Source of the DNA: Acidisoma cellulosilyticum
GTDB lineage: Bacteria; Pseudomonadota; Alphaproteobacteria; Acetobacterales; Acetobacteraceae
Direction of reading: 5' to 3'
NCBI RefSeq assembly: GCF_020621385.1
Contig: NZ_JAESVA010000004.1
Coordinates: forward strand, 186,001 to 250,000
Length of the DNA stretch: 64,000 nt
Of this stretch, positions 1 to 64,000 are shown one piece after another. A model generated the notes under the pieces. The model did no database searches, was not told where the DNA came from, and was given only the letters and a program-made list of their open reading frames with translations. Made by a program: the position numbers and the translations under genes. Position 1 is the first letter of the stretch; the number at the start of each line of letters is the position of its first letter.

Positions 1-285
1 GCCATAGAGCACGCCGTAAGCGATGACGAAGGGAAGCGCCCACCAGGAACCCCAGAAGACGATCATCCCTGCCGCCGTGCCGGCGAGCAGGGTGAACCAC
101 AGCAGCGTGTCGCGGATGGCCGGCCCGTCACTGCGGCGCATGAGCGCTTTCAGCTGCGCCCGCGGCAGCGGCGTCGCATACCAGGAGGCGGCGCTGAGCC
201 CCTTCTCCACGGCGAGACGGGAATCTTCCCCGGTCAGGCTGTAATTCCGCATGCGGGCAGCACTCATAGCGGCTGTGGCACTCAT
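1..285 (-). CDS. fatty acid desaturase-like membrane protein, N-terminal part
   Basis: Only the first 95 codons are in the window; the gene runs off the left edge. The start ATG lies 34 bases after the isomerase gene on the same strand. The protein begins with a soluble stretch (YSLTGEDSR near residue 15, then a WYATPLPR segment), followed by two hydrophobic segments starting near residue 60. This pattern matches the N-terminus of the membrane fatty-acid desaturase/hydroxylase family, whose members use a His-box di-iron centre. The His boxes would lie outside the window, so the function rests on the N-terminal pattern only. Its place at the end of a sugar-uptake operon suggests that the family member acts on a product of that pathway or on envelope lipid. 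The substrate is unknown. Confidence 0.6.
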   Translation of the reverse strand, partial: MSATAAMSAARMRNYSLTGEDSRLAVEKGLSAASWYATPLPRAQLKALMRRSDGPAIRDTLLWFTLLAGTAAGMIVFWGSWWALPFVIAYGVLYG

Positions 286-319
286 CTTTCGCCTCTCGCG
301 ATTGTGGCGTGTCGCGTTG

Positions 320-1225
320 TCAAACGCCGAGCGCGCGCAGCTTGCCGTCCAGGAACTTCTTGGCCCGCGGCACGTCCGTCTCATCCAGGTGTTCGATGAC
401 GATCGGGATATTCGGATGCTTCTCGGACAGGCGCTTGAGATAGTAGTCGTAGTTCAGCGCGCCGAGGCCGGGGGCGGGCAGTTCGATCGACCCGACGCCG
501 CGGAAGGAATGCGCTTCCGAGGCATCGATCTCAGCATGCTTCTCGCTCGTCTCCATCGACCGCTTGACGTCCTTGGCATGGGCGATGCGGACATGGCCGG
601 CGAGCGTGTCGAAGATCTGCTTCAGCACCGCGTCCATTTTATCGATATTGTGATCCTCGAAGTAATTCGTGGGATCCATGAGCAGGCCGAGGCCGGGGTG
701 ATCGACTTCGGCGAAGACGCGCACCGTCTCCTCCACCGAGCCGATGACGTTATTGACATAGGTTTCCAGCAGGAAGACTGCGCCATGGTCATAGGCGACC
801 TGAGAGAGTTCGGCGATGACTTTCCGGCAATCCTCGAACCCTTCTTCCGTCTTGTTCTTGGGGTGATGCACCCAATCGGATTCCGTATTGAAGGTGCCGG
901 TCTCGGAAATCACATAAGGCGTGCCGAAGTTGCGCGCATTGCGGATGATGGCCTTGAGGTAGTCGAGCCGGCGCTTCCGCTCATCCGGATCGGGATGCAC
1001 GATATTGGTATAGCCCGAGATGGCGCAGATCGGCAGGTTGTAGTCCCGGAACGTTTCCCGGACCAGCTTCGCCTTCTCGACGGTGATCGAATCCGGGGTC
1101 GAGAAATCGATATCCTTGAAGGCAAGGTCGAGCTGCACCGTATTGAAGCCGATCGCCTTTATTTTCCGCGCCTGCTCGGCAAGGGCGTAAGGAAAGTATC
1201 CGCTGAAGATTCCGACCTGTTGCAT
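320..1225 (-). CDS. sugar phosphate isomerase/epimerase (xylose isomerase-like TIM barrel)
   Basis: This 301-residue protein is a single TIM barrel of the AP endonuclease 2 / xylose isomerase-like superfamily, typical of inosose isomerases, dehydratases and ketose 3-epimerases. Likely metal-binding acidic and His residues are seen in the expected order: the Glu of LLETYVNN, the Asp of LLMDPTNYF, the His of RIAHAKDV and the Glu of IVIEHLDE. The start has a good ribosome site (AGGAG, nine bases before ATG). It follows a Gfo/Idh/MocA dehydrogenase by 40 bases in the same operon. This pair commonly oxidises a sugar or polyol and then isomerises the keto product. The exact substrate cannot be read from sequence. 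Confidence 0.8.
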   Translation of the reverse strand: MQQVGIFSGYFPYALAEQARKIKAIGFNTVQLDLAFKDIDFSTPDSITVEKAKLVRETFRDYNLPICAISGYTNIVHPDPDERKRRLDYLKAIIRNARNFGTPYVISETGTFNTESDWVHHPKNKTEEGFEDCRKVIAELSQVAYDHGAVFLLETYVNNVIGSVEETVRVFAEVDHPGLGLLMDPTNYFEDHNIDKMDAVLKQIFDTLAGHVRIAHAKDVKRSMETSEKHAEIDASEAHSFRGVGSIELPAPGLGALNYDYYLKRLSEKHPNIPIVIEHLDETDVPRAKKFLDGKLRALGV

Positions 1226-1265
1226 CTGTGTTGTTCTCCTCTGTTCTTATTGGTCTTGTCGGCGT

Positions 1266-2363
1266 TCAATAGCCGAATTCGGAAAGCTTAACGGTCCGCT
1301 GGTCCGAGACCGAGCGGTAGGCGGCTTCGATCAGCGCCATGGTGGCGAGATTGTCCTCGGCACTTAGCGCCGGGTGCGTGTCGGTGGCGAGCGCGTATTG
1401 CAATTGCTCCATCACGCCCGCAAAGGCCTGGGGAAACCAGCGCGTCGTCCAGGTCGGTTCGACCCATTTGCCGTCGGTCGTCACTTGCGAGGAATAGCGG
1501 AAGGTGGAGGGCGAGCCGTTCGGATAGTCCGGCCAGCCGATGCTGCCCTGAGCAATGCCTGCCGTGCCTTCGACCCGCCATTTGATGTAGATATCGCCCT
1601 CATACCCCTTGGCCCGGGGCCCGGCCCAGACATCTTCCAGCGAAAGCGCGATGACCCCGGAACGGAAGGTGAGGGTGGAGATGCAGATACCGTCCTGATG
1701 CGCGAATTCGGTGCGCGGATCGGGGCGCACGGTCGTCGAAATCGCTTCGACCTCGCCGAATAGATGGCGCAGCACATCGAGATGATGGATCGACATATTG
1801 AGCAGCGTCAGCCGCCCGTAGTCGCGCAGGAAGGGCTGCCAATGCGGAATGGCGCGCATATCGATGCTGGCCATGACGGGCGTGCCGAGGGCGCCGCGAT
1901 CCAGCACCTGTTTCAGCACGCGCATGGATTGATCGAAGCGCATGTTCTGATTGACCGACAGGATCTTGCCCGCGGCCTTGGCTTCCGCGACCAGCGCCTC
2001 GGCCGTCGCGAGATCGAGGGCGAGGGGCTTCTGCGCCAGGATGGCGCGGATACCGGGTTGCGCCAGCGCCTGACGGATCAGCGCGGGCTGCTGATGCGGC
2101 GGATAGGCGATGTCCAGAATCTCGAAACCGCCAGCATCGATCAAAGCCTCCGGCGTGTCATGGACCACCGGAATATTCCAGCGCTCGGCCACGCCGGCCG
2201 CCTTGTCGCGGCTGCGCGAGGCGATGGCGGCCACCGCAAACCGTGCCTCGTGATAGGCGGCGAGATGGATATCGGCCATGATGAAGCCGGCGCCGATGCA
2301 GCCGATGCGGAAATCGCGGCAGCGGATGGGGGCGTCGGGGGTGAAGTCGATCGGCTCTGCCAA
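1266..2363 (-). CDS. Gfo/Idh/MocA family NAD(P)-dependent dehydrogenase
   Basis: This 365-residue oxidoreductase has an N-terminal Rossmann fold (GCIGAGFIMADIH near residue 22) and the family's dinucleotide/catalytic segment as AQKPLALD, where the usual EKP is QKP but the Lys is kept. A C-terminal alpha/beta substrate domain follows. I place the start at a TTG one base after the upstream permease's stop, because a strong GAGGAGG ribosome site precedes it by five bases. An ATG 45 bases further upstream lies inside the permease gene and adds a Pro-rich tail. Family members oxidise inositols, glucosides or sugar acids. The operon suggests that it handles the imported sugar or polyol. Confidence 0.85.
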   Translation of the reverse strand: MAEPIDFTPDAPIRCRDFRIGCIGAGFIMADIHLAAYHEARFAVAAIASRSRDKAAGVAERWNIPVVHDTPEALIDAGGFEILDIAYPPHQQPALIRQALAQPGIRAILAQKPLALDLATAEALVAEAKAAGKILSVNQNMRFDQSMRVLKQVLDRGALGTPVMASIDMRAIPHWQPFLRDYGRLTLLNMSIHHLDVLRHLFGEVEAISTTVRPDPRTEFAHQDGICISTLTFRSGVIALSLEDVWAGPRAKGYEGDIYIKWRVEGTAGIAQGSIGWPDYPNGSPSTFRYSSQVTTDGKWVEPTWTTRWFPQAFAGVMEQLQYALATDTHPALSAEDNLATMALIEAAYRSVSDQRTVKLSEFGY

Positions 2364-2364
2364 G

Positions 2365-3387
2365 TCAGCCTCCTCGGGAGGTGTCTGGGGCGGAGGATGC
2401 CGCCGCAATCGGGGTGGGGGTGCGGAACCGGCTGAGAATGACCGCGCGCAGGCTGCCTTTCATCATCCGGTCGAGTGCCAGAAAGCCGAGCAGCACGAGG
2501 CCGAAGATGATCTGCCGTCCGGCCTCGCCGATGGCGAGAGCCGTCAGCAGGCTGACCAGCACCGTCATCATGATGGCAGCCGCCGCGACCCCGGCATAGG
2601 GTGCGCGGCCACCCGCGAGCGTAGCGCCGCCGATGACGGCGACGACGACGCTGGTGAGAATGTAAGGATCGCCGAGGCCGAAGAATGCCTGACCGACATA
2701 ACCCGTGAGCAGGAAGCCGGCGAGGGCGGCCAGCGCGCCGCTGAGCCCATAGGCCGCGATGCGGATGCCCGTGACGTGATTGCCCGAGAGCAGCGCGGCC
2801 AAGGGGTTGGCGCCCGTCGCCGTCAATCGCTTGCCCCAGGCGGAGGCCGAGAGCAGCCAGACGGCAATGGCGCCGAGGACCGCCCAGACGATGACGATAT
2901 TGGGGACGCCGCCGCTGGCCCAGCCGCCGATGGCGACCAGCAAGGGGCTGGCCGAATTGGCGGGATGAACGATGGAGACGCCGAGGATAGTGCCGCCGTC
3001 GACGACGCTGGCAATGGCGAGCGTGGCCACCAGCGGGGGTACGCGCATCAGCGCGATGCCGACACCGTTGACGATACCGACCAGCCCGCCGGCCGCGACG
3101 GCCGCCAGCAAGGCCGGCGCGGTCAGCCCGTTGCTGCCCTGCATGAGGGCGGCGCCCAGGATGCCGCCGAGCGTGGCGCTGGCGCCGACCGACAGATCCA
3201 ATCCCTGGCCGCCGGCCGCGATGACGATGGTCTGGCAGAGGCCGAAGATGCCCAGGAAGGCCGCGATCTTGAGCTGATTGCTGACCTGGCCGAGGCTGAG
3301 GAAGCCCGGCATGAGAATCTGGCCGACGAGCAGCAGCAGGATTGCGACACCGATGAGCGCGAGGGGCCGGGCGAGATGCTTGTTCAT
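2365..3387 (-). CDS. sugar ABC transporter permease (second of pair)
   Basis: This 340-residue inner-membrane permease of the ribose/xylose/inositol (RbsC-like, BPD_transp_2) family has eight or more hydrophobic segments and the conserved LDLSVGA motif after the third. Its ATG overlaps the previous permease's TGA (ATGA), so translation is probably coupled. It forms the channel with the neighbouring permease and is powered by the double ATPase upstream. The C-terminal tail after residue 310 is Ser/Pro/Thr-rich and probably cytoplasmic. Confidence 0.88.
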   Translation of the reverse strand: MNKHLARPLALIGVAILLLLVGQILMPGFLSLGQVSNQLKIAAFLGIFGLCQTIVIAAGGQGLDLSVGASATLGGILGAALMQGSNGLTAPALLAAVAAGGLVGIVNGVGIALMRVPPLVATLAIASVVDGGTILGVSIVHPANSASPLLVAIGGWASGGVPNIVIVWAVLGAIAVWLLSASAWGKRLTATGANPLAALLSGNHVTGIRIAAYGLSGALAALAGFLLTGYVGQAFFGLGDPYILTSVVVAVIGGATLAGGRAPYAGVAAAAIMMTVLVSLLTALAIGEAGRQIIFGLVLLGFLALDRMMKGSLRAVILSRFRTPTPIAAASSAPDTSRGG

Positions 3388-4364
3388 GCGCGGCGCCGTC
3401 CTTCCAGCACCATGAAGCCGAGGGCGGCGACGATGACGAAGCCTTTCACGAATTCCTGCCAGCTGCTGGAAATGCCGGCGAAATAGATGACATTGGTGAC
3501 GAGACCGAGGACCAGCGCGCCGATCAGCGCGCCCCAGGGTGTGCCGCGTCCGCCACCCAGAGAAACGCCGCCGATCACGACCGCCGCGACGGAGGCGAGC
3601 GTATAGCTTTGGCCCAGGCGCGGATCGCCCGACATGGTCTGGGCGGAAATGGCGATGGCGCCGAGGCAGACGAGCATCCAGGCCACCAGATAGGCGAGCA
3701 GCTTGGTGCGGCGGAGGGGAATGCCCGCGACCGCTGCCGCTTCCGGATTGCTGCCGACCGCGATGATGCGGCGCCCGGCGCGATGCCGCGCCAGCAGCGC
3801 CCAGCAGGCCATGGCGACGGCGATGATCAGCAGCGGTACCGGGATACCCAGCAACGTGCCGGCATAGCCGTCGCCGATCGCGTCCGAAATCACGCCGCCC
3901 GGCTGCGGCATGATGGTGAGCGCCAGGCCGAACCAGATGGCGCCGGTCGCAAAGGTCGCGACCAAAGACGGCAGACCGGCATAGGCAACCAGCAGCCCGT
4001 TGACGGCACCCAGAAGGAGGGCCACGAGCACGGCGACCGCGATGACGCCGAGCGGGCCGCCAAGCTTGTCCTGCGGCAGGCTGGCCATGACGCAATTGAT
4101 CAGCGAGACGCCGGCGCCGAGAGACAGATCAAGCTCCCGGCTGAGCACGATGACGGCTTGCGCGACGCAGATCAGAATGGTCGGCGCGAAGGTCGCGATA
4201 TTGCCGGAGAGCGAGGAGCCCGAAAAGAAATCCGGCTGCAAGGCGATATTGAGACTGACCACGACCAGCAGCATGAGCAGGCCGGGTCCCAGCCCGCTGC
4301 GGCGCAGCGCCTGCCAGGGGGCGACGGCCAGACGGGTCCGGGGCTGTCCGGTGACGGCGCTCAT
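3384..4364 (-). CDS. sugar ABC transporter permease (first of pair)
   Basis: This is a 326-residue RbsC-family permease. It has a short basic N-terminus, then repeated membrane helices, and the family motif LDLSLGA near residue 100. The typical GGVSLGGGRGTPWG segment lies near residue 265. It overlaps the ATPase stop codon by four bases upstream and the second permease start by four bases downstream, so the four transport genes form one tight operon. Heterodimeric permeases with a fused double ATPase are the normal build of this importer class. Confidence 0.88.
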   Translation of the reverse strand: MSAVTGQPRTRLAVAPWQALRRSGLGPGLLMLLVVVSLNIALQPDFFSGSSLSGNIATFAPTILICVAQAVIVLSRELDLSLGAGVSLINCVMASLPQDKLGGPLGVIAVAVLVALLLGAVNGLLVAYAGLPSLVATFATGAIWFGLALTIMPQPGGVISDAIGDGYAGTLLGIPVPLLIIAVAMACWALLARHRAGRRIIAVGSNPEAAAVAGIPLRRTKLLAYLVAWMLVCLGAIAISAQTMSGDPRLGQSYTLASVAAVVIGGVSLGGGRGTPWGALIGALVLGLVTNVIYFAGISSSWQEFVKGFVIVAALGFMVLEGRRRA

Positions 4365-5881
4365 GCCGCGCGTCCAAAGCTGGCGGCGATGACGCGTTGC
4401 TCGGTCATCGCGGAGCCCGACAGTGTCTCGACCACGCGGCCTTCATACATGACCAGGATCCGGTCGCAGTGATGTAGCAACTCATGAATGTCCGACGCAT
4501 AGACCAGCGCCGCGCTGCCGCCGGCGACAAGATCGCCGATGGTGTCGTAGATTTCCCGTCGCGCCCGCAGATCGACGCCCTTGGTCGGGTCGCTGAGCAG
4601 CAGCACATCGACCGGCCCTTCCAGCCATTTTCCGATGACGACCTTCTGCTGATTGCCGCCGGAGAGGGTCGCGACCGGTTGCGTCGGTCCACGCGTCTTG
4701 ATCAGCAGGCGCGGAATGGTCTGGCGCACGAACTCCGCCAGCCGGCGCCGACGCAGGCGCCAGGGACGCGGCTGCATGGCGAGCGCGACGGCGGCGAGGT
4801 TTTCGCCGACCGTCTGATCCATGAACAGGCCCTGCCGGTGACGGTCATTCGGCACCAGGCAGATGCCGCGCCGGATCATGTCGCGCGGACGGTGAGGCGA
4901 GAGGGCGCGACCGCGATGCAGGATGCGACCGCCATCCTTGCGGCGGAAGCCAGCGACCGTGTCGAGCAACTGTTCCTGCCCTTGGCCCTGCAATCCCGCA
5001 ATGCCGAGAATTTCGCCACTATGAAGATCGAGATCGACGCCGCGCAGGGCTTGGCCCGCGCACAAACCTTCCAATGTCAGCACAACGTCCTGCGTATCAC
5101 GCGGCTTGCGTTCCGTCAGCCGCGCCGGTGCGTCGGAATCGCCGGTCAGCAGATCCAGTACCCGCGCCTCATCCAAGCTGCCGTCGAGTTCCCAGGAGCC
5201 GACGCGGCGGCCGTTGCGCAGCACGACGAGGTCGTCGCACAAAGCCTCGACCTCCTGCAGCCGGTGGGAGATGAAGATGATGGCGGTGCCGCTGGCCGCC
5301 AGCGCGCGCACATGGGCGAAAAGGCGATCGACCAGTGCGGCCGAGAGCGCGGCGGTCGGCTCATCCAGGATCAGCAATCGCGGCTCCCGCGACAGCGCGC
5401 GTGCGATTTCGACCAGTTGCTGCTCGGCGGCCGAGAGGCGTTCGACGGGCTGGTCGATATCGATGTCGAGACCGACTGCCTGCAGCATATGCCAGGCCGC
5501 CCGCCTGCTGCCGGCGCGGGAGACGAAACCGCCGCGACCGCAACGTTCCATGCCCAGAAACAGATTTTCCCAGACCGGCAGATCGGGCGCGAGGCTCGGA
5601 TGCTGATGGGCGATGACGACGCCACGCCGCACCGCATCCTTTGGCGTCGTGAAACGCGCGGGCTGCCCGTCCACCAGCAATTCGCCGCCGTCCGACATCA
5701 TCTCACCCGCGATGATGCGGCACAGCGTCGACTTGCCCGAGCCGTTGGCGCCGAGCAGGCCGAGCACCCGGCCGGGCCGGGGCGCGAGATCGACACTGTC
5801 CAGCGCCGCGACACCGCCGAAGGATTTGCTGATCCGGCGGGCGGTGACGCAGGCGGGCGGCAGGGGCAAGGTCTCGGTCAT
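4361..5881 (-). CDS. sugar ABC transporter ATP-binding protein (double cassette)
   Basis: This 506-residue protein carries two ATPase cassettes as in RbsA/XylG. The first has Walker A GANGSGKST (residues 44-52), signature LSAAEQQ and Walker B LLILDEPTAALS. The second has the degenerate Walker A GLQGQGQEQ, an intact LSGGNQQK signature and SDPTKGVDL. This asymmetry is normal for the CUT2 class. The start ATG shares one base with the stop of the binding-protein gene (TAATG), which supports coupled translation. It energises uptake by the two downstream permeases. Confidence 0.9.
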   Translation of the reverse strand: MTETLPLPPACVTARRISKSFGGVAALDSVDLAPRPGRVLGLLGANGSGKSTLCRIIAGEMMSDGGELLVDGQPARFTTPKDAVRRGVVIAHQHPSLAPDLPVWENLFLGMERCGRGGFVSRAGSRRAAWHMLQAVGLDIDIDQPVERLSAAEQQLVEIARALSREPRLLILDEPTAALSAALVDRLFAHVRALAASGTAIIFISHRLQEVEALCDDLVVLRNGRRVGSWELDGSLDEARVLDLLTGDSDAPARLTERKPRDTQDVVLTLEGLCAGQALRGVDLDLHSGEILGIAGLQGQGQEQLLDTVAGFRRKDGGRILHRGRALSPHRPRDMIRRGICLVPNDRHRQGLFMDQTVGENLAAVALAMQPRPWRLRRRRLAEFVRQTIPRLLIKTRGPTQPVATLSGGNQQKVVIGKWLEGPVDVLLLSDPTKGVDLRARREIYDTIGDLVAGGSAALVYASDIHELLHHCDRILVMYEGRVVETLSGSAMTEQRVIAASFGRAA

Positions 5882-6924
5882 TATACGAAAAGCTTGTCCA
5901 ATTCGCTCTCGCTCAAGTATTCGCCGAGGAAATAACCGTCCGGCTTATCCGCGACGCTGGCCAGCAACTGGTCGAGATTGTCGTTCGTGACCTCAACCTT
6001 GATCGGATAGTGATAAGTATTATTGGGCAAAGGCTTCAGGGTGCGGCCCTGGGCGATGCGCACCGCGACACCGACGGCCGTGCGCCCGATCTCGGGCGGG
6101 TTTGAGCGTGCAAACAGATGCACGTCATGCCCGGCGTCACGCTCCTTCTTCCAGGCGAGCAGGAAGGATTTCTGTGCTTCGCCCGTCATGATCGGCACAG
6201 GCCTGCCGGCGGCCTGAAAGGCCCGCATGATGCCGAGGCCCATGCCGTCTTCGGTGCAGACCGCGTCGATATGCGGGGTTGCGGCCAGCACCGTCGCCAT
6301 GACGGCCTGGGCCTTGGCCTGATCCCACATGCCGTAGCCGGACCAGACGATCTTGATGCCGGGATTCTTGGCGAAGACATCCATGAAGGCGGTGCGGCGC
6401 GCGACCGCGGCCGGGTGGCCCGGCACGCCGTCCATCACCGCGACGCGGCCCTGGCCCTTCAGCTGAGCGACAATCCATTCCGCGTAATGCTTGCCCCAAT
6501 CATATTCGTCGATGCCGACATTGATGGCATAGGGATCGCTGACCGCCTGATCGAAGGCGATGACCGGGATTTTGGCGCGTTTCGCCTCATGAATGACGCC
6601 GGTCAGCGCGGTCGCGGAATTGGCGTCGATCATCAAAACATTGACGCGGCTGCGGATCATGTTCCGCACGTCCTGGATCTGGGCGGCGGTATCCGGCCCC
6701 GCCTGCTGCACGATGAGCTTATGGGCCAGGCCCTGGCTTTCGTACATCGCGAATTGCGTCTTGGACGCGTCGATCATCTGATCGCGCCATTCCGTGCCGA
6801 AATAGCCGTTGGACAGGCCGATCGTGATCGGCTCCGCGGCCTCGCCCGGTCTGATGCCCGCCAAAGCGGCGGCCCCGGCCAGACCAAGAGCAGAGGAGGC
6901 GAAGCCCCGACGCGTGAGTGCCAT
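5881..6924 (-). CDS. periplasmic sugar-binding protein of ABC transporter
   Basis: This 347-residue type I periplasmic-binding protein (Peripla_BP_4, ribose/inositol-like) has a Tat-type leader: MALTRRGFASS, a hydrophobic run and then a GEAA cleavage area near residue 30. The mature part starts EPITIGLSNGYFG. The start has a clear GGGGA ribosome site seven bases upstream. It is the first gene of the leftward operon and faces a LacI regulator across a 262-base gap rich in repeats. The ligand is probably a monosaccharide or cyclitol, judged from the family and from the dehydrogenase and isomerase downstream. This is inference. Confidence 0.88.
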   Translation of the reverse strand: MALTRRGFASSALGLAGAAALAGIRPGEAAEPITIGLSNGYFGTEWRDQMIDASKTQFAMYESQGLAHKLIVQQAGPDTAAQIQDVRNMIRSRVNVLMIDANSATALTGVIHEAKRAKIPVIAFDQAVSDPYAINVGIDEYDWGKHYAEWIVAQLKGQGRVAVMDGVPGHPAAVARRTAFMDVFAKNPGIKIVWSGYGMWDQAKAQAVMATVLAATPHIDAVCTEDGMGLGIMRAFQAAGRPVPIMTGEAQKSFLLAWKKERDAGHDVHLFARSNPPEIGRTAVGVAVRIAQGRTLKPLPNNTYHYPIKVEVTNDNLDQLLASVADKPDGYFLGEYLSESELDKLFV

Positions 6925-7048
6925 TGCGTTTCCCCGTGGTGCTTTTTGATCGGTCGCGGTTGCACCATCCGCGGCCGTTGCTTTTGACGGTGGCGACCGC
7001 GGCCGCCTTGATGACGGTTTCGCGATGCCGTCGTCACTTTAAAAGAAT

Positions 7049-7115
7049 GATTTCTAAAACATCAAGACAAATCATTTAATGATGTGTATTGAGGTGTTTA
7101 TGTTCGATTTCTAAA
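7049..7115. promoter_or_regulatory. repeated candidate operator, 10-bp direct repeat
   Basis: GATTTCTAAA occurs at 7049-7058 and again at 7106-7115, 57 bases apart, in the gap between the divergent binding-protein and LacI genes. The second copy lies in a small palindrome, TTTCT-AA-AGAAA (7108-7119). Another odd palindrome, ATCATT-T-AATGAT, is at 7071-7083. The A/T-rich core sits in otherwise GC-rich DNA, as expected for a shared promoter and operator zone. Which protein binds is inferred from position only. Confidence 0.5.
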
Positions 7116-7166
7116 GAAAATTATCGTGCCGAAGCAAGCGCATGCGGCAATGATGTGTTTTGAGGT
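7078..7166. repeat. 18-bp near-perfect direct repeat in divergent promoter
   Basis: AATGATGTGT(A/T)TTGAGGT is present at 7078-7095 and 7149-7166, with one mismatch in 18 positions and starts 71 bases apart. Seventy-one bases is close to seven helical turns, so both copies would face the same side of the DNA. The copy at 7149 ends 20 bases before the LacI start codon. It is probably part of the control region of the sugar operon. Confidence 0.55.
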
Positions 7167-7186
7167 TCTATTTGTGAGAGACCAGG

Positions 7187-8236
7187 ATGGCGCTTGACGG
7201 AGACGGCCTAAGGACGACGACCAGGCGGCGTCCGACGCTTGAGGATATCGCCCGCCAGTCCGGCGCCTCCCTCGCGACGGTAGACCGGGTCATCAACGAC
7301 CGGCCTGGGGTGCGGGACAGAACCCGGCAACGCGTGCTGCAGGTGGCGAACCGTCTCGGCTATCTTTCGATCGAGCCGGAACCGGTCATGGCAGGCCCAC
7401 CGCTGACGCTCGATTTCGTGCTGCCGGACGGCACCAATAGTTTCATTCTCAATCTCGCGCGTCTTCTCGCGGAAAACGCCGCGTCGCGGCCGGACGTCGA
7501 ACTCCGCCTGCATATGATCGAGGGGTTCAATCCGGCGGCCATGGCGGCGAAGCTTGGCGAACTCGCCGGTCGGTCCCAGGGGCTGGGCATTACGGCGCTG
7601 GACCATCCGCTGCTGCGAGAGGCGATCCGCAGCGTCATTGCCGAAGGCACGCCGGTGGTGACGCTTGCGTCCGACATCACGCAAGTGCCGCGCCTGGACT
7701 ATGTCGGGATCGACAATCGCGCGGCCGGGCGGCTGGCCGGACATCTGCTGGGCCGCTTCGTGCGGGAAGACGTCGCCAAGGTCGCGCTGTTCGCGGGGTC
7801 GCTCTCCTATCGCGGTCATGAGGAGCGGGAGATGGGCTTCCGCCATATCCTGACGGAATCCCATCCTGGCCTCGCGATCGTGGAACTGCGCGAAGTGAGC
7901 GATGACATGACGCGCGGCTATGAGGAGGCGCGGCGCCTGCTGGAGCGTCACCCGGACCTTGCGGGGATTTACAGCATCGGCGGCGGGGTGGAGGGCATCG
8001 CCCGGGCGCTGGAGGAATCCGGGCGCGGGCCGGAGGTCGTCCTGATCGGCCATGAACTGACCGAGGGCACGCGCCGCCTGCTGGTCGCCGGCACCATCGA
8101 TGCGCTGATCGACCAGAATCCGCGCGTTGAAGCGCGGGAGGCGATCGATCTGCTGGTGCAGGCCGCGCGCGGCACGGAAAGACCGGTCGCCCGGCCGATG
8201 CGCGTGCATGCGATCTTTCGCGAAAACCTGCCTTGA
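7187..8236 (+). CDS. LacI-family transcriptional regulator
   Basis: This 349-residue regulator has an N-terminal LacI helix-turn-helix at about residues 16-60 (PTLEDIARQSGASLATVDRV) and a C-terminal periplasmic-binding-like effector domain. It is divergent from the sugar ABC operon and probably represses it until the transported sugar or its product binds. The effector domain is of the same superfamily as the binding protein encoded opposite. The ribosome site is weak (GAGAG). The long A/T-rich 5' gap with direct repeats suggests autoregulation. Confidence 0.88.
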   Translation: MALDGDGLRTTTRRRPTLEDIARQSGASLATVDRVINDRPGVRDRTRQRVLQVANRLGYLSIEPEPVMAGPPLTLDFVLPDGTNSFILNLARLLAENAASRPDVELRLHMIEGFNPAAMAAKLGELAGRSQGLGITALDHPLLREAIRSVIAEGTPVVTLASDITQVPRLDYVGIDNRAAGRLAGHLLGRFVREDVAKVALFAGSLSYRGHEEREMGFRHILTESHPGLAIVELREVSDDMTRGYEEARRLLERHPDLAGIYSIGGGVEGIARALEESGRGPEVVLIGHELTEGTRRLLVAGTIDALIDQNPRVEAREAIDLLVQAARGTERPVARPMRVHAIFRENLP

Positions 8237-8341
8237 CCCTATTCCTATCTAAAAACGGCCATAACGTTTCACTTGCGACATAGAGGATAAAAATGGTTCA
8301 GTGCGGGCAGGCGAATTTGGAACCTGCAGGAGCACCTCAGC

Positions 8342-9880
8342 GTGACCGCAGCCAGCATAACTTTGCTTGGTACCTATAGCGAAGCCCTCGGCGACAGTTT
8401 GCTGATCGATGGTTCGGGGACCATTTACGGCACCGCGACCGGTGCCGACGGGCCAGCGATCTTTGCCTTCGCGGCCGGCAGTTTCACGACGCTCGGCATC
8501 TTCAACGACTATAGCACGACCGGCGGCGGTCCGACCGATGGCCTAGGCATCGACGGCGCGGGCAATGTTTACGCCACTACTTACTATGGCGGCCCGGCCA
8601 ATGGTGTCGCCGATGAGGTATCCCTCACCAGCCCGCTGACGGCCATCGCCTATTCACCTGGCATGCCCGAGGGGCCGCCCGTCGCTGATGCCGCGGGCGA
8701 TGTATTTTACGCGTCGGGCGGCAATACCATCTATGAGGTCAAGGCGGGTTCCGGTACGGCGACCGTCTTCGCCTCCGTCGCGACCAATGCCGATCTGACC
8801 ATCGGTGCCGACGGCACAATCTACGGCACCAATGACGCCGGCGCGTCCGGCTATGGTTCGGTTTTCGAAATCACGCCGGACGGGATTGTCACGACGCTGG
8901 TGAATTTTGATGTCGGCAACGGCCGTCTTCCCACGGGCAAGCTGGTTCTGGACGAAGCAGGCAATCTTTACGGCAACGCCAATAATCTTTTCGAGATCGC
9001 GGCAGGCACGCACGTCTTTACCCAGTTGGCGACGTTCAGCGATGGCGGTGCGTCCGAGATCAACCAGATCGCGGTCGATGCGGATGGCAATATTTACGGA
9101 ACGACGACACCGGCCGGTGCGACCTCAGGCGGGACCGTCTACGAATTGGCCGCAGGATCAGATAGCGTCACAACGCTGTTGGATAACGCGGACGGTATCC
9201 ATGGCCTGACGGCGGAGAGTGACGGAGATCTGCTCGGAACCGTCGGCGACGCGATTATGGAAGTTGTTCCGTGTTTCGTCACAGGGACTTTGATCGCAAC
9301 GCCTGACGGTGATCGCAGGGTTGAAACGCTTTGCATCGGTGACCCTGTCATCACTGCGGATGGTCGGATCGCGCCGATAAAATGGATTGGTTGGCGTGTC
9401 ATTCAACGGGATGACGCGAACGGCTACCGTTTTGCCGACGCACTTCAGGTTATGCCGATCCGCATCAAGGCGGGGGCTCTGGGCCCGAATAGCCCAAACC
9501 GGGACCTGCTTCTGTCTCCCTGCCACGCTGTCCTGATCAAGGATGTCCTGATTCAGGCGGGTGCCCTGGTGAATGGCGTTTCCATTCTTCGCGAGCATCA
9601 TATGGCCAGGACGTTTACTTATTACCATGTCGAACTGGCCGATCATGCGCTGATATTGGCGGAGGGCTTGCCGGCGGAAACCTTCGTCGACAACGTGCAT
9701 CGGATGGGTTTCGATAATTGGGCCGAGCATCAGGCGCTTTATCCAAATTGTGAGTCCATGATGGAGATGGAATTTCCGCGCGCCGCATCCATCCGCCAAG
9801 TGCCTGGCGCGATCCAGCATTATCTGATGGACCGGGCAAAGACCTGTTTCGGCCAGGCTGCGGAAACCATCGCTGCCTGA
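8342..9880 (+). CDS. seven-repeat protein with C-terminal Hint domain
   Basis: The 512-residue protein starts with GTG (AGGAG ribosome site nine bases upstream). Residues 1-310 hold about seven copies of a D-x-x-G-[NTD]-[IVL]-[YF]-[GA] motif (for example DADGNIYGT and GADGTIYGT), spaced roughly 40-50 residues apart. This looks like a seven-bladed propeller or an adhesin-like beta repeat. From about residue 315 comes a Hint_2-type domain: CFVTGTLIATPDG, then VITADG and IKWIGWR, ending near residue 480. Hint domains autoprocess at the leading Cys in inteins and hedgehog proteins. Hint_2 proteins of alphaproteobacteria are usually exported, but no N-terminal signal is visible here. The role is unknown. 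Confidence 0.75.
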   Translation: MTAASITLLGTYSEALGDSLLIDGSGTIYGTATGADGPAIFAFAAGSFTTLGIFNDYSTTGGGPTDGLGIDGAGNVYATTYYGGPANGVADEVSLTSPLTAIAYSPGMPEGPPVADAAGDVFYASGGNTIYEVKAGSGTATVFASVATNADLTIGADGTIYGTNDAGASGYGSVFEITPDGIVTTLVNFDVGNGRLPTGKLVLDEAGNLYGNANNLFEIAAGTHVFTQLATFSDGGASEINQIAVDADGNIYGTTTPAGATSGGTVYELAAGSDSVTTLLDNADGIHGLTAESDGDLLGTVGDAIMEVVPCFVTGTLIATPDGDRRVETLCIGDPVITADGRIAPIKWIGWRVIQRDDANGYRFADALQVMPIRIKAGALGPNSPNRDLLLSPCHAVLIKDVLIQAGALVNGVSILREHHMARTFTYYHVELADHALILAEGLPAETFVDNVHRMGFDNWAEHQALYPNCESMMEMEFPRAASIRQVPGAIQHYLMDRAKTCFGQAAETIAA

Positions 9881-9929
9881 AATGCCCTAGCGACCTTGCC
9901 GTCTATGTCTGCATTCGGGCGAGGCGAGT

Positions 9930-9955
9930 GGGCTTGCCTGTGATCGGGCAAGCCC
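9930..9955. terminator. bidirectional hairpin between convergent genes
   Basis: GGGCTTGCC (9930-9938) pairs perfectly with GGCAAGCCC (9947-9955) across an eight-base loop, between the convergent Hint and SDR genes. There is no T-run on either strand, so it is a stem without the classic tail. Confidence 0.5.
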
Positions 9956-9964
9956 GCACATGAC

Positions 9965-10855
9965 TCAGTCGAAGTAGCGCATGGCTTCAAGGTCAGAAAT
10001 CAGCCCGGGGCCGGTCGGGTGCCAGCCGAGAGTTGCGCGCGTCTGCGCGCTTGATGCCGGAAGATCCATGCCGACGAATAAGCCCAGCCAGCCGAAATGG
10101 GCTGGTGCGTCTTCGGCCGAGAGGGAGAGCACCGGCACGTTCAAGCCGCGCCCGACGACGGTCGCGATGTCACGCGCCGCGATGCCTTCTTCCGCGACGG
10201 CGTGATAGCGGGCGCCGGCCTCGCGCTTTTCCAGCGCCAGGACGTAAAGACGCGCGACGTCGCTGACATGGGCCGCCGGCCAGCGGTTGAGCCCTTCGCC
10301 GATATAGGCAGCGACCCCTTTCTGACGCGCCATCATGACATAGGGCGTCACCAGGCCTTGTTTGACCGGGTCATGGACCTGGGGCAGACGCATGACAGAG
10401 ACATTGACCCCGGCATCCAGCAAAGCCTGGCCTTCCTTTTCGGAGGCGACGCGGGGATTGGGATTATCCCAATTGACCACCGCTTCGGTCGCGGTTTGGC
10501 CGAGGCCAGCGCTGCCCATGCCGGTGCCGGAGGTGATGACCAGAGGCTTGCCAGTGCCTTTGAGCGCGGCGCCCATGGCGGCGATCACCCGCCGATCCTT
10601 CTCGCAATTGGCGACAAAGTTCGAAAAATCATGATCGAAGGCACAGTGGATGACGCCGTCCGATTGGGCGGCACCATGGGCAAGGCTGTCCGGGTCTTCC
10701 AATGTGCCGCGATAGGGTTCGGCGCCGGCGGCGATCAGCGCTTCCGCGCCAGCATCCGACCGCGTCAGGCCGAGGACCTGATGGCCGGCCTTGAGAAGTT
10801 CAGGGATGACGGCGGAACCGATGAAGCCGGTGGCGCCAGTGACGAATACGCGCAT
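9965..10855 (-). CDS. NAD(P)-dependent epimerase/reductase of the extended SDR family
   Basis: This 296-residue protein starts with the Rossmann motif VFVTGATGFIGSAV and keeps the later YV and KR-type segments of atypical extended SDRs (YbjT/NmrA-like or NAD-dependent epimerase). I start it at the ATG directly before RVFVTGATG rather than at an earlier codon 45 bases upstream, since the fold begins there. It is divergent from an XRE regulator that probably controls it. The substrate is unknown. Related proteins reduce aldehydes or act as redox sensors. Confidence 0.82.
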   Translation of the reverse strand: MRVFVTGATGFIGSAVIPELLKAGHQVLGLTRSDAGAEALIAAGAEPYRGTLEDPDSLAHGAAQSDGVIHCAFDHDFSNFVANCEKDRRVIAAMGAALKGTGKPLVITSGTGMGSAGLGQTATEAVVNWDNPNPRVASEKEGQALLDAGVNVSVMRLPQVHDPVKQGLVTPYVMMARQKGVAAYIGEGLNRWPAAHVSDVARLYVLALEKREAGARYHAVAEEGIAARDIATVVGRGLNVPVLSLSAEDAPAHFGWLGLFVGMDLPASSAQTRATLGWHPTGPGLISDLEAMRYFD

Positions 10856-10918
10856 GAGACGATCTCCGATTGATCCGAGCGGAGTATCGGCTAGAGTCAT
10901 ATCCTGTTAAAGTAGTGA

Positions 10919-10936
10919 CATTATCCTAGTATAATG
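10919..10936. promoter_or_regulatory. palindromic candidate operator between SDR and XRE genes
   Basis: CATTAT (10919-10924) and ATAATG (10931-10936) flank a CTAG centre, forming an 18-base palindrome with one mismatched pair. It lies in the A/T-rich gap between divergent genes, 17 bases before the XRE regulator's ATG. A binding site for that regulator is the natural reading. Confidence 0.5.
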
Positions 10937-10952
10937 ACCAATAGGATTGGGC

Positions 10953-11792
10953 ATGGCCGTCGAGACCGACAATCTGCTGGGCAGCTACCTCAAGGATCGC
11001 CGGACGCGGCTTGATCCGACCGCGCTGGGCTTTCCGGCGGCGCGTCGGCGGACCAAGGGGCTGCGGCGGGAGGAGGTCGCCCAGCGGGCCAATATCAGCC
11101 CGACCTGGTACACTTGGCTGGAGCAAGGGCGCGGCGGCGCGCCCTCGCCGGACGTGCTCAACCGGATCGCCAATGGTCTGATGCTGACCGAGCCCGAGCG
11201 TGAGCATCTGTTTCTGCTCGGTCTCGGTCGCCCGCCTGAGGTGCGCTACAAGGCGGTGGACGGCGTGACGCCGCGTCTGCAGCGCCTGATCGATAGTTTT
11301 GAGGTCAGCCCGACGATTATCAAAACCGCGCTGTGGGACATCGTCGCTTGGAATCCTGCGGCGACCATTTTGCTGACCGATTATAGCGCGCTGGTTCCGG
11401 GTCAGCGGAACATCCTGCGCCTCATCTTCGGCCATCCGGGTGTTCGTGCGGCGCAGGAAGACTGGACCAAGGTCGCCCGGTTCGCGGTCGGCGCGCTCAG
11501 GGCCGATGCCGCGCGCGCGGGTGCGGTTTCGGAAGTCGCGGCGCTTGTGGAAGAGCTCTGTCAGCTCAGCCCCGAATTCGAGGCGCTATGGCGCGACAAT
11601 GACGTGAGCAGTCATGGCGAGGGGATCAAGCGCTTGCACCATCCGATCCTTGGTCCGCTGGAGGTTGAATATTCGGCTTTTGCGGTCGACGGCCGCCCTG
11701 ACCTGTCCATGATCGTCTATAATCCGGTCAAGATCGCGGATGCGGATCGTATTCGCGCCCTCGTCAGAGCGAAAGCAGCGGCAGGATGCTAG
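10953..11792 (+). CDS. XRE-family regulator with MmyB-like ligand domain
   Basis: This 279-residue protein has an N-terminal helix-turn-helix (RREEVAQRANISPTWYTWLE, about residues 38-57) and a C-terminal MmyB-like domain (DIVAWNPAATILL) that in this family binds a small ligand such as a fatty acid. The ATG at 10953 has AGGA nine bases upstream and is preferred over an in-frame TTG six bases earlier. It faces an SDR reductase over a palindromic gap, a very common pairing in which the regulator represses the oxidoreductase. A secreted protein follows directly. Confidence 0.85.
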   Translation: MAVETDNLLGSYLKDRRTRLDPTALGFPAARRRTKGLRREEVAQRANISPTWYTWLEQGRGGAPSPDVLNRIANGLMLTEPEREHLFLLGLGRPPEVRYKAVDGVTPRLQRLIDSFEVSPTIIKTALWDIVAWNPAATILLTDYSALVPGQRNILRLIFGHPGVRAAQEDWTKVARFAVGALRADAARAGAVSEVAALVEELCQLSPEFEALWRDNDVSSHGEGIKRLHHPILGPLEVEYSAFAVDGRPDLSMIVYNPVKIADADRIRALVRAKAAAGC

Positions 11793-11793
11793 G

Positions 11794-12780
11794 ATGACAA
11801 TCATGACGGCGCGTCGGATTTGCGGCTTTGCGGCCAGCATTCTGCTCGGCCTGATGGCGGCCGTCAGCCCTGCGGCGGCGGCAGAGGTCGCGCTGCTCAA
11901 ACCCTTCGGCACCGTTTCCATCCATTCGCCTATCCAGCCGGTGCCGCCGGGCGGGCCATTGCCTTATACCGCCAGCGGCCCGGCAGCGAGTTGGGGTGTC
12001 GTCGCCTGGGATATTCCCGGTGGCGATCTGTCGGCCTTCACCTCCACGCAGGGCGGGGCCGGACCGATTTCGACCTCGCATGCGGCGGAGGCTACCGTCA
12101 GCGTCGCTCAATCGCCGGCCGACGGGCCGGTGATTTCCCTGTCACAGGACGGCGCGATACTGCCTTGCCAGACAGCCGGCGGCCAGCCGCGTGAATCCGA
12201 TCTGCTGCTGTCCCCCAATAGAGGGAACAATCATTTCGACGTCAGCGGCTATCTGTCGCAATCCCATGCTTATGCGCTGACGTCGCTCCATCATCTGACC
12301 GCAAGCGCGACCGTCTCCTACAGTGCCACGCCTTCGGCGAGGCCCGAGGTCTGCGGTGTCGCGCAGGGCAGCGCGCTGATGGCCGTCATCCTCAACAATC
12401 CTGTCCGCCATCAGACGCTGTTCTATCAGCTTGCTTTGACCCTCGTCTGCGGACCGCAGCCGGCGCCACGGCTCGCCTTTTGCGCGAAGATGCGAGCGGA
12501 GCCCTGGTCCAATTTCTTCTTCACGAAGAACCCTTTCGGGGTCGACGACAGATTGCCCCTGCTGGGCCAGGCCTTTCTGACGTCGGGGGAAACACGAACC
12601 ATTCACGTCGACCTGCTGCCAAGGCTGATCGGGTTTCTGCGTGCCGGTCCGCTGTCGCTCGATACCGATCCCAGCCATTGGACGATCGGCGGTTTCTATG
12701 CCGGCCAGGATATCTGGGGTGGCGTCAAGCTGACCACGCATTGGTCATCGGTCCAGCTTGTCGCGGATGTCGCCGACTGA
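11794..12780 (+). CDS. secreted protein of unknown function
   Basis: This 328-residue protein has a clear Sec signal: basic MTIMTARR, a hydrophobic core and a SPAAAAE cleavage area near residue 31. The ATG is one base after the XRE regulator's stop. An in-frame ATG nine bases later would also give the signal. The mature part has no domain I recognise. It is rich in Ser, Thr and Pro, with a DGPVISLSQDG segment, and has four Cys residues that could form two periplasmic disulfides. Close spacing suggests co-expression with the regulator. Confidence 0.7.
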   Translation: MTIMTARRICGFAASILLGLMAAVSPAAAAEVALLKPFGTVSIHSPIQPVPPGGPLPYTASGPAASWGVVAWDIPGGDLSAFTSTQGGAGPISTSHAAEATVSVAQSPADGPVISLSQDGAILPCQTAGGQPRESDLLLSPNRGNNHFDVSGYLSQSHAYALTSLHHLTASATVSYSATPSARPEVCGVAQGSALMAVILNNPVRHQTLFYQLALTLVCGPQPAPRLAFCAKMRAEPWSNFFFTKNPFGVDDRLPLLGQAFLTSGETRTIHVDLLPRLIGFLRAGPLSLDTDPSHWTIGGFYAGQDIWGGVKLTTHWSSVQLVADVAD

Positions 12781-12792
12781 CACAGGGATAGG

Positions 12793-14154
12793 TCAGCCGG
12801 CGCGGAACTTGCCGCTGTGCAGATCGGCCTCGATACTCTCCAGACTGCGGCCGCGGGTTTCCGGCACCAGCCGCCAGACGAAGGCGAAGGCGAGCAGATT
12901 GGCGAGGCCGAACAGCCAGAAGGCGCCGGCTGGGCCAAAGGCCGAGACGAGGCTGAGCGTCGTCAGCGAGATCAGCAGATCGAAGCTCCAATGCGATAGC
13001 GCCACCATGCTCATGCCCTTGCCGCGGACACCGAGCGGGAAGACTTCGGAGCCGACCAGCCAGATAGCGACGGAGATGGAACCGACGTTGAAAATCTCGT
13101 TGCCGAGAAGACCGCCGACCGCCAGCCAGCGCATAACGCCATGCGGCGTGCCACTGGTGAAGGCGAAGCCCAAGACCAGCAAGGAGAGTGCGGCGAAGGG
13201 CAGGAAGCGCAGCATCAGCTTGCGCCGGCCCCAGCGGTCCACCGCCCATATGCCGAAGGAGGTGCTGGCGACGATGGTGACGCCGACGGCCAGAGAGGTC
13301 AGCAGCGCGGCATTTTCACCGAAACCGGCGGACTTCAGAATGGTCGGCGCATAATAGATCACCGCATTGGTGCCGGTGATCTGGGAGAACATCGCGACCC
13401 CCATGCCGGCGATCAGCGCAGGACGCAGCCGCGGCGTGAAAAGCTCCGACCAGCTGCGTTCCGCATGGACGGTTTCCTCGATATCGTCGAGTTCCTTATC
13501 GACTTCCGCCGACGAACTGCGAACCCGCAGCAGCGTCTTCCGTGCGGCCTCCCGATTGCCGTTGAGGGACTGGAAGCGCGGGCTTTCCGGCAGCCAGAAC
13601 AGACCGACGAGCAGGATGATCGCCGGCACGATGCCGAGGAGAAACATCAACCGCCAGGCGCCGCTTGCCCCCAGCAGCCAGCCGACGATCGACGAGACAA
13701 GGATGCCGCCGACGATCGCAAGCTGGAAGAGCACGACCAGAGCGCCGCGCCGAGCGGCCGGCGCCAGTTCAGCGATATAGACGGGCACGATCTGCGAGGT
13801 TGCCCCGATCGCGAGACCCAGCACCAGGCGGGACAGCACAAGCACCGCGATGGAGCCTGCGGCGGCGGCGGTGATCGATCCCACGATAAAGACGATTGCG
13901 GCCGCAACGACAACCAGCCGGCGGCCGATCCGGTCGGAAATCGGCCCGGCCGCCATGCAGCCGACGAGGGCGCCGGCGACGATGGCGGAGGCGATCAGCT
14001 GTTTCGCGAGATTGCCGAGCTCTGCGCCATGGGGGTTGAGGTCATGTCCGATAAACAGCAGCGCGGCTGAGATAATGCCGGTGTCATAGCCAAAGAGAAG
14101 TCCACCCATCGCGGCGATTGCGGCGACAAAAACGACGAACCTGCTTCCGTCCAT
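12793..14154 (-). CDS. MFS sugar porter (XylE/GalP family)
   Basis: This 453-residue protein with 12 predicted membrane helices carries sugar-porter signatures: GYDTGIISAALLFI in helix 1, DRIGRR in the 2-3 loop, PESPRF after helix 6 and PETRGRSLESIE at the C-terminus. It should import a hexose or pentose with protons. I start it at the ATG that has GAGGG eight bases upstream, which drops seven residues from a longer alternative. It stands alone on its strand, between the secreted protein and the Msr genes. Confidence 0.88.
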   Translation of the reverse strand: MDGSRFVVFVAAIAAMGGLLFGYDTGIISAALLFIGHDLNPHGAELGNLAKQLIASAIVAGALVGCMAAGPISDRIGRRLVVVAAAIVFIVGSITAAAAGSIAVLVLSRLVLGLAIGATSQIVPVYIAELAPAARRGALVVLFQLAIVGGILVSSIVGWLLGASGAWRLMFLLGIVPAIILLVGLFWLPESPRFQSLNGNREAARKTLLRVRSSSAEVDKELDDIEETVHAERSWSELFTPRLRPALIAGMGVAMFSQITGTNAVIYYAPTILKSAGFGENAALLTSLAVGVTIVASTSFGIWAVDRWGRRKLMLRFLPFAALSLLVLGFAFTSGTPHGVMRWLAVGGLLGNEIFNVGSISVAIWLVGSEVFPLGVRGKGMSMVALSHWSFDLLISLTTLSLVSAFGPAGAFWLFGLANLLAFAFVWRLVPETRGRSLESIEADLHSGKFRAG

Positions 14155-14290
14155 ACTGACATCCCTCGACCACATTGCGTCTCAACGCCCTGCGATCACA
14201 TTTGGGATGGGTCATGAAATTTGCCATGGCCTGCCGTTGCCACGGAAGCGGGAGGCAGAACTGCAAGGCCGCGCGCGGCCCAGGCAAACA

Positions 14291-14325
14291 GGATGAGAGG
14301 TCCTTAGACGTTTGACCTCTCATCC
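14291..14325 (-). terminator. stem-loop after msrA
   Basis: GGATGAGAGGTC (14291-14302) and GACCTCTCATCC (14314-14325) form a perfect 12-bp stem with an 11-base loop, 12 bases after the msrA stop on the minus strand. Downstream on that strand is TGTTTG rather than a long T-run, so termination is likely but not certain. Confidence 0.6.
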
Positions 14326-14337
14326 AAAAGCGTCAGG

Positions 14338-15066
14338 TCAGGAGCTTTTAATGCCGGTCACAAGAATCGGCTGGGCAGAAAAATCGGTTGGGAAAAGCTT
14401 CTGCAGCGCACCAACCTTGGGCAGATCGAAGGTCGCGATATAGTCGCTGTCGGGATGCAGCGTCAGGTAGTTCTGATGATAACCCTCGGCCGGATAGAAG
14501 CCCGTATTCTGACCGACGATCGTCGCGACCGGCGCGGCGTAGGTCTTGGACTGGTTAAGCTGCGCGATATAGGCATGGGCGATCGCCGCCTGTTCCGGCG
14601 TCGTCGCGAAGATCTCGGACCGGTATTGCGAGCCTGTATCCGGGTATTGCTGGTTCACCTGGGTGGGGTCGGTCGCGACCGAGAAATAGATCTGAAGCAG
14701 CTTGCCGTAGGTGATGATCTTCGGGTCATAGGTGATGCGCACCGATTCCGCATGGCCCGTGGTGCCGGTGCTGACCGTCTCATACTGCGCATTGGCGGCG
14801 CTGCCACCGTCATAGCCGGACATCGCCTCCGTCACGCCATGGACATGCTGGAAGACGCCCTGGACGCCCCAGAAGCAGCCGCCAGCCAGAATCAGCGTTT
14901 CGGTGCCGGCAGCGCCAAGCTTTTCGTCCAGGCTGGGCGCCGGCACGATCTTGTTCAGCGCTTCCGCCTGGCTGCGGACGGCACCGAAGGTGAGCGCGCC
15001 TGCGGCCAGCACGACGGCAAGCCCGGCGGCGGAAGCGATGGCAGTCAGGCGGGAATGGCGAGGCAT
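14338..15066 (-). CDS. msrA: exported peptide methionine sulfoxide reductase MsrA
   Basis: This 242-residue protein has an N-terminal signal or anchor (hydrophobic residues 9-32) and then the MsrA domain with the catalytic GGCFWGVQGVFQ motif. Later family segments GYDGGSAANAQYE and GHAESVRITYD are intact. It reduces methionine-S-sulfoxide in proteins, here outside the cytoplasm. It follows msrB by 10 bases with an AAGGA ribosome site. No Cys is seen near the C-terminus, so recycling may depend on another thiol protein or on a different Cys arrangement. Confidence 0.92.
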   Translation of the reverse strand: MPRHSRLTAIASAAGLAVVLAAGALTFGAVRSQAEALNKIVPAPSLDEKLGAAGTETLILAGGCFWGVQGVFQHVHGVTEAMSGYDGGSAANAQYETVSTGTTGHAESVRITYDPKIITYGKLLQIYFSVATDPTQVNQQYPDTGSQYRSEIFATTPEQAAIAHAYIAQLNQSKTYAAPVATIVGQNTGFYPAEGYHQNYLTLHPDSDYIATFDLPKVGALQKLFPTDFSAQPILVTGIKSS

Positions 15067-15076
15067 GGTTTGATCC

Positions 15077-15568
15077 TTACGCCGAAGCGGTGAAGGTGAG
15101 GGCGACGCCGTTCATGCAGTAACGGAGGCCCGTCGGTTGCGGCCCGTCCGGAAAGACATGGCCCAGATGGCTGCCGCAGCGGCTGCAATGGATTTCCGTG
15201 CGTTCCATGCCGAAACTATTGTCGGAACTCTGGTCAATGCCTTTGGGCAAAGGCTGCCAGAAGCTGGGCCAGCCGGTATGGCTGTCGTATTTGGTGGCGG
15301 AGGAATAGACCGGCAGGGCGCAGCCGGCGCAGGCATAAATGCCCTTGCGCGTCTCGTAATCCAGTTTGCTGGAGAAGGGGGCTTCCGTGCCTTGCTGCCG
15401 CAGCACGGTATAGGCGGCCGGGCTTAGCATGGACCGCCACTCCGCATCGCTATGGCTGACGGGATAAACGGTCGCGCTGGCCTTGGCGGGATGGGAGCGA
15501 AGGCTTAGAAGCCCGCCCCCGGCGATGCCCAAACCCAGCAGTCCAAAAAGCTCGCGTCTCCTAGCCAT
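15077..15568 (-). CDS. msrB: exported peptide methionine sulfoxide reductase MsrB
   Basis: This 163-residue protein has a Tat-type leader (MARRRELFGLLGLGIAGGG) and then a complete MsrB domain. Two zinc CxxC pairs are present (CAGC and CSRC), with HTGWPSFWQP and the catalytic RYCMNG, where the usual RYCIN is slightly changed. It reduces methionine-R-sulfoxide. I prefer the ATG with GGGGAG seven bases upstream; another ATG lies two codons earlier. With msrA it forms a two-gene envelope repair operon. Confidence 0.92.
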   Translation of the reverse strand: MARRRELFGLLGLGIAGGGLLSLRSHPAKASATVYPVSHSDAEWRSMLSPAAYTVLRQQGTEAPFSSKLDYETRKGIYACAGCALPVYSSATKYDSHTGWPSFWQPLPKGIDQSSDNSFGMERTEIHCSRCGSHLGHVFPDGPQPTGLRYCMNGVALTFTASA

Positions 15569-15737
15569 GGTCATGCTCCCCTATGTGTCATCTCTCTATT
15601 CGGCGCCTGTGAGCGGCAGGTTACACCAGGGCGGCGGCTGATCCGATGAGGATCAAGATGTTGTGACACCAGCCCAAATCCGTCGATAGGGAGGTTTCGC
15701 ACTGCATTTGGGTTTTGCCGAAAAACACCCCTAGCTG

Positions 15738-15757
15738 ATAGGAGCGCTGGCTCCTAT
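15738..15757. promoter_or_regulatory. perfect inverted repeat before sensor kinase start
   Basis: ATAGGAGC (15738-15745) and GCTCCTAT (15750-15757) form a perfect 8-bp stem with a GCTG loop, ending nine bases before the probable TTG start of the kinase. The stem contains a GGAG that would otherwise be the best ribosome site. It could be an operator or a translation-controlling hairpin. Confidence 0.5.
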
Positions 15758-15766
15758 TGGGGCAAA

Positions 15767-17344
15767 TTGCCGCTTGCGACCGAGATCAAGCATTTGAAAC
15801 CACCGATTTATACCTTCGACGCTGACAGGCTTGCCGCGCTCGCCAATTACGCGATCCTGGATAGCCCGGCCGAGCCGGCCTTCGACGGCATCGTGCAACT
15901 TGCGGCGCAGATCTGCGAAACGCCGGTCTCTCTGGTCAGCCTGGTCGCCGATGACCGCCAGTGGTTCAAGGCCCGCGTCGGTTTCGCGCCCTGCGAGACC
16001 GACCTTAATCGATCGGTTTGCGCCCATGCGCTGGTCGAGCCTGACCTCCTCATTATTCCAGACCTGACGCAAGACCCTCGCAGCGAAGCCAATCCGCTGG
16101 TGACGGCAGATCCCTTCATTCGCTTCTATGCGGGTGCGCCTTTCCATGCCGTGACCGGGGAGGTGCTGGGCAGTCTCTGCGTGATCGATACCCAACCCCG
16201 GCCGGCCGGCTTGACCGCATTGCAGGCCGATGGCCTGCGGAATCTGGCCCGTCAGGTTTCGATCCTGCTCGACATGAGACGGGCGATCGCGGAGCGTGAT
16301 GTGCTGGCGGCAGAGCAGCGCGCGGCTGAAGCCCGCCGGCTCGCCTTGGCGCATCTGGGCGACAGGCTGAGGGAAATGTCGACATTGGCCGAGATGACCC
16401 GCCTGGCGGCGCGCATCGTGGGCGAGGCTTTGAGCCTGAGCCGCGTCGGCTTCCACGCGCTGGATGAAGGCGGCTTCTATCGGCCGGGCGAGGCAGACTG
16501 GATCGCGGAGGGCGAGACGGAACAAGGCCCTGTCGTTGATCCTGCGGATCTTCGGCAGAGCATTCTGCGCGGCAAGCCGCTCGTCACGCAGAATGCCTTG
16601 GCTTTGCATATGCCGGTGCGGGAGCGTGGGCATACGGTCGCCGTGCTGGTCGTGCAGGATCATCAGCCGAGGGACTGGTCGCCCGAGGTGCTGGCCTTCC
16701 TTCGCAATGTGACCGATCGGCTGGAAAGCGGCCTGGCACGGCTGAAGGCGGATGCCGAACAACAGGTCCTGAATCACGAACTCAGCCATCGGCTTAAAAA
16801 CACCTTCGCGATGATCCAGGCGATCGCAACGCAGACGTTGCGCGCCGTGCCGGATCAGGAGCCGATCGACGGTTTTTTGCGTCGATTGCATGCCCTGTCC
16901 GCAGCACATGATGTTCTGCTGCAGCAGAAATGGACTGCGGCCAGCATGACCGAAGTTGTCGAAAGCGTCATCAATCTGCTTGAGGATGGCACACGCTTCG
17001 ATATTGCGGGACCCGAAATCGTGATGGGACCGAAAGCCACGCTGTCACTGTCTTTGCTTCTTCACGAACTCACGACGAATGCGATGAAATACGGATCACT
17101 GTCTCGCGAGAGCGGAAGAATTGTCATGACTTGGCAGCTCGATAGCTCATCTAACGAGACGGAGCTTGCGTTGCATTGGCGTGAGTTGGGAGGGCCGCCG
17201 GCAGCGGAGCCGAGCCGTAGAGGTTTCGGGTCTCGGCTTATTCGGACGGGTCTTCTCGGTAATGGCGGCGTCAAACTGCATTACCTCACCTCAGGTTTTG
17301 AGGCTGAATTTCGAGCACCGCTCGCCCAGGTGCAGCTTTCCTAG
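15767..17344 (+). CDS. GAF-domain HWE-type sensor histidine kinase
   Basis: This protein of about 525 residues has an N-terminal GAF sensor domain (ALANYAILDSPAEPAFDGI to GSLCVIDTQPRPAGL, residues 20-165), a coiled linker and a second GAF-like stretch (190-330). The HWE kinase core follows: H-box NHELSHRLKNTFAM near residue 343, N-box LLHELTTNAMKYGSLS, and the family-defining W-R-E in HWRELGG. No membrane helix is present, so it is cytosolic. The reading frame is open from 15650 with no ATG. TTG at 15767 or 15794 are the possible starts. A response regulator follows 19 bases later and is its likely partner. Confidence 0.85.
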   Translation: MPLATEIKHLKPPIYTFDADRLAALANYAILDSPAEPAFDGIVQLAAQICETPVSLVSLVADDRQWFKARVGFAPCETDLNRSVCAHALVEPDLLIIPDLTQDPRSEANPLVTADPFIRFYAGAPFHAVTGEVLGSLCVIDTQPRPAGLTALQADGLRNLARQVSILLDMRRAIAERDVLAAEQRAAEARRLALAHLGDRLREMSTLAEMTRLAARIVGEALSLSRVGFHALDEGGFYRPGEADWIAEGETEQGPVVDPADLRQSILRGKPLVTQNALALHMPVRERGHTVAVLVVQDHQPRDWSPEVLAFLRNVTDRLESGLARLKADAEQQVLNHELSHRLKNTFAMIQAIATQTLRAVPDQEPIDGFLRRLHALSAAHDVLLQQKWTAASMTEVVESVINLLEDGTRFDIAGPEIVMGPKATLSLSLLLHELTTNAMKYGSLSRESGRIVMTWQLDSSSNETELALHWRELGGPPAAEPSRRGFGSRLIRTGLLGNGGVKLHYLTSGFEAEFRAPLAQVQLS

Positions 17345-17363
17345 GGTGACGGGAGCGATGAGC

Positions 17364-17729
17364 ATGACGAAGATAAAAACCGTGATCCTGGTTGTGGAAG
17401 ATGAGCCGCTGCTGAGGATGGCGGCGGTCGATATGGTCGAGGATGCCGGTTTTGAGGCGATCGAGGCGGCTGACGCGACCGAGGCCGTCCGGATTTTGGA
17501 GACGCGACCGGATATCCGGATCGTCTTTACCGATATCGACATGCCGCGCGGCATGGACGGGATGAAGCTGGCCGCCTGTATCCGGGACCGCTGGCCGCCG
17601 ATCACCGTCATCCTGACCTCGGGGTATCACGATGTGTCTGAGGTGACGCTACCGGCGCGGAGCCTGTTTTTTCCGAAACCCTATAAGGAGCAGGACGTCG
17701 TGGCCGCCTTTCGGCGTCTGGCAGCCTAG
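17364..17729 (+). CDS. single-domain response regulator
   Basis: This 121-residue CheY-like receiver has the acidic pair in VVEDEP, the phospho-acceptor Asp in VFTDIDMP, the Thr/Ser of ILTSGY and the Lys of FPKPY. There is no output domain, so it acts by protein contact or as a phosphate sink. I choose the second ATG because GGGAG lies eight bases before it. The TAG stop is the first three bases of a 17-base terminal inverted repeat. Confidence 0.88.
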   Translation: MTKIKTVILVVEDEPLLRMAAVDMVEDAGFEAIEAADATEAVRILETRPDIRIVFTDIDMPRGMDGMKLAACIRDRWPPITVILTSGYHDVSEVTLPARSLFFPKPYKEQDVVAAFRRLAA

Positions 17730-17896
17730 AGTCTGTCAGGTTTAGTTGGAAACGCCAAAAAATCTGTCGTGCGCGGGCCCCGACCCGCGCATCTACCCGA
17801 CGCAGCAAGCAATCGGCCGGCTGGGCGCCGCGGCGGGTGGGTCCGCGCAACAAGTGCGCGGATGACAAATTATCTATTAAAACCTGACAGACTCTA
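17727..17896. repeat. 170-bp palindromic intergenic element with 17-bp terminal inverted repeats
   Basis: TAGAGTCTGTCAGGTTT (17727-17743) is exactly inverted at 17880-17896. Inside are two hairpins: GCGCGGG/CCCGCGC (17771-17790) and TCCGCGCA/TGCGCGGA (17842-17862). The 32-base block 17835-17866 matches, in inverted orientation and with two mismatches, the block 24695-24726, so this is a dispersed repeat family. The ends supply the TAG stops of both convergent genes. A small non-autonomous mobile element (MITE/REP-like) acting as terminator fits. Confidence 0.7.
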
Positions 17897-18694
17897 AACA
17901 GCGATTGCCGTCAGCAGGGCGTTTCGGATTTCCGTCATGGCGATATCGAGATCGCCGCCGTCATGCGCTGCAATGCGGATCATGATGCCGCTTTCTGCAC
18001 GCAGCCGGGTCATGCCCCAATAACAGGACGTGCTGTTGCCAGAGAGGCGCGACAAAACGTCCTTGACCGTCTCGTAAAACCCGTCGTGCATGGCGCGCAG
18101 CAGCCAAAGACTGCCGAAGGCGCGATAGGTGCCGGCGGCGATATCCGTATCCGTGATCTTCGTCCGGTCGAGCGCGACAATGCGCCCGGCGGCATCGCGA
18201 ATGCTGACGCGACTGTCCAAGTGGCGCTGCGCGGCGGCGAAACCCTGCGGATCATGCATGAGAAAGCCGTCCTGAATCAGGACCGTGCTGTCCTGTCCGA
18301 TGGTCAGGTCGATGGATTGGACAAGCCCGCTGCCGGGTAGAAGAATGACAGGGCGCGGCAGATAGTGAAGGCAGGCTCTATCCTCGACGTGCAGCGTTAC
18401 GGCGAAGTTTGGAGATGCCTTGCCGCGCCGGTCATGCACGATGGTGGCGGACGGCATGACAATGACGGCCGACGCATCAGGCCCCACGGCGATGCGCTGC
18501 GCGACCCGCTCATCACCGAACAAGCCGCCCGAGACGGATTGCAGAATGATCCGGGCCGTCGGCCCTTGTCCCCGCAAAGGGGCCGTGACGAAGAAGGGAT
18601 AAGTGACATGCCGATGCGCGAGCACCGTCTGCCGGCCGCGCTTCTGGAAAGACAGGTCGAGCGGCGGTGGGCTCAGGTCAGCCAGTGCGTTCAT
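17894..18694 (-). CDS. ureD: urease accessory protein UreD
   Basis: This 266-residue UreD/UreH family protein is a scaffold that loads UreG and UreF on the apo-urease and channels nickel. The start ATG overlaps the ureG stop (ATGA). Family segments are seen in [28 protein letters not shown] and [11 protein letters not shown]. It is the last gene of the operon. Its TAG stop falls in the terminal repeat of the intergenic element. Confidence 0.88.
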
Positions 18695-19311
18695 GCTGCC
18701 TGATACAGCACGGCTGCGCAAAGCGCGTCAGCGACGGCGTCGATACCCTCGTTCGCCCGGCAATTGGTGCAAAGAACCGGCCGACCGGCGCGGGCGGCGG
18801 AGGCCTCGCGGATCATCGGCGCCAAGGTCACGCCAACATAGGGCGCCAGATCGACCTTGTTGATGACGAGAAGATCCGATTGGATGACGCCGGGTCCGCG
18901 CTTGCGCGGAATGTCATCACCACCCGCGACATCGATCACGAACAGCCAGTAGTCGACCAGATCGAGCGAGAAGGTGGAGGCGAGGTTGTCGCCGCCGCTT
19001 TCGATCAGGATCAGGTCCAGATCAGGGAAATCGCGATCGAGACTGTCGGCTGCCTCCATGTTCAAGGTCGGGTCCTCGCGGATCACCGTATGCGGGCAGG
19101 CGCCGGCCTCGACCGCCAGAATGCGTTCCGGCGCCAGAAGATTGGTGCGGCGCAGGCGCTCGGCATCCTCATGCGTGACAAGGTCATTGGTGATAACGGC
19201 GAGATCGACGCCGCGTTTGTGCAAAGCCGGGATCAACCGCTCGACCAGGGCCGTCTTGCCGGATCCGACAGGCCCGCCGATGCCGATACGGGCCGCGCCA
19301 ATCTTTCTCAT
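18691..19311 (-). CDS. ureG: urease accessory GTPase UreG
   Basis: This 206-residue nickel-metallochaperone GTPase has its P-loop at [15 protein letters not shown], the nickel-binding Cys-Pro-His motif in [18 protein letters not shown] as switch segment and INKVDLAP for guanine recognition. It lacks the His-rich N-terminus found in some UreG proteins. It overlaps ureC and ureD by four bases each, so the last three genes are translationally coupled. Confidence 0.93.
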
Positions 19312-21014
19312 CGCAGCATGTACTTTCTGTTGAGCGGTACGACTGCCGTGGGCGGGCAGGTGAGCAGCCTGCCATCGGCCCGCACTTCGAATGTCGCGGA
19401 GTCAACCTCGATATGCGGCTGCGCGTCATTGCGGATCATGTCGCGCTTGCCGAGATTGCGGACGGAGGTGATGGGCACCATGCGCTTGCCGACGCCGAGC
19501 TTGGTCTGGATATCGGCCTGTATCGCGAGTTTGGAGACGAAGGTGACACCGAGATGCTGGGGGGAGACGCCGGTCGATCCCCACATCGGTCGCTGGATCA
19601 TCGGCTCGCTATCGATCTGGCTGGCATTGGCGTCCCCCATCACTGCCCAGGCGATGAAGCCGCGCTTCATGACCAGCCAAGGCTTGATGCCGAAAGCCGC
19701 GCGCTTCCAGAAAACGAGGTCCGCCATCTTGCCGGGCGCGATGGAGCCGACATGGCTGTCGATGCCCGCTGCGATCGCCGGGTTGATGGTGTATTTCGCA
19801 ATATAGCGCTTGATGCGCTCGTTATCGGCCCGCGCTGTCTTTTCTTCCGGCAGACGCCCGACACGGTCCTTCATCACAGCCGCCAATTGCCAGGCTTTGG
19901 CGACGTTTTCGGCGAGCCTGCCCATGCCCTGGCTGTCGGTCGCGAAGATGGAAATAGCGCCCATGTCGTGCAGGAAATCCTCCGCCGCCATGCTCTGCGG
20001 CCGGATACGGGATTCCGCGAAAGCCAGATCCTCCGCCAGACGCCAATTCATGACATGCGCCAGCATGGTCATGGGCAAGCCCTCGTTCAGAGCATAGGCC
20101 GTGAACGGATTGGTCGGGTTGGTCGATGACGGCAGGACATTGGCGAAGCTGTTGACGCGCAGCAGATCCGGCGCATGGCCGCCGCCGGCGCCTTCCGTGT
20201 GATACATGTGGATGGTGCGATTGCCGACGGCGCGCAGCGTATCCTCGCAGAAGCCGAATTCGTTGATCGTGTCGGTATGCAGATTGACGCAGAAGTCGTG
20301 GCGGTCAGCCGCGATCAGCGATCCGTCGATGACCGCACCGGAAGCCCCGAAATCCTCATGGATTTTGACACCGAGCGCGCCGCCGGCGACCGATTCCTCG
20401 ACCGCCGCAGGGTCGGAACAGCCCCGCCCGAGGAAGCCGAAATTGAGGCAGGAATGATCAGCCCCCTGGATCAGCTGGCCGAGGACATTGGGGCCGGAAC
20501 AGGTCACGTCGAAATGCGGACCCGGCGACATGCCGATGATGGTCGTGGTGCCACCAGCGAGCGCGTGTTCGCTCTGCTGCGGCGACAAGAAATGGGCATG
20601 CGCCTCCACCGCGCCGGCGGTGATGATATAGGGCTCGCCATGATAGACGGTGGTGTTGGGACCAGTCCGCAGATGGGGATCGACGCCCGCCATGATATCC
20701 GGATTGCCGGCCTTGCCGATGCCGACGATCAGCCCGTCGCGGATACCGATATCGGCTTTGATGATGCCGAGGACAGGGTCGATAATGGTGGCGTTCTGGA
20801 TGACGCTGTCGAGCGCGCCGGAGGCATAGGTGCCGGTGGTCTGAAAGCCTTCACCGTCACGCATCATCTTGCCGGCGCCGGTCGTCAGCTCCTCGCCATA
20901 GATCGTGTAGTCGCGCTCGATCTCGGCGAGCAGATTGGTGTCGCCCAGGCGGATCATATCGCCCGTGGTGGGACCGAAGGTCGCTGCATAATCGCGCCGG
21001 GAAATCTTTGCCAT
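19308..21014 (-). CDS. ureC: urease alpha subunit with altered active-site flap
   Basis: This 568-residue catalytic subunit hydrolyses urea to ammonia and carbamate. All metal ligands are present: His139, His141, carbamylated Lys217 (GVKIHED), His219, His246, His272 and Asp360. The mobile flap normally reads MVCHHL. Here it reads MLAHVM by gap-free alignment, so flap Cys319 is Ala while the catalytic His320 is kept. The loop after His141 is also shorter than usual. The start is the ATG one base after the ureAB stop, with GGGG upstream. The changed flap marks a divergent urease. Substrate and rate may differ, but the intact nickel site argues for a working enzyme. Confidence 0.92.
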
Positions 21015-21015
21015 A

Positions 21016-21711
21016 TCAAATACCCCGATAGCCGCCGGCGCGTGCGGCGGTGAAGGCAGCCTCGCGCACCGCGTCATCGTCCAGCTTGCCCTGCGTCAAT
21101 CCGGACTGGCCCATGACGATGCGGTCGCCGGCCATGGGGATGAGCGTGACCCGCTTGCGCAAGCCAGGCTCGAACCGCACGCCGCCGCCCGACAGAACGT
21201 CCAGCCGCTTGCCGAAGGCCTGGGCGCGATCAAAGTCGAGCGCCGGATTGACCTCGAAGAAATGGGTATGGCTGCGCACCTGGATGTCGCGGTCGCCGGT
21301 ATTGACGACATCGATCACCGTCAGCGGCCGGCCGGCATTCAGCTCGATCTCACCGTCCAGCGTGATGATCTCCCCCGGTTCATCGATCTCCGGTGCCGGT
21401 TCCGTCCCTGGCCCGATCGGGTTGAAGACGATGACCATCTTGGTGCCTTCGGTGAAATTCGCCTCGACCGAAATCATATCGACCATCGGCGGCACGCCGG
21501 GTTCCACGTCATCGGCTGTCAGCAACTGCCCGGCGAAATTGACGATTGCCTCATAGGTCATGCCCTTGCGGGCGGCGAGCATCATCTCATCCGCGATCAG
21601 CGCGATGGCCTCGGGGTGGGAGAGCTTGATACCATGGACGCGCAGGCGCCGGGCATGTTCGGCTGCCATGAACATCGTCAGGCGTTCAATTTCAGTGGGC
21701 GCGAGATTCAT
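21016..21711 (-). CDS. ureAB: fused urease gamma-beta subunit
   Basis: This 231-residue protein joins the two small urease subunits. Residues 1-100 are gamma (MNLAPTEIERLTMFMAAEHA and LSHPEAIALIADEM). After a linker, residues 120-225 are beta (PGEIITLDGEIELNAGRP and VRSHTHFFEVNPALDFDR). Such fusions are known in Helicobacter and some other bacteria; most proteobacteria have two genes. The start ATG has GAGGG seven bases upstream and lies ten bases after ureF. The order ureE-F-AB-C-G-D differs from the common ureABCEFG. Confidence 0.9.
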   Translation of the reverse strand: MNLAPTEIERLTMFMAAEHARRLRVHGIKLSHPEAIALIADEMMLAARKGMTYEAIVNFAGQLLTADDVEPGVPPMVDMISVEANFTEGTKMVIVFNPIGPGTEPAPEIDEPGEIITLDGEIELNAGRPLTVIDVVNTGDRDIQVRSHTHFFEVNPALDFDRAQAFGKRLDVLSGGGVRFEPGLRKRVTLIPMAGDRIVMGQSGLTQGKLDDDAVREAAFTAARAGGYRGI

Positions 21712-21721
21712 CGGCCATCCC

Positions 21722-22399
21722 TCAATTGGAGAAAAGACGCTGTGTCTGATCCATGTGCCGCATCGCCGCGATATCGGCGAGCGGCGTGAAACTCTGGATA
21801 TCGTCGGTGTCCGGCATCGGCTCTGCGATGATCCGCGCAAGATCGGGTCTGACATCAGCGAGGCTGCGCTGGGCGTCGAGATGGCTGATGAGGCCGAGGC
21901 GGATCGCGGCCGTGCAGAAGCTTTGCGCCATGCCATAGGCGCTGACGGCAAGCGCGCTGGGCCCATCGAGACCGATGCCTGCGAGCACCACGCCTTGCAC
22001 GACGGGAAGATGGCCTTGAGCCTTGCCGCCATCGATCGCATTCTTAAGTGGTTGAGCGCCCGGCGTTCCGAGCCGCAGATGCGTGCCCAATAGAGCCAGC
22101 CCGGCGCGGCGGGAGCCCGCTCGCATCGTCTCCACCGTGGCCCAGGCATCGGCCAGATCATCGAGCGCGAGCAGCCGGGACAGATCACCCGCCGCCGCAT
22201 GGGCATGGGCGATGATAACGCGATCGCATTTGGCCCAGCGATGCCGCATCTGACCGGCCAGGAAACCGCCGAAGCCGGTGCGCGTGATTTGGCCGTCGGC
22301 GATCAACGATTCCAGCCCCCAGGAGAAGGCGAAGCCGCCGCCCGGGAACTGACCGTCGCCGAATTGCAGGGCCGTCAGAAGTCCGGATAGGTCATTCAA
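21722..22399 (-). CDS. ureF: urease accessory protein UreF
   Basis: This 225-residue helical UreF gates UreG GTPase activity during nickel insertion. Family features are FPGGGFAFSWGLE near residue 20 and GSRRAGLALL in the middle. The frame overlaps the end of ureE by eight bases; the in-frame start is TTG (TTGAATGAC), because the ATG inside this overlap is in another frame. The ribosome site is weak, so expression probably relies on coupling to ureE. Confidence 0.88.
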   Translation of the reverse strand: MNDLSGLLTALQFGDGQFPGGGFAFSWGLESLIADGQITRTGFGGFLAGQMRHRWAKCDRVIIAHAHAAAGDLSRLLALDDLADAWATVETMRAGSRRAGLALLGTHLRLGTPGAQPLKNAIDGGKAQGHLPVVQGVVLAGIGLDGPSALAVSAYGMAQSFCTAAIRLGLISHLDAQRSLADVRPDLARIIAEPMPDTDDIQSFTPLADIAAMRHMDQTQRLFSN

Positions 22400-22841
22400 C
22401 GACCGAGACTTTGCCGGCGCTCTGCAGGTCTACAAGCCGCGCGCGGTATTCCTCCACCGGACGGTCCAGTGCCACCATCAGGCAGCCCTCCTCGAACCGC
22501 ACTTTCCAATGCAGATTGCCGGCGAGATAGCCGAGTTCCATGGCGCCATCGTCGCTCGGGCGCAGGCGCAACCAGTTCTGCTGGCCGACGCGCAGAATGA
22601 TAGCGCGGTCATTCTCCAGATGAAGCACTGCGCCATCGAAAAGCTGTGTCGCACGCGGCAGGGAAACGAAGCAGGCGGTGCCGCGGTCGGTATGGCTGTG
22701 AAAGCGCCGGCGCGGCAGGTCTGCCGGTTCCACGAACAACACCTCCACCACACCATGATGGCTGATGTCATGCAGGCGCTCGGCCAGGGTGGGATCGGTC
22801 TGAGATCCCATTATCGCTTCGATCACTATCGGCTGGTCCAT
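22392..22841 (-). CDS. ureE: urease nickel chaperone UreE
   Basis: This protein of about 149 residues has the two UreE domains: an N-terminal beta domain with RRRFHSHTDRG and a C-terminal metal-binding domain with GNLHWKVRF. The long His-rich tail of classical UreE is missing, so it would deliver few nickel ions rather than store them. ATG at 22841 is preferred; a GTG one codon earlier is possible. It is the first urease gene and lies 38-41 bases after the GlxA-type regulator. Confidence 0.82.
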   Translation of the reverse strand: MDQPIVIEAIMGSQTDPTLAERLHDISHHGVVEVLFVEPADLPRRRFHSHTDRGTACFVSLPRATQLFDGAVLHLENDRAIILRVGQQNWLRLRPSDDGAMELGYLAGNLHWKVRFEEGCLMVALDRPVEEYRARLVDLQSAGKVSVVE

Positions 22842-22882
22842 CACCCTAGTCTTCCATCAGCCGGCGCGAATGTCGATACGGT

Positions 22883-23866
22883 TCAACCCTTATCCTCGCG
22901 CGTCTCGAAGCGGCGCCGGTAGTCGGCCGGGGTGACGTTCAACTGCCGTTGGAAGGCGCGGCGGAAACTGTCGATGTCACCGAAGCCGCAGGCACCGGCG
23001 ACCTGTTTCGGCCGCTCGCCTGCTTCCAGCATCTGCCTCGCGGCCTCGATACGGACGGTATTGACCCAGGTGGCCGGCGTCTGGCCCAATTCCTGTTGAA
23101 ACAGCCGAGCGAAATGTCTTGGGCTGAGCCCGGCCCGGTCGGCAAGGGTCGCCAGGCTCGCATCCTCATCCGGATGGGCAATCACCCAGCGCTGGATCTG
23201 CTGCAGGGAGGAGCGACCGGCGGGGTTGGCCGCACCGCGCCGGCTGAACTGCAACTGCCCGCCGGGCCGCTTAAAGAACATGACGAGTTGGGAGGCGACG
23301 CGTTTCGCGATCTCCTGTCCCAGATCCTCCTCGACCAAAGCGAGGGCGAGATCGAGCCCGGCCGTCACCCCGGCGGCGGTGCGCACCGGTCCGTCCCGCA
23401 CATGCAGCGCATCGACGACGACCTCGACCGCCGGAAAGCGTTCCGCGAGCAGGTCAGCGACCGACCAATGGGTGGTGACGCGCCGTCCGTCGAGCAATCC
23501 CGTCGCGGCCAGCGCCAAGGCGCCGCTGCAGACCGAGCCGAAGCGGCGGGCACGTGGTGCTTCGTGAAGCAGCCAATCGAGTATTTTGGCCTCGGGCAAT
23601 CTCTGGCCGAAATGCGGGGCGCCGGCGATGAGCAGCGTGTCGAATTTTTCGCTGTCCTCACCGAGAACAGAATCCGGGAGAAGACGCATGCCCGAGGAAC
23701 TGGCGATCGGCCCAGGGGCGGTGCCGATGACCTTCAGCTCATAGGCCAGGCTGCCGGCCTGGAGATTGGCTTCCGCGAAGACATCCAAAGGACCCGCGAC
23801 GTCGAGCAGTTGCACGCCGGGCAATGCGAGGATGCCGATCCGTCGTGATGCGTCAGGGCGTCTCAT
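22883..23866 (-). CDS. GlxA-family regulator (DJ-1/PfpI plus AraC HTH)
   Basis: This 327-residue protein has an N-terminal DJ-1/PfpI-like amidotransferase domain (residues 10-175; SVCSGALALAATGLLDGRR is the nucleophile-elbow segment with its Cys) and a C-terminal AraC double helix-turn-helix (about 225-325, GFGDIDSFRRAFQRQLNVTP). Such regulators control catabolism of small nitrogen compounds such as nitriles, carnitine and arginine derivatives. It reads into the urease operon on the same strand and is divergent from the HD-domain gene, so it is placed to control both. Confidence 0.88.
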   Translation of the reverse strand: MRRPDASRRIGILALPGVQLLDVAGPLDVFAEANLQAGSLAYELKVIGTAPGPIASSSGMRLLPDSVLGEDSEKFDTLLIAGAPHFGQRLPEAKILDWLLHEAPRARRFGSVCSGALALAATGLLDGRRVTTHWSVADLLAERFPAVEVVVDALHVRDGPVRTAAGVTAGLDLALALVEEDLGQEIAKRVASQLVMFFKRPGGQLQFSRRGAANPAGRSSLQQIQRWVIAHPDEDASLATLADRAGLSPRHFARLFQQELGQTPATWVNTVRIEAARQMLEAGERPKQVAGACGFGDIDSFRRAFQRQLNVTPADYRRRFETREDKG

Positions 23867-23871
23867 TGTCC

Positions 23872-23920
23872 GGTGAAATGTCCATATTAATCGTATTCAG
23901 ACGATAGAAGACATTTCGCC
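23872..23920. promoter_or_regulatory. inverted repeat in GlxA/HD divergent promoter
   Basis: GGTGAAATGTC (23872-23882) is inverted as GACATTTCGCC (23910-23920), with one mismatch in 11 and 27 bases between. It lies centrally between the divergent start codons. An AraC-type dimer binding two half-sites there would control both directions. Confidence 0.55.
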
Positions 23921-23960
23921 GCAGGGCTACTCTCCTTTTCACAGAACGAGGACAGAGACC

Positions 23961-24599
23961 ATGAGCAGATTTGAAGCCGTCGCCATCCCGGACAGTAAGC
24001 TGGCACGCGAAGTGACTGAGATCGTGCGCGATACGGAATCCGAATTGCTGTTCAACCATTCCAGCCGCGTGTACCTGTTCGGTGCCATGGCGGGTGTCGG
24101 CCAGGGGCTGAGCTTCGATCGCGAATTGCTTTATACCGGCGCGATGTTTCACGACATGGGCCTGACCAAAGCCCATAGCAGTGCGCATGAGCGTTTCGAG
24201 GTCGATGGCGCCAATGCCGCGCGGGATTTCCTGAAGCGCCACGGCATCGCCCAGGCCGATGTCGATACGGTGTGGACGGCCATCGCCCTGCACACGACGC
24301 CGGGCATTCCGCAGCATATGCACCCTGTCGTGGCGCTGGTGACGGCGGGCGTCGAGATGGACGTGCTGGGCCTGACCTATAAGGAGTATTCGGATGCGGA
24401 GCGGGAGGCGGTGACGGCAGCTTTTCCGCGCACGCCGCAGTTCAAGGAAGACATCATCCAGGCCTTTTATGACGGCATCAAGCACAAGCCGCAGACGACC
24501 TTCGGCAATGTGAAGGGGGATGTCATCGCCGACAAGGAGCCGAGCTTCCATCCCGGCAATTTTTGCAACGTCATTCGGTGCTCCTGCTGGAAGGGCTGA
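23961..24599 (+). CDS. HD-domain hydrolase, cyanamide hydratase-like
   Basis: This 212-residue protein has the HD metal-binding pattern: His33 (NHSSRVYLFG), His64-Asp65 (MFHDMGLT), a further His111 (IALHTTPGI) and Asp134. The NHSxRVYxFG and FEVDGANAA segments are those of the cyanamide hydratase family (fungal Cah, yeast Ddi2/3), which adds water to cyanamide to give urea. Bacterial members are often annotated only as HD proteins, so the substrate is inferred. A urease operon and shared regulator next door support urea as product. The start has GAGGAC upstream. The C-terminus holds three Cys (FCNVIRCSCW). Confidence 0.75.
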   Translation: MSRFEAVAIPDSKLAREVTEIVRDTESELLFNHSSRVYLFGAMAGVGQGLSFDRELLYTGAMFHDMGLTKAHSSAHERFEVDGANAARDFLKRHGIAQADVDTVWTAIALHTTPGIPQHMHPVVALVTAGVEMDVLGLTYKEYSDAEREAVTAAFPRTPQFKEDIIQAFYDGIKHKPQTTFGNVKGDVIADKEPSFHPGNFCNVIRCSCWKG

Positions 24600-24638
24600 G
24601 CGTTTCGCCGGTAGAAGAGGCGTTGTGCGGCTGAAAAA

Positions 24639-24726
24639 GGGTAGGTCCCCGGGACGAGCCCGGGGATGACGAGTTTTAAAACTGGTTTTTAGCTGTCATC
24701 CGCGCACATGTTGCGCGGACCTACCC
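24639..24726. repeat. palindromic REP-like element, second copy
   Basis: GGGTAGGTCC (24639-24648) pairs with GGACCTACCC (24717-24726). Inside are hairpins CCCCGGG/CCCGGGG (24647-24665) and CCGCGCA/TGCGCGG (24700-24718). The right half is 30/32 identical to the inverted right half of the element at 17727-17896. It separates the convergent HD and pbpC genes and may terminate both. Confidence 0.7.
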
Positions 24727-24746
24727 GGTTGAGCAGACGTCATTGT

Positions 24747-26732
24747 CTAATCTCCTTCGGTGACGCGGATGGCGGCATGGACGGCGGCGCCAGCCGCGTC
24801 CAGCACCGTGACATGATAGAAGCCGGGGCCGGGCGGCAGCCATTGCGTCTGCCGCAGCGCGCCGATGGAGAATATCGGTGCGTTGTCAATCAGAAAGCTC
24901 AAAGGCCGCTCGCCACCCATGGCTTTGAGGTCGAGCGGCCCAAGACCGTCGATGACGGCACCCGGTGGCGGAAACAGCAGGCGCAGCGGATCGGGTGAGG
25001 GGGCAGCGGCGAAAGACAGCATCCGTGTTTCAGGTACCACCACACGCGGTGCTGCCGGCACGGCGCTGAACAGACGCGCCAGGATCGGCAGCGCGTGATC
25101 GGCGGCGGCGCCGCTATCCATCGCGGTGCCGTCCGGCCGTCCGACCCAGACACCGATGATATGGGTACGGTCGAAACCGAAGGCCCAATTGTCGCGATCG
25201 CCCCAGCTTGTTCCCGTTTTCCAGGCGATGCCGCGCGCGGTTGCCTCCCCCGGGAAAGGCCGCGTCAGGATATCGGCGACCGTCTGAGCCGATGCCGGCG
25301 GCAGCAGGCGGTGGTTTTGCGGTGATGGCTTGTCAAACAGGCTGAGCGGTTGGACGCGGCCATCCGTCGCCAGCCCGGCGTAAAGCGCCATCAACTGGCG
25401 CATGGAGAGGCCGGCACCACCCAGGATGATCGGCAGGCTGGGCGCAGCGTCGCGCGGCAGCGCCAAGGGCGTGCCGGCGGCGGTGAGAGCGGCGCTGAAG
25501 CGCAAGGCGCCGTAGCGGGCGAGCAGACCGACCGCCGGAAGGTTGAGCGAGCGGCGCAGAGCTTCCGCCGCCGTCACCCGCCCCGCGAAGCGCCCCGTAA
25601 AATCTTCGGGGCCATAGCTGCCGAAGCGATCCGGCGTATCGGCCAGAAGACTGTTCGGTTGGGCCAGCCCATCGGCGAAGGCGAGTGCGTAGAGGAAAGG
25701 TTTCAGGGCCGAGCCCGGACTGCGCAAAGCGCGGGTCAAATCCGTCCGTCCAGCCCGCGCCTTGTCAATCCAATCCCCCAGCCAGAGGGCCGAGAGTTTT
25801 CGCGACTTCAGATCGCCGACCATGACGACCAGCGCCACGCGCGGCGGGAGGTCCGTGAGTGCCGCCTGTGCTGCTTGATCGACGGCGGCCTGAATGACCG
25901 GGTCAATGCTTGTGCGCAGCACCGGCGGGTGGTGCAAAGATGCCAGAAGTTGCGGCAAGGCGCGCGGCATCGGGAAGCGGTGCGTCGGCACCGGCTCCGC
26001 CTGCGCGACTGTCGCTTCGGCCGCGGTCAGCAGGCCGCGCTGTTCGGCAAGAACGAGAATCCGGTCGCGCAAGCGCTTCGCGGCCTCCGGGTGTCGGTCC
26101 GGCCGCAGCGCCTCCGGCCGGCGAGGCAGGGCCACCAGCAAGGCGGCCTCCGCCGCGTCCAATGCGCCCGGCGGCTTGCCGAAATAGGCGTAGGAGGCGG
26201 CTTCAACCCCCACGAGGTTACCGCCGAAAGGCGCCAAGGACAGCCAAAGCCCCATGATGCGGTCAGGCCGCATTCTTCGCCAAAGGTCAAAGGCGCGGGC
26301 GGTTTCCAGAACCTTGGCAGAAAGCCGGCGCGGTCGCGGGTCCAATAGTTTCGCGACCTGCATGGTCAGCGTGGAGCCGCCGGAGACGACATGGCCGGCC
26401 GCCGCCCATTGCAGGCCGGCGCGCAGCACGGCGCGCGGATCGACCCCCGGTTCCGTCCCAAAACGGCGATCCTCGACCGTCTCCAGCAACTGCCGCAAAA
26501 ACGGAGAAACATCATCGGCCGAGGTGTCGAACCGCCAGACCCCGCCGGGCGCCGGGGCGAGGGCAAGGAGAGACCCGTCATCCGCCAGGATGCGCGTCCC
26601 CCAGGCGCTGACTGGCGGCATCGGCGCCGGATCCAAACGGCCGAGGACCGCAAGGCCGGCCGCACCTGCCGTCAGCGCCAGTACAGCACCGAGGCAGGCG
26701 AGTCCGAGCCGCCTATACTTCTTTCGCGTCAC
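24747..26732 (-). CDS. pbpC: penicillin-binding protein 1C
   Basis: This 661-residue bifunctional peptidoglycan synthase homolog has one N-terminal membrane anchor (residues 8-30). A GT51 glycosyltransferase domain follows (ETVEDRRFG and GGSTLTMQVAKLL), then a transpeptidase domain with SALK as SxxK and KTGTSWGDRDNWAFGF as KTG. The C-terminal BiPBP_C domain is present. The start is GTG overlapping the TGA of the upstream macroglobulin gene. This gene pair is widespread, and PBP1C is thought to repair the wall after damage, with the macroglobulin guarding the periplasm. Confidence 0.93.
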   Translation of the reverse strand: MTRKKYRRLGLACLGAVLALTAGAAGLAVLGRLDPAPMPPVSAWGTRILADDGSLLALAPAPGGVWRFDTSADDVSPFLRQLLETVEDRRFGTEPGVDPRAVLRAGLQWAAAGHVVSGGSTLTMQVAKLLDPRPRRLSAKVLETARAFDLWRRMRPDRIMGLWLSLAPFGGNLVGVEAASYAYFGKPPGALDAAEAALLVALPRRPEALRPDRHPEAAKRLRDRILVLAEQRGLLTAAEATVAQAEPVPTHRFPMPRALPQLLASLHHPPVLRTSIDPVIQAAVDQAAQAALTDLPPRVALVVMVGDLKSRKLSALWLGDWIDKARAGRTDLTRALRSPGSALKPFLYALAFADGLAQPNSLLADTPDRFGSYGPEDFTGRFAGRVTAAEALRRSLNLPAVGLLARYGALRFSAALTAAGTPLALPRDAAPSLPIILGGAGLSMRQLMALYAGLATDGRVQPLSLFDKPSPQNHRLLPPASAQTVADILTRPFPGEATARGIAWKTGTSWGDRDNWAFGFDRTHIIGVWVGRPDGTAMDSGAAADHALPILARLFSAVPAAPRVVVPETRMLSFAAAPSPDPLRLLFPPPGAVIDGLGPLDLKAMGGERPLSFLIDNAPIFSIGALRQTQWLPPGPGFYHVTVLDAAGAAVHAAIRVTEGD

Positions 26733-29700
26733 GGGGCGGCCGGTGTCACCGTGATATGCACCGTGCCTTGGCGCGCGAAAATAGCCGGGCGGTACATGTC
26801 GGCGACGGTGATGCCAGGATATTCGTATGCGCCCGGCGTCACGGCGCGGAGGATGACGGCCAGCCGGAAGCTTGCCTGATCGCCCGTCAGGCTGATGGCC
26901 GCCGCGTAACGGTCATCGGCGGCAGCCTCGCTATCCGTGGAGGTCAAGGTGCCGAGCCAATCCATGCCCGGCACGGCGCCACCGGGGAAGCGCCCGGCGA
27001 TTTCCCAGCCTGCCGGAAGTCCGGCGAGCACCACGGCATGATGGTCCTGCCCGTCGGTCGCCTGCCCGTCGATCACTATGGCGAAGGTCGTGTTCTGGGT
27101 CAGCTTGTCCGGGTTGATCTCCGTCCCGTCCATGGCAAAGAAATGCCGATGCACGACGATGCCGTTATGCGCGGCGGCGGGCGCGGTGAGGGGTACGCCC
27201 TGCACGACAACGCTGCCGGGCAGCGTTGTTTTGCCGGGGTTCTGCACGGTGAGCGGTGCCATCAGGGGCAGATTGATGGCGGGGGCCGGCCCAAGGCGCT
27301 TGCCGTTGGCGATCAGCGTCACCGGGCCGCTGCTCGCTGCCATGGCGGCCGCTGCCGCACCAGCCCAGGCCTGTTCCTGGGTATTGAGATCATCCGGATT
27401 AAGGTCGGCGCCGGGCAAGGCCGCACGGATGCTCGACAGGCGATCATTCATCATCCCGCTTTCGGCGATCAGCACGGCACTCGCCAACTGATCGCGGAGC
27501 GAGGAGCCGTAATCGCCATACCAGGGCTTGCGGCGCGGATCGGCCAGCACCGAGGCGAAGATGGCTTTTGCTTGATCGGCTTGGCCGAGACGGGCGAGGG
27601 CGGCCGCGATCTGCGCGCGGGCCAGCGGCGTCGGCTCAGAATCAACGCCCGCAGCAGCGACACGAATGGCCCCCGCCGGTGCGCGGCCGGCGAGCGAGAG
27701 GACATAGAGCGCATAGGCCTGAGCCGAATAATCATCCGGGCTGGACGGTGGCGTCGCGATTTCCGTCGTCAGCCAGCCCATGGCCTGATCGATCATCGGC
27801 TGCGGCACGGCAGCCCCGGCCTTCTGGGCGCGCAGCAGCATGTCGGTCGCATAGGCGGTTAGCCAAGGCTCGGCATCGCCGCTGGAGGACCAGAGGCCGA
27901 AGGCGCCGTCATAGCGCTGCCGGTCGGACAGTGCGGAGACAACCTGCTGCAGGACCGCGGCGCGGTCCGGTCCGGCGACGGAACCCGACAGCATGGCGAG
28001 CGGCAGGCCGCGACTGGTCAGCTGCTCCAGACAATCCAGCGGATAGTCTTCCAGCGCGCGCACCATGGCAGCCGGATCGTAACGAACGCCGAGGCCGAAG
28101 GCAGCGCTGGCCCGCCAGGTGCCGGGGATGAAGGCAGAGGTGTTCGGCGTGACGGTCTGGGACGGGGCGCCCGGCGGCAGGTTCAGCACGGTCACCTGTG
28201 CGACCGGCGCGCGGGCGGAATGAACGCTGATGCTGGTGTCATGGACCACATGGAAGCCCTTCGGCCCATCGGCCGTGACGGTAAGGTCGCCCATGCCGGC
28301 GTTTTTGGCGGTCAGTGTGACCGGCACCAGCAGACGCTGCTGGCTGGCGAGGGTGACGGGTGCCGGGTCCTTGCCGCTCAGCGCCAGTGCGCCGGAGGCG
28401 GTGACGTGGAGTGTGAATTGCCCGGGCGGCAATTCCAGGTTCTGCAGCATGACGGCGATCTGTGCCTGATCGCCGGGGGCGAGGAAGCGCGGCAGCAGCG
28501 GCTCCACAATTGCCGGGTCGCGCATGATGATGTCCTGACCCAGGCTGGCGCTCTGGTTGCCGTCCCAGCCGACCGCCATCAGGCGCAGCGTGCCGTCGAA
28601 GTCCGGCAAAGCGAGCGGAAAGGTCGCGATGCCGTCCGGCCCGGCCTGCACCGGCCCGGCGAATAGCGAGACGATTTTCTGAGGAATGGGGGCGGAGGAG
28701 ACGTCGATATCGCCGCCCGCGCCCTGGCGGAGGATGGTATTGGCGGCACCCGCCGGCGCCAATAGGCGTGACCAGTCATCATGAATGCCGACGCCCAGCA
28801 TGCGCTTGCCGAAGAAATGGCCGAGCGGATCGGGCGTCTGGAAATTGGTGAGGGACAGAATACCCTCGTCCACCGCTGCCAGCGTCACCCAGGCCCCGGG
28901 CGTCGTCTTCACGGCGAAGCTTGCCGTGGTGCGCGGGCGATAGATCGGCGCTGTCTGGATGCTCAGCGGCAGGGTGCGGGGTTTCGGATCGAGCGCCACC
29001 CAGGTGAGGCCGATGGCACGCGCGGGTGCCACCTGCTTGTCGGCGTCCGCCGTCGTACCGCCGGGGCGGAAGACATGCACGCCGATATAGGCGCCCGGTC
29101 CCCAATCGGCCGTGACGGGGATGCGGACATCGAAACTGGTGGAGGCGGGTGTGAGGTCGATCAGCCGCTTGATGCGGTCGGTCATGACCAGCACGGTCGC
29201 GGTGCCGGCATAGGGCGCCTCGACATGGATGGTGGCGATGTCGCCCGGCTCATAGCTCTGCTTGTCGGCGCGGACGGAAACGCGGGCCGGCACATCCGGA
29301 TTATCGCCGACCGCCCAGCCGGAATAGAAGATGACGGAACTTGCGGCCATGCCGCCGCTTGCTTGCAGCACCTGCAGGCGGTAGCGGCCGAAGGGCAGGT
29401 TTTTGCCGTAGCTGACCGGCGCACCGCCGGCGGGAATGGTGATGTCCTGGCTGTCGACCGGCTCTTCCCGCCAGACCGTCTCATACCGCGCCTGACCGTT
29501 GGTCACGGACAAGCGCCAATCCGGCGTCTGCCGTACCAGACGGATCTGCACGGGCATGGCGACCCGCTTGCCGTCCGGCGCGACGGCGACGATGCGGAAG
29601 CCCGCCTTAGCGTTTTCGTTGACGGAATCGCCCGAGAAATCCTCGGCGATGCCGATCATCGGTGCAGCCGGTCGGATGGGCAGGGATGAATTGGCACCGA

Positions 29701-31918
29701 CGCTGCGGCCCGCCGGATCATTCACCGTGACAGAGATCTGTGCCTGCAAGGCGAGGCTGGTATCGGGCAGTGTCGAGAGATCGACCGGCACGGTGGTATT
29801 GCCGGCATCGTCGGTGGCCGCCACATCCGGCTGGGATTGGCTGGAGGTGAAAGCGTCCTCCGTGAGGCCGAAGTGATAGCTGCCGAAATCGGCGAAGGGC
29901 GTCGGGTTGGGAACGATGGTGACGGTCGCGGAGCCCGACAGATCATTACCCGGCGCGCCATACAGAAAGCGAACATTGACCGGCAGATCGGTCTCGCGCC
30001 CCGGTTCCAAAATCGCCGGTGCGGTCTTCGCGAATTCCACGGCGAGGCGCGGCGGCACGAAGGCGTCGACCGTGAAGATTTGATCGGCGATGGCAGGGCC
30101 GGCGGGATCGGTCTTGAGCGCGATGTCCCAGGTGCCGAACTGAGCGCCGGAGGACAGCGTCACGGCTTGATGGATGGAACTATCGGCCGCGCGGGCGGGG
30201 ACGCTATCCTGAAACACCCGTCCGTCCGGCCGCGTCACGATCAGATGCAGCGGCAGGTCGGTGGGCTGGCCGCTTTCATCGCGCAGCAGCGCCATGACCT
30301 GCACGGTTTCACCGGGGCGATAGATGCCGCGATCGGTCCAGATGAAGGGATCGACCGGACCGGGTTGCGGCAGGCCGGAGGCGCCACGGTCCGACAGATC
30401 GAAATCGGGCGCCGTCAGATCAAGCCGGGTAAAGTCCCCGTCCGCGCCATAGATATGCAGACCGGCCGGCGCGAGGCCGTTCTGCCCGGCGAGCAGAGGC
30501 TGGGCGAAATGTACGATGCCGTCATGGTCGCTGGTCGCATTGGCCAGGATGTCATTATCGGTCGCTATCAGATCGACTTTCGCGTCGGCGACAGGCAGGC
30601 CGGTGGCATAGGAGCGGATCTGCACCGTGTCCCCATCGGTGCCGTGCCAGACGGTCGGCGCCAGATCGGTGCGGAGAATCAGCTGCACGGCGGCGGGTGC
30701 ATTGCCGTCTGCGAAGGGCGTGCCGTCGCCCGGTGTGGCGATCAGCGCGTAAAGGCCAGGCGCCGAGAGCGCAGCCGGCAACGGCAGCACGCTATGGGTC
30801 AGCGCATTGCGCGTGAAATGGGCGATATCGGCGCGGCCCGACCAGACGGTTTTGCCCTGGTTCTGGGCGAGGTCCTGCGCGCCATAGATATCGATCGCGC
30901 CATTGCTCGGCGGATAGGTCTGCATGACATGCAGCAGGTTGCGCTCCCCGATCTTGACCAGCGAGAGCTTCACGGCCGAGAGGTTGACGGCGTCGAGGGC
31001 GACCGTCGCAAGCGCATCCTTCGGCTGCAGAAAGCGGCTGCCGTCGAAGACCAGGCGCGGTGAGCGGTCGGGCATCGCGACCGGGACGGTCAGGTTTTGG
31101 CGCAGCGACAGGCCGCCATCGCCCGGCATGCCCTGGCGGAAGGTGACCTGGGTCGTCGCGCCAGCGGGCAGGCCCGTGATGCAGATGCGCTGCGATTCCA
31201 GCGTGACGGCGGCGTCCTTCACCGCAGGCCGCAACGCCACCCAGTCCCCCGGATGGAAGTCGGGTGAGGTCGAGGGGTCACCGAGGAAGGTCAGGCACGC
31301 GCGGGTCGGGAAGGATTCGGCGTCGGTCGTCAGACCATTGAACAGCAGGCCGAGCGCCTGCCGGCGCTGGGCCAATTCCGCCTGCATCGCCGCATCATGC
31401 GGCAGGCGGCGGGCGATGGCGGCCAGCACCTGGACTTCCGGGATCGGCTCCTTCAACGCCACCAGCGCCGTTCGCATGAGCTGGAGTGCCGCGACCTGGT
31501 CAGCGACTGCTGTCGCGCTGTTCTGATCGACCGTCGTGAAGGCGAGCCAGGATGCGTCCAGAGCGAGCTGCGGCTGGGGCGGAGAGACTGCCAGTTCCGC
31601 TTGCGCCAGGAACAGCCAGGTCGCGCTATTGGGCGTCGTGTTCTGGGGCAGGCCGCCGATCAGCATCTGCAAAGCGGGCAGGGCCTTGGCGTAATCCTTG
31701 GCTGCTATGGCTGCCTTGGCGGTGTCCGCCGCGTCGCGCAGCTTCGCGTCCGTCAGACCCGCCGGATAGGGCGCGCGCAGCTTGGCGGCGAAGCTTTCGG
31801 CATCGCTTTGAAGACCGGGAAGGTTGAGCTCATCCGACGCATCCTGCGCTTGCGCGAGCGGCGTGACGGCGAGCCCCATCAGAAGCGTGGCGATCGCCAA
31901 GCGGCGGAAAAGCGACAT
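26729..31918 (-). CDS. bacterial alpha-2-macroglobulin
   Basis: This 1729-residue giant periplasmic protein has a Sec signal (cleavage near AQAQDA, residue 25) without a lipobox Cys, so it is probably soluble or held by its partner. Repeated macroglobulin MG domains fill the first two thirds. The thioester motif is intact as DCLEQLTSRG, with Cys near residue 1296, so it can trap proteases covalently. Some bacterial forms lack this Cys. A good GGGAG ribosome site precedes the ATG. It is the yfhM-like partner of pbpC. Confidence 0.92.
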   Translation of the reverse strand: MSLFRRLAIATLLMGLAVTPLAQAQDASDELNLPGLQSDAESFAAKLRAPYPAGLTDAKLRDAADTAKAAIAAKDYAKALPALQMLIGGLPQNTTPNSATWLFLAQAELAVSPPQPQLALDASWLAFTTVDQNSATAVADQVAALQLMRTALVALKEPIPEVQVLAAIARRLPHDAAMQAELAQRRQALGLLFNGLTTDAESFPTRACLTFLGDPSTSPDFHPGDWVALRPAVKDAAVTLESQRICITGLPAGATTQVTFRQGMPGDGGLSLRQNLTVPVAMPDRSPRLVFDGSRFLQPKDALATVALDAVNLSAVKLSLVKIGERNLLHVMQTYPPSNGAIDIYGAQDLAQNQGKTVWSGRADIAHFTRNALTHSVLPLPAALSAPGLYALIATPGDGTPFADGNAPAAVQLILRTDLAPTVWHGTDGDTVQIRSYATGLPVADAKVDLIATDNDILANATSDHDGIVHFAQPLLAGQNGLAPAGLHIYGADGDFTRLDLTAPDFDLSDRGASGLPQPGPVDPFIWTDRGIYRPGETVQVMALLRDESGQPTDLPLHLIVTRPDGRVFQDSVPARAADSSIHQAVTLSSGAQFGTWDIALKTDPAGPAIADQIFTVDAFVPPRLAVEFAKTAPAILEPGRETDLPVNVRFLYGAPGNDLSGSATVTIVPNPTPFADFGSYHFGLTEDAFTSSQSQPDVAATDDAGNTTVPVDLSTLPDTSLALQAQISVTVNDPAGRSVGANSSLPIRPAAPMIGIAEDFSGDSVNENAKAGFRIVAVAPDGKRVAMPVQIRLVRQTPDWRLSVTNGQARYETVWREEPVDSQDITIPAGGAPVSYGKNLPFGRYRLQVLQASGGMAASSVIFYSGWAVGDNPDVPARVSVRADKQSYEPGDIATIHVEAPYAGTATVLVMTDRIKRLIDLTPASTSFDVRIPVTADWGPGAYIGVHVFRPGGTTADADKQVAPARAIGLTWVALDPKPRTLPLSIQTAPIYRPRTTASFAVKTTPGAWVTLAAVDEGILSLTNFQTPDPLGHFFGKRMLGVGIHDDWSRLLAPAGAANTILRQGAGGDIDVSSAPIPQKIVSLFAGPVQAGPDGIATFPLALPDFDGTLRLMAVGWDGNQSASLGQDIIMRDPAIVEPLLPRFLAPGDQAQIAVMLQNLELPPGQFTLHVTASGALALSGKDPAPVTLASQQRLLVPVTLTAKNAGMGDLTVTADGPKGFHVVHDTSISVHSARAPVAQVTVLNLPPGAPSQTVTPNTSAFIPGTWRASAAFGLGVRYDPAAMVRALEDYPLDCLEQLTSRGLPLAMLSGSVAGPDRAAVLQQVVSALSDRQRYDGAFGLWSSSGDAEPWLTAYATDMLLRAQKAGAAVPQPMIDQAMGWLTTEIATPPSSPDDYSAQAYALYVLSLAGRAPAGAIRVAAAGVDSEPTPLARAQIAAALARLGQADQAKAIFASVLADPRRKPWYGDYGSSLRDQLASAVLIAESGMMNDRLSSIRAALPGADLNPDDLNTQEQAWAGAAAAAMAASSGPVTLIANGKRLGPAPAINLPLMAPLTVQNPGKTTLPGSVVVQGVPLTAPAAAHNGIVVHRHFFAMDGTEINPDKLTQNTTFAIVIDGQATDGQDHHAVVLAGLPAGWEIAGRFPGGAVPGMDWLGTLTSTDSEAAADDRYAAAISLTGDQASFRLAVILRAVTPGAYEYPGITVADMYRPAIFARQGTVHITVTPAAP

Positions 31919-32039
31919 GTTTTTCTCCCAGGTCGTCCGGTCTTGGCTGGGATCTTTACGCGCTCGATCCGCGCTTTGGTATCCTACCTCGGACGGGGGC
32001 GGCGGATTGTCACCTTGATCTCACGCGCACGACGTCGGC

Positions 32040-33326
32040 TCAGACCTCCGCCAACCGGTCTGTATCAGGCCGATGGAAGACCGCGACGATGATGGCCGAT
32101 GAGAGCGAAAGCGCACCGAGAAGCCAGAAGGCCGCGCTGAAACTGCCAGTGAGGGAGACGACGTATCCGGTCAGGCTGGGTGCCACGAAGGCGGCGACGG
32201 CGAGTCCCGCGTCCATGATGCCGAGGGCGGTGCCCGCCTGCCGGCGCGCGACATCCACGCCCGCCGCAAAATAGACGGCGTTCGTGCTCATATTCAGCCC
32301 GACCGCGAGGGAGATGAACAGGATCGCGACCGTGCTATTGCCGGACAGCACGACCGGAATGACGGCAAGGGCAGCGCCGAGTTGACTGATGATCAGCAGA
32401 TAGCTGCGCGCGATCCGCAGACTGCCTGTTTTGCGCAGAAGAAAATCCGAAAATGGCCCGCAGGCAAACAGCAGAACCGCCGCGAAGCTCCAGGGCAGGA
32501 AGGAGAAGAGACCGACATTGTGGATGCTGAGATGGTAGTGGTTTTCCAAAAATGTCGGCAGCCAGTTCATGAAGAAGAACAAGGAATAGCCGAAGACGAA
32601 AAAGGCGAAGGTATTGGCGGCCAGCGTCCGATTGGCCAGCACCAGCCCGATATCGCGCCAGCGGAAAGCGTGGTCGGGCGTCCGTTTTGCCGTGTCGTTG
32701 CCGCTGATGACGCGGCCTTCCGCCGCATTGACATAAGGTGAGGCCGCCGGGCTGTCGCGGAACAGCCAGAGCCAGAAGGGAATCCAGACGAGCACGAGAA
32801 GGCTCAAGATCCCGAACATGAGGCGCCAGCCAGCGACGCCGAGGATGGCGGTGAGGAGCGGTCCGCCTAGGGCGAGTGCCGCCGGCACCGCGACGAGGAC
32901 GCAGGCCATGGCCGTCGCGCGTTCCCTGGCAGGCAACCACTCGGCCAGGGCCTTGCTCATGGCAGAGAAATTGGGACCCTCGGCGAGGCCAAGCCCGGCC
33001 CGCGCGGCGAGCAGCGACAGGGATCCGACGGCGAAGGCCGTGCTGCCGATGGCGATGCTCCAGACCAGGGCCGCGATCAGCAGCACGATCCGCGTGCCCC
33101 AGCGGTCGATCGCGACGCCACCGATCAGGGTGGTGACGAAATAGCCGAGGCCGAAGGCGCCGAGGATGACGCCCATGGCGCTGGGCGCGAGATGGAATTG
33201 CGCGCTGATCGCCGGTACCGCATAGGCGATGGCCGAGCGGTCGATATAATTGAAGACCGTAATGACGAACAGCAGAAGAACGATCCACCAGCGGAACCGG
33301 GACGGGGCGGGAAGGCTGAGGAGCAT
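32040..33326 (-). CDS. MFS transporter, anion:cation symporter family
   Basis: This 428-residue, 12-helix carrier has features of the ACS family (hexuronate, glucarate and phthalate carriers): FNYIDRSAIAYAVPAI in helix 1, DRWGTRIVL in the 2-3 loop and GPNFSAMSKALAEWLP in the middle. It would import an organic anion with protons. It lies between the macroglobulin and serine hydrolase genes on the same strand, with gaps of about 100 bases. No linked catabolic gene identifies the substrate. Confidence 0.82.
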   Translation of the reverse strand: MLLSLPAPSRFRWWIVLLLFVITVFNYIDRSAIAYAVPAISAQFHLAPSAMGVILGAFGLGYFVTTLIGGVAIDRWGTRIVLLIAALVWSIAIGSTAFAVGSLSLLAARAGLGLAEGPNFSAMSKALAEWLPARERATAMACVLVAVPAALALGGPLLTAILGVAGWRLMFGILSLLVLVWIPFWLWLFRDSPAASPYVNAAEGRVISGNDTAKRTPDHAFRWRDIGLVLANRTLAANTFAFFVFGYSLFFFMNWLPTFLENHYHLSIHNVGLFSFLPWSFAAVLLFACGPFSDFLLRKTGSLRIARSYLLIISQLGAALAVIPVVLSGNSTVAILFISLAVGLNMSTNAVYFAAGVDVARRQAGTALGIMDAGLAVAAFVAPSLTGYVVSLTGSFSAAFWLLGALSLSSAIIVAVFHRPDTDRLAEV

Positions 33327-33423
33327 CGGTCTTCGTTCCGCCGGTTATGCAGGCGTAACTATCCTGGTGCCAATTCCAAAACAGGGCAATGGCCCCGGAT
33401 CGGCTGCCTGCCGGCCGGACCTC

Positions 33424-35019
33424 CTACCGGCGCAGGAAATGATTGCGGCCCGTCTCGGCGTAAAGATCGATATCCAATGCGGAAGCCTTGCCGGTCGGCC
33501 CCGATGTGAACTGAACCTTTCCGATCGAGCCTGCCGGCGCGTTCTCGCCCGAGGGCGTATAGGCGAAGATATCGCCGTCCCAATGCCGCAGGGGGAAATC
33601 CATCGATTTCGGCCCGAGCACCAGCACCAGCGCGCCACCCCGCTGCACAATATGCGCGGTGCCGAAATAGTCGTTTCCGTAGTCGCCGACATAATCCGCG
33701 AGAGGCTTGGCCGGTGCCGGGTTGGCGGGCGGCGTTTTGCCCGCGAGCGTGCCTTGGGGCGCCATCAGCGGTGCGATGACCCGGCCATAGTCATGCAGCC
33801 AGTCCCGCGACACGTATCCGAACTGGACCAGGTCGGCGAACATCGCGTTCAGCGCCTCGACCGCGCCGATCGGCGACGCATTGCTGAGCGTGACGATGCC
33901 GATGCCGGCCGAGGGGATGATCATGAAACTGGTCGCGGCGCCGAGGGCGAAGGCGCCGGAATGGCTGATGGTGGTGCGGCCGGACGGTTGCGTGCCGACA
34001 TTGAAACCATAGCCGTAGAGGCCGGGGCGGGCGGTCACGCTGGCGGAATGAGCGGCGACGATCTCCCCCGTCACCGCCGGCAGCAGGGCATCCGGATCGA
34101 TCACCGGTTTCGCGTCATAGACGCCGTCCTGCATCACCATTGCCATCCAATGCGCCATGTCGTTCACGGAGGAGCTGACACCCCCGGCGGGTGACTGCGC
34201 ATCCGGCTGGCGCTGATATTTCGCCGCGTAAACGCCATCGACCAGAACATGCCCGACCGCCTTATCCGGCCGCTTCTCGAAATCCGCGAAGCGGGAGCTG
34301 GTCACATTCATGCCGAGTGGGCGGTAGATGGCATCGTCCGACAGGGTCGCCCAATCCTTGCCGGAGGCGGCGGCCACGGCTTCGGCGGCAGCCGTGATGC
34401 CGAAATTCGTATAGGCGTAGGTATCGCGGAATGAGGCCAACGGCAGATATCGTAAGCGGTCCAGCACCTGGCGCTGCGTATAGCCGAGGTCTTCCAGTTC
34501 GTCGCCCGCGTGATCCGGCAGGCCCGAGCGATGCGCATACATATCGCCGATGGTGACATGCTGCGTGACCCAGGGGTCGCCGAGTGCGAACCAGGGCAGA
34601 TGCTTCACGATGGGCGTGTTCCAGGTGACGACATGCTGTCCGACTTCGCGCGCGATGACCGTGGCGCCGACCGCTTTGGACAGGGAGGCGAGCTGGAAGA
34701 CCGTGTCGGCATCGACCTTGTCAGGCGATCCCACGCGCCGGACACCGAAACCCTTCGCATAGACGGTTTGGCCATTATGCACGACCGCGACTGCCAAACC
34801 GGGAATGCCGGTCTTTTGCATGATTTGCGCGATCAATCCGTCCAGCTGCGCGACGGCCTTGTCGATCTGTCCTGGCGGGATCGGCACACCGACCATTTCC
34901 GGCGGCGAGACTGAGTTGTCGATGGCGGGAGGCGGGGGGGCAGCCGAGGCTTGGCCGGCCATCAGACCGGCAGCCAGGATGCCGGAGCCAAAAAGCCAGA
35001 AAAAGGATTTGTTCGCCAT
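33424..35019 (-). CDS. exported serine hydrolase, beta-lactamase/class C family
   Basis: This 531-residue protein has a signal peptide (residues 4-27, ending QASA) and the beta-lactamase-like fold: nucleophile SLSK in LASLSKAVGA, YTN in TYAYTNFG and HSG in TTISHSGAFA. This set is found in esterases, D-aminopeptidases and AmpC relatives. A C-terminal extension of about 130 residues resembles DUF3471-type lipocalin tails. ATG at 35019 is used; a TTG 18 bases upstream is less likely. It acts in the periplasm, with unknown substrate. Its name should not be read as proof of antibiotic resistance. Confidence 0.82.
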   Translation of the reverse strand: MANKSFFWLFGSGILAAGLMAGQASAAPPPPAIDNSVSPPEMVGVPIPPGQIDKAVAQLDGLIAQIMQKTGIPGLAVAVVHNGQTVYAKGFGVRRVGSPDKVDADTVFQLASLSKAVGATVIAREVGQHVVTWNTPIVKHLPWFALGDPWVTQHVTIGDMYAHRSGLPDHAGDELEDLGYTQRQVLDRLRYLPLASFRDTYAYTNFGITAAAEAVAAASGKDWATLSDDAIYRPLGMNVTSSRFADFEKRPDKAVGHVLVDGVYAAKYQRQPDAQSPAGGVSSSVNDMAHWMAMVMQDGVYDAKPVIDPDALLPAVTGEIVAAHSASVTARPGLYGYGFNVGTQPSGRTTISHSGAFALGAATSFMIIPSAGIGIVTLSNASPIGAVEALNAMFADLVQFGYVSRDWLHDYGRVIAPLMAPQGTLAGKTPPANPAPAKPLADYVGDYGNDYFGTAHIVQRGGALVLVLGPKSMDFPLRHWDGDIFAYTPSGENAPAGSIGKVQFTSGPTGKASALDIDLYAETGRNHFLRR

Positions 35020-35240
35020 CGCCTTCCAGTCTCCCAAGCCAGTAATACCGCTTGCGAAACTTTAAGCCGGTCCGTCTCTTTTGGGGAGAGTGCCAGTGAG
35101 GGGATCAGCGGATCATGCGACCCGATATCAGGATACGGGTATCATCAGTGGTTTCCAAACCTGGTCTGACCAGGCCGATTCGGATCAAAATCCCGCTGAC
35201 CGCGACACCCACAAAAACGTGATGTTGCGGCGCACCAAAA
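35020..35240. other. gene-free stretch upstream of small RNA candidate
   Basis: No convincing gene is seen. The stretch holds the promoter area of the serine hydrolase, a perfect hairpin CCTGGTC-T-GACCAGG (35160-35174) and an imperfect one at 35121-35139. A 62-codon open frame (35081-35269) has no ribosome site or recognisable protein pattern. Confidence 0.4.
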
Positions 35241-35243
35241 TTC

Positions 35244-35272
35244 TTGCAAAGGGAGTGAGACGGAGGTAACTA
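35244..35272 (+). promoter_or_regulatory. possible promoter of small RNA
   Basis: TTGCAA (35244-35249) is followed after 17 bases by TAACTA (35267-35272). The -35 box and spacing are reasonable, but the -10 match is poor. A start near 35279 would place the first hairpin at the 5' end of the RNA. Confidence 0.3.
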
Positions 35273-35278
35273 ACATGG

Positions 35279-35369
35279 CAGCAGCGTACGGCGGTCCCGG
35301 ATCGTGTCGCTGCTTTCTTGGACGTTTCCTCCCTAAACTTGGCGGTGCTTCGGCACCGCCTTTTTTTTT
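35279..35369 (+). ncRNA. candidate trans-acting small RNA
   Basis: About 90 bases show the build of alphaproteobacterial regulatory RNAs. A 5' hairpin comes first (GCAGCG 35281-35286 with CGCTGC 35308-35313). Then comes an unpaired linker with TCTTGGACGTTTCCTCCC, whose CCTCCC can pair with ribosome-binding sites. A strong terminator closes it. No reading frame or ribosome site fits the stretch. The layout recalls the alpha-r families (for example AbcR-like RNAs), but membership is inference. Ends are estimated from the hairpins. Confidence 0.6.
35341..35369 (+). terminator. strong intrinsic terminator
   Basis: GGCGGTGC-TTCG-GCACCGCC is a perfect 8-bp GC-rich stem with a UUCG tetraloop, followed by nine T. 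This is the best rho-independent terminator in the window. It has no protein gene in front of it on this strand, which implies a non-coding transcript. Confidence 0.92.
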
Positions 35370-35499
35370 CGTCTAAGGATTAATGCCGTAGAACACATGC
35401 TTCAGGACGCAGCAAGGACGAAATCAGTAAACTTTTTGATAGACGCTAGAGCGATTTGAAATTCGCTATAGCGAATAAAACCAATCTGGCGACGTCGCG

Positions 35500-36891
35500 T
35501 TACGGGTGCTCGACGCGATTGCGCCCGGCATCCTTGGCCCGATAAAGCGCCGCGTCGGCGGTCGACAGCAGCGCTCGCAAGGGTTCCCTCCGGCGCAGCC
35601 CGGCGGTCACGCCGATGGATGCGGTGACTTGCGGCAACCCAGGCACCAGATCGCGAAAATCCTTGGCCGCGAGCTTCGCGCGGATTGCCTCAGCCAGACG
35701 CAGCGCCGCGGGCAGATCCGCGCCGGGAAGCAGGATCGCGAATTCTTCCCCGCCCATGCGCCCGATAATGTCGGAGCCGCGAACCTGCTGCGGCAACAGC
35801 GCGCCGATCCATCGCAACACGGCGTCACCAGCGTCATGACCAAAGCGGTCGTTGATGGATTTGAAGTGGTCGATATCCATGAGCAAGACGCCGACGCCAT
35901 TCCTGGGGTCGCGCTCCTGCGCCCAGAATGCCTCGGCTTCCGCGAAGAAGCTGCGACGATTGCGGAGCCCGGTCAGAAAATCGACCATGGCGGCTTGTTC
36001 GAAGTCGTGCTCCGCCTGTCGTCTGCGCCGGTCCAGCCGTTCGTAGACAGTCGCGCTGGCGCCGATCACCGTCACGATGACGAAAGACATGAAGATGGTT
36101 TCAGTCGCGAAGGTCTTGAGGTTGTTTTCGAGGCCCAGGCGGCAGACGACAAATCCAAGGAGAAGATAAACCCCCGTCAGCGCGCCGATCTGTATCCGCG
36201 CCATGCGCCCGGCAGGCCAAGGGCTCAATATGCCGCGCAGCATGCCGCGATGGGCGGTCGCGAATAGAATGCCGCCTGAGGCTGCTAGCGTGCTGATGAT
36301 CGTCGGTGGCGCCATCTGTCCGTAGAACGTCGCGATACCGTCCAGATAGCCGGTGAGCCCGATGAGCGGCAGCGATGCGGCGGCGGCGGCGGCCAGTTGT
36401 GCCAAGCCGATCCTGTGCTTGGATTGGAACAGGATGGCGATGGCCGAGAGCAATAATGATGCGGCGGTATTGGGTCCCATGCGAATGGGTGTGCCCGCGC
36501 TCAGATTCTCCGCCAAAATGCTTGGAAAAGGCGTCAGCATCCGGAATATCGAGCCACCGGTCCAAGGATCGGTCAGCCGGGCCAGGCCGATCGTGATGAC
36601 GGCGACGGCAAGACAGAGTGCAATCGTCCGTCCGCGACGGCGGCGGTTGAGATAGGCCGCCACCCCGATCATGACCAGAGAGGCTGCAGTCAGCGGATGC
36701 GTGGCGGGCCCATGGGCCAGGGGCCGCCAAAGCCAGGACGTGTGGGTGACATAACCGAGAAGCACCAGAAGGCCGATGGCGGTGGCAGCAATCGCCAATA
36801 TCGGTGCGATGGCCAGGGCGAGCCGCACCGGTCCCTGTCGCGGATGCGAAGTAGCGAGCCGCGGCGGCTGCTTTTGCGGCTTGCCAGTCAT
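35500..36891 (-). CDS. membrane diguanylate cyclase
   Basis: This 463-residue protein has about eight hydrophobic segments in residues 25-275 (a MASE-like sensor region) and a short coiled linker. A GGDEF domain follows from about residue 300 (LTGLRNRRSFF, DIDHFKSINDRFGHDAGD and RMGGEEFAILLPG). The GGEEF signature is active-type, and the inhibitory RxxD site (RGSD) lies five residues before it, so feedback by cyclic di-GMP is expected. The ATG at 36891 is the best in-frame start before the first helix, but its AGGA is rather far away. It is divergent from mscS. Confidence 0.88.
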   Translation of the reverse strand: MTGKPQKQPPRLATSHPRQGPVRLALAIAPILAIAATAIGLLVLLGYVTHTSWLWRPLAHGPATHPLTAASLVMIGVAAYLNRRRRGRTIALCLAVAVITIGLARLTDPWTGGSIFRMLTPFPSILAENLSAGTPIRMGPNTAASLLLSAIAILFQSKHRIGLAQLAAAAAASLPLIGLTGYLDGIATFYGQMAPPTIISTLAASGGILFATAHRGMLRGILSPWPAGRMARIQIGALTGVYLLLGFVVCRLGLENNLKTFATETIFMSFVIVTVIGASATVYERLDRRRRQAEHDFEQAAMVDFLTGLRNRRSFFAEAEAFWAQERDPRNGVGVLLMDIDHFKSINDRFGHDAGDAVLRWIGALLPQQVRGSDIIGRMGGEEFAILLPGADLPAALRLAEAIRAKLAAKDFRDLVPGLPQVTASIGVTAGLRRREPLRALLSTADAALYRAKDAGRNRVEHP

Positions 36892-37006
36892 CGAAAGTCT
36901 TAGATCCTTTCCTGAAGGCCCTTCGCGTTGGATCCTTCTAAAGACCTTGGACGGAAGACTGCTCGGCCCCAATACCCGTCTTTAAGGGCAATTTGTAGGC
37001 AGGGCC

Positions 37007-37056
37007 AGCCTGCCCGGTTGAAATCCGGACCCCCTTCCCGATCTGGCGGGCAGGCT
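37007..37056 (+). promoter_or_regulatory. inverted repeat in mscS leader
   Basis: AGCCTGCCCG (37007-37016) pairs perfectly with CGGGCAGGCT (37047-37056) around 30 bases. It ends 21 bases before the mscS ATG. It could be a leader stem-loop or the remains of a regulatory site. Confidence 0.45.
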
Positions 37057-37077
37057 ATTCCAGAACGGAGAATTTCC

Positions 37078-37917
37078 ATGGCGACGACCTCTCCGCCGGC
37101 GTCCACGGACCTTGGCATCAATCACATCATCGCCGACCCCGGGGTCATCCTGCCCTTCGTGCTGAACAACGCGCTGCATGTCGTTGGCGCTTTGGCGATC
37201 CTCATCATCGGATTCTGGCTGGCCGGACGGGCCGACTTCCTGGTCAACCGCGCCTTGCGGCATTCCAAACATGTGGATGAGATGCTGCGGGGCTTTTTCA
37301 GCTCGATCGCCCGCTATTTCGTCCTGACCATCGTGGTACTGGCCGTGCTGTCGCAATTCGGCATCCAGACCACCAGCCTGGTCGCGGTCATCGGCGCGGC
37401 GTCCCTGGCCATCGGCCTTGCGCTGCAGGGCACGCTGTCGAACCTGGCAGCCGGGGTGATGCTGTTGATTTTCCGCCCTTTTCGCATTGGCCATGCGGTG
37501 ACGGTCGGCGGCAATACCGGCACCGTGCGCAGCCTGTCGCTGTTCTGGACGGAGGTCGTGACCGACAGCAATACCCAGATCATCATCCCGAACGGCAGCG
37601 TCTGGGGGCAGCCGATCCGCAATATGACGACCTATACCCAGCCCGTGACGACCGCCCAATTGCGTGTGCCGGTGCCGACCGGCTGGGGGTTGAACGACGC
37701 TTGCACCCGGATCAAGGACATCACCGTCGCAACGCCGAAGGTGCAGGCCGCCCCGGCGCCGAGCGTGCTGCTGGACCGCGGCGGCACTGACAATGGCATT
37801 CAGATCGTGATCACCTTCGCGCCCGACGGCGACAGCACGGGCTCGATCAAGAACGATATCCTGCGGGCGATCGACGAGCAGATGGAAAAGCCGGGCCGCC
37901 AGCAGCGTGCGGCCTGA
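37078..37917 (+). CDS. mscS: small-conductance mechanosensitive channel MscS
   Basis: This 279-residue channel has three membrane helices (about residues 25-50, 70-95 and 100-130). The pore-lining third helix is typical: GAASLAIGLALQGTLSNLAA. A beta domain (FRIGHAVTVGGNTGTVRSL) and a cytosolic cage follow. It releases solutes during hypo-osmotic shock. GGAG lies seven bases before the chosen ATG; an upstream in-frame start would add an unlikely 50-residue basic tail. Confidence 0.9.
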   Translation: MATTSPPASTDLGINHIIADPGVILPFVLNNALHVVGALAILIIGFWLAGRADFLVNRALRHSKHVDEMLRGFFSSIARYFVLTIVVLAVLSQFGIQTTSLVAVIGAASLAIGLALQGTLSNLAAGVMLLIFRPFRIGHAVTVGGNTGTVRSLSLFWTEVVTDSNTQIIIPNGSVWGQPIRNMTTYTQPVTTAQLRVPVPTGWGLNDACTRIKDITVATPKVQAAPAPSVLLDRGGTDNGIQIVITFAPDGDSTGSIKNDILRAIDEQMEKPGRQQRAA

Positions 37918-37925
37918 GGCTTAAT

Positions 37926-39452
37926 CTAGTCGCCGACCGAGACCGAGCATTCCGGCAAAGCGGCCTTGGCCGCCTGTGCTCCGCGTCCCAGGAACAGGAA
38001 GACCACGATCGCCGTCAGCACGGTGATGCCGGTGAGCAGCAGAAGCAGCGTTTCGAAACCGGCCGAGTAGCTTTGTACCAGCAGGGCGGGTGGGACGCCC
38101 GGCAGGGAGGTTTTGGCGCCGGCCAGATCGCCGGTCGCCAGACGCTGTGCGGTTTTGGCGCTGCCGGCCGGGAGATGCGCCGCCGTCAGCGCCGACAGAA
38201 TGGCGCTGACGAGGGCGAGCGCCACGCCCTCGCCGGCCACGCGGGTTGTGCTGAAGATGCCGGTCGCCATACCGGCACGCTCCTTCGGGACAACGCTGAC
38301 GGCGAGGCCGTCCATGAGACCCCAGGGCAGGCTGATGCCGGTGCCGATCATGATCATCGGCGCGATGATAAGGCCATGGGCTGTGCCGACCGGAAAGCCG
38401 CTGAGCCAGAACAGGCCGGCAGCCGAGATCAGCAAGCCGATACCGCAGATAATGGCGGGGGAGAGAAAGCGGGTCAGCAGTCCGGCCAGGATCGGCAGCA
38501 CCAGCAGCGGGGCGGAGAGCGCGATCATCAGCTGTCCGGCGGCGATGACGCTCATCCCTTCGATACCGGTGAAGCGGATTGGCAGAAGGATCAGCAGCAC
38601 GACGAAGGCATAGGCCGGGGCGGCAGCGAGCAACTGCACGCCGACGAAACGTGGATAGCGGAACAAGGTCAGGTCCAGCATCGGCCGCGCCACACGCTTT
38701 TCCACCAGGCCGAAGACGGCGAACAAGACCACCGCACCGATCAGCAGGGCGATGACACGCACGTCACCCCAACCGCGTTGCGGGGCGAGCAGAACGCCAT
38801 AGGTGAACAGCGATAGCGCCGCGGTGAAGCTGATGGCGCCGGCCCAGTCCAGCCCCTTGGCCGCAGGGTCGCGCGATTCCCGCAACACGCGGGTGGCAAG
38901 GAGAAAGCTGGGCAAGACCAAAGCGAGGACAAGCCAAAAAATGCTGCGCCAGCCGAAGGCGTCGATCATCACGGCGGAGGCGATGGGGCCGAGCGACAGG
39001 CCGACGCCGAAACTGGTGCCGACGATGCTGAAGGCGCGCGTGCGCGCATGGCCGTCGAATTCCTGCGCCAGCGCCGCCATGCCGCCGGCGAAGGCCGCCG
39101 CCGCCGCCAATCCCTGGCCGGCGCGCAGCAGATCGAACCACAGGATATTGGGTGCAAAGACGAGCCCGAGCGAGACGAGGGCGAAGGCGCCGGTGCCGAT
39201 GAGGAAGACGCGCTTGCGGCCGTGATGGTCGGCCAAGGCGCCGGCCGCCATCAGCGCGCTGCCGAAGGTCAGCATGAAGGCATTGGTGACCCAGTTCAGC
39301 GCGATCGGGCTGCCGCCAAGGGTGCGCCCGATCTCGGTCAGCGCCACCGCCGGTCCCGTGAAGGTCAGCGGCATGGCGGCGGCAGCCAGGCAGACAGCCA
39401 ATAGGCCAGCGGCTTTCTCCCCCGCTGTGGGCGGGATGGCGGATGCGGTCAT
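37926..39452 (-). CDS. MFS drug-type exporter (DHA2, EmrB/QacA family)
   Basis: This 508-residue protein with about 14 hydrophobic segments has NWVTNAFMLTFGSALMAAGALADHHGRKRVFL, the DHA2 helix 2-3 pattern, and motif C-like GPIASAVMIDAFGWRSIFW. It probably exports a hydrophobic compound using protons. It is divergent from a LysR regulator over 129 bases, a common pair in which the regulator controls the pump. No membrane-fusion partner is near. Confidence 0.85.
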   Translation of the reverse strand: MTASAIPPTAGEKAAGLLAVCLAAAAMPLTFTGPAVALTEIGRTLGGSPIALNWVTNAFMLTFGSALMAAGALADHHGRKRVFLIGTGAFALVSLGLVFAPNILWFDLLRAGQGLAAAAAFAGGMAALAQEFDGHARTRAFSIVGTSFGVGLSLGPIASAVMIDAFGWRSIFWLVLALVLPSFLLATRVLRESRDPAAKGLDWAGAISFTAALSLFTYGVLLAPQRGWGDVRVIALLIGAVVLFAVFGLVEKRVARPMLDLTLFRYPRFVGVQLLAAAPAYAFVVLLILLPIRFTGIEGMSVIAAGQLMIALSAPLLVLPILAGLLTRFLSPAIICGIGLLISAAGLFWLSGFPVGTAHGLIIAPMIMIGTGISLPWGLMDGLAVSVVPKERAGMATGIFSTTRVAGEGVALALVSAILSALTAAHLPAGSAKTAQRLATGDLAGAKTSLPGVPPALLVQSYSAGFETLLLLLTGITVLTAIVVFLFLGRGAQAAKAALPECSVSVGD

Positions 39453-39540
39453 GGAAACCCCTGCAAAGAATCGGGACGGCTGAGCGCCCCGTCAGCAGGC
39501 AAGATAATTTCGCGACAATCACCCCGGAACCACGGTATTC

Positions 39541-39581
39541 TTCCTTAGATAACGGAATTAAACGCTCGAATAGGACCTATT
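39541..39581. promoter_or_regulatory. palindromes before lysR start
   Basis: TTCC (39541-39544) and GGAA (39554-39557) form a LysR-box-like pair. AATAGG-A-CCTATT (39569-39581) is a perfect odd palindrome that abuts the lysR ATG and includes its AGGA ribosome site, so binding or folding there would block translation or transcription start. Confidence 0.4.
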
Positions 39582-40502
39582 ATGGACCGCCTCAGCGGCC
39601 TCGACGCTTTTGTCGGCACGGCCGATCTCGGCAGTTTCGCCGCAGCCGGCCGCGTGCTGGGCCTTTCGGCCTCGGCCGTCGGTAAGGCCGTGAGCAAGCT
39701 GGAGGCGCAGCTGGGCGTGCGGCTGTTTCAACGCTCGACCCGCAGCATTCGGCTGACGGAAGAGGGCCGCATGTTCCATGAGCGCTGCCGGCGCATTCTG
39801 GATGATCTGGGGGATGCCGAGGCCGCCATCGCCCGTACGTTGGAGACGCCGCGTGGCAGGCTGCGGCTGAGCGCGCCGCTGGTGAGCTATCATCTGCTGC
39901 TGCCGCTGCTGCCGGATTTCATTGCGCGCTACCCCGAGATCGAGCTTGACCTGGATTTCAACGATCGCATCGTCGATCTGATCGACGAAGGCGTCGATGT
40001 CGCGATCCGCAGCGGCGACCTGCCGGATTCGCGGCTGATGATGCGGGCGCTGAGGCCCTTTCAGATGGTGCTATGCGCCGCGCCCTCCTATCTCAGCCAG
40101 CATGGCCTGCCGGAGACGCCGCGTGACCTCGACGGGCATCTGAGCATCCGTTTCCGCTACCCCAATAGCGGCAAGCTGCCGGATTGGCCGCTGACCTTGC
40201 CGGCCGGTGCGGCAGAGCCAAGTCTGCGCATCCTGATGACCTGCAACAATATGGAGGCACTGCGCCGTGCCGTGATCAGCGGCCTTGGCATTGGCTGCAT
40301 GCCGGATTTTCTGGTCCGCGAGCCGCTGGCGCGGGGCGAGTTGCAGACGATCCTGGGCAAGCATATGGACGGGCCGGGACAGTTCAGCCTGCTTTGGCCG
40401 TCCAGCCGTAACCTTTCGCCGAAAGTGCGGGTTCTGGTCGATTTCCTGAGTGAACGGCTATTCGCGACGCAATGCGACAGCCTGCCGGGTGCCGCCGTCT
40501 GA
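39582..40502 (+). CDS. LysR-family transcriptional regulator
   Basis: This 306-residue regulator has the winged helix at residues 5-60 (AFVGTADLGSFAAAGRVLG and KAVSKLEAQLGVRLFQRSTR) and the C-terminal effector domain. It is related to the large LysR group paired with MFS pumps and SDRs. It probably controls the divergent DHA2 exporter. Its TGA and the stop of the convergent EamA gene share the palindrome TGATCA, leaving no gap. Confidence 0.9.
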   Translation: MDRLSGLDAFVGTADLGSFAAAGRVLGLSASAVGKAVSKLEAQLGVRLFQRSTRSIRLTEEGRMFHERCRRILDDLGDAEAAIARTLETPRGRLRLSAPLVSYHLLLPLLPDFIARYPEIELDLDFNDRIVDLIDEGVDVAIRSGDLPDSRLMMRALRPFQMVLCAAPSYLSQHGLPETPRDLDGHLSIRFRYPNSGKLPDWPLTLPAGAAEPSLRILMTCNNMEALRRAVISGLGIGCMPDFLVREPLARGELQTILGKHMDGPGQFSLLWPSSRNLSPKVRVLVDFLSERLFATQCDSLPGAAV

Positions 40503-41456
40503 TCAGGACGCGGATCGGCTGCGACCGAGGGCCAGGGTGACCCCGCTCAGGGTCAGCAGCATGGCGAGGATTTCGCGCAATCCCAGCGTTTCGCCGAGCA
40601 GCAGAACCGCGGAAAGGGTGCCGAGGACCGGAACGAGCAGCATGGCGGTGGAGGCCGTGGCGGCCGACAGGCGCCGCAGGGCAGCGAACCAAGTCAGGTA
40701 GCAGATGCCCATCGGGAAGACGGTCATGTAGACGAGGCTGCCGAGCGCGACGGGCGTCATCGCCCGCAGATGCGGATGCTCGAACAAGGCACCGGCCACC
40801 AGCATGGGCAGACAGCCCAGGCCGACCTGCCAGGCGGTCGAAGTAATGGGCGGCAAAGGCAGCGGTTTGCCGTTCAACACCGTGCCGAGGGCGAAGCATA
40901 TGGCGGCCGTCAGCGCGAGCGCCGCCCCGACCGCTTGATCGCCGGAGAGCGACAATCCGCTGCCGCCGAGCAGCACGACGACACCCGCGAGACCGAGAAC
41001 GAGGGCCAGGAAGCCCCGCGCATTCGGTTTGGCCCCAAGGATCGGCCAGGCAAACAGGCTCGCCCAGATCGGCATCGTATAGACCAGCAAAGCGCCTTCC
41101 GCGACGCTGACCCAGCGCATGCTGACGGTCGAAAGACCCATCCAGACGAGGACATTGGTGAGGGAGGCGGCAAGCAGCCTGGGGATTGCGGCGCGGGGAA
41201 CCTTCAGGCTTTGCCCACGCAACGCGGCGACGACCGCGAGGGCCAGGGCCGCGACAACGCCCGCCATGCCCCGCGAAAACAGCGGCGGCCAGACATGGAG
41301 GATGATCTTCATGCCCGGCCAGTTCAAAGCCCAGCCGACGGCCGTGACGAGAAGACAGGCGATGCCGAGGAGGTGCTGCGAGCCTTTGTCCTGCGCGGGC
41401 GCAGCATTCAGGCTGCCGAGGCCCGCTTCCTCCTCACTGAGAATCCGGTCACTCAT
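40503..41456 (-). CDS. EamA/DMT family transporter
   Basis: This 317-residue protein has ten hydrophobic segments and two EamA repeats (residues 30-160 and 170-305). The repeat-type segments include PLFSRGMAGVVAALALAV and LGLREILAMLLTLSGV. It belongs to the RhaT/RarD-like metabolite exporters. The N-terminal 25 residues are acidic and soluble. It ends exactly against the lysR stop. A metabolite exporter of unknown substrate is the safe call. Confidence 0.85.
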   Translation of the reverse strand: MSDRILSEEEAGLGSLNAAPAQDKGSQHLLGIACLLVTAVGWALNWPGMKIILHVWPPLFSRGMAGVVAALALAVVAALRGQSLKVPRAAIPRLLAASLTNVLVWMGLSTVSMRWVSVAEGALLVYTMPIWASLFAWPILGAKPNARGFLALVLGLAGVVVLLGGSGLSLSGDQAVGAALALTAAICFALGTVLNGKPLPLPPITSTAWQVGLGCLPMLVAGALFEHPHLRAMTPVALGSLVYMTVFPMGICYLTWFAALRRLSAATASTAMLLVPVLGTLSAVLLLGETLGLREILAMLLTLSGVTLALGRSRSAS

Positions 41457-41525
41457 TCAGCCAAGCCTTGTTTCACGCCATTCCAATCGTCTTAGGACCA
41501 GAGTGGCGCAAATCAAAGCTGTGTC

Positions 41526-42917
41526 TCAAAGGACCTTCCCGGGGTTGAGGAGAGAACGCGGATCGAGCGCGTGCTTGATGACGGCCATCAGCGCCAGTTC
41601 CTCCGGATTGCGCGAGAAGGGCAGGAAGGGTTTCTTCTTCAACCCGATGCCGTGCTCGGCCGAGACCGTGCCGTGGCGGCGACGGACTTCGTCATAGACG
41701 ACGGCATCGATCGCATCATAGGGCTGTGCCGGCGCGCCCGGCACGCAGGCGATGATATGCATATTGCCGTCCGCGATATGGCCGTAGAAGCAGCTGAAAC
41801 AGCCGGGGATCTCCTGTGCCAGCCGCGCCCGGCAGGCATCCGCATAGCGGTCCATGTCGGCGACCGCGAGGCCGATATCGAAGGAACTATGCGGCCCGAG
41901 GACAAGCTTGAACTCCGCCGCCGCGTCGCGCGTGCCCCAGAAGGCTTTGACGTCGGCCAGTGACTGCGCAACGGCGGCGTCCGTGATGACCTCCGCCTCG
42001 ACCTGACTTTCCAGCCAGGTCTCGAAACCCTCCGTATCGCTGTCCTTATTGCCCTGCGCTTCGACGAGGACATAGAAGGGATGGTGAGAGGTCAGCGGAT
42101 CGCGCACGCCCGCGACCTGTCTTGTCGCGACCTCCCAGTAATCCGGCCACATGACCTCGAAAGCTGAGAGCAAAGGTCCGAGAGAGCCGCGTGCGGAGGC
42201 GAGAAGGCTGAGTACGGCGTCATAGCTGGGCAGGCCGCAGAGTGCGGCCATGGTGCAATGCGGGCGCGGAAACAACCGCAGCACGATACGCGTGATGATG
42301 CCGAGCGTGCCTTCGCTACCGATGAACAGCTGCTTCAAATCATAACCGGCATTGTTCTTGAGCATCTTGTTGAGGCTGGTGACCAGCGTGCCGTCCGGCA
42401 GCACAACCTCCAGCCCCAGCACCATCTCGCGCGCCATGCCGTAGCGCAGCACGCGATTGCCGCCGGCATTGGTGGAGACATTGCCGCCGATGGCACAGGA
42501 CCCGCGAGCGCCGAGATCGAGCGCGCAATAGAGGCCGGCATCCTCCGCCGCCTTCTGGATCACCTCCAGCGTGGTGCCGGCGCGCACCGTCATGGTGGCG
42601 GAATCGCGGTCGATCTCCTCGATCCCTGTCAACCGCTCCAGCGACAGCGCGATGCTGCCTTCGATGGGCCGCGCCCCGCCGGCAAGTCCGGTGAGGCCGC
42701 CCTGCGGCACGACCGGCACACCATAGGTGGCCGCAATCCGCATGCTGGCCGCGACGCCGGCCGGATCGGTGGGGCGAATGACGGCGAGCGGCAGGACAGC
42801 GCTCAGCGTGCTCCAATCCTGCTTGTTGCGGTCTGGGATATCGGCGCCCGTCAGCACGGCGCGGTCGCCGAGCGCGTCACGCAGCGCGGCGATGACTTGG
42901 GCGGAATCGGCTGTCAT
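41526..42917 (-). CDS. FAD-linked 2-hydroxyacid oxidase (GlcD/D-lactate dehydrogenase type)
   Basis: This 463-residue flavoprotein has an N-terminal FAD_binding_4 (PCMH) domain: VPVVPQGGLTGLAGGARP near residue 75 and GGNVSTNAGGNRVLRYGM near 145. The C-terminal FAD-oxidase_C domain contains GEHG-type SAEHGIGLKKKP, which carries active-site His. It oxidises a D-2-hydroxyacid such as D-lactate, glycolate or 2-hydroxyglutarate. The start is an ATG 11 bases after the aldolase gene. Together, aldolase and oxidase suggest breakdown of a sugar-acid-derived 2-hydroxyacid. Confidence 0.85.
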   Translation of the reverse strand: MTADSAQVIAALRDALGDRAVLTGADIPDRNKQDWSTLSAVLPLAVIRPTDPAGVAASMRIAATYGVPVVPQGGLTGLAGGARPIEGSIALSLERLTGIEEIDRDSATMTVRAGTTLEVIQKAAEDAGLYCALDLGARGSCAIGGNVSTNAGGNRVLRYGMAREMVLGLEVVLPDGTLVTSLNKMLKNNAGYDLKQLFIGSEGTLGIITRIVLRLFPRPHCTMAALCGLPSYDAVLSLLASARGSLGPLLSAFEVMWPDYWEVATRQVAGVRDPLTSHHPFYVLVEAQGNKDSDTEGFETWLESQVEAEVITDAAVAQSLADVKAFWGTRDAAAEFKLVLGPHSSFDIGLAVADMDRYADACRARLAQEIPGCFSCFYGHIADGNMHIIACVPGAPAQPYDAIDAVVYDEVRRRHGTVSAEHGIGLKKKPFLPFSRNPEELALMAVIKHALDPRSLLNPGKVL

Positions 42918-42928
42918 CGGGGCACCAA

Positions 42929-43726
42929 TCAATAGCCGGAGCGGGATGGTGATTGACCGGCCGCGCCCCGCAGTTCCGCCAGCAATTGCAACCCGTTGTC
43001 ACGCAGCAGCGAGACGTCGCTCGTCACCGGCAGAAGCTTGTAACCGGCGCGGACAAGATCCTGCCAGGTGGCGCCGGCACTCGGCACCGTGCCGTAAGGC
43101 TTGCCGGAACCGGCCATGGCGCGCTCGGCCTGAGCGACCAAGGCGCGAACCTCCGCCCGGTCGAGCTTTTCCAGCAGACCGATGGAGCCGGCCATGTCAT
43201 TGACGCCGAGGAACGGCAGATCGACACCCTCGACCGCGCAGATTTCATGGGCGCGGGCGACGGCATTGGCCGATTCGATCTGCAGGATCAGCAGCAACTC
43301 GTCATTCGCGCGCGCCATGTAATCGGCCGTGATGCCGTAACCGGAGGCACGCACGATGCCGGCGGCATAGCCGCGCCGACCGGCAGGCGGATAGCGGCAG
43401 GCGGCGACCACCATCTCGGCCTCCTCCACGCTTTCGACGGAGGGGACCATGATGGAATTGAAGCCGGAATCCAGAATGCGCTTGAGGAAGACAGGGTCGG
43501 CCGCCGGCACCCGGACGATGCAGGGCGTCTGCGTCAATTGGGCGGCACGCAGCACGGCGATGGCGTCCTGCAGATCACCCTGGCCGTGTTCGAGGTCCAG
43601 GATCATGAAGTCAAAACCGAGATGACCGATGATTTCGGCGACGACGGCGCTGCCTGTTTCCAGCCAGACGCCAAATAAAGGCCGATCTCCGGCAAGGCTC
43701 TTCTTCAATGCATTGGTGGAGAACAT
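42929..43726 (-). CDS. HpcH/HpaI family aldolase
   Basis: This 265-residue class II pyruvate-type aldolase of the HpcH/HpaI (2-keto-3-deoxy acid) family has FGVWLETGSAVVAEIIGHLGFDF at the start, LDLEHGQGD with metal-binding acid, MVPSVESVEEAE, YGITADYMARAND and LLLILQIESANAV with its metal Glu. GAGGG lies nine bases before the ATG. It is divergent from the decayed sugar transporter, with a LacI-type operator between them, so it was probably part of the same regulon. Confidence 0.87.
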   Translation of the reverse strand: MFSTNALKKSLAGDRPLFGVWLETGSAVVAEIIGHLGFDFMILDLEHGQGDLQDAIAVLRAAQLTQTPCIVRVPAADPVFLKRILDSGFNSIMVPSVESVEEAEMVVAACRYPPAGRRGYAAGIVRASGYGITADYMARANDELLLILQIESANAVARAHEICAVEGVDLPFLGVNDMAGSIGLLEKLDRAEVRALVAQAERAMAGSGKPYGTVPSAGATWQDLVRAGYKLLPVTSDVSLLRDNGLQLLAELRGAAGQSPSRSGY

Positions 43727-43860
43727 GGCGCTTGTCCCTCGTCTTTTGTCTGCCGGTCTGGTGACTGTCCCTGCCGTCGCATTTTTTTCTGCGGCGCACA
43801 GAGAAGCCGGCCTTTCGGTCCGTTTTCCCGATCGCTCTTTTATCCCCTTATGGCGAGCAA

Positions 43861-43874
43861 TGAAAGCGCTTACT
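43861..43874. promoter_or_regulatory. LacI-type operator before binding-protein pseudogene
   Basis: TGAAAGCGCTTACT matches the LacI-family consensus with a central CG (TGWAANCGNTNWCA-like). It sits between the aldolase gene and the divergent transporter remnant. A related site lies upstream of the LacI gene at 47827. Confidence 0.6.
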
Positions 43875-43928
43875 TTCGCAATTCTAATCCGGCGATGAGA
43901 CCGGCTGACAATAAGCACTGGAGGAACC

Positions 43929-44303
43929 ATGCGTACAGCAATTCTGGCGAGCCTGTTCGTTGCCTCTCTCGCGTCCACGGCATTCGCGGATTCATCAGGC
44001 AAGAAGATCGCCTTATCCAATTACTATGCCGGCAATTCCTAGCGCCAAGCCATGCTGGACAGTTGGAAGGAAGTCGGCCAGCAGGCGGTGAAAGATAAGA
44101 TCGTCGCGGCGGCGGACGCGTTCACGACGGCGGACAAGGATGCGCCGAGCCAGGCAGCACAGGTTCAGAACCTGATCCTGCAGGGCTATGACGCGATCGT
44201 GATTGACGCCGCATCCCCGGAAGCGCTGAACGGATCCATTAAACAGGCCTGCGATGCCGGCATTGTCGTCGTCGCCTTCGACGGTGATCTCCGCCAAGCT
44301 TGA
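43929..44303 (+). pseudogene. sugar-binding protein remnant (nonsense plus truncation)
   Basis: A strong GGAGG ribosome site and a signal peptide (MRTAILASLFVASLASTAFA) start a type I sugar-binding protein. Codon 38 is TAG where homologs have Trp (YYAGNS-stop-RQAML), which looks like a TGG to TAG change. The same frame resumes directly (RQAMLDSWKEVGQQA) and runs to codon 124 in VVVAFDGDL, then stops just past a deletion junction. The C-terminal two thirds, about 220 residues, are absent. It cannot make a working binding protein. Confidence 0.88.
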
Positions 44304-45381
44304 CGAGATTTTTCCGGGCCATGGGATTTCCCCCTTCGATCTCATCGGCGATCTGGCCATCGGCCAGCGGCAGATGGTGGAGATTGCCCGCGCCTATTGT
44401 CTGACGCACGATCCGCTGCATCTCATCATTCTGGATGAGCCGACATCCTCGCTCGATTCCCAGACCTCGGACCAATTGCTCGCCCATATGCGCCGCACCG
44501 CACAGAGTGGCCTCAGCACAATCCTGATCTCCCATATGCTGGGCGAGATTTTGGACAATGCCGATCGCATCGTCGTCATGCGCGACGGCACGGTGGTGCG
44601 CGCGGCCGATGCTTCGTCCTTCGACCGGGAGACGCTTGTGCTCGCCATGGGCAATACCCATCGTGATCGTGGCGCGGGGACCGCCAGGCGCAGCCTGCGC
44701 GATCGCCCGACGGTCATTGAAGCCAAGCCGCGCAAGGGCGGTCAGATTTCCCTGCTGGCCAGGAAGGGCGAGGTCATCGGCCTTGCCGGGCTCGCAGGCC
44801 ATGGCCAGACGCGCATGCTGCTGCGCATTTTCCGGGCTGCCGCCGCGCGGCAGACGGGTCTGCGCGTCACCGGGCGTATGGCGCTGGTGGCGGGCGACCG
44901 CCAGACGAATGGCATTTTTCCGTTGTGGTCGATCACCGAGAATATCGCGGTGCGGTCCATGCGTCGGATGACGCGCTACAGCCTGATATCCGCGAAGCAG
45001 GAAGATGCGCTGGCGACGCAATGGCGCCACCGCATCGGCATCCGCACGCCCGATATGCGGGACAATATCCTGACGCTTTCGGGGGGCAATCAGCAGAAGG
45101 CGCTGTTCGCCCGGGCCTTGGCCTCGGATGCCGAGATCGTGCTGATGGATGACCCCATGCGCGGCGTCGATATCGGCACCAAGCTCGAAGTCTATGACAT
45201 CATCCGCAAGGAGGCTGAGAACGGGCGCACCTTCTTTTGGTACAGCACGGAATTCGAGGAGCTGGATAATTGCGATCGCGTCTATGTCTTTCGCAATGAC
45301 GTGATCACCGCAGACCTGGACCATGATGACGTGACCGAGGAACGCGTGATTGCCTCCTCCTTCGCGGAGGGCGCGGCATGA
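44254..45381 (+). pseudogene. sugar ABC ATPase, N-terminally deleted
   Basis: This 375-codon frame encodes a CUT2 double ATPase from just before its first signature onward (DLAIGQRQMVEIARAY, Walker B LIILDEPTSSLD, second cassette GLAGHGQTR, LSGGNQQK and MDDPMRGVDI). The first ~130 residues, with the only functional Walker A, are missing. The frame instead begins in the out-of-frame end of the binding-protein remnant, so one deletion (junction near 44285-44300) joined the two genes. Residual expression is possible but nucleotide binding in cassette 1 should be lost. Confidence 0.85.
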
Positions 45382-46355
45382 GCGCGGCGCTGATGCCCGG
45401 TCGGGCCATCGTCACGCGGTATCTGGCGCCGCGACGGCTGCTGCGGACGCTGCTGCCGAGCCTGTCGCTCGCTTTGGTGCTGATCGCCATCGGCTGGCTG
45501 AACCCACGCGCCATCAGCTATTTCGGCTTCAACCTGATGCTCAATCTGGCGATCCCGATAGCACTCGCGACGATCGCCCAGATGTTCGTCATCACCGTCA
45601 ACGATCTCGACCTGTCGATCGGTTTCTTCGTAAGCTTTATCGGTTGCGTGGGTGCCACCTGGCTGCCGCAGCGCCCGCTGATCGGCATTGCCATGATCCT
45701 GGGCGGCATCCTGGTCTATGCGCTGGTCGGCGCGCTGATCCGCCTGCGCAACCTGCCATCGATCGTGGGGACGCTCGGCATGAGTTTCGTCTGGCAGGGG
45801 GCCGCGATCATCCTGCTGCCGCAGCCCGGCGGCGCCGTGCCGAACTGGCTGCATGGGCCGATGAGCTATCACACGCCTTATCTGCCCTTTCCGATCGTGG
45901 CGGCCATCGTCATTGGCCTGGTCACGCATTTCGGCCTCATGCGGACCTCCTTCGGCACGGTGCTGCGCGGTGCCGGCGGCAATCCGCAGGCGATCGAGAC
46001 GGCCGGCTGGTCCATCCTCGCCATCAAGATGATCGCCTTCGCGCTGGCCGGGGTTTTCGGCGTGCTGTCGGGATTGTCGCTGATCGGCATTGCGACGGCG
46101 GCCGACCCCAATGTCGGCGGTGGCTATACGCTGCTCTCCATCGCCGGCGTCATCCTCGGCGGCGGTGAATTCGTGGGCGGTCGAGTCTCGCCGATCGGCG
46201 CCGTGATCGGCGCGCTGACGCTCGCACTCGCCTCCAACTCTCTGCTCTCCTTCATGCATGTCTCGCCCGATTGGCAGATCGGCGCCAATGGGCTGATCCT
46301 GATTGTCATCCTGGCCGCACGCGCGCTCATCAATCGGCAGGAGGCCGCACAATGA
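45378..46355 (+). CDS. sugar ABC permease, intact in a decayed operon
   Basis: This 325-residue RbsC-type permease is of full length, with all membrane segments and the NDLDLSIGFFVSF motif near residue 75, and VILGGGEFVGGRVSPIG near 255. It overlaps the ATPase remnant by four bases and the second permease remnant by four. The protein itself shows no damage. With no working binding protein, ATPase or partner permease it is probably non-functional in place. Confidence 0.82.
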   Translation: MSAALMPGRAIVTRYLAPRRLLRTLLPSLSLALVLIAIGWLNPRAISYFGFNLMLNLAIPIALATIAQMFVITVNDLDLSIGFFVSFIGCVGATWLPQRPLIGIAMILGGILVYALVGALIRLRNLPSIVGTLGMSFVWQGAAIILLPQPGGAVPNWLHGPMSYHTPYLPFPIVAAIVIGLVTHFGLMRTSFGTVLRGAGGNPQAIETAGWSILAIKMIAFALAGVFGVLSGLSLIGIATAADPNVGGGYTLLSIAGVILGGGEFVGGRVSPIGAVIGALTLALASNSLLSFMHVSPDWQIGANGLILIVILAARALINRQEAAQ

Positions 46356-46702
46356 AGCTCGTTCGACGCGCCGCGTCCCAGCCCTGGATGCTGTCCTTCA
46401 TCGGTGCGGTTGTGGTGTTTGCCGCCGCCATCGTCATTGCTGGCGGCCATGGCGCGGGCAGCATGGCGAGTGCGGCGGCGAGCCTGGCGGTTTTCATGGT
46501 CATCGTCGGCCTCGGTGGCACCTCGGTCGGCGGCGGGCAGGCGACGGTGCTGGGCCTATGGGGCGCGGCGCTGTTTCTTGTCTTCCTGCAGATCATGCTC
46601 AACACGCTGGGTGCGGATGCCGGCACGCGGCTGCTGATGACGGGGCTTGTGATCATCGGCGTCATTACCGTCGCCGGCGGCGGCCGTCGCGCCCGCCGCT
46701 GA
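46352..46702 (+). pseudogene. second sugar ABC permease, internal in-frame deletion
   Basis: The frame has only 116 codons where the family has about 320. Residues 1-55 match the N-terminus (first helix and FMVIVGLG). They run straight into the C-terminal GGTSVGGGQATVLGLWGAALF and MLNTLGADAGTRLLMTG block. About 200 residues are missing at a Gly-Gly junction, so the lesion is an in-frame deletion of about 600 bases. The ATG overlaps the intact permease stop. It is not a working permease. Confidence 0.82.
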
Positions 46703-47746
46703 GCGTGGCGGGCTGGTGGTGGCGCGCAGACGCAGGTCCGCACGCAATTCGTGGGACTGAACCGGCACACCGCCGCCGGCCGCCTGGACAAGCTGCTGAC
46801 CGGCCAGCCGCCCGATCTCCAGATTATCGACCCGCATGGTGGTCAATTGCGGGGCGATGCGGGAGACGATGGCGAGATCGTCAAAGCCGGTGATCGACAG
46901 ATCATTCGGAATATCGAAGCCGAGATCGAGTGCGGCGCTGATGGCGCCGAGCGCCAGATTGTCATTGCCGCAAATGATCGCCGTCGGCCGCGTTTTGCTG
47001 GCCATGATGCGACGCAGGCTCTCGGCGCCGAAATCCATGCTAGACGGGCCGATATGCAGATCGGTCGCACGCAGCGTCACGCCACCGGCGGCCAATCCTT
47101 CACGCAGACCCTCCAGCCGCGCGACGACACGGTCATTGGCGTCGACCGGCTGAAAAATCGCCGCGATCCGCTTGTGGCCGAGCGAGACGATGTAATCGGC
47201 GATCTGCCGGAAGGCCGCGCGATTGTCGAAGCCGATACAGGGATGCGGGCTGTCATGGCGAAACCCATAGGTCAGGACATAGGGAATGCCGCGCTGCCGC
47301 AAAAGATCGAAAGCCTGAGGCGGATAATTCTCACCGACCAGCGCCAGAACCTCGATGCCCTGGGCCAGCATGGCCTGTACCTGGTTGAGCCCCTCGGCGG
47401 GATCGTAATTGCTGCAGCCGAGCAGAAGCGTGAATCCATTTTCCGCGAAGACCGCCTGCATGCCGCTGATCTGACGGGCGAAGATCTCATTATCCAGCGT
47501 CGGGATGATCGCACCTGCGATATGACTGCGGCGGGACGCGAGCGCCCGGCCGGCGGCATTGGGAATCCAATGCAGTGCGGCGGCCGCTTCCCGCACCCGC
47601 TGCTGAATGCTGTCCGAAACCTTGGCGGGTTCATTGAAGACGCGGGAAACGGTCGCGGTGGAGACCTGCGCCAACCGGGCGACTTCCGCCAGCCGTGTGC
47701 GGCCGGTACCGCCGCGCGAGCGCCTTGTTACCTTGTCATCGGCCAA
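46556..47746 (-). CDS. LacI-family regulator with C-terminal run-on
   Basis: This 396-residue regulator has a HTH at residues 17-63 (TRLAEVARLAQVSTATVSRVF) and an effector domain ending in the usual LRLRATTSPP near residue 347. A further 49 residues, low in order and rich in Gln, Arg and Asp, are encoded opposite the permease remnant. This overlap of 147 bases on the other strand suggests that the normal stop was lost. The only in-frame start is TTG. It probably controlled the decayed transporter and the aldolase-oxidase pair. Confidence 0.83.
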   Translation of the reverse strand: MADDKVTRRSRGGTGRTRLAEVARLAQVSTATVSRVFNEPAKVSDSIQQRVREAAAALHWIPNAAGRALASRRSHIAGAIIPTLDNEIFARQISGMQAVFAENGFTLLLGCSNYDPAEGLNQVQAMLAQGIEVLALVGENYPPQAFDLLRQRGIPYVLTYGFRHDSPHPCIGFDNRAAFRQIADYIVSLGHKRIAAIFQPVDANDRVVARLEGLREGLAAGGVTLRATDLHIGPSSMDFGAESLRRIMASKTRPTAIICGNDNLALGAISAALDLGFDIPNDLSITGFDDLAIVSRIAPQLTTMRVDNLEIGRLAGQQLVQAAGGGVPVQSHELRADLRLRATTSPPRSAAGATAAAGDGNDADDHKPRHQQPRAGIRTQRVEHDLQEDKKQRRAP

Positions 47747-47826
47747 GCGATTGCCCCGAAGGTAAACGAGCCATGATGATCAATAAGCCCAAAGCTTTCA
47801 CAGGAATACTGACATGGCATAAAGCA

Positions 47827-47840
47827 CGTAAACGCTTACA
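47827..47840. promoter_or_regulatory. LacI-type operator upstream of lacI gene
   Basis: CGTAAACGCTTACA (reverse TGTAAGCGTTTACG) is a near-palindromic LacI-family site with central CG, 81 bases upstream of the regulator's start. It resembles the site at 43861, so autoregulation is likely. Confidence 0.6.
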
Positions 47841-47904
47841 TTGCAAGTCGAAGGCGCGAATTCTTAAAGACGACAAGTGTTAGCAAAGGACTCCGTCAGC
47901 GCGG

Positions 47905-48264
47905 CTAGTCCGCGAGGCCAAGTTCCGCGCGCCGCTTGCGCGACAGGCCGAGGGCGACGATCCGATGGGATTCCGCGAGATAGGCGCGGAGGTCGGCGTC
48001 GGACAATCCGGGTTTCGCGTAATGCTGTATCCATTTGAGGCCGCGCGAGGCGAGATAGGGCGCAGGCCGCAGACCGGGCTGCTCTTTCAACAGGTCAAAG
48101 GACATCGGGCTGGTTTTGAAAGTGACAAGTATTGTCTTCGCTTGCGGCACGCCGATGGCGAAAACCTTGCCGCCGACCTTCCAGACATCGGATCCGCCCC
48201 ATTGCACGACATGGGTCGTGGCGGGCAGGCTTTGGCAGAAACTGTTCAAACCGTCGCGTGTCAT
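47905..48264 (-). CDS. MmcQ/YjbR family protein
   Basis: This 119-residue protein of the MmcQ/YjbR (CyaY-like fold, double-wing DNA-binding annotated) family has VVQWGGSDVWKVGGKVFAIG near the N-terminus and the typical APYLASRGLKWIQHY. The molecular role of the family is poorly known. Its ATG overlaps the metallo-hydrolase stop (ATGA), so the two are co-translated. Confidence 0.82.
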   Translation of the reverse strand: MTRDGLNSFCQSLPATTHVVQWGGSDVWKVGGKVFAIGVPQAKTILVTFKTSPMSFDLLKEQPGLRPAPYLASRGLKWIQHYAKPGLSDADLRAYLAESHRIVALGLSRKRRAELGLAD

Positions 48265-49010
48265 CCGCCGAAATTCGGCGGGGCGAGGCCGCGCTCAGCG
48301 AAATCAGCGGCCCTGCGAACATGGCGCATGCCCTCCTTCAGCGCGAAAGCGCCGTGGCCGGGCAGAAACATGTCAAAGGTGAGATTGGATAAGCGCCGAA
48401 CGGTGGCGATTGTCGCCGTGAAACTACAATCCGGAATGTCCTGCAGGAAGACCGTGCCGCCGGCGAAAAGCGCGTCCCCGGATACAAGCATTGTTTTGCC
48501 GCTCAGCGTCACGAGATAGGAACAGTGATCGGCGCTATGGCCCGGTGTTTTCAGCAGGCGGATCGATGCCTCTCCGATGTGGATGACGGCATCGTCGGCT
48601 AGGACAGTGTCGACAGTCGCGCCTTGCCAGCGATAGCTCTCAGGATAAACACCGAAGCGTCGCGCGGTATCGAGGCTGATGCGGGTTTCATCATGCGACT
48701 GCATGCGAGCGGCAGCCTCTTCACCGGCATACAGCGTGACGGGTCGCGAGAGCTGATCGAGGATCGGTGCGACGCCGCCCGAATGATCGGCATGCGCATG
48801 GGTCAGGAAAATATGCTTGATGTCGGCGGGATCGAGTCCGTTGGTGGTCAATTCCGCGAAGATGGAGGCGATATCGCGTCCGGCACCGGCATCAAACAGC
48901 ACCAGCCCGTCGCCAGTTTCGATCAGCCAGGCGTTGCAGTCAAATTTATCCGTCAATGAAAAACCTACATTGCCACTGGCAACAAGATGGATCTGCGGAG
49001 AGACACGCAT
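48261..49010 (-). CDS. MBL-fold metallo-hydrolase
   Basis: This 249-residue metallo-beta-lactamase-fold protein has the di-metal motif THAHADHSGG near residue 72, TPGHSADHCSYL near 157, GDALFAGG with its Asp and LPGHG near 217. No signal peptide is seen, so it acts in the cytoplasm. Members cleave thioesters, glyoxalase-type esters or lactones. The substrate is unknown. It is the first gene of a pair with YjbR and is divergent from the SDR-kinase-SIS operon. Confidence 0.85.
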   Translation of the reverse strand: MRVSPQIHLVASGNVGFSLTDKFDCNAWLIETGDGLVLFDAGAGRDIASIFAELTTNGLDPADIKHIFLTHAHADHSGGVAPILDQLSRPVTLYAGEEAAARMQSHDETRISLDTARRFGVYPESYRWQGATVDTVLADDAVIHIGEASIRLLKTPGHSADHCSYLVTLSGKTMLVSGDALFAGGTVFLQDIPDCSFTATIATVRRLSNLTFDMFLPGHGAFALKEGMRHVRRAADFAERGLAPPNFGG

Positions 49011-49138
49011 CGCTTATCCTTTCGATCCGCGGATACTGTCTTTGAAGTCTAGAAGAGCGGTCGCGATATGACAATCCGCCACTCTTTCAGGGTATCGTGG
49101 AAAGCGATAGCTTATGCATTGATCGATGGAGAGCGCGC

Positions 49139-49891
49139 GTGAAACTCAGCGGCAAGGTTGTGGTGGTGACGGGCGGCGCTTCGGGACAAGGCGAGGCCGC
49201 TTGCCGGCTATTCGTGTCCGAAGGCGCGTCCGTCGTTTTGGCCGATTGGAACGGCGAGGGCGCCGCGCGTGTGGCGGCTGAGATTGGTGCGGCCGCCTTT
49301 ACCGTCGATGTGTCGCAGGAAGATCAGGTTGCGGCGATGATCGCCTTTGCCTGTGAGCGTTTCGGCAAGTTGGATGTGCTCTTCAACAATGCCGGCGTCG
49401 GCTATAGTTCCAACGCCCGTTTCCGGATGGCGAGCATCGTCGATACGCCGGGCGATGCCTGGGATGCGATCCTCGGCATCAATCTCAAAGGCCAGGCGAT
49501 GGGTTGCAAATATGCCATTCCGCGCATGCTGGAAGCGGGTGGCGGTTCCATCATCAACAATGCCTCCATCATGGCCATTGCCGGCGTGCCGGGCGCGGAT
49601 GCCTATACCGCTGCCAAAGGCGGCGTCATCGCTTTGACGCGCACGCTGGCGGTGGAATGGGCGAGCCAGGGCATTCGCGTGAACTGCATCTGCCCCGGCA
49701 CGATCGAGACGCCGATGGTCGGTGCAATCACGACGGAGGCTGAGCGCGCCCGACTGGGCGAAAGCACACCGATGAAGCGTGTCGGCCAAGCGGAGGAGAT
49801 TGCGCGGGCCGCGCTGTTTCTGGCCTGCGCCGATAGCTCCTATGTCAACGGGGTCATGCTGCCGGTGGACGGAGGATGGTCTGCCCTGTGA
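49139..49891 (+). CDS. short-chain dehydrogenase/reductase
   Basis: This 250-residue classical SDR has VVVTGGASGQGEAACRLF (cofactor loop), NNAGVGYSS, a catalytic Ser before AYTAAKGG (YxxxK) and the C-terminal SYVNGVMLPVDGGW. The Asp after the second strand (VVLADWNG) favours NAD. I start it at GTG with GGAGAG five bases upstream. It probably oxidises a polyol to a ketose that the kinase encoded next phosphorylates. The kinase start overlaps its stop. Confidence 0.88.
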   Translation: MKLSGKVVVVTGGASGQGEAACRLFVSEGASVVLADWNGEGAARVAAEIGAAAFTVDVSQEDQVAAMIAFACERFGKLDVLFNNAGVGYSSNARFRMASIVDTPGDAWDAILGINLKGQAMGCKYAIPRMLEAGGGSIINNASIMAIAGVPGADAYTAAKGGVIALTRTLAVEWASQGIRVNCICPGTIETPMVGAITTEAERARLGESTPMKRVGQAEEIARAALFLACADSSYVNGVMLPVDGGWSAL

Positions 49892-51399
49892 CCACGTATC
49901 TTCTCGGCATCGATATCGGCACCTCCATCGTCAAGGCCGCTGTTTTCGACCGGGACGGGCAGGAGGTTGCATCCGCCACGCGGCAGACCATTGTCTTGTC
50001 GCCGCAACCGGCCTGGGCCGAGGCGGACCCGGCTGAGGTTTGGGCAGCCACATGCGATGTCATTGGTCGCGTGCTCGCGCGCGTGCCGACTGAAAGCATC
50101 GCCGCGATCGGTCTTTCCGGTGCCATGGTCGGCGCCTGGGTGGTCGATGAGCAAGGGCACGTCCTGCGTCCGGGCATTTTCTGGAGCGACGGACGGGCGC
50201 AGCCGCTGATCGACGCCATGATTGCGCAAGACCCTGCGCTGATGTCGCGCATCTTTGCCGAGTCCGGTTCCGCCATGCAGCAGGGTTGCACACTGCCGGT
50301 GCTGGCTCATCTGGCGCGGCATGAGCCGGAGATTTTGGCGCGGGCGGCAGCCGTCATCGGGGCGAAGGATTTCATTCGCGCGCAGCTGACGGGCAGGATC
50401 GCGACCGATATCGTGGAAGCGGCCGTGGCACCGGGCAATGCCCGAGCGCGGGGCCGTTCGCCGTCCCTGATCGCACTATTCGGTCTTCAGGATTGGGCGC
50501 ATCTTCTGCCCGAGCCGCAGGCCTGCGAGAGCATTGCCGGTTTTGTGACCGAGGCGGCAGCGCGTGCAACGGGACTAAGCGCAGGCACGCCCGTGGCGAT
50601 CGGCGCGGGTGATGTGGCAGCCAGCGTCATCGGCGCGGGGGGCTTGGCTGAGGGGGCGGCCGTCAGCATTCTCGGCACGACTTGCCTCAATGGCGTGGCG
50701 GTATCGGCGCCCGTTTTCACGCCACCCGATCTGGGCATTCTGTTCACGCTGCCGGGCGGGCTTTGGCTGCGCAGCATGGTCAATGTCGCGGGCACCGTGA
50801 ATATCGACTGGGCTTTGGCCGCGCTTTGCCCGGATTTTGTGGAGGCAAAGGATGCCTACGACCGGATGGCGGATATTGCCCGCCAATCGCCGCCCGGCGC
50901 GCAAGGTGCGGTGTATATTCCTTATCTCAGCGAGGTCGGCATCATCGCGCCTGTCTTGGCCCCTAGCGCCCGCGGCGGTTTCGCCGGGTTGACAGCGCGG
51001 CACCGCCGGCCCGATCTGCTGCGCGCCGTTTATGAAGGTGTGGCCTATGCCATTCGCGATTGCTTCGTGGCCACGGGGCTGGATTTCGGCACCGTGCGGC
51101 TGGTCGGCGGCGGTGCGCGCAGCGCCTTCTGGCGGCAGATGATCGCTGACGTGCTGAACCGCAGGGTGGAAGTGCCGATGGGCCAGGAATTCGGCGCCAA
51201 GGGTGCGGCCCTTCTCGCCGGCACGGCGATCGGCTGGTATCCCTCCATCCCGGAAGCGTCTGCGGCGTGCTGCCGTATTCTTCATCGTCATGACCCTGCG
51301 GGTGACGGGCGATATGAGCTGGGCTTTGCGCGATACCGGACCTATGCCGGTGCGCTGGCCGAGGCAAAGCCCCCGAACGAGCAAAGGCTTTTGTCATGA
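49888..51399 (+). CDS. FGGY-family sugar kinase
   Basis: This 503-residue kinase has the two FGGY domains: GIDIGTSIVKAAVFD at the N-terminus (phosphate loop), then LSGAMVGAWVVDEQG, GAGDVAASVIGAGGLAEG and the C-terminal LVGGGARSAFWRQMIADVLN. It is related to xylulose and L-xylulose/ribulose kinases. The GTG start overlaps the SDR stop (GTGA). An ATG 12 bases upstream has its GGAGG with no spacing and is less likely. It phosphorylates a ketose or polyol of unknown identity. Confidence 0.87.
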   Translation: MTTYLLGIDIGTSIVKAAVFDRDGQEVASATRQTIVLSPQPAWAEADPAEVWAATCDVIGRVLARVPTESIAAIGLSGAMVGAWVVDEQGHVLRPGIFWSDGRAQPLIDAMIAQDPALMSRIFAESGSAMQQGCTLPVLAHLARHEPEILARAAAVIGAKDFIRAQLTGRIATDIVEAAVAPGNARARGRSPSLIALFGLQDWAHLLPEPQACESIAGFVTEAAARATGLSAGTPVAIGAGDVAASVIGAGGLAEGAAVSILGTTCLNGVAVSAPVFTPPDLGILFTLPGGLWLRSMVNVAGTVNIDWALAALCPDFVEAKDAYDRMADIARQSPPGAQGAVYIPYLSEVGIIAPVLAPSARGGFAGLTARHRRPDLLRAVYEGVAYAIRDCFVATGLDFGTVRLVGGGARSAFWRQMIADVLNRRVEVPMGQEFGAKGAALLAGTAIGWYPSIPEASAACCRILHRHDPAGDGRYELGFARYRTYAGALAEAKPPNEQRLLS

Positions 51400-52127
51400 C
51401 CGAGGCTGCTTTCTCCTATCTCGCTCTGGCGGCCGATGCGCTGGCGACCTTGCATCAGGGTCAGGAAAATGCGTTCGACGCGGCGGCAGGCGCCATCACT
51501 CAGGCGCTTGTCGCGGATAGGTTGATCTATCTCTTCGGCACCGGCCATTCCCATATGCTGGCCGAGGAAGGGCATTATCGCGCGGGCGGCGTGGCGGCCG
51601 TGGTGCCGGTGCTGTCACCTGTGCTGATGCTGCATGAGGGTGCGGTGGAAAGCACCAGGCGCGAGCGGGAAACGGGCATCGCGGCAGAGGTTCTGAGCCG
51701 CTATCCGATCGCAGCCGGCGATGTGCTGATCATCTTTTCCAATAGCGGCGTCAATGCCGTGCCGGTGGAGGCGGCGGCCTATGGGCGCGATAAAGGCGCA
51801 GTCGTCATTGCCGTGACATCCGACGCCTATTCGAAAGCCGCCGCCGCCGGCCGTCCGAGGCTTTTCGACCTGGCCGATATCGCCATCGACAATCGCACGG
51901 TGCCGGGTGATGCAGGGTTTCAGGCCGCCGAGGGCCAGCCCAATGTCGGGCCGCTATCGACCGTGATTGGTGCGGCGATCCTGAACGCGCTGCTGGCGGA
52001 GGCTGTTGCGCGCATGGCGACACAGGGGCTGGAAGCGCCGATCTATGTCAGCGCCAATATGCCCGGCGCGAAAGAACGCAATGCCATGCTGGTCGCGCGC
52101 TATCAGACGCGCAACCAGCATCTGTAA
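51396..52127 (+). CDS. SIS-domain sugar isomerase
   Basis: This 243-residue SIS (sugar isomerase) domain protein of the DUF2529/UPF0309 type has YLFGTGHSHMLAEEGHYRAGG near residue 45 and IIFSNSGVNAVPVEAA near 110, both phosphosugar-binding segments. It follows the kinase with an ATGA overlap, so it probably isomerises or binds the kinase product. The three-gene set SDR, kinase and SIS forms a compact route from a polyol or sugar to a central phosphate ester. Confidence 0.84.
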   Translation: MTEAAFSYLALAADALATLHQGQENAFDAAAGAITQALVADRLIYLFGTGHSHMLAEEGHYRAGGVAAVVPVLSPVLMLHEGAVESTRRERETGIAAEVLSRYPIAAGDVLIIFSNSGVNAVPVEAAAYGRDKGAVVIAVTSDAYSKAAAAGRPRLFDLADIAIDNRTVPGDAGFQAAEGQPNVGPLSTVIGAAILNALLAEAVARMATQGLEAPIYVSANMPGAKERNAMLVARYQTRNQHL

Positions 52128-52149
52128 GTTTCTCAAGACCGCAAATCTT

Positions 52150-52175
52150 CCCATCAGGTGGAAACACCTGATGGG
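52150..52175. terminator. bidirectional terminator hairpin
   Basis: CCCATCAGGTG-GAAA-CACCTGATGGG is a perfect 11-bp stem with a GAAA tetraloop in the 56-base gap between convergent SIS and amine-oxidase genes. It lacks a clear T-run but is very stable and symmetric. Confidence 0.75.
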
Positions 52176-52183
52176 ATATGGCT

Positions 52184-54139
52184 TCAGGCGCAGCAGCTTT
52201 TCTTGTTGACGGCGGGGGGCAGGTCGATGACCGGGTTCTGATCGAAGAATCCCGAGGGCATCAGCTTGAACCCGCAGACGACGCAAGGCTGCACCGGATG
52301 ATCTTCCGGCCGCGTGATATGATGCAGGCCGAAACTATGCCAGAGCACGATATCGGTATTGTCGGTCGGCCGGTCTGCCTTGGTCCATTGCGGCAGACCT
52401 TCCGATCCGCCTTCCTTAGTGCTGGACTGGTTGACGAATTCACCGGCCGGATAGCGTTCTTCGGGATTATAGGCCGTCACCCATACCTGATGCTGAATGA
52501 AACGCCCACGCCGGCCGGAGGGGCTGTCGGGATGGGTATAGGCTTGCACGGCCGACATCGGCTCCAGCTTGAAGGCGGTCGGCTTGCCGACCCAGTTCTT
52601 CACCTCTGGGTTGGTGATGCGCCAATACCGGCTTTTTGCGAAATCCACGTCGCGTTGTGCCGCCAATTCGCTGATGAGAGGCTTTTCTTCCATCAGGAAA
52701 GCATTGCCGTAGGGGTTTTCGGGTCCGAGCGGCAGCGCACGGGTATCGCATTCCGTGACCGTGTTGTTCGGTCCGTCGACTTCCATATCCAGCCGCGCGC
52801 AGAAGATATGCTGATGGATGTGCCCGACGATTCCGGGCGCCACTTCCGTGCCGAATTTCCCGGGCTGACCCGGATGGCAGGCGGCGGTATTGATGATGCC
52901 CGTCGCCTTCATCTCATATTCGATGCGGCCATCCTGATGCAGATACCAGTATGAGGCATATTCGTAATTGCCAATGGTGGAGATGGACGAGATCACCAGC
53001 TTGCGGGCGCGACGGACATCCGTGCGTTCGGTACGCACGTCGAAATGTTTCCAGGCCAGGCCGGCATCTTCTTCATGCAGGCAGATTGCATTGGTGATGG
53101 TGCGCGGCGTGCCATAGACGGTCGGCACCACGGCATCGAAATAGTGGATGGTGCCGAGGCAATCGCAGCCGAGCGTCAGCGAATTCGCCATACGGCCGAA
53201 GCCGAGTTCACCGCTATCGAAAACATTCTTGCGGTAATGGCTGCGTTCCGGCGTGCCGTAAGGCACGACCATTTCGGCGATGGAGGCGCGATAGACGATC
53301 GGCCGACGCTCCCCGCCATGGGTATAGCCGATGCGATAGAGCACCAGCCCTTCGCGGCCGTTGAAGCCGACGCGGAAATCCCAGTTTTCCCAGGTCACCT
53401 TATGGCCTTCGACCTTGAAACCGGCGCCATCCGGCTGCACGACGTCAAGCGCGGAGGAGGGCGGACGGAATTCCGTCAGCAGTGCCGCGTCGTAATTGCG
53501 CGGCGTGCGCGGCACCGGGATGTAATCGCCCGATTCCGCGAAGTGATCGACGACTTCCAGCACTTCCAGCGTGCTGACATCGATCAGCGCATGCAGGCCT
53601 TCGACCGGATGGGCGTAGTAATTGTCGAGCGGGAAGGTGCGCATCCAGATGAAGCAATTGAGCACGCGGCGGCCTTGTTCGATCGCATGGCCGAAATCGC
53701 CGACCGTCCAAGGATCGACGGCCATGAATTCCAGATCGTCGATCAACCCGCGCTTGCGCAGAGCGTCCTGAAAGCGCGGATCGGCCTTCACGGTCTTCTC
53801 GATCTCGAACACTTCCTCGATCGCGACCATGGCGCGCGCGTCTTCGCGGAAGACCTGCGAGACCAGTTCGCCACTACCAAGATCGACCCGGCCAATGATG
53901 ACGCCCATGACGCCACGGCGATAGATATTGAAGCGCGCGATGCGGGGAAAGCTCGCGCCGTCCACATAATCCCGCACAAGATCCTTCGCCGGCTCGTCAA
54001 GATCGACGGTCTCGACACGCAGATCCGCGCCCCAGTCGAAATGCTTGACGATCAGCTCGGCCGCACGGGCAAGTTCCGCGCCTGAGAGCGGGTCGAGCGG
54101 ATGCAACGCCGCTCGCGTCTCAGTGACGATACTATCCAT
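52184..54139 (-). CDS. copper-containing primary amine oxidase
   Basis: This 651-residue enzyme oxidises primary amines to aldehydes with release of ammonia and hydrogen peroxide. The cofactor (TPQ) Tyr lies in the NYEY motif near residue 391. The catalytic-base Asp is in YFDAVVPTVYG. The copper ligands are the HQH pair and a His in the DIVLWHSFGLHH stretch. No signal peptide is seen, unlike many enteric tynA products, so it is probably cytosolic. The C-terminus ends in KKSCCA. It is the last gene of the operon with the amidase and could process the amine that the amidase releases. Confidence 0.92.
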   Translation of the reverse strand: MDSIVTETRAALHPLDPLSGAELARAAELIVKHFDWGADLRVETVDLDEPAKDLVRDYVDGASFPRIARFNIYRRGVMGVIIGRVDLGSGELVSQVFREDARAMVAIEEVFEIEKTVKADPRFQDALRKRGLIDDLEFMAVDPWTVGDFGHAIEQGRRVLNCFIWMRTFPLDNYYAHPVEGLHALIDVSTLEVLEVVDHFAESGDYIPVPRTPRNYDAALLTEFRPPSSALDVVQPDGAGFKVEGHKVTWENWDFRVGFNGREGLVLYRIGYTHGGERRPIVYRASIAEMVVPYGTPERSHYRKNVFDSGELGFGRMANSLTLGCDCLGTIHYFDAVVPTVYGTPRTITNAICLHEEDAGLAWKHFDVRTERTDVRRARKLVISSISTIGNYEYASYWYLHQDGRIEYEMKATGIINTAACHPGQPGKFGTEVAPGIVGHIHQHIFCARLDMEVDGPNNTVTECDTRALPLGPENPYGNAFLMEEKPLISELAAQRDVDFAKSRYWRITNPEVKNWVGKPTAFKLEPMSAVQAYTHPDSPSGRRGRFIQHQVWVTAYNPEERYPAGEFVNQSSTKEGGSEGLPQWTKADRPTDNTDIVLWHSFGLHHITRPEDHPVQPCVVCGFKLMPSGFFDQNPVIDLPPAVNKKSCCA

Positions 54140-54171
54140 GTGCCTTGCTCCTGTTCTGTCTGGTCGCCATC

Positions 54172-56400
54172 CTACACGAAAGGTTTCGGGTCCATGAAGC
54201 GCCGAAGTGCATTCAATGTGATTCGTGAGACATTGTTCTCGTAGTTGTTCCAGGGCAGCGAGCCGCACCAGGCGATGGAGCCGGTGGCAAAGACCGCGCC
54301 GCCAGCTGGCGTCTCATAAAAGCTGAGATCGGCGCGGACTTTTTCGTTCTGGTCCCCGCCCAGATTCGGCAGGGTGGCCGTGAATTCCTCATTCACCAAC
54401 AGCATCAAAGGACTGTGATCTTCCGAGGAGGCGAGGCGGAGGATATTGGGCGGCGAACCGAGCAGGCGATTGATGCAGTCCAGCTCGATACCGGCAGCAC
54501 CGCCGCCGATGAGACCGAAATCGCCGATAACCTCATCCTCCACCCCTTCGAAGACGAAGCTGGCGCGGGGGTTGTCCGCGTCCGGTGCGCGCCGATAGGG
54601 GCTGGAGACGTCGAAACCCTGCGCCACGAAGCCGATGCCGGCCATCATATTCGGCGGCCGCCCGCAGCGGCGCCAGAGCCCGCCATATTCGCCGGTGAAG
54701 GAGTGGTAGTATTCGCCGGGCTCGGCCTCCCAGGAGCGGATGCCGTCTTCCGCGCGGCGCACTTCAATGACGCCCGGCAGCTCGTCATGAAAGGCGATGC
54801 GCCAATACCAGCCATTGCCGCCCATATACATCAGGCGTCCGCCGCGATCGATCCAGGATTTCATCGCATCCCACATCGCCGTCGAATGGTATTCCGGATG
54901 CGAACCCGTGAGGATGACCTGATAATCCTCGATGAGCGGATAGCCGTCGCGATGCAGGTCCTCGTCGGTGATGATGTCATAGCCGATATCGTTATGCGCC
55001 AGCCAGCCGAACAGATGCGTATCGGCATTGTATTGGTACAAGCTTGAACCGTCACCGCCGAGCCAGGAATGGTAGCGCGGCGCGCAGTTGATATTGGGCC
55101 GCATGCGGCTGGAATAGCAGACGCCCGAGCCATCGGCATGCTTGTCATACAGCGAATGGCAGAGTTCAGGATGGTCGTAGAGATAGACATCCTGATGGCC
55201 GAAATGCAGCAGCCGTCCCATCAGACGTTCGACGCCCCGCACGGTGATATGCTCGCCATGATTGGCATAGGCCATATAGGAGCAGGTAGGGGCCAGGAAG
55301 GCGACTTTTGGCCGCGTAACGCCGGGTTTCTTGACGCGCGGCGGCCGGATGAAGAAGGGGATATAGCATTCCCGCATCGCCTCGGGCTCGGTCTCACCGC
55401 AGGTCACATGCAGCGCATAGGCGCCGCTTTTGGCATCCTCCGGCAATTGCCAGATGATATCGGCGGGCCAGCCGGCGTCGTACAGATCATCCTCATGGAA
55501 ATGCACGGCGCCATATTCGGCCGGTGCGGCCTGCCAGCTATGATGCACCCCGGTCCAGCCGCTGCCCTTCATGCCGCGGGCCGGCAGATTGACCAGACGA
55601 CCGTGATGGCGGAAGGCACTCTTATCGATCGCAGTGGTGCTGCAGATACCGTCGGAAAAATCCCAGGCGGCGATGAGCTTCGGGGCGATTGCCGCAGGCA
55701 GCGGATTGACCGCCAAAGTGGCATGGCTTTCTGCGCCGGCGACCAAAGTCGGGCCTTCGATCTTGCCGTTGAAATGGGCACCGATCGTGCCGTCCGCCAG
55801 CGGCGCGCCGGCGAGGATGAAGGGCGTGGCGGCGGCTATCGAGGGGCCGAGGCTGCCTGCGATCTCCCCCGCATCATCGACGCCGAAATCCTTCTGCAAG
55901 GGCGAGAGGGAGAGGCGGAAGGCGCCCGTCGCGGCCGTCAGGCTGAAGCTGACCGCATACCATTTCCGCTCCAGCAAGCTATGCGGCAGGGTCTGACGCA
56001 TACCGCCACCGGTGACGAGGGACAGCTTGCCCTCATCCAGTTCCAGCATGAAGCCGGTTTTGGCAGCCGCGTCCCATTGCGATGCGATGACCTGACCACG
56101 GCGGTCAAGCAGCGTCGGCCAGATTAGTGCGCGGAACGAAACATTGTCGAGCGGCGGTACGCTCTCGGCGATGAGGTAGGAGCCGGCATCCGCACGGCGC
56201 GGCTGACCCGGATAGGTGCCATCGACGCTGCTGGGATGATGCGGCAAATCGAGCCCCGGCCCGGCGGGATTGCAATCCCCGTTCAAGACACGGACGATTT
56301 TTGCGGAGAAGGCGTCGCCCTCTTCGAGCGAAATCTGGAAGGAAATCGCTTCACCGGGTGCGACGCTATAGCGGTCAGGATAGCCCAGAATCTTTAACAT
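54172..56400 (-). CDS. N,N-dimethylformamidase-like large (beta) subunit
   Basis: This 742-residue protein matches the DMFase large subunit family in length and order. It has an N-terminal beta domain with a LamG-like middle (residues 1-270), then a catalytic region with APTCSYMAYANHGEH, LTGSHPEYHS and GGRLMYMGGNGWYW. In known DMFase a mononuclear iron is held by two Tyr and one Glu. The conserved Tyr and the Glu of HPEY are candidates, but I cannot place all ligands. It hydrolyses an amide C-N bond to give an acid and an amine. The true substrate here is open. It follows the small-subunit gene by 22 bases. Confidence 0.83.
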   Translation of the reverse strand: MLKILGYPDRYSVAPGEAISFQISLEEGDAFSAKIVRVLNGDCNPAGPGLDLPHHPSSVDGTYPGQPRRADAGSYLIAESVPPLDNVSFRALIWPTLLDRRGQVIASQWDAAAKTGFMLELDEGKLSLVTGGGMRQTLPHSLLERKWYAVSFSLTAATGAFRLSLSPLQKDFGVDDAGEIAGSLGPSIAAATPFILAGAPLADGTIGAHFNGKIEGPTLVAGAESHATLAVNPLPAAIAPKLIAAWDFSDGICSTTAIDKSAFRHHGRLVNLPARGMKGSGWTGVHHSWQAAPAEYGAVHFHEDDLYDAGWPADIIWQLPEDAKSGAYALHVTCGETEPEAMRECYIPFFIRPPRVKKPGVTRPKVAFLAPTCSYMAYANHGEHITVRGVERLMGRLLHFGHQDVYLYDHPELCHSLYDKHADGSGVCYSSRMRPNINCAPRYHSWLGGDGSSLYQYNADTHLFGWLAHNDIGYDIITDEDLHRDGYPLIEDYQVILTGSHPEYHSTAMWDAMKSWIDRGGRLMYMGGNGWYWRIAFHDELPGVIEVRRAEDGIRSWEAEPGEYYHSFTGEYGGLWRRCGRPPNMMAGIGFVAQGFDVSSPYRRAPDADNPRASFVFEGVEDEVIGDFGLIGGGAAGIELDCINRLLGSPPNILRLASSEDHSPLMLLVNEEFTATLPNLGGDQNEKVRADLSFYETPAGGAVFATGSIAWCGSLPWNNYENNVSRITLNALRRFMDPKPFV

Positions 56401-56422
56401 GATGTCTTGTCCCCGCTCGCGA

Positions 56423-56752
56423 TCAGACTTCGTCGGCGCTTCTGAAAGGCTGGTTCAGATGCTGGCCCGTGGCCTTGAACCAACGCCTGCGGAAAATCTC
56501 CCACTCCGCCTCATCTCGATTGGTGAAGATCGGGCTGTCCTCGAAGACCAGCGGATCAAGCCGGTTGGCGGGCATTTCCGCGATCTGCCATTCCGCAAAG
56601 GGCTTGCGGCAGAACAGCACAATCTGCTTGCCACTCGGGTCATAGCGCAGCGTGTTCAGGACGCGCATCAATCCGGGGCTGTGCCGCCCCACCGGCTGGC
56701 GCCGGAACTCCTCGACATATTGCTGATCCATCTCAGGATTGATGCGGTACAT
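56423..56752 (-). CDS. DMFase-like small (alpha) subunit
   Basis: This 109-residue protein has a sequence pattern of the DMFase small subunit: NPEMDQQYVEEFRRQPVGRHS, then RVLNTLRYDP and EWEIFRRRWFKATGQ. It is shorter than the known subunit of about 130 residues. It lies nine bases after the ATPase gene and directly before the large-subunit gene, as in described dmfA1-A2 pairs. In those enzymes the small subunit stabilises the heterotetramer. Identification rests on context and pattern together. Confidence 0.75.
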   Translation of the reverse strand: MYRINPEMDQQYVEEFRRQPVGRHSPGLMRVLNTLRYDPSGKQIVLFCRKPFAEWQIAEMPANRLDPLVFEDSPIFTNRDEAEWEIFRRRWFKATGQHLNQPFRSADEV

Positions 56753-56761
56753 GATCGCCCT

Positions 56762-57838
56762 CTATGCGGGGGAGGATGAAACAGCGATACGGCGGCCGTC
56801 GGCGCCGAAAAAGAAACACGCCCCTGCTTCCGGCGCAATGCCAAGCCGGTCGCCGATGCGGGCGTGAAATCCGGGATCGACCAGCGCGCGGAGTTTGTTG
56901 CCTGTAGCGTCATCGCCGATCACAACGGATTCGCGGCCCAGATGTTCCAGCGCATAGACGGTGACAGGAATGGCGCCCGGCGCGTCAGGCGCCGTGACGG
57001 TCACATGCTGCGGCCGTACGCCGAGGCTGACTGGTCCATTGGGAATGCCGCGCCCCGCGAGGTCGATCGCCACAGGTCCAGCATGGAAGACGCCGTTTGA
57101 TATGGCGCCGGCAACGACATTCATCGGCGGCGAGCCCAGAAAGGTCGCGACGAAAAGGCTGGCCGGCTGATTGTAGATTTCGTCAGGCGTGCCGATCTGT
57201 TCCAGATTGCCCTTCGACATGACGGCGATACGGTCACCCATCGTCATCGCCTCGACCTGATCATGGGTCACGAAGACGGCCGTGGTGCCCAGGCGTTTCT
57301 GCAGATTGACGAGTTCCGAGCGGAGCGAGAGCCGCAGGGCGGCATCCAGCGCCGAAAGCGGCTCATCCAACAGAAAGCACGCGGGTTCGCGGACGATGGC
57401 CTTGGCCGTCGCTGCGCGCTGCCGCTGGCCGCCGGACATCTGGCTCGGCAGCTTATCCAGCATCGGCTCCAATTCCAGCATACGCGCGGCATCCGCGATA
57501 CGCTGCGCGCGTTCAGCCTTGGAGAGTTTGCTGTGCCGCAGACTGGCTTCGATATTCTTGCGGACGGTCAGATGCGGGTAAAGCAGCGAGGACTGAAAGA
57601 CCATGGCGACATTACGCCCATGCGGCGGCTCGGCCGTTACGTCGCGGCCGTCGAACAGGATCTGTCCCTGGGACGGATAGTCCAGCCCCGCGATCATGTT
57701 CAGGGTCGTGGTCTTGCCGCAGCCGGACGGGCCGAGCATGACGAGGAATTCACCGTCAATGATGTCAAGATCCAAATTCTCGACAGCCACGTAGCGGTCA
57801 TAGGATTTGCGGATTTGCCGCAGTTCGATCTTTGCCAT
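56762..57838 (-). CDS. ABC transporter ATP-binding protein (UgpC/MalK type)
   Basis: This 358-residue single cassette has Walker A GPSGCGKTT (residue 36 region), signature MSGGQRQRA, Walker B FLLDEPLSALDA, the switch His in VFVTHDQVEA and a C-terminal TOBE/OB regulatory domain (from about 240). It powers the two permeases encoded before it. The MalK-like tail may respond to regulatory proteins. It is inside the amide/amine operon, between permease and amidase genes. Confidence 0.9.
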   Translation of the reverse strand: MAKIELRQIRKSYDRYVAVENLDLDIIDGEFLVMLGPSGCGKTTTLNMIAGLDYPSQGQILFDGRDVTAEPPHGRNVAMVFQSSLLYPHLTVRKNIEASLRHSKLSKAERAQRIADAARMLELEPMLDKLPSQMSGGQRQRAATAKAIVREPACFLLDEPLSALDAALRLSLRSELVNLQKRLGTTAVFVTHDQVEAMTMGDRIAVMSKGNLEQIGTPDEIYNQPASLFVATFLGSPPMNVVAGAISNGVFHAGPVAIDLAGRGIPNGPVSLGVRPQHVTVTAPDAPGAIPVTVYALEHLGRESVVIGDDATGNKLRALVDPGFHARIGDRLGIAPEAGACFFFGADGRRIAVSSSPA

Positions 57839-57876
57839 TCAGACAAGGGCTCCAAACGGGGCGGTGTTGGTCATCG

Positions 57877-58737
57877 TCAACGAACCGGATCAGCGATGTT
57901 CATCTCAGCCAGATGACGCTGCAGGAAGAAAGCGACCAGCGCGGGCGGGATGATGGTGATGAGAATGCAGGCGGCGAGCTGGGCCGGGTTCGGGTCCTGG
58001 CCAAGGAAGCCGGAAATCGCGGCAGGCAGGGTTGTTGCGGGGGTGCCGTTCACCAACACCAGGGCAAAGGTGAACTCGTTCCAGGCAAACAGAAAGGCGA
58101 TGATGGCTGAAACCGCAACGCCGCTGCGTGCGAGGGGAAGAATGAGAAAAAGCAGCGTATGCAGCCGGCTGAAACCGTCGATCCGTGCCAGCCGTTCGAT
58201 CGGCGGCAGATTGCGGAAATAGCCGATCAGCATCCAGGTGACGAAGGGCACCGTGGTCGTCAGGTCAATGATGATCAGTCCCGGCAAGGTGCCTACCAGC
58301 CCAAGCTGAACATATAGCGTATAGAATGGGATGAGGGTGGAGACCGGCGGAATGGCGACGGCCAGTAGCACGGCGTTGAGCAGAACATTCTTGAAGCGGA
58401 AGTCGAGCCGGGCAAAGACATAGGCGAGAGGCACGACGATGATGATCGTGATCAGCGTCACCGCGGCCGAGACGATGATGCTGTTCTGTAGCCCAAGTTC
58501 GATCTGACCGGCCTGACCAGAGGCCGCAGAGATGCTACCGTCCGCGAGCTTGTAGTCGTAGCCAAAGATATTGACGAAGGACGACAGGTTGAAGCTGGAC
58601 GGAAAGATATGCGGCGGGAAATTGGCGATTTCGGCGTGGTTCATGAAGGCCATGCGCACGAACCACAGGATCGGTAGCAGCGACCAGATGATCAGGACCG
58701 TCATGGCAATGACGAAATTGGGGCGGCGCTTCGTCAT
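57877..58737 (-). CDS. ABC permease, MalG-type
   Basis: This 286-residue six-helix permease of the MalG/UgpE type has the cytosolic coupling loop ERLARIDGFSRLHTLLFLILPLA (EAA-like). Its start overlaps the partner permease by four bases. It delivers the substrate bound by the upstream binding protein. Confidence 0.88.
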   Translation of the reverse strand: MTKRRPNFVIAMTVLIIWSLLPILWFVRMAFMNHAEIANFPPHIFPSSFNLSSFVNIFGYDYKLADGSISAASGQAGQIELGLQNSIIVSAAVTLITIIIVVPLAYVFARLDFRFKNVLLNAVLLAVAIPPVSTLIPFYTLYVQLGLVGTLPGLIIIDLTTTVPFVTWMLIGYFRNLPPIERLARIDGFSRLHTLLFLILPLARSGVAVSAIIAFLFAWNEFTFALVLVNGTPATTLPAAISGFLGQDPNPAQLAACILITIIPPALVAFFLQRHLAEMNIADPVR

Positions 58738-59648
58738 ATCTGCTTCTCCCGCCTTCCCCAGATCAGATAAAGGCTCATGGTCAAGCCGATGATAAAGAGG
58801 AGCAGGAAAAAGGACATGGCAGCGCCATAGCCGAGATTGAGGTTAATGAAACTCACCTTGTAGAGCTGATAGGTGAGGGTGGAGGATGCGTCACCAGGGC
58901 CGCCGGCTGACAGGACGAAGATGAGGTCGAACAGCTTCATCGACAGCACGGTGGCGATCGAGGTGAAGACAAACAGCGTGAAGCGCAGCGGCGGCAGCGT
59001 GACGTTCCAGAAGGTCTCCAGCGGTGTCAGTTGGTCGATCGCCGCGAGATCGTACAGCCGCTTCGGAATGGTCTTGAGATTGGCAAGCACGAAGAAGCCG
59101 ACGAGCGGCGCCATGGTCCATGAACTGCCGATAGCGAGCACCTCGACAATGGTGCGCGTCGTCATGAAGTCCGGCACATTCTGCATGCCGAGATGGGCCA
59201 GGATCGCGGTCGGCAGCCCGGTCTGGCCACGGGCGAGATAGGCAAACATCAGCCCCGCGCCATAGAGGGAAACGCACCAGGGCAAAAACACCAGCGTGCG
59301 CCACACCCCGCCGAACCGGGTCGGCCGGTTGAGCAGAAGACCTATGGCAAGGCCGAGCAGCATGGTCAGGATCACGCTTTCCACCGTGAAGCGGATCGTG
59401 ACCCAGGTACACCACCAGAATTCGGGATCGTTGAGCACCGTCGCGAAATTCTTGAAACCGACGAATTTCGTGCGATAGCCGCCGAAGAACAGGATGCGAT
59501 GAAAAGCCATCCAGGCAGAATAGGCTAGCGGATAGGCGACGATCACGATGAGTAGAAGAATGACCGGCAGGCCGATCATCAGCGCAAACTGGCCGTCGGT
59601 CAGCTCTCGGCGGCGAGCCTTGGCTTTCTGAGGTGCGATCGTCGCCAT
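58734..59648 (-). CDS. ABC permease, MalF-type
   Basis: This 304-residue six-helix permease of the MalF/UgpA type has a coupling loop at YDLAAIDQLTPLETFWNVTLPP. It starts seven bases after the binding-protein gene ends. With the next gene it forms the membrane channel. Carbohydrate-type (CUT1) importers of this class also carry glycerol-phosphate, choline-like and opine-like compounds. Confidence 0.88.
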   Translation of the reverse strand: MATIAPQKAKARRRELTDGQFALMIGLPVILLLIVIVAYPLAYSAWMAFHRILFFGGYRTKFVGFKNFATVLNDPEFWWCTWVTIRFTVESVILTMLLGLAIGLLLNRPTRFGGVWRTLVFLPWCVSLYGAGLMFAYLARGQTGLPTAILAHLGMQNVPDFMTTRTIVEVLAIGSSWTMAPLVGFFVLANLKTIPKRLYDLAAIDQLTPLETFWNVTLPPLRFTLFVFTSIATVLSMKLFDLIFVLSAGGPGDASSTLTYQLYKVSFINLNLGYGAAMSFFLLLFIIGLTMSLYLIWGRREKQI

Positions 59649-59655
59649 GCCGGTG

Positions 59656-60999
59656 TCAGATCCCGTATTTGTCGTTCAGACTGTCGATCTGATCGTTCAT
59701 GCTTTTGATGGTATCTGCGATATCACCGTCGTTGAGCAGGAACTTGGACAAGGTATCCTTCAGGAACGAATTGAATTCCTCCGACCAGACCACGCGCCAG
59801 ATGCCGACGGGGAAGGGCGTTTGCTTATAGACGTCGAGCAGAACCTCATAATCACCCGGCCGGGCGACGGCCTTCTTGATACGCGCTTCCGTGGCCGGCG
59901 AATTCATGACCGATTTATAGGCGGAGAACAGCATATGCGTGTCCATCCAGCGGTCTGCCACGAAGGTCTTGCCGTCGCCGTCCTTGAAGCCGTACCAAGA
60001 CGCGAATTTTTTCACGTCGTCGGTCTGGGCTTCCGGGCGTTTGCGGTTCGTCATCAGATAGAGCGCGGAATCGATCAGACCCCAAGTCTGCTTGACGATC
60101 GGCAGAATGGTGACATGGCCGGCGATCTGGCTGCGACCCGGGGTGTTCATGGTCTGCACGTCATAGATCTGCTGCGGGCTGAACACGTAGCGGCCGGAGG
60201 CGAAGGCATCGATATAGGCGGATTCGTTATAGGTTAGCACTTCCTGCGGGACGAGCTTGGATTTCCAGAGCTTTTTCCATTGCGCGAGGGTCTTATAGGC
60301 CGGCCCGTTCGGATCGACCGTCATGGTCGGCTTATGCGTCGTGGGATCCGCGACCGGATTGCCGCGATTGAGCACTTCCATGACGAAACCCCAGGAAATG
60401 CCGTACCAGTCACCGAACCAATGCGGCAGAATGGGCGTCGCGACACCCTTGTCATGCAGCGCATAGATCTGATCGTAAAGCGCGTCCCAATCCGCCGGAA
60501 AATCCTTATCCGTCATTCCGGCCTTGTTATAGGCAAGAAGATTGGTGTGGACGCATCCGCGCGTGCTGGCGAAATAGGACAGGCCGAGCAATTTGCCGTC
60601 ATAGGACCAGGCGTCCAGAAATTGCGGCAGCATATCGGCCTTGATCTCGGCGGCCGCCGGCAGGGTCTCAGCCGGAAGCACCCAACCACCTTCGTAATAA
60701 CGCACGGCGGTTGAAGGATTGGCGTAGAGCACGTCCAGATCCGCTTTGGCGATCAGGCTTTGTTCCATGATGGCAGGATAGTCGCCGGTCACGGTCGCAT
60801 AATCGATCTTGCCGTGCTCCAAGTCATTGTATCGTTTCACATTGGACTGGACGACTTCCGGTGCAAATTGCCAGCCCCGGAAATACACGGGCTTGCCGCT
60901 GGCGGCCTCTAGGTCTGCGACGGAAGCAAAAGCACGCCCGAAGGGTGCGGCAGCAAGCCCCAAGGCCGCTGCCAGAGTTCCGAATTCACGACGTTTCAT
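59656..60999 (-). CDS. extracellular solute-binding protein (ABC, type 1)
   Basis: This 447-residue SBP_bac_1/8-type protein has a Tat-like leader (MKRREFGTLAAALGLAAAPFGRA, cleavage near residue 26). The mature part starts SVADLEAASGKPVYFRGW. It is the first gene after a sigma-54 promoter whose -12 GC lies about 110 bases upstream of the ATG. It determines what the importer carries; the fold is shared by sugar, polyamine and phosphonate binders, so substrate assignment must rest on the linked amidase and amine oxidase. Confidence 0.87.
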   Translation of the reverse strand: MKRREFGTLAAALGLAAAPFGRAFASVADLEAASGKPVYFRGWQFAPEVVQSNVKRYNDLEHGKIDYATVTGDYPAIMEQSLIAKADLDVLYANPSTAVRYYEGGWVLPAETLPAAAEIKADMLPQFLDAWSYDGKLLGLSYFASTRGCVHTNLLAYNKAGMTDKDFPADWDALYDQIYALHDKGVATPILPHWFGDWYGISWGFVMEVLNRGNPVADPTTHKPTMTVDPNGPAYKTLAQWKKLWKSKLVPQEVLTYNESAYIDAFASGRYVFSPQQIYDVQTMNTPGRSQIAGHVTILPIVKQTWGLIDSALYLMTNRKRPEAQTDDVKKFASWYGFKDGDGKTFVADRWMDTHMLFSAYKSVMNSPATEARIKKAVARPGDYEVLLDVYKQTPFPVGIWRVVWSEEFNSFLKDTLSKFLLNDGDIADTIKSMNDQIDSLNDKYGI

Positions 61000-61106
61000 T
61001 GATGACCTTCGACTTTCTGAATGTGAGGGCGATGGAGGCGTTGGGCATCCCGGCCGGTCATCCGGATAGACAAAGCAATTTTCTGGAATGGTCTACAAAT
61101 ATATAA

Positions 61107-61122
61107 AGCAAATCCTGTGCCA
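61107..61122 (-). promoter_or_regulatory. sigma-54 promoter (-24/-12)
   Basis: The minus strand reads TGGCACAGGATTTGCT, a full match to the RpoN consensus TGGCACR-N4-TTGCW, with the GG and GC elements exactly ten bases apart. Transcription would start near 61097, about 98 bases before the binding-protein ATG. Sigma-54 promoters need an enhancer-binding activator such as NtrC. No RpoN activator gene is in view. Confidence 0.75.
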
Positions 61123-61191
61123 GATTGGACGAAAAACCGAGCCGGAGTTCAGTTGTTATCAGTCAGCAACATCAGCCTGCAGAGAGTGCCG

Positions 61192-62136
61192 TCAGGCAAA
61201 GGCGTCGAGACCCGCACCACAGACGAGCGCGCAGATGCGCGTGCCCGGTGCGACGGAGATCTGCCCGGATAGAAGGGCAGCCGCGGCGGCCGCACCGCTG
61301 GCATCAGCGGCGAGACCGAATTCAAACCAAAGCCAACGTGCGGCATCGAACATTGCCGCGTCCTCAAGAAGAATGACGTCATCGACATTCTTCCGAACGA
61401 TGTCGAAAATGCCGGGATCCGTGCGGGCACAGGCCATGGTCGGCACGGTTGTGGTGACGGCATCGAGCTTGACGACGGAACCTTGTTCCAGGCTCGCATA
61501 GAGCGTGGGCGATCCCACGGGTTCGATGCCTATGATACGGGCATTCGGATGCAGCGCGCGCAATACCGTCGACATGCCGGCAATTAACCCGCCGCCGCCG
61601 ATTGCGATCAGAAAAAGATCGATGTCAGGCGCTTGTTCCAGAATTTCGAGTGCGACGGTACCTTGGCCGGCGACGATGGCCGGGCTGGCGAAAGGATGGA
61701 AATAGGGCAGGCCCGAACCTTCTGCAAAAGCCATGGCCGCTTCATGGGCTTCATCCCAGTAACGACCGATGAGATGGATGGTGGCACCCCAGGATTTCAG
61801 CTTCTCCTGCTTCGCCAATGCCGCATTTTCGGGCAAAAAAACGGTCGACGGCACGCCGGCGACATAAGCGGCACGCGCAACCGCGATACCGTGATTGCCG
61901 CCTGAGGCGGTGACGATTCCGCGTGCAACGGCGTCCGGCGGCAAAGACAGCAATTGATTGATCGCGCCGCGCGCTTTGAAGGAGCCGGTGACCTGCAGGG
62001 ATTCGAGTTTCAGCAAGAGCGAGGCGCCGTCCGGCAAGGGCGACCGCTGCGCGAGGCTCGCGTCCATCAAGGGCGTGCGACGTACATAGCCTTTGATGCG
62101 ATCGGCCGCCGTGCGAACGTCGTCCAGCGTGATCAT
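61192..62136 (-). CDS. threonine dehydratase-like PLP lyase
   Basis: This 314-residue fold-type II PLP enzyme has the Schiff-base Lys54 in GSFKARGA and the phosphate loop IGGGGLIAG. ASGGNHGIAVARAA is the substrate loop. There is no C-terminal ACT domain, so it is not feedback-controlled like biosynthetic IlvA and resembles catabolic TdcB or serine/threo-3-hydroxyaspartate dehydratases. Its ATG overlaps the GMC stop (ATGA). It releases ammonia from a hydroxy-amino acid, in keeping with the nitrogen theme. Confidence 0.87.
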   Translation of the reverse strand: MITLDDVRTAADRIKGYVRRTPLMDASLAQRSPLPDGASLLLKLESLQVTGSFKARGAINQLLSLPPDAVARGIVTASGGNHGIAVARAAYVAGVPSTVFLPENAALAKQEKLKSWGATIHLIGRYWDEAHEAAMAFAEGSGLPYFHPFASPAIVAGQGTVALEILEQAPDIDLFLIAIGGGGLIAGMSTVLRALHPNARIIGIEPVGSPTLYASLEQGSVVKLDAVTTTVPTMACARTDPGIFDIVRKNVDDVILLEDAAMFDAARWLWFEFGLAADASGAAAAAALLSGQISVAPGTRICALVCGAGLDAFA

Positions 62137-63731
62137 GCGGCGCCTGCCAGGAAAGCATCGGCCAATTTTTCGCCAATCATGATCGTCGTGAAATTGGTAT
62201 TGGCCTTGCAGTCGCGCGGCATGATGGAGGCGTCGATGACGCGCAAACCCTGCATGCCATGCACGCGGCCAAGTGTATCCACGACGCTGAAGTTTTCGCC
62301 GGCCCTGCCCATGACGCAACCGCCCGCGCCATGCTGCGCATCATTGCAATCGGTCATCAGCCAGTCATCGACCTGATCATCGGAGGCGGTGAGCAGTTCC
62401 GCCAGCGGCAAGCCCGTATTGCCCATCTGAATGTCACGGCAAATCGCACGTGTGGACGGGTGATTGGCGACGAGGGCCAGATGCCGCGCACCGGCCCGCA
62501 TGCGCGCGAGGTCGAAAGGATCGCTCATCATATTCTCGTCGATCTCAGGCTGCACACGCGGATCGGCGGACAGCGCGCGGACAGTGCCGCGACTTCTGCA
62601 TTCGTAGAGCATGACATGCATCCCGGCCTCGCCGAATTGGGACATGTCCTGATCGACACCGATGCCGCCGTGATTGAAGGAGGCGAGCAGCATATCCTGC
62701 TTCGCGGCGCCGGGCAGGCCGGAGCTGAACTTCACGCAGCAATTGGTGTGGCGCGTGTCCAGACCCTTCGCGCGGAATTCCGGCTTAAGCTTGAGTTCGA
62801 TGCGCACGAAAGGATGATCGAAGAAACCCTGACCGACCGGCAGATCATGCACCTGCGCGATCCCGGCTTCGCCTAGCCAATCGGCCGGGCCGATGCCGGA
62901 GCGGTGCAGAATGGCGGGCGAATGAATGGCGCCGGCAGAGAGAATGACATCCGGCGCAAAGAGGTCTTGCGCGCCCTCGGGAAGGATGACGCGTACGCCG
63001 ATGGCAACCAGCCCATCCAGCAGCACGCGGTCGACCAGAGCATCGCCGATGATGGTGAGGTTGGGGCGCCCGCGCGCAGGTTCCAGATAGGCGTCATTGG
63101 TGGAGACACGCTTCTGGTCACGACTATTGATCGCGAAACAGCAGACACCTTCTGCGGCGGGCGCATTGAGATCATCACACCAGGGATGGCCGAGACCCAT
63201 GGCGGCGTCGCGCAAGGCAAGATCGACCGGGCCCCAGGTCTCGACCGGCGCGCGATAGACGGGGATCGGTCCGCTGCTGCCGTGATAGGGGTAATTGCCG
63301 AGCGTCAGGTCATCTTCGAGTTTTTTGAAATAGGGCAGCACGTCGTCAGACGACCAGCCGGCGCAGCCATATTCTGCCCATTCGTCGAAAGCATCGAGCA
63401 CGCCGCGGATGGCGATCTGACCATTGACCGCCGTGCTGCCGCCGACGCCCTTGCCACGCCAGTACAGACGCGGCTCCTGACGATGCGTTCTGCGCGCCAT
63501 CAGGTCATCGAACATGAACTGCTTCTGAAAGTGTTCCGGCAGCAGCAGGTTGAAAGGATTGGGGCTGGCCATTTCCGGCGGCTGTTCGGCGCTGCGGTAA
63601 TTGGGGCCGGCATCCAGCAACAGCACTCGGCGGCTTCTATCGGCGGAGAGACGGTTGGCCAAAACCGCACCGGCCGCACCTGCTCCCACGATGATGACGT
63701 CGAACTGGCTTCCGGGCGCAGGCGGGTTCAT
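62133..63731 (-). CDS. GMC-family FAD alcohol oxidoreductase
   Basis: This 532-residue flavoprotein has the N-terminal FAD motif VIIVGAGAAGAVLANRLS, GMC signature GVGGSTAVNGQIAIRG and the C-terminal active-site region HGAGGCVMG and ANTNFTTIMIG. It is of the choline dehydrogenase/alcohol dehydrogenase type and oxidises a primary alcohol to an aldehyde. The ATG has GAGGA eight bases upstream; a TTG six bases earlier is also in frame. It is co-transcribed with the M20 hydrolase and the PLP lyase. Confidence 0.88.
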   Translation of the reverse strand: MNPPAPGSQFDVIIVGAGAAGAVLANRLSADRSRRVLLLDAGPNYRSAEQPPEMASPNPFNLLLPEHFQKQFMFDDLMARRTHRQEPRLYWRGKGVGGSTAVNGQIAIRGVLDAFDEWAEYGCAGWSSDDVLPYFKKLEDDLTLGNYPYHGSSGPIPVYRAPVETWGPVDLALRDAAMGLGHPWCDDLNAPAAEGVCCFAINSRDQKRVSTNDAYLEPARGRPNLTIIGDALVDRVLLDGLVAIGVRVILPEGAQDLFAPDVILSAGAIHSPAILHRSGIGPADWLGEAGIAQVHDLPVGQGFFDHPFVRIELKLKPEFRAKGLDTRHTNCCVKFSSGLPGAAKQDMLLASFNHGGIGVDQDMSQFGEAGMHVMLYECRSRGTVRALSADPRVQPEIDENMMSDPFDLARMRAGARHLALVANHPSTRAICRDIQMGNTGLPLAELLTASDDQVDDWLMTDCNDAQHGAGGCVMGRAGENFSVVDTLGRVHGMQGLRVIDASIMPRDCKANTNFTTIMIGEKLADAFLAGAA

Positions 63732-63742
63732 GTCCAAGGTCC

Positions 63743-64000
63743 TCAGGAACGTTTGAAGGTGCGGGCGATATCTTCGATCATGCGGGCGGCGCGGGTGACA
63801 TCGGCGATCGCGACGAACTCGTCGACCGCATGGGCCTGAGCGATGCTGCCGGGGCCAAAGACGATGGTCGGCACCCCGACATCCGTCATCTTGGTGGCAT
63901 CCGAGCCGTAAGCGACGCCCACCGGCGTATCGTCGAGCCCTTCGGCGCGGCAGACGGCGCGGGCGGCCTGGATGATCGGGTCATCGGCATTTTCGATCGC
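63743..64000 (-). CDS. M20-family peptidase/deacylase, C-terminal part
   Basis: Only the last 85 codons are present; the start is beyond the right edge. The segment has the conserved C-terminal region of ArgE/DapE/carboxypeptidase G2-type M20 hydrolases: YGSDATKMTDVGVPTIVFGPGSIAQAHAVDEFV, in which the His of QAHA is a metal-site His. It would cleave an N-acyl amino acid or amide. It ends 11 bases before the GMC gene start and shares its direction. Confidence 0.8.
   Translation of the reverse strand, partial: AIENADDPIIQAARAVCRAEGLDDTPVGVAYGSDATKMTDVGVPTIVFGPGSIAQAHAVDEFVAIADVTRAARMIEDIARTFKRS

Follow-up and report, generated by a model that had tools for sequence, protein, structure and literature searches.

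The window analysed here is a stretch of 64,000 nucleotides, covering contig positions 186001-250000 of a 6.0-Mb Acidisoma genome. The closest named relative at the locus is Acidisoma silvae (locus L003), which has been described as an isolate from decaying wood (PMC8537097). The gene order was repeated in A. silvae with protein identities of 86-96%, and was largely repeated in L034, from a third genome of the genus, where the PALP and ALDH genes are missing. Transcription on the minus strand runs through an aldehyde dehydrogenase (ALDH), an M20 deacylase, a GMC oxidase, and a PLP-dependent lyase (PALP), and, after a gap of 192 bp, through a solute-binding protein (SBP), a UgpA-type permease, a MalG-type permease, a MalK-type ATPase, the alpha and beta subunits of a DMFase-type amidase, and a copper amine oxidase (CuAO). 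The features within the window are as follows.

63743-64000, minus strand, 3′ end of an M20 (ArgE/DapE-like) deacylase gene that runs on to 64942 beyond the window (L002:4743-5942; best NCBIfam model acetylornithine deacetylase, under its cut-off)
62133-63737, minus strand, GMC-family alcohol oxidase/dehydrogenase (PF00732, PF05199)
61192-62139, minus strand, PLP-dependent serine/threonine-dehydratase-like lyase, PALP (PF00291, E 1.6e-74; best NCBIfam model PRK08246, under its cut-off)
59656-60999, minus strand, CUT1 solute-binding protein (PF01547; AlphaFold2 model with pLDDT 82.9; best PDB fold match MalE3 6dtq, E 2.2e-19)
58734-59648, minus strand, CUT1 permease of UgpA type (PF00528; best NCBIfam model UgpA, under its cut-off)
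57877-58737, minus strand, CUT1 permease of MalG type (PF00528; best NCBIfam model MalG, under its cut-off)
56762-57838, minus strand, MalK/UgpC-type ABC importer ATPase (PF00005, TOBE_2, and OB_MalK)
56423-56752, minus strand, DMFase-type amidase small (alpha) subunit, 109 aa (profile of 15 relatives against 6lvb_B, E 4.8e-9; an alpha frame precedes beta in 11 of 11 fetched loci of its clade)
54172-56400, minus strand, DMFase-type amidase large (beta) subunit, 742 aa (PF20254; best PDB matches 8huy and 6lvb; Y378, Y418, E503, H501, and N529 kept)
52184-54139, minus strand, copper amine oxidase of TPQ type, 651 aa (PF01179/PF02728/PF02727; PRK11504 subfamily above cut-off; NYE (TPQ), HQH, FD, and H motifs align with Arthrobacter 1av4)
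51396-52127, plus strand, SIS-domain phosphosugar enzyme, convergent neighbour (PF13580; PRK02947 above cut-off; PDB 3cvj and NagS 9eol)
49876-51399, plus strand, FGGY carbohydrate kinase, xylulokinase-like (PF00370/PF02782)
49097-49891, plus strand, SDR dehydrogenase in the same run as the FGGY and SIS genes (PF13561; kept in L003 and L034)
48261-49010, minus strand, metallo-beta-lactamase-fold hydrolase adjoining the SDR gene (PF00753; kept in L003 and L034)

The gaps from the SBP to the CuAO gene are 7, −4, 38, 9, 22, and 32 bp, and because of this close spacing a single operon of seven genes is well supported. The CuAO reading frame as listed opened with a GTG at 54268 and overlapped the beta gene; the start homologous to that of L003 is the ATG at 54139. 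The first-pass annotation had described a CUT1 importer followed directly by both DMFase-like subunits and a CuAO, and all of these were found on the minus strand with gaps of at most 38 bp. It had further placed an M20 deacylase, a GMC oxidase, and a PLP lyase upstream on the same strand, where they are indeed present, although most of the M20 gene (399 aa in all) lies beyond the window in the contig, with the ALDH gene next and then a divergent IclR regulator upstream. Its reading of the whole as one operon holds by spacing for the seven genes from SBP to CuAO, and for the ALDH-M20-GMC-PALP block behind the 192-bp gap it is plausible at most. Scans for promoters and terminators gave no match at 60950-61250 or 52080-52250, a result that carries little weight for organisms with other promoters. 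The SDR, FGGY, and SIS genes (49097-52127, plus strand) converge on the CuAO gene and end 56 bp from its stop codon. This run is on the other strand, and synteny within a single genus might have preserved it there as an unrelated neighbour.

The importer comprises an SBP_bac_1 binding protein, two BPD_transp_1 permeases, and a MalK-type ATPase with a TOBE domain, which is the composition of the CUT1 class. The N-terminus of the SBP contains KRREF, which we take to resemble a Tat signal. A sequence search of the PDB with the SBP returned no match at E 0.01. The first model of this protein, built from six rows (58-90% identical to the window SBP), was poor, with a pLDDT of 41.9. Using a 14-row alignment that included distant SBPs, AlphaFold2 produced a best model with a pLDDT of 82.9 and four others at 56.5-59.7; since four of the five models stayed below 60, the model was used for class only. 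It matched CUT1 sugar and glycoside binders, and the best 50 of 1480 PDB matches included binders of maltose, trehalose, sulfoquinovosyl glycerol, and oligosaccharides. Among the matches listed, these fold neighbours are 12-17% identical and therefore show class, not ligand. At this level, the window SBP models as a sugar-type binder.

The beta subunit scored 312.8 bits against PF20254 (cut-off 27), and its best PDB matches were an N-acetyl-(R)-beta-phenylalanine acylase (8huy, E 4e-147) and the Paracoccus DMFase (6lvb, E 2.8e-137). The iron ligands of DMFase are given as Y399, Y440, and E521, together with an essential H519 and an active-site N547 (PMC7686228). The window beta aligns with these positions through Y378, Y418, E503, H501, and N529, respectively, and has thus the complete Tyr/Tyr/Glu iron site with His and Asn. 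All 64 aligned family members, among them the acylase and DMFase, have four of these residues (Y378, Y418, H501, N529), and 63 of the 64 have E503. The alpha subunit had no Pfam match and, on its own, no meaningful PDB match; its profile of 15 rows matched 6lvb_B, the small subunit of the solved DMFase, at E 4.8e-9, and no other match was better than 0.016. The locus therefore co-encodes two subunits, alpha and beta, as expected for a DMFase. Five further beta residues, D71, R388, H402, H444, and F673, are invariant in the clade of the window and occur in less than 5% of proteins outside it; to judge from the alignment, the three basic ones may mark a different substrate pocket. To our knowledge, few DMFase-type genes have an assigned substrate.

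The CuAO matched PF01179 at E 7e-155 and the NCBIfam primary-amine oxidase model above its cut-off. It aligned over 576 residues with the Arthrobacter phenylethylamine oxidase 1av4 and retains the TPQ, copper, and base motifs, which we take to provide the TPQ-forming Tyr in NY(D/E), the three copper His, and the catalytic Asp. Its gene adjoins beta directly in the window, L003, and L034, and stands behind the importer ATPase gene in L036, a locus from the family of the window. A pairing of CuAO and DMFase-type genes was also found separately on one Ensifer plasmid.

Orthologs of the SBP (E 1e-60 or better) occurred in 4 of 147 related genomes, our own included, and all four lie 1.5-3.3 kb from the amidase; across 385 genomes of the class, the only ortholog was that of the own genome. 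FGGY orthologs (at least 68% identity) were limited to 3 of the 147 genomes, again counting our own, all at this locus and in one genus, and paralogs of 42-43% identity lay elsewhere in three genomes. CuAO genes (E 1e-100 or better) stood at 22 places in 16 of the 147 genomes. At seven of these places, a DMFase-type beta gene lies no more than 10 kb away, against 0.095 pairs expected from uniform scatter. Two lineages account for the seven: four places belong to the window locus, and the operon at the other three (L077, L078, L079) is a different one, so the pairing of amidase and CuAO has come together with two unrelated importers. Since the pairing is beyond chance in two operon designs, the logic of cutting and then oxidising gains independent support. 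DMFase-type genes as such are common in Alphaproteobacteria, being present in 38 of the 147 related genomes and, at E 1e-100, in 62 of the 385 genomes of the class.

A careful maximum-likelihood tree was built from 59 beta proteins, leaving out L054 and the second copies L042_2, L069_2, L069_3, and L092_2. The window beta falls into a clade of 12 members (bootstrap 100, SH-aLRT 100), which comprises the window, L003, L005, and L034 from the genus, Arboricoccus pini, three Labrys, an unclassified proteobacterium, Mangrovicoccus, a Rhodobacteraceae MAG, and L036. Both the genetically confirmed DMFase and the solved acylase lie outside this clade, and the DMFase groups with a permease-fusion clade described below (100/100). 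L054, a candidate member with 57% identity over a fragment, fell outside the clade.

Gene content was compared between the 11 fetched clade loci and 39 loci outside the clade, a set that excludes L075-L079 and L091-L095. FGGY kinases were found in 8 versus 0, DeoR regulators in 7 versus 0, HAD proteins in 6 versus 1, and BtpA proteins in 5 versus 0; the reference proteins for these four families were taken from the window, L008, and L007, which makes the matches of L008 and L007 a matter of construction. The other partners were CuAO (3 versus 0), PALP (3 versus 1), M20 (3 versus 1), GMC (3 versus 0), SBP (5 versus 2, both outside ones at 23% identity), SIS (2 versus 0), and ALDH (2 versus 1). 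A further GMC fragment in L004 is cut by the contig end. With the window counted, all clade loci but one (11 of 12) have at least one of FGGY, HAD, DeoR, and BtpA; the one without is Acidisoma sp. L85 (L005), which has alpha and beta without any counted partner. Absences in L011 (6.6 kb) and L004 (which ends 0.4 kb after beta) mean little. The CuAO was present in 4 of 12 clade loci (window, L003, L034, L036), and six of the eight without it (L005-L010) were read with 10 kb on each side; CuAO is therefore an accessory of one lineage. The first-pass view of importer, amidase, and CuAO as a unit needs correcting to this extent. PALP likewise occurs in 4 of 12 (window, L003, L004, L036). The Mangrovicoccus locus has a D-ser_dehydrat PLP protein nearby, and the Labrys loci showed no deaminating partner among the proteins scanned. 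Importer and amidase genes are divergent in L004 and L036.

The phosphosugar genes that recur in the clade bring in a carbohydrate side that was missing from the earlier reading of the locus as a nitrogen operon, as do the SDR, FGGY, and SIS neighbours in the window. The FGGY kinases belong to different subfamilies, with the window kinase 31% and the L036 kinase 32% identical to the Labrys type, so there is no single sugar pathway common to the clade and the carbon skeleton may differ between hosts. In another clade, L078 carries a weak FGGY match and an HAD gene at roughly 8.5-9.7 kb from beta, and an FGGY is annotated some 7 kb from the amidase in L093. The SIS enzyme is a member of the family that includes NagS, a GlcNAc-6-phosphate dehydratase, and of the nine NagS residues H53, S54, R64, S91, E94, S119, S121, D179, and N228, eight are kept by eye, with T in place of S91. 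Three tested NagS homologs at 26-36% identity are described as inactive (PMC12680351). Taken together, the SBP model, the xylulokinase-like FGGY kinase, and the NagS-family SIS enzyme point to a carbohydrate-like amide as the substrate. Use of hydroxyectoine was considered and rejected, as PALP met the EutB models only far under the cut-off and no partner genes were seen.

DMF was rejected as the main substrate in view of the clade and the importer. The first-pass annotation had already judged DMF unlikely, and this stands on the position of beta outside the DMFase clade, the importer, and the operon content, as well as on Paracoccus aminophilus, for whose related dmfA1-dmfA2 locus no link to DMF use was found (PMC4543880). 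The argument it gave, that dimethylamine is not a primary amine, is weaker than stated, given that DMFase prefers N-methylformamide (kcat/Km 6166.7) over DMF (256.5) and also hydrolyses N-ethylformamide to a primary amine with a kcat/Km above that on DMF (PMC7686228). The production of primary amines is therefore within the known chemistry of the family. Calling the substrate an undescribed primary-amine amide is accordingly fair for the compound and does not hold for the class of reaction, for which N-methylformamide is known and an acylase has been deposited.

The other operon that combines a CuAO with a DMFase-type amidase (L077-L079) consists of CuAO, a binding protein, two ATPases, a permease, a LivM-alpha gene, and beta, with a HAAT-type importer between CuAO and amidase. 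In L077, Pfam was used to check the binding protein (Peripla_BP_6) and the two permeases; in L078 and L079 this was done for the LivM-alpha frame only, and the rest was assigned by size, order, and ATPase matches. The LivM permease and the DMFase-type alpha form one open frame in these three loci and on rhizobial plasmids. This fusion was seen in 26 of 26 records found, each at 97-100% query coverage, and in 1 of 385 genomes of the class sample. The eight frames examined have 509-553 codons without an intervening stop and match the alpha profile at 3.8e-15 to 1.3e-19. In seven of the eight, a Met at the junction follows a purine-rich stretch, and L095, which lacks it, has one a few codons earlier; because of this junction Met, free alpha could also be made from the fusion gene. 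CuAO lies near the fusion in four of the eight (L077-L079 and L095), three of which were fetched because of their CuAO, and the stretches fetched for L091-L094 showed none. In the tree, the confirmed pAMI2 DMFase is sister to the fusion clade (100/100). A literature search on dimethylformamidase/DMFase, permease linkage, and clusters of CuAO with amidase or importer gave, with partial coverage, no paper whose title deals with an operon or a fusion of this kind.

In the wider family, chosen genes were scanned in 11 of the 39 outside-clade loci, which is a choice and not a census. PLP aminotransferases were found in six of them (L037, L038, L040, L049, L051, L057), adjoining alpha or beta in four, with other genes between in L049 and L057. 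PLP lyases stand by the amidase in L047 and L076, the latter also having a peptide-type importer. Other scanned neighbours were a phosphoglucose isomerase (L039), an M81 peptidase (L052), DUF427 (L072), an NMT1-type binding protein (L035), and a peptide-type binding protein (L046). The aminotransferases and lyases fit a logic beyond the window locus, in which an amide is cut and the product is then deaminated.

We propose that the locus serves the import-coupled catabolism of a carbohydrate-like N-acyl compound of polyol or amino-sugar type, a reading to which we give about an even chance. Judging by fold and gene linkage, the CUT1 importer would take up the N-acyl compound, and the alpha/beta amidase, which has the catalytic residues of the DMFase iron site, would split the amide into an acid and a free amine. 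By the chemistry of its family, CuAO would convert a product with a CH2-NH2 group to an aldehyde, ammonia, and H2O2. The GMC oxidase and ALDH could convert a terminal alcohol into an acid, the M20 enzyme may remove a second acyl group, and the PLP lyase may deaminate a serine/threonine-like product. The carbon skeleton would pass to sugar phosphates through the SDR, FGGY kinase, and SIS enzyme of the convergent run. Uptake, hydrolysis, and oxidation form the better supported core, and the sequence of the steps that follow, like the exit into sugar phosphates, is our suggestion. A module of uptake, amide hydrolysis, and amine oxidation had been put forward from the first reading, and the private linkage of the SBP and the CuAO/amidase pairing in two operon designs both support it.

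The amidase might instead act as an acylase on N-acyl beta- or beta-hydroxy amino acids, with the PLP lyase as the main partner that deaminates the freed amino acid and CuAO as a lineage-specific extra for a side product. The closest solved relative is such an acylase, PALP orthologs recur in the four clade loci named above and a PALP gene directly follows an amidase of another clade in L047, a DSD1-type PLP enzyme lies by the amidase in A. larrymoorei in addition to the D-ser_dehydrat protein of Mangrovicoccus, and aminotransferases are present in more than half of the scanned outside-clade loci. However, the window beta lies outside the clade of the acylase, the importer is of the sugar type and not of the peptide or amino-acid type, eight of 12 clade loci have no PALP, and both the CuAO at the end of the run and the phosphosugar genes would be left unexplained. 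We consider this alternative unlikely.

It is very improbable, in our estimate, that the substrate is a simple small amide (an N-alkyl formamide or acetamide, or even DMF), whose methylamine or ethylamine CuAO would oxidise, and that the sugar genes have no part in this. Such a route would agree with the turnover of N-methyl- and N-ethylformamide by DMFase (PMC7686228) and with the deposition of 1a2v, a CuAO from this fold family, as a methylamine oxidase. However, a high-affinity sugar-type importer should be needless for small amides, the 11 kb shown with the confirmed DMFase genes have no importer annotated, beta belongs to another clade, and no formamidase or formate gene was found among the annotated genes of the run. 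The locus could also consist of two adjacent units without a common function, one operon with importer and amidase and a second one for an amine or a sugar, which chance and horizontal transfer have kept side by side in the genus. The 192-bp gap between the blocks, the opposite strand of FGGY, SIS, and SDR, the restriction of CuAO to a third of the clade loci, and the divergent importer and amidase genes in L004 and L036 would suit two such units, but CuAO sits directly behind beta or the importer ATPase wherever the clade has it, and the same pairing recurs in another clade with another importer. This arrangement is rated as distinctly improbable.

As a broader and tentative proposal, to which we assign somewhat less than an even chance, DMFase-type amidases may have solvent degradation only as a secondary role and be the cutting part of import systems, working with several importer classes, cutting at or just behind the membrane, and handing on a product to be deaminated. 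In the fusion branch, where the permease ends in the small subunit at its C-terminus, the amidase would dock on the transporter, the true DMFase would be an importer-less spin-off of that branch, and the window branch would act on an undescribed sugar-like amide. DMF has been around only since 1893, and the DMFase iron site is unusual, according to PMC7686228; the late arrival of DMF raises the question of the natural purpose of DMFase. The locus offers a testable natural context for the family, in which the ligand of the private SBP would name the substrate and CuAO would name the amine, and the permease-amidase fusion is a possible origin for DMFase.

The locus is a combination of DMFase-type amidase, importer, and amine oxidase, with the amidase in a clade of its own, and each part can be set beside a known system. 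Like CUT1 sugar importers of the MalEFGK and UgpABCE type, the importer has the SBP fold, two permeases, and a MalK-type ATPase, but the sequence of its SBP is without a PDB match at the threshold used. CuAO matches the Arthrobacter phenylethylamine oxidase and yeast methylamine oxidase over its full length, including the TPQ and copper motifs; in contrast to these, it sits in an operon with an importer and an amidase. The acylase 8huy is the best PDB match over the whole beta and, by its deposited name, shows that the fold can cut N-acyl primary amines, whereas it belongs to another clade as a long branch and its entry names one molecule with no alpha listed. The N,N-dimethylformamidase DmfA1/DmfA2 of Paracoccus (6lvb, pAMI2) shares alpha and beta, the PF20254-type large subunit, and the iron-site residues, but the window beta is 37% identical and in a separate clade, and the 11 kb shown around the pAMI2 genes has a LuxR regulator and neither an importer nor a CuAO annotated, both of which the window has. 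The HAAT-type system with the LivM-alpha fusion and beta (L077-L079 and rhizobial plasmids) likewise joins an importer to a DMFase-type amidase and, in half of the fusions examined, to CuAO; it differs from the window in its unrelated importer class, in an alpha fused to the permease, and in a beta that is sister to the true DMFase.

In three of the loci compared with the window, the small (alpha) subunit of the N,N-dimethylformamidase (DMFase)-type amidase was joined in a single open frame to an importer permease:

L077:11045-12586, LivM type ABC importer permease and DMFase-type alpha, one open frame, immediately 5' of beta
L078:7768-9309, the same fusion, immediately 5' of beta
L079:8188-9717, the same fusion, immediately 5' of beta

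The plasmid loci L091-L095 likewise carried the LivM type permease and alpha as one open frame, with beta directly after. In seven of the eight loci, the fusion junction contained an internal Met that followed a purine-rich segment, suggesting that alpha may be made in both fused and free forms. In the maximum-likelihood tree of beta proteins, the permease-fusion clade was the sister of the DMFase encoded on plasmid pAMI2, for which there is genetic confirmation. This placement suggests that DMFase descends from an importer-linked amidase. The same tree placed the Arboricoccus pini amidase (L004) within the group of the window's genus despite its Geminicoccaceae host label, and horizontal transfer is therefore likely.

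Further copper amine oxidase copies adjoined CUT1-type permeases and ROK proteins at L088 (own genome, C4:363000-382900) and L083. No amidase was found beside them within the stretches fetched, a hint at possible direct import of sugar-like amines. In the window itself, the dehydrogenase, carbohydrate kinase and phosphosugar enzyme (SDR/FGGY/SIS) run was adjoined by:

window 42929-48519, aldolase (HpcH/HpaI), ABC ATPase, BPD_transp_2 permease and LacI regulator

Two ORFs scanned in this interval had no Pfam match. The N-terminal KRREFG of the window's CUT1 solute-binding protein (59656-60999, minus strand) resembles a twin-arginine signal.

A same-genus genome contained a second DMFase-type pair (L035, G003:C1:299371-301512), whose accompanying binding protein was NMT1/THI5-like, of an importer class other than the window's CUT1.
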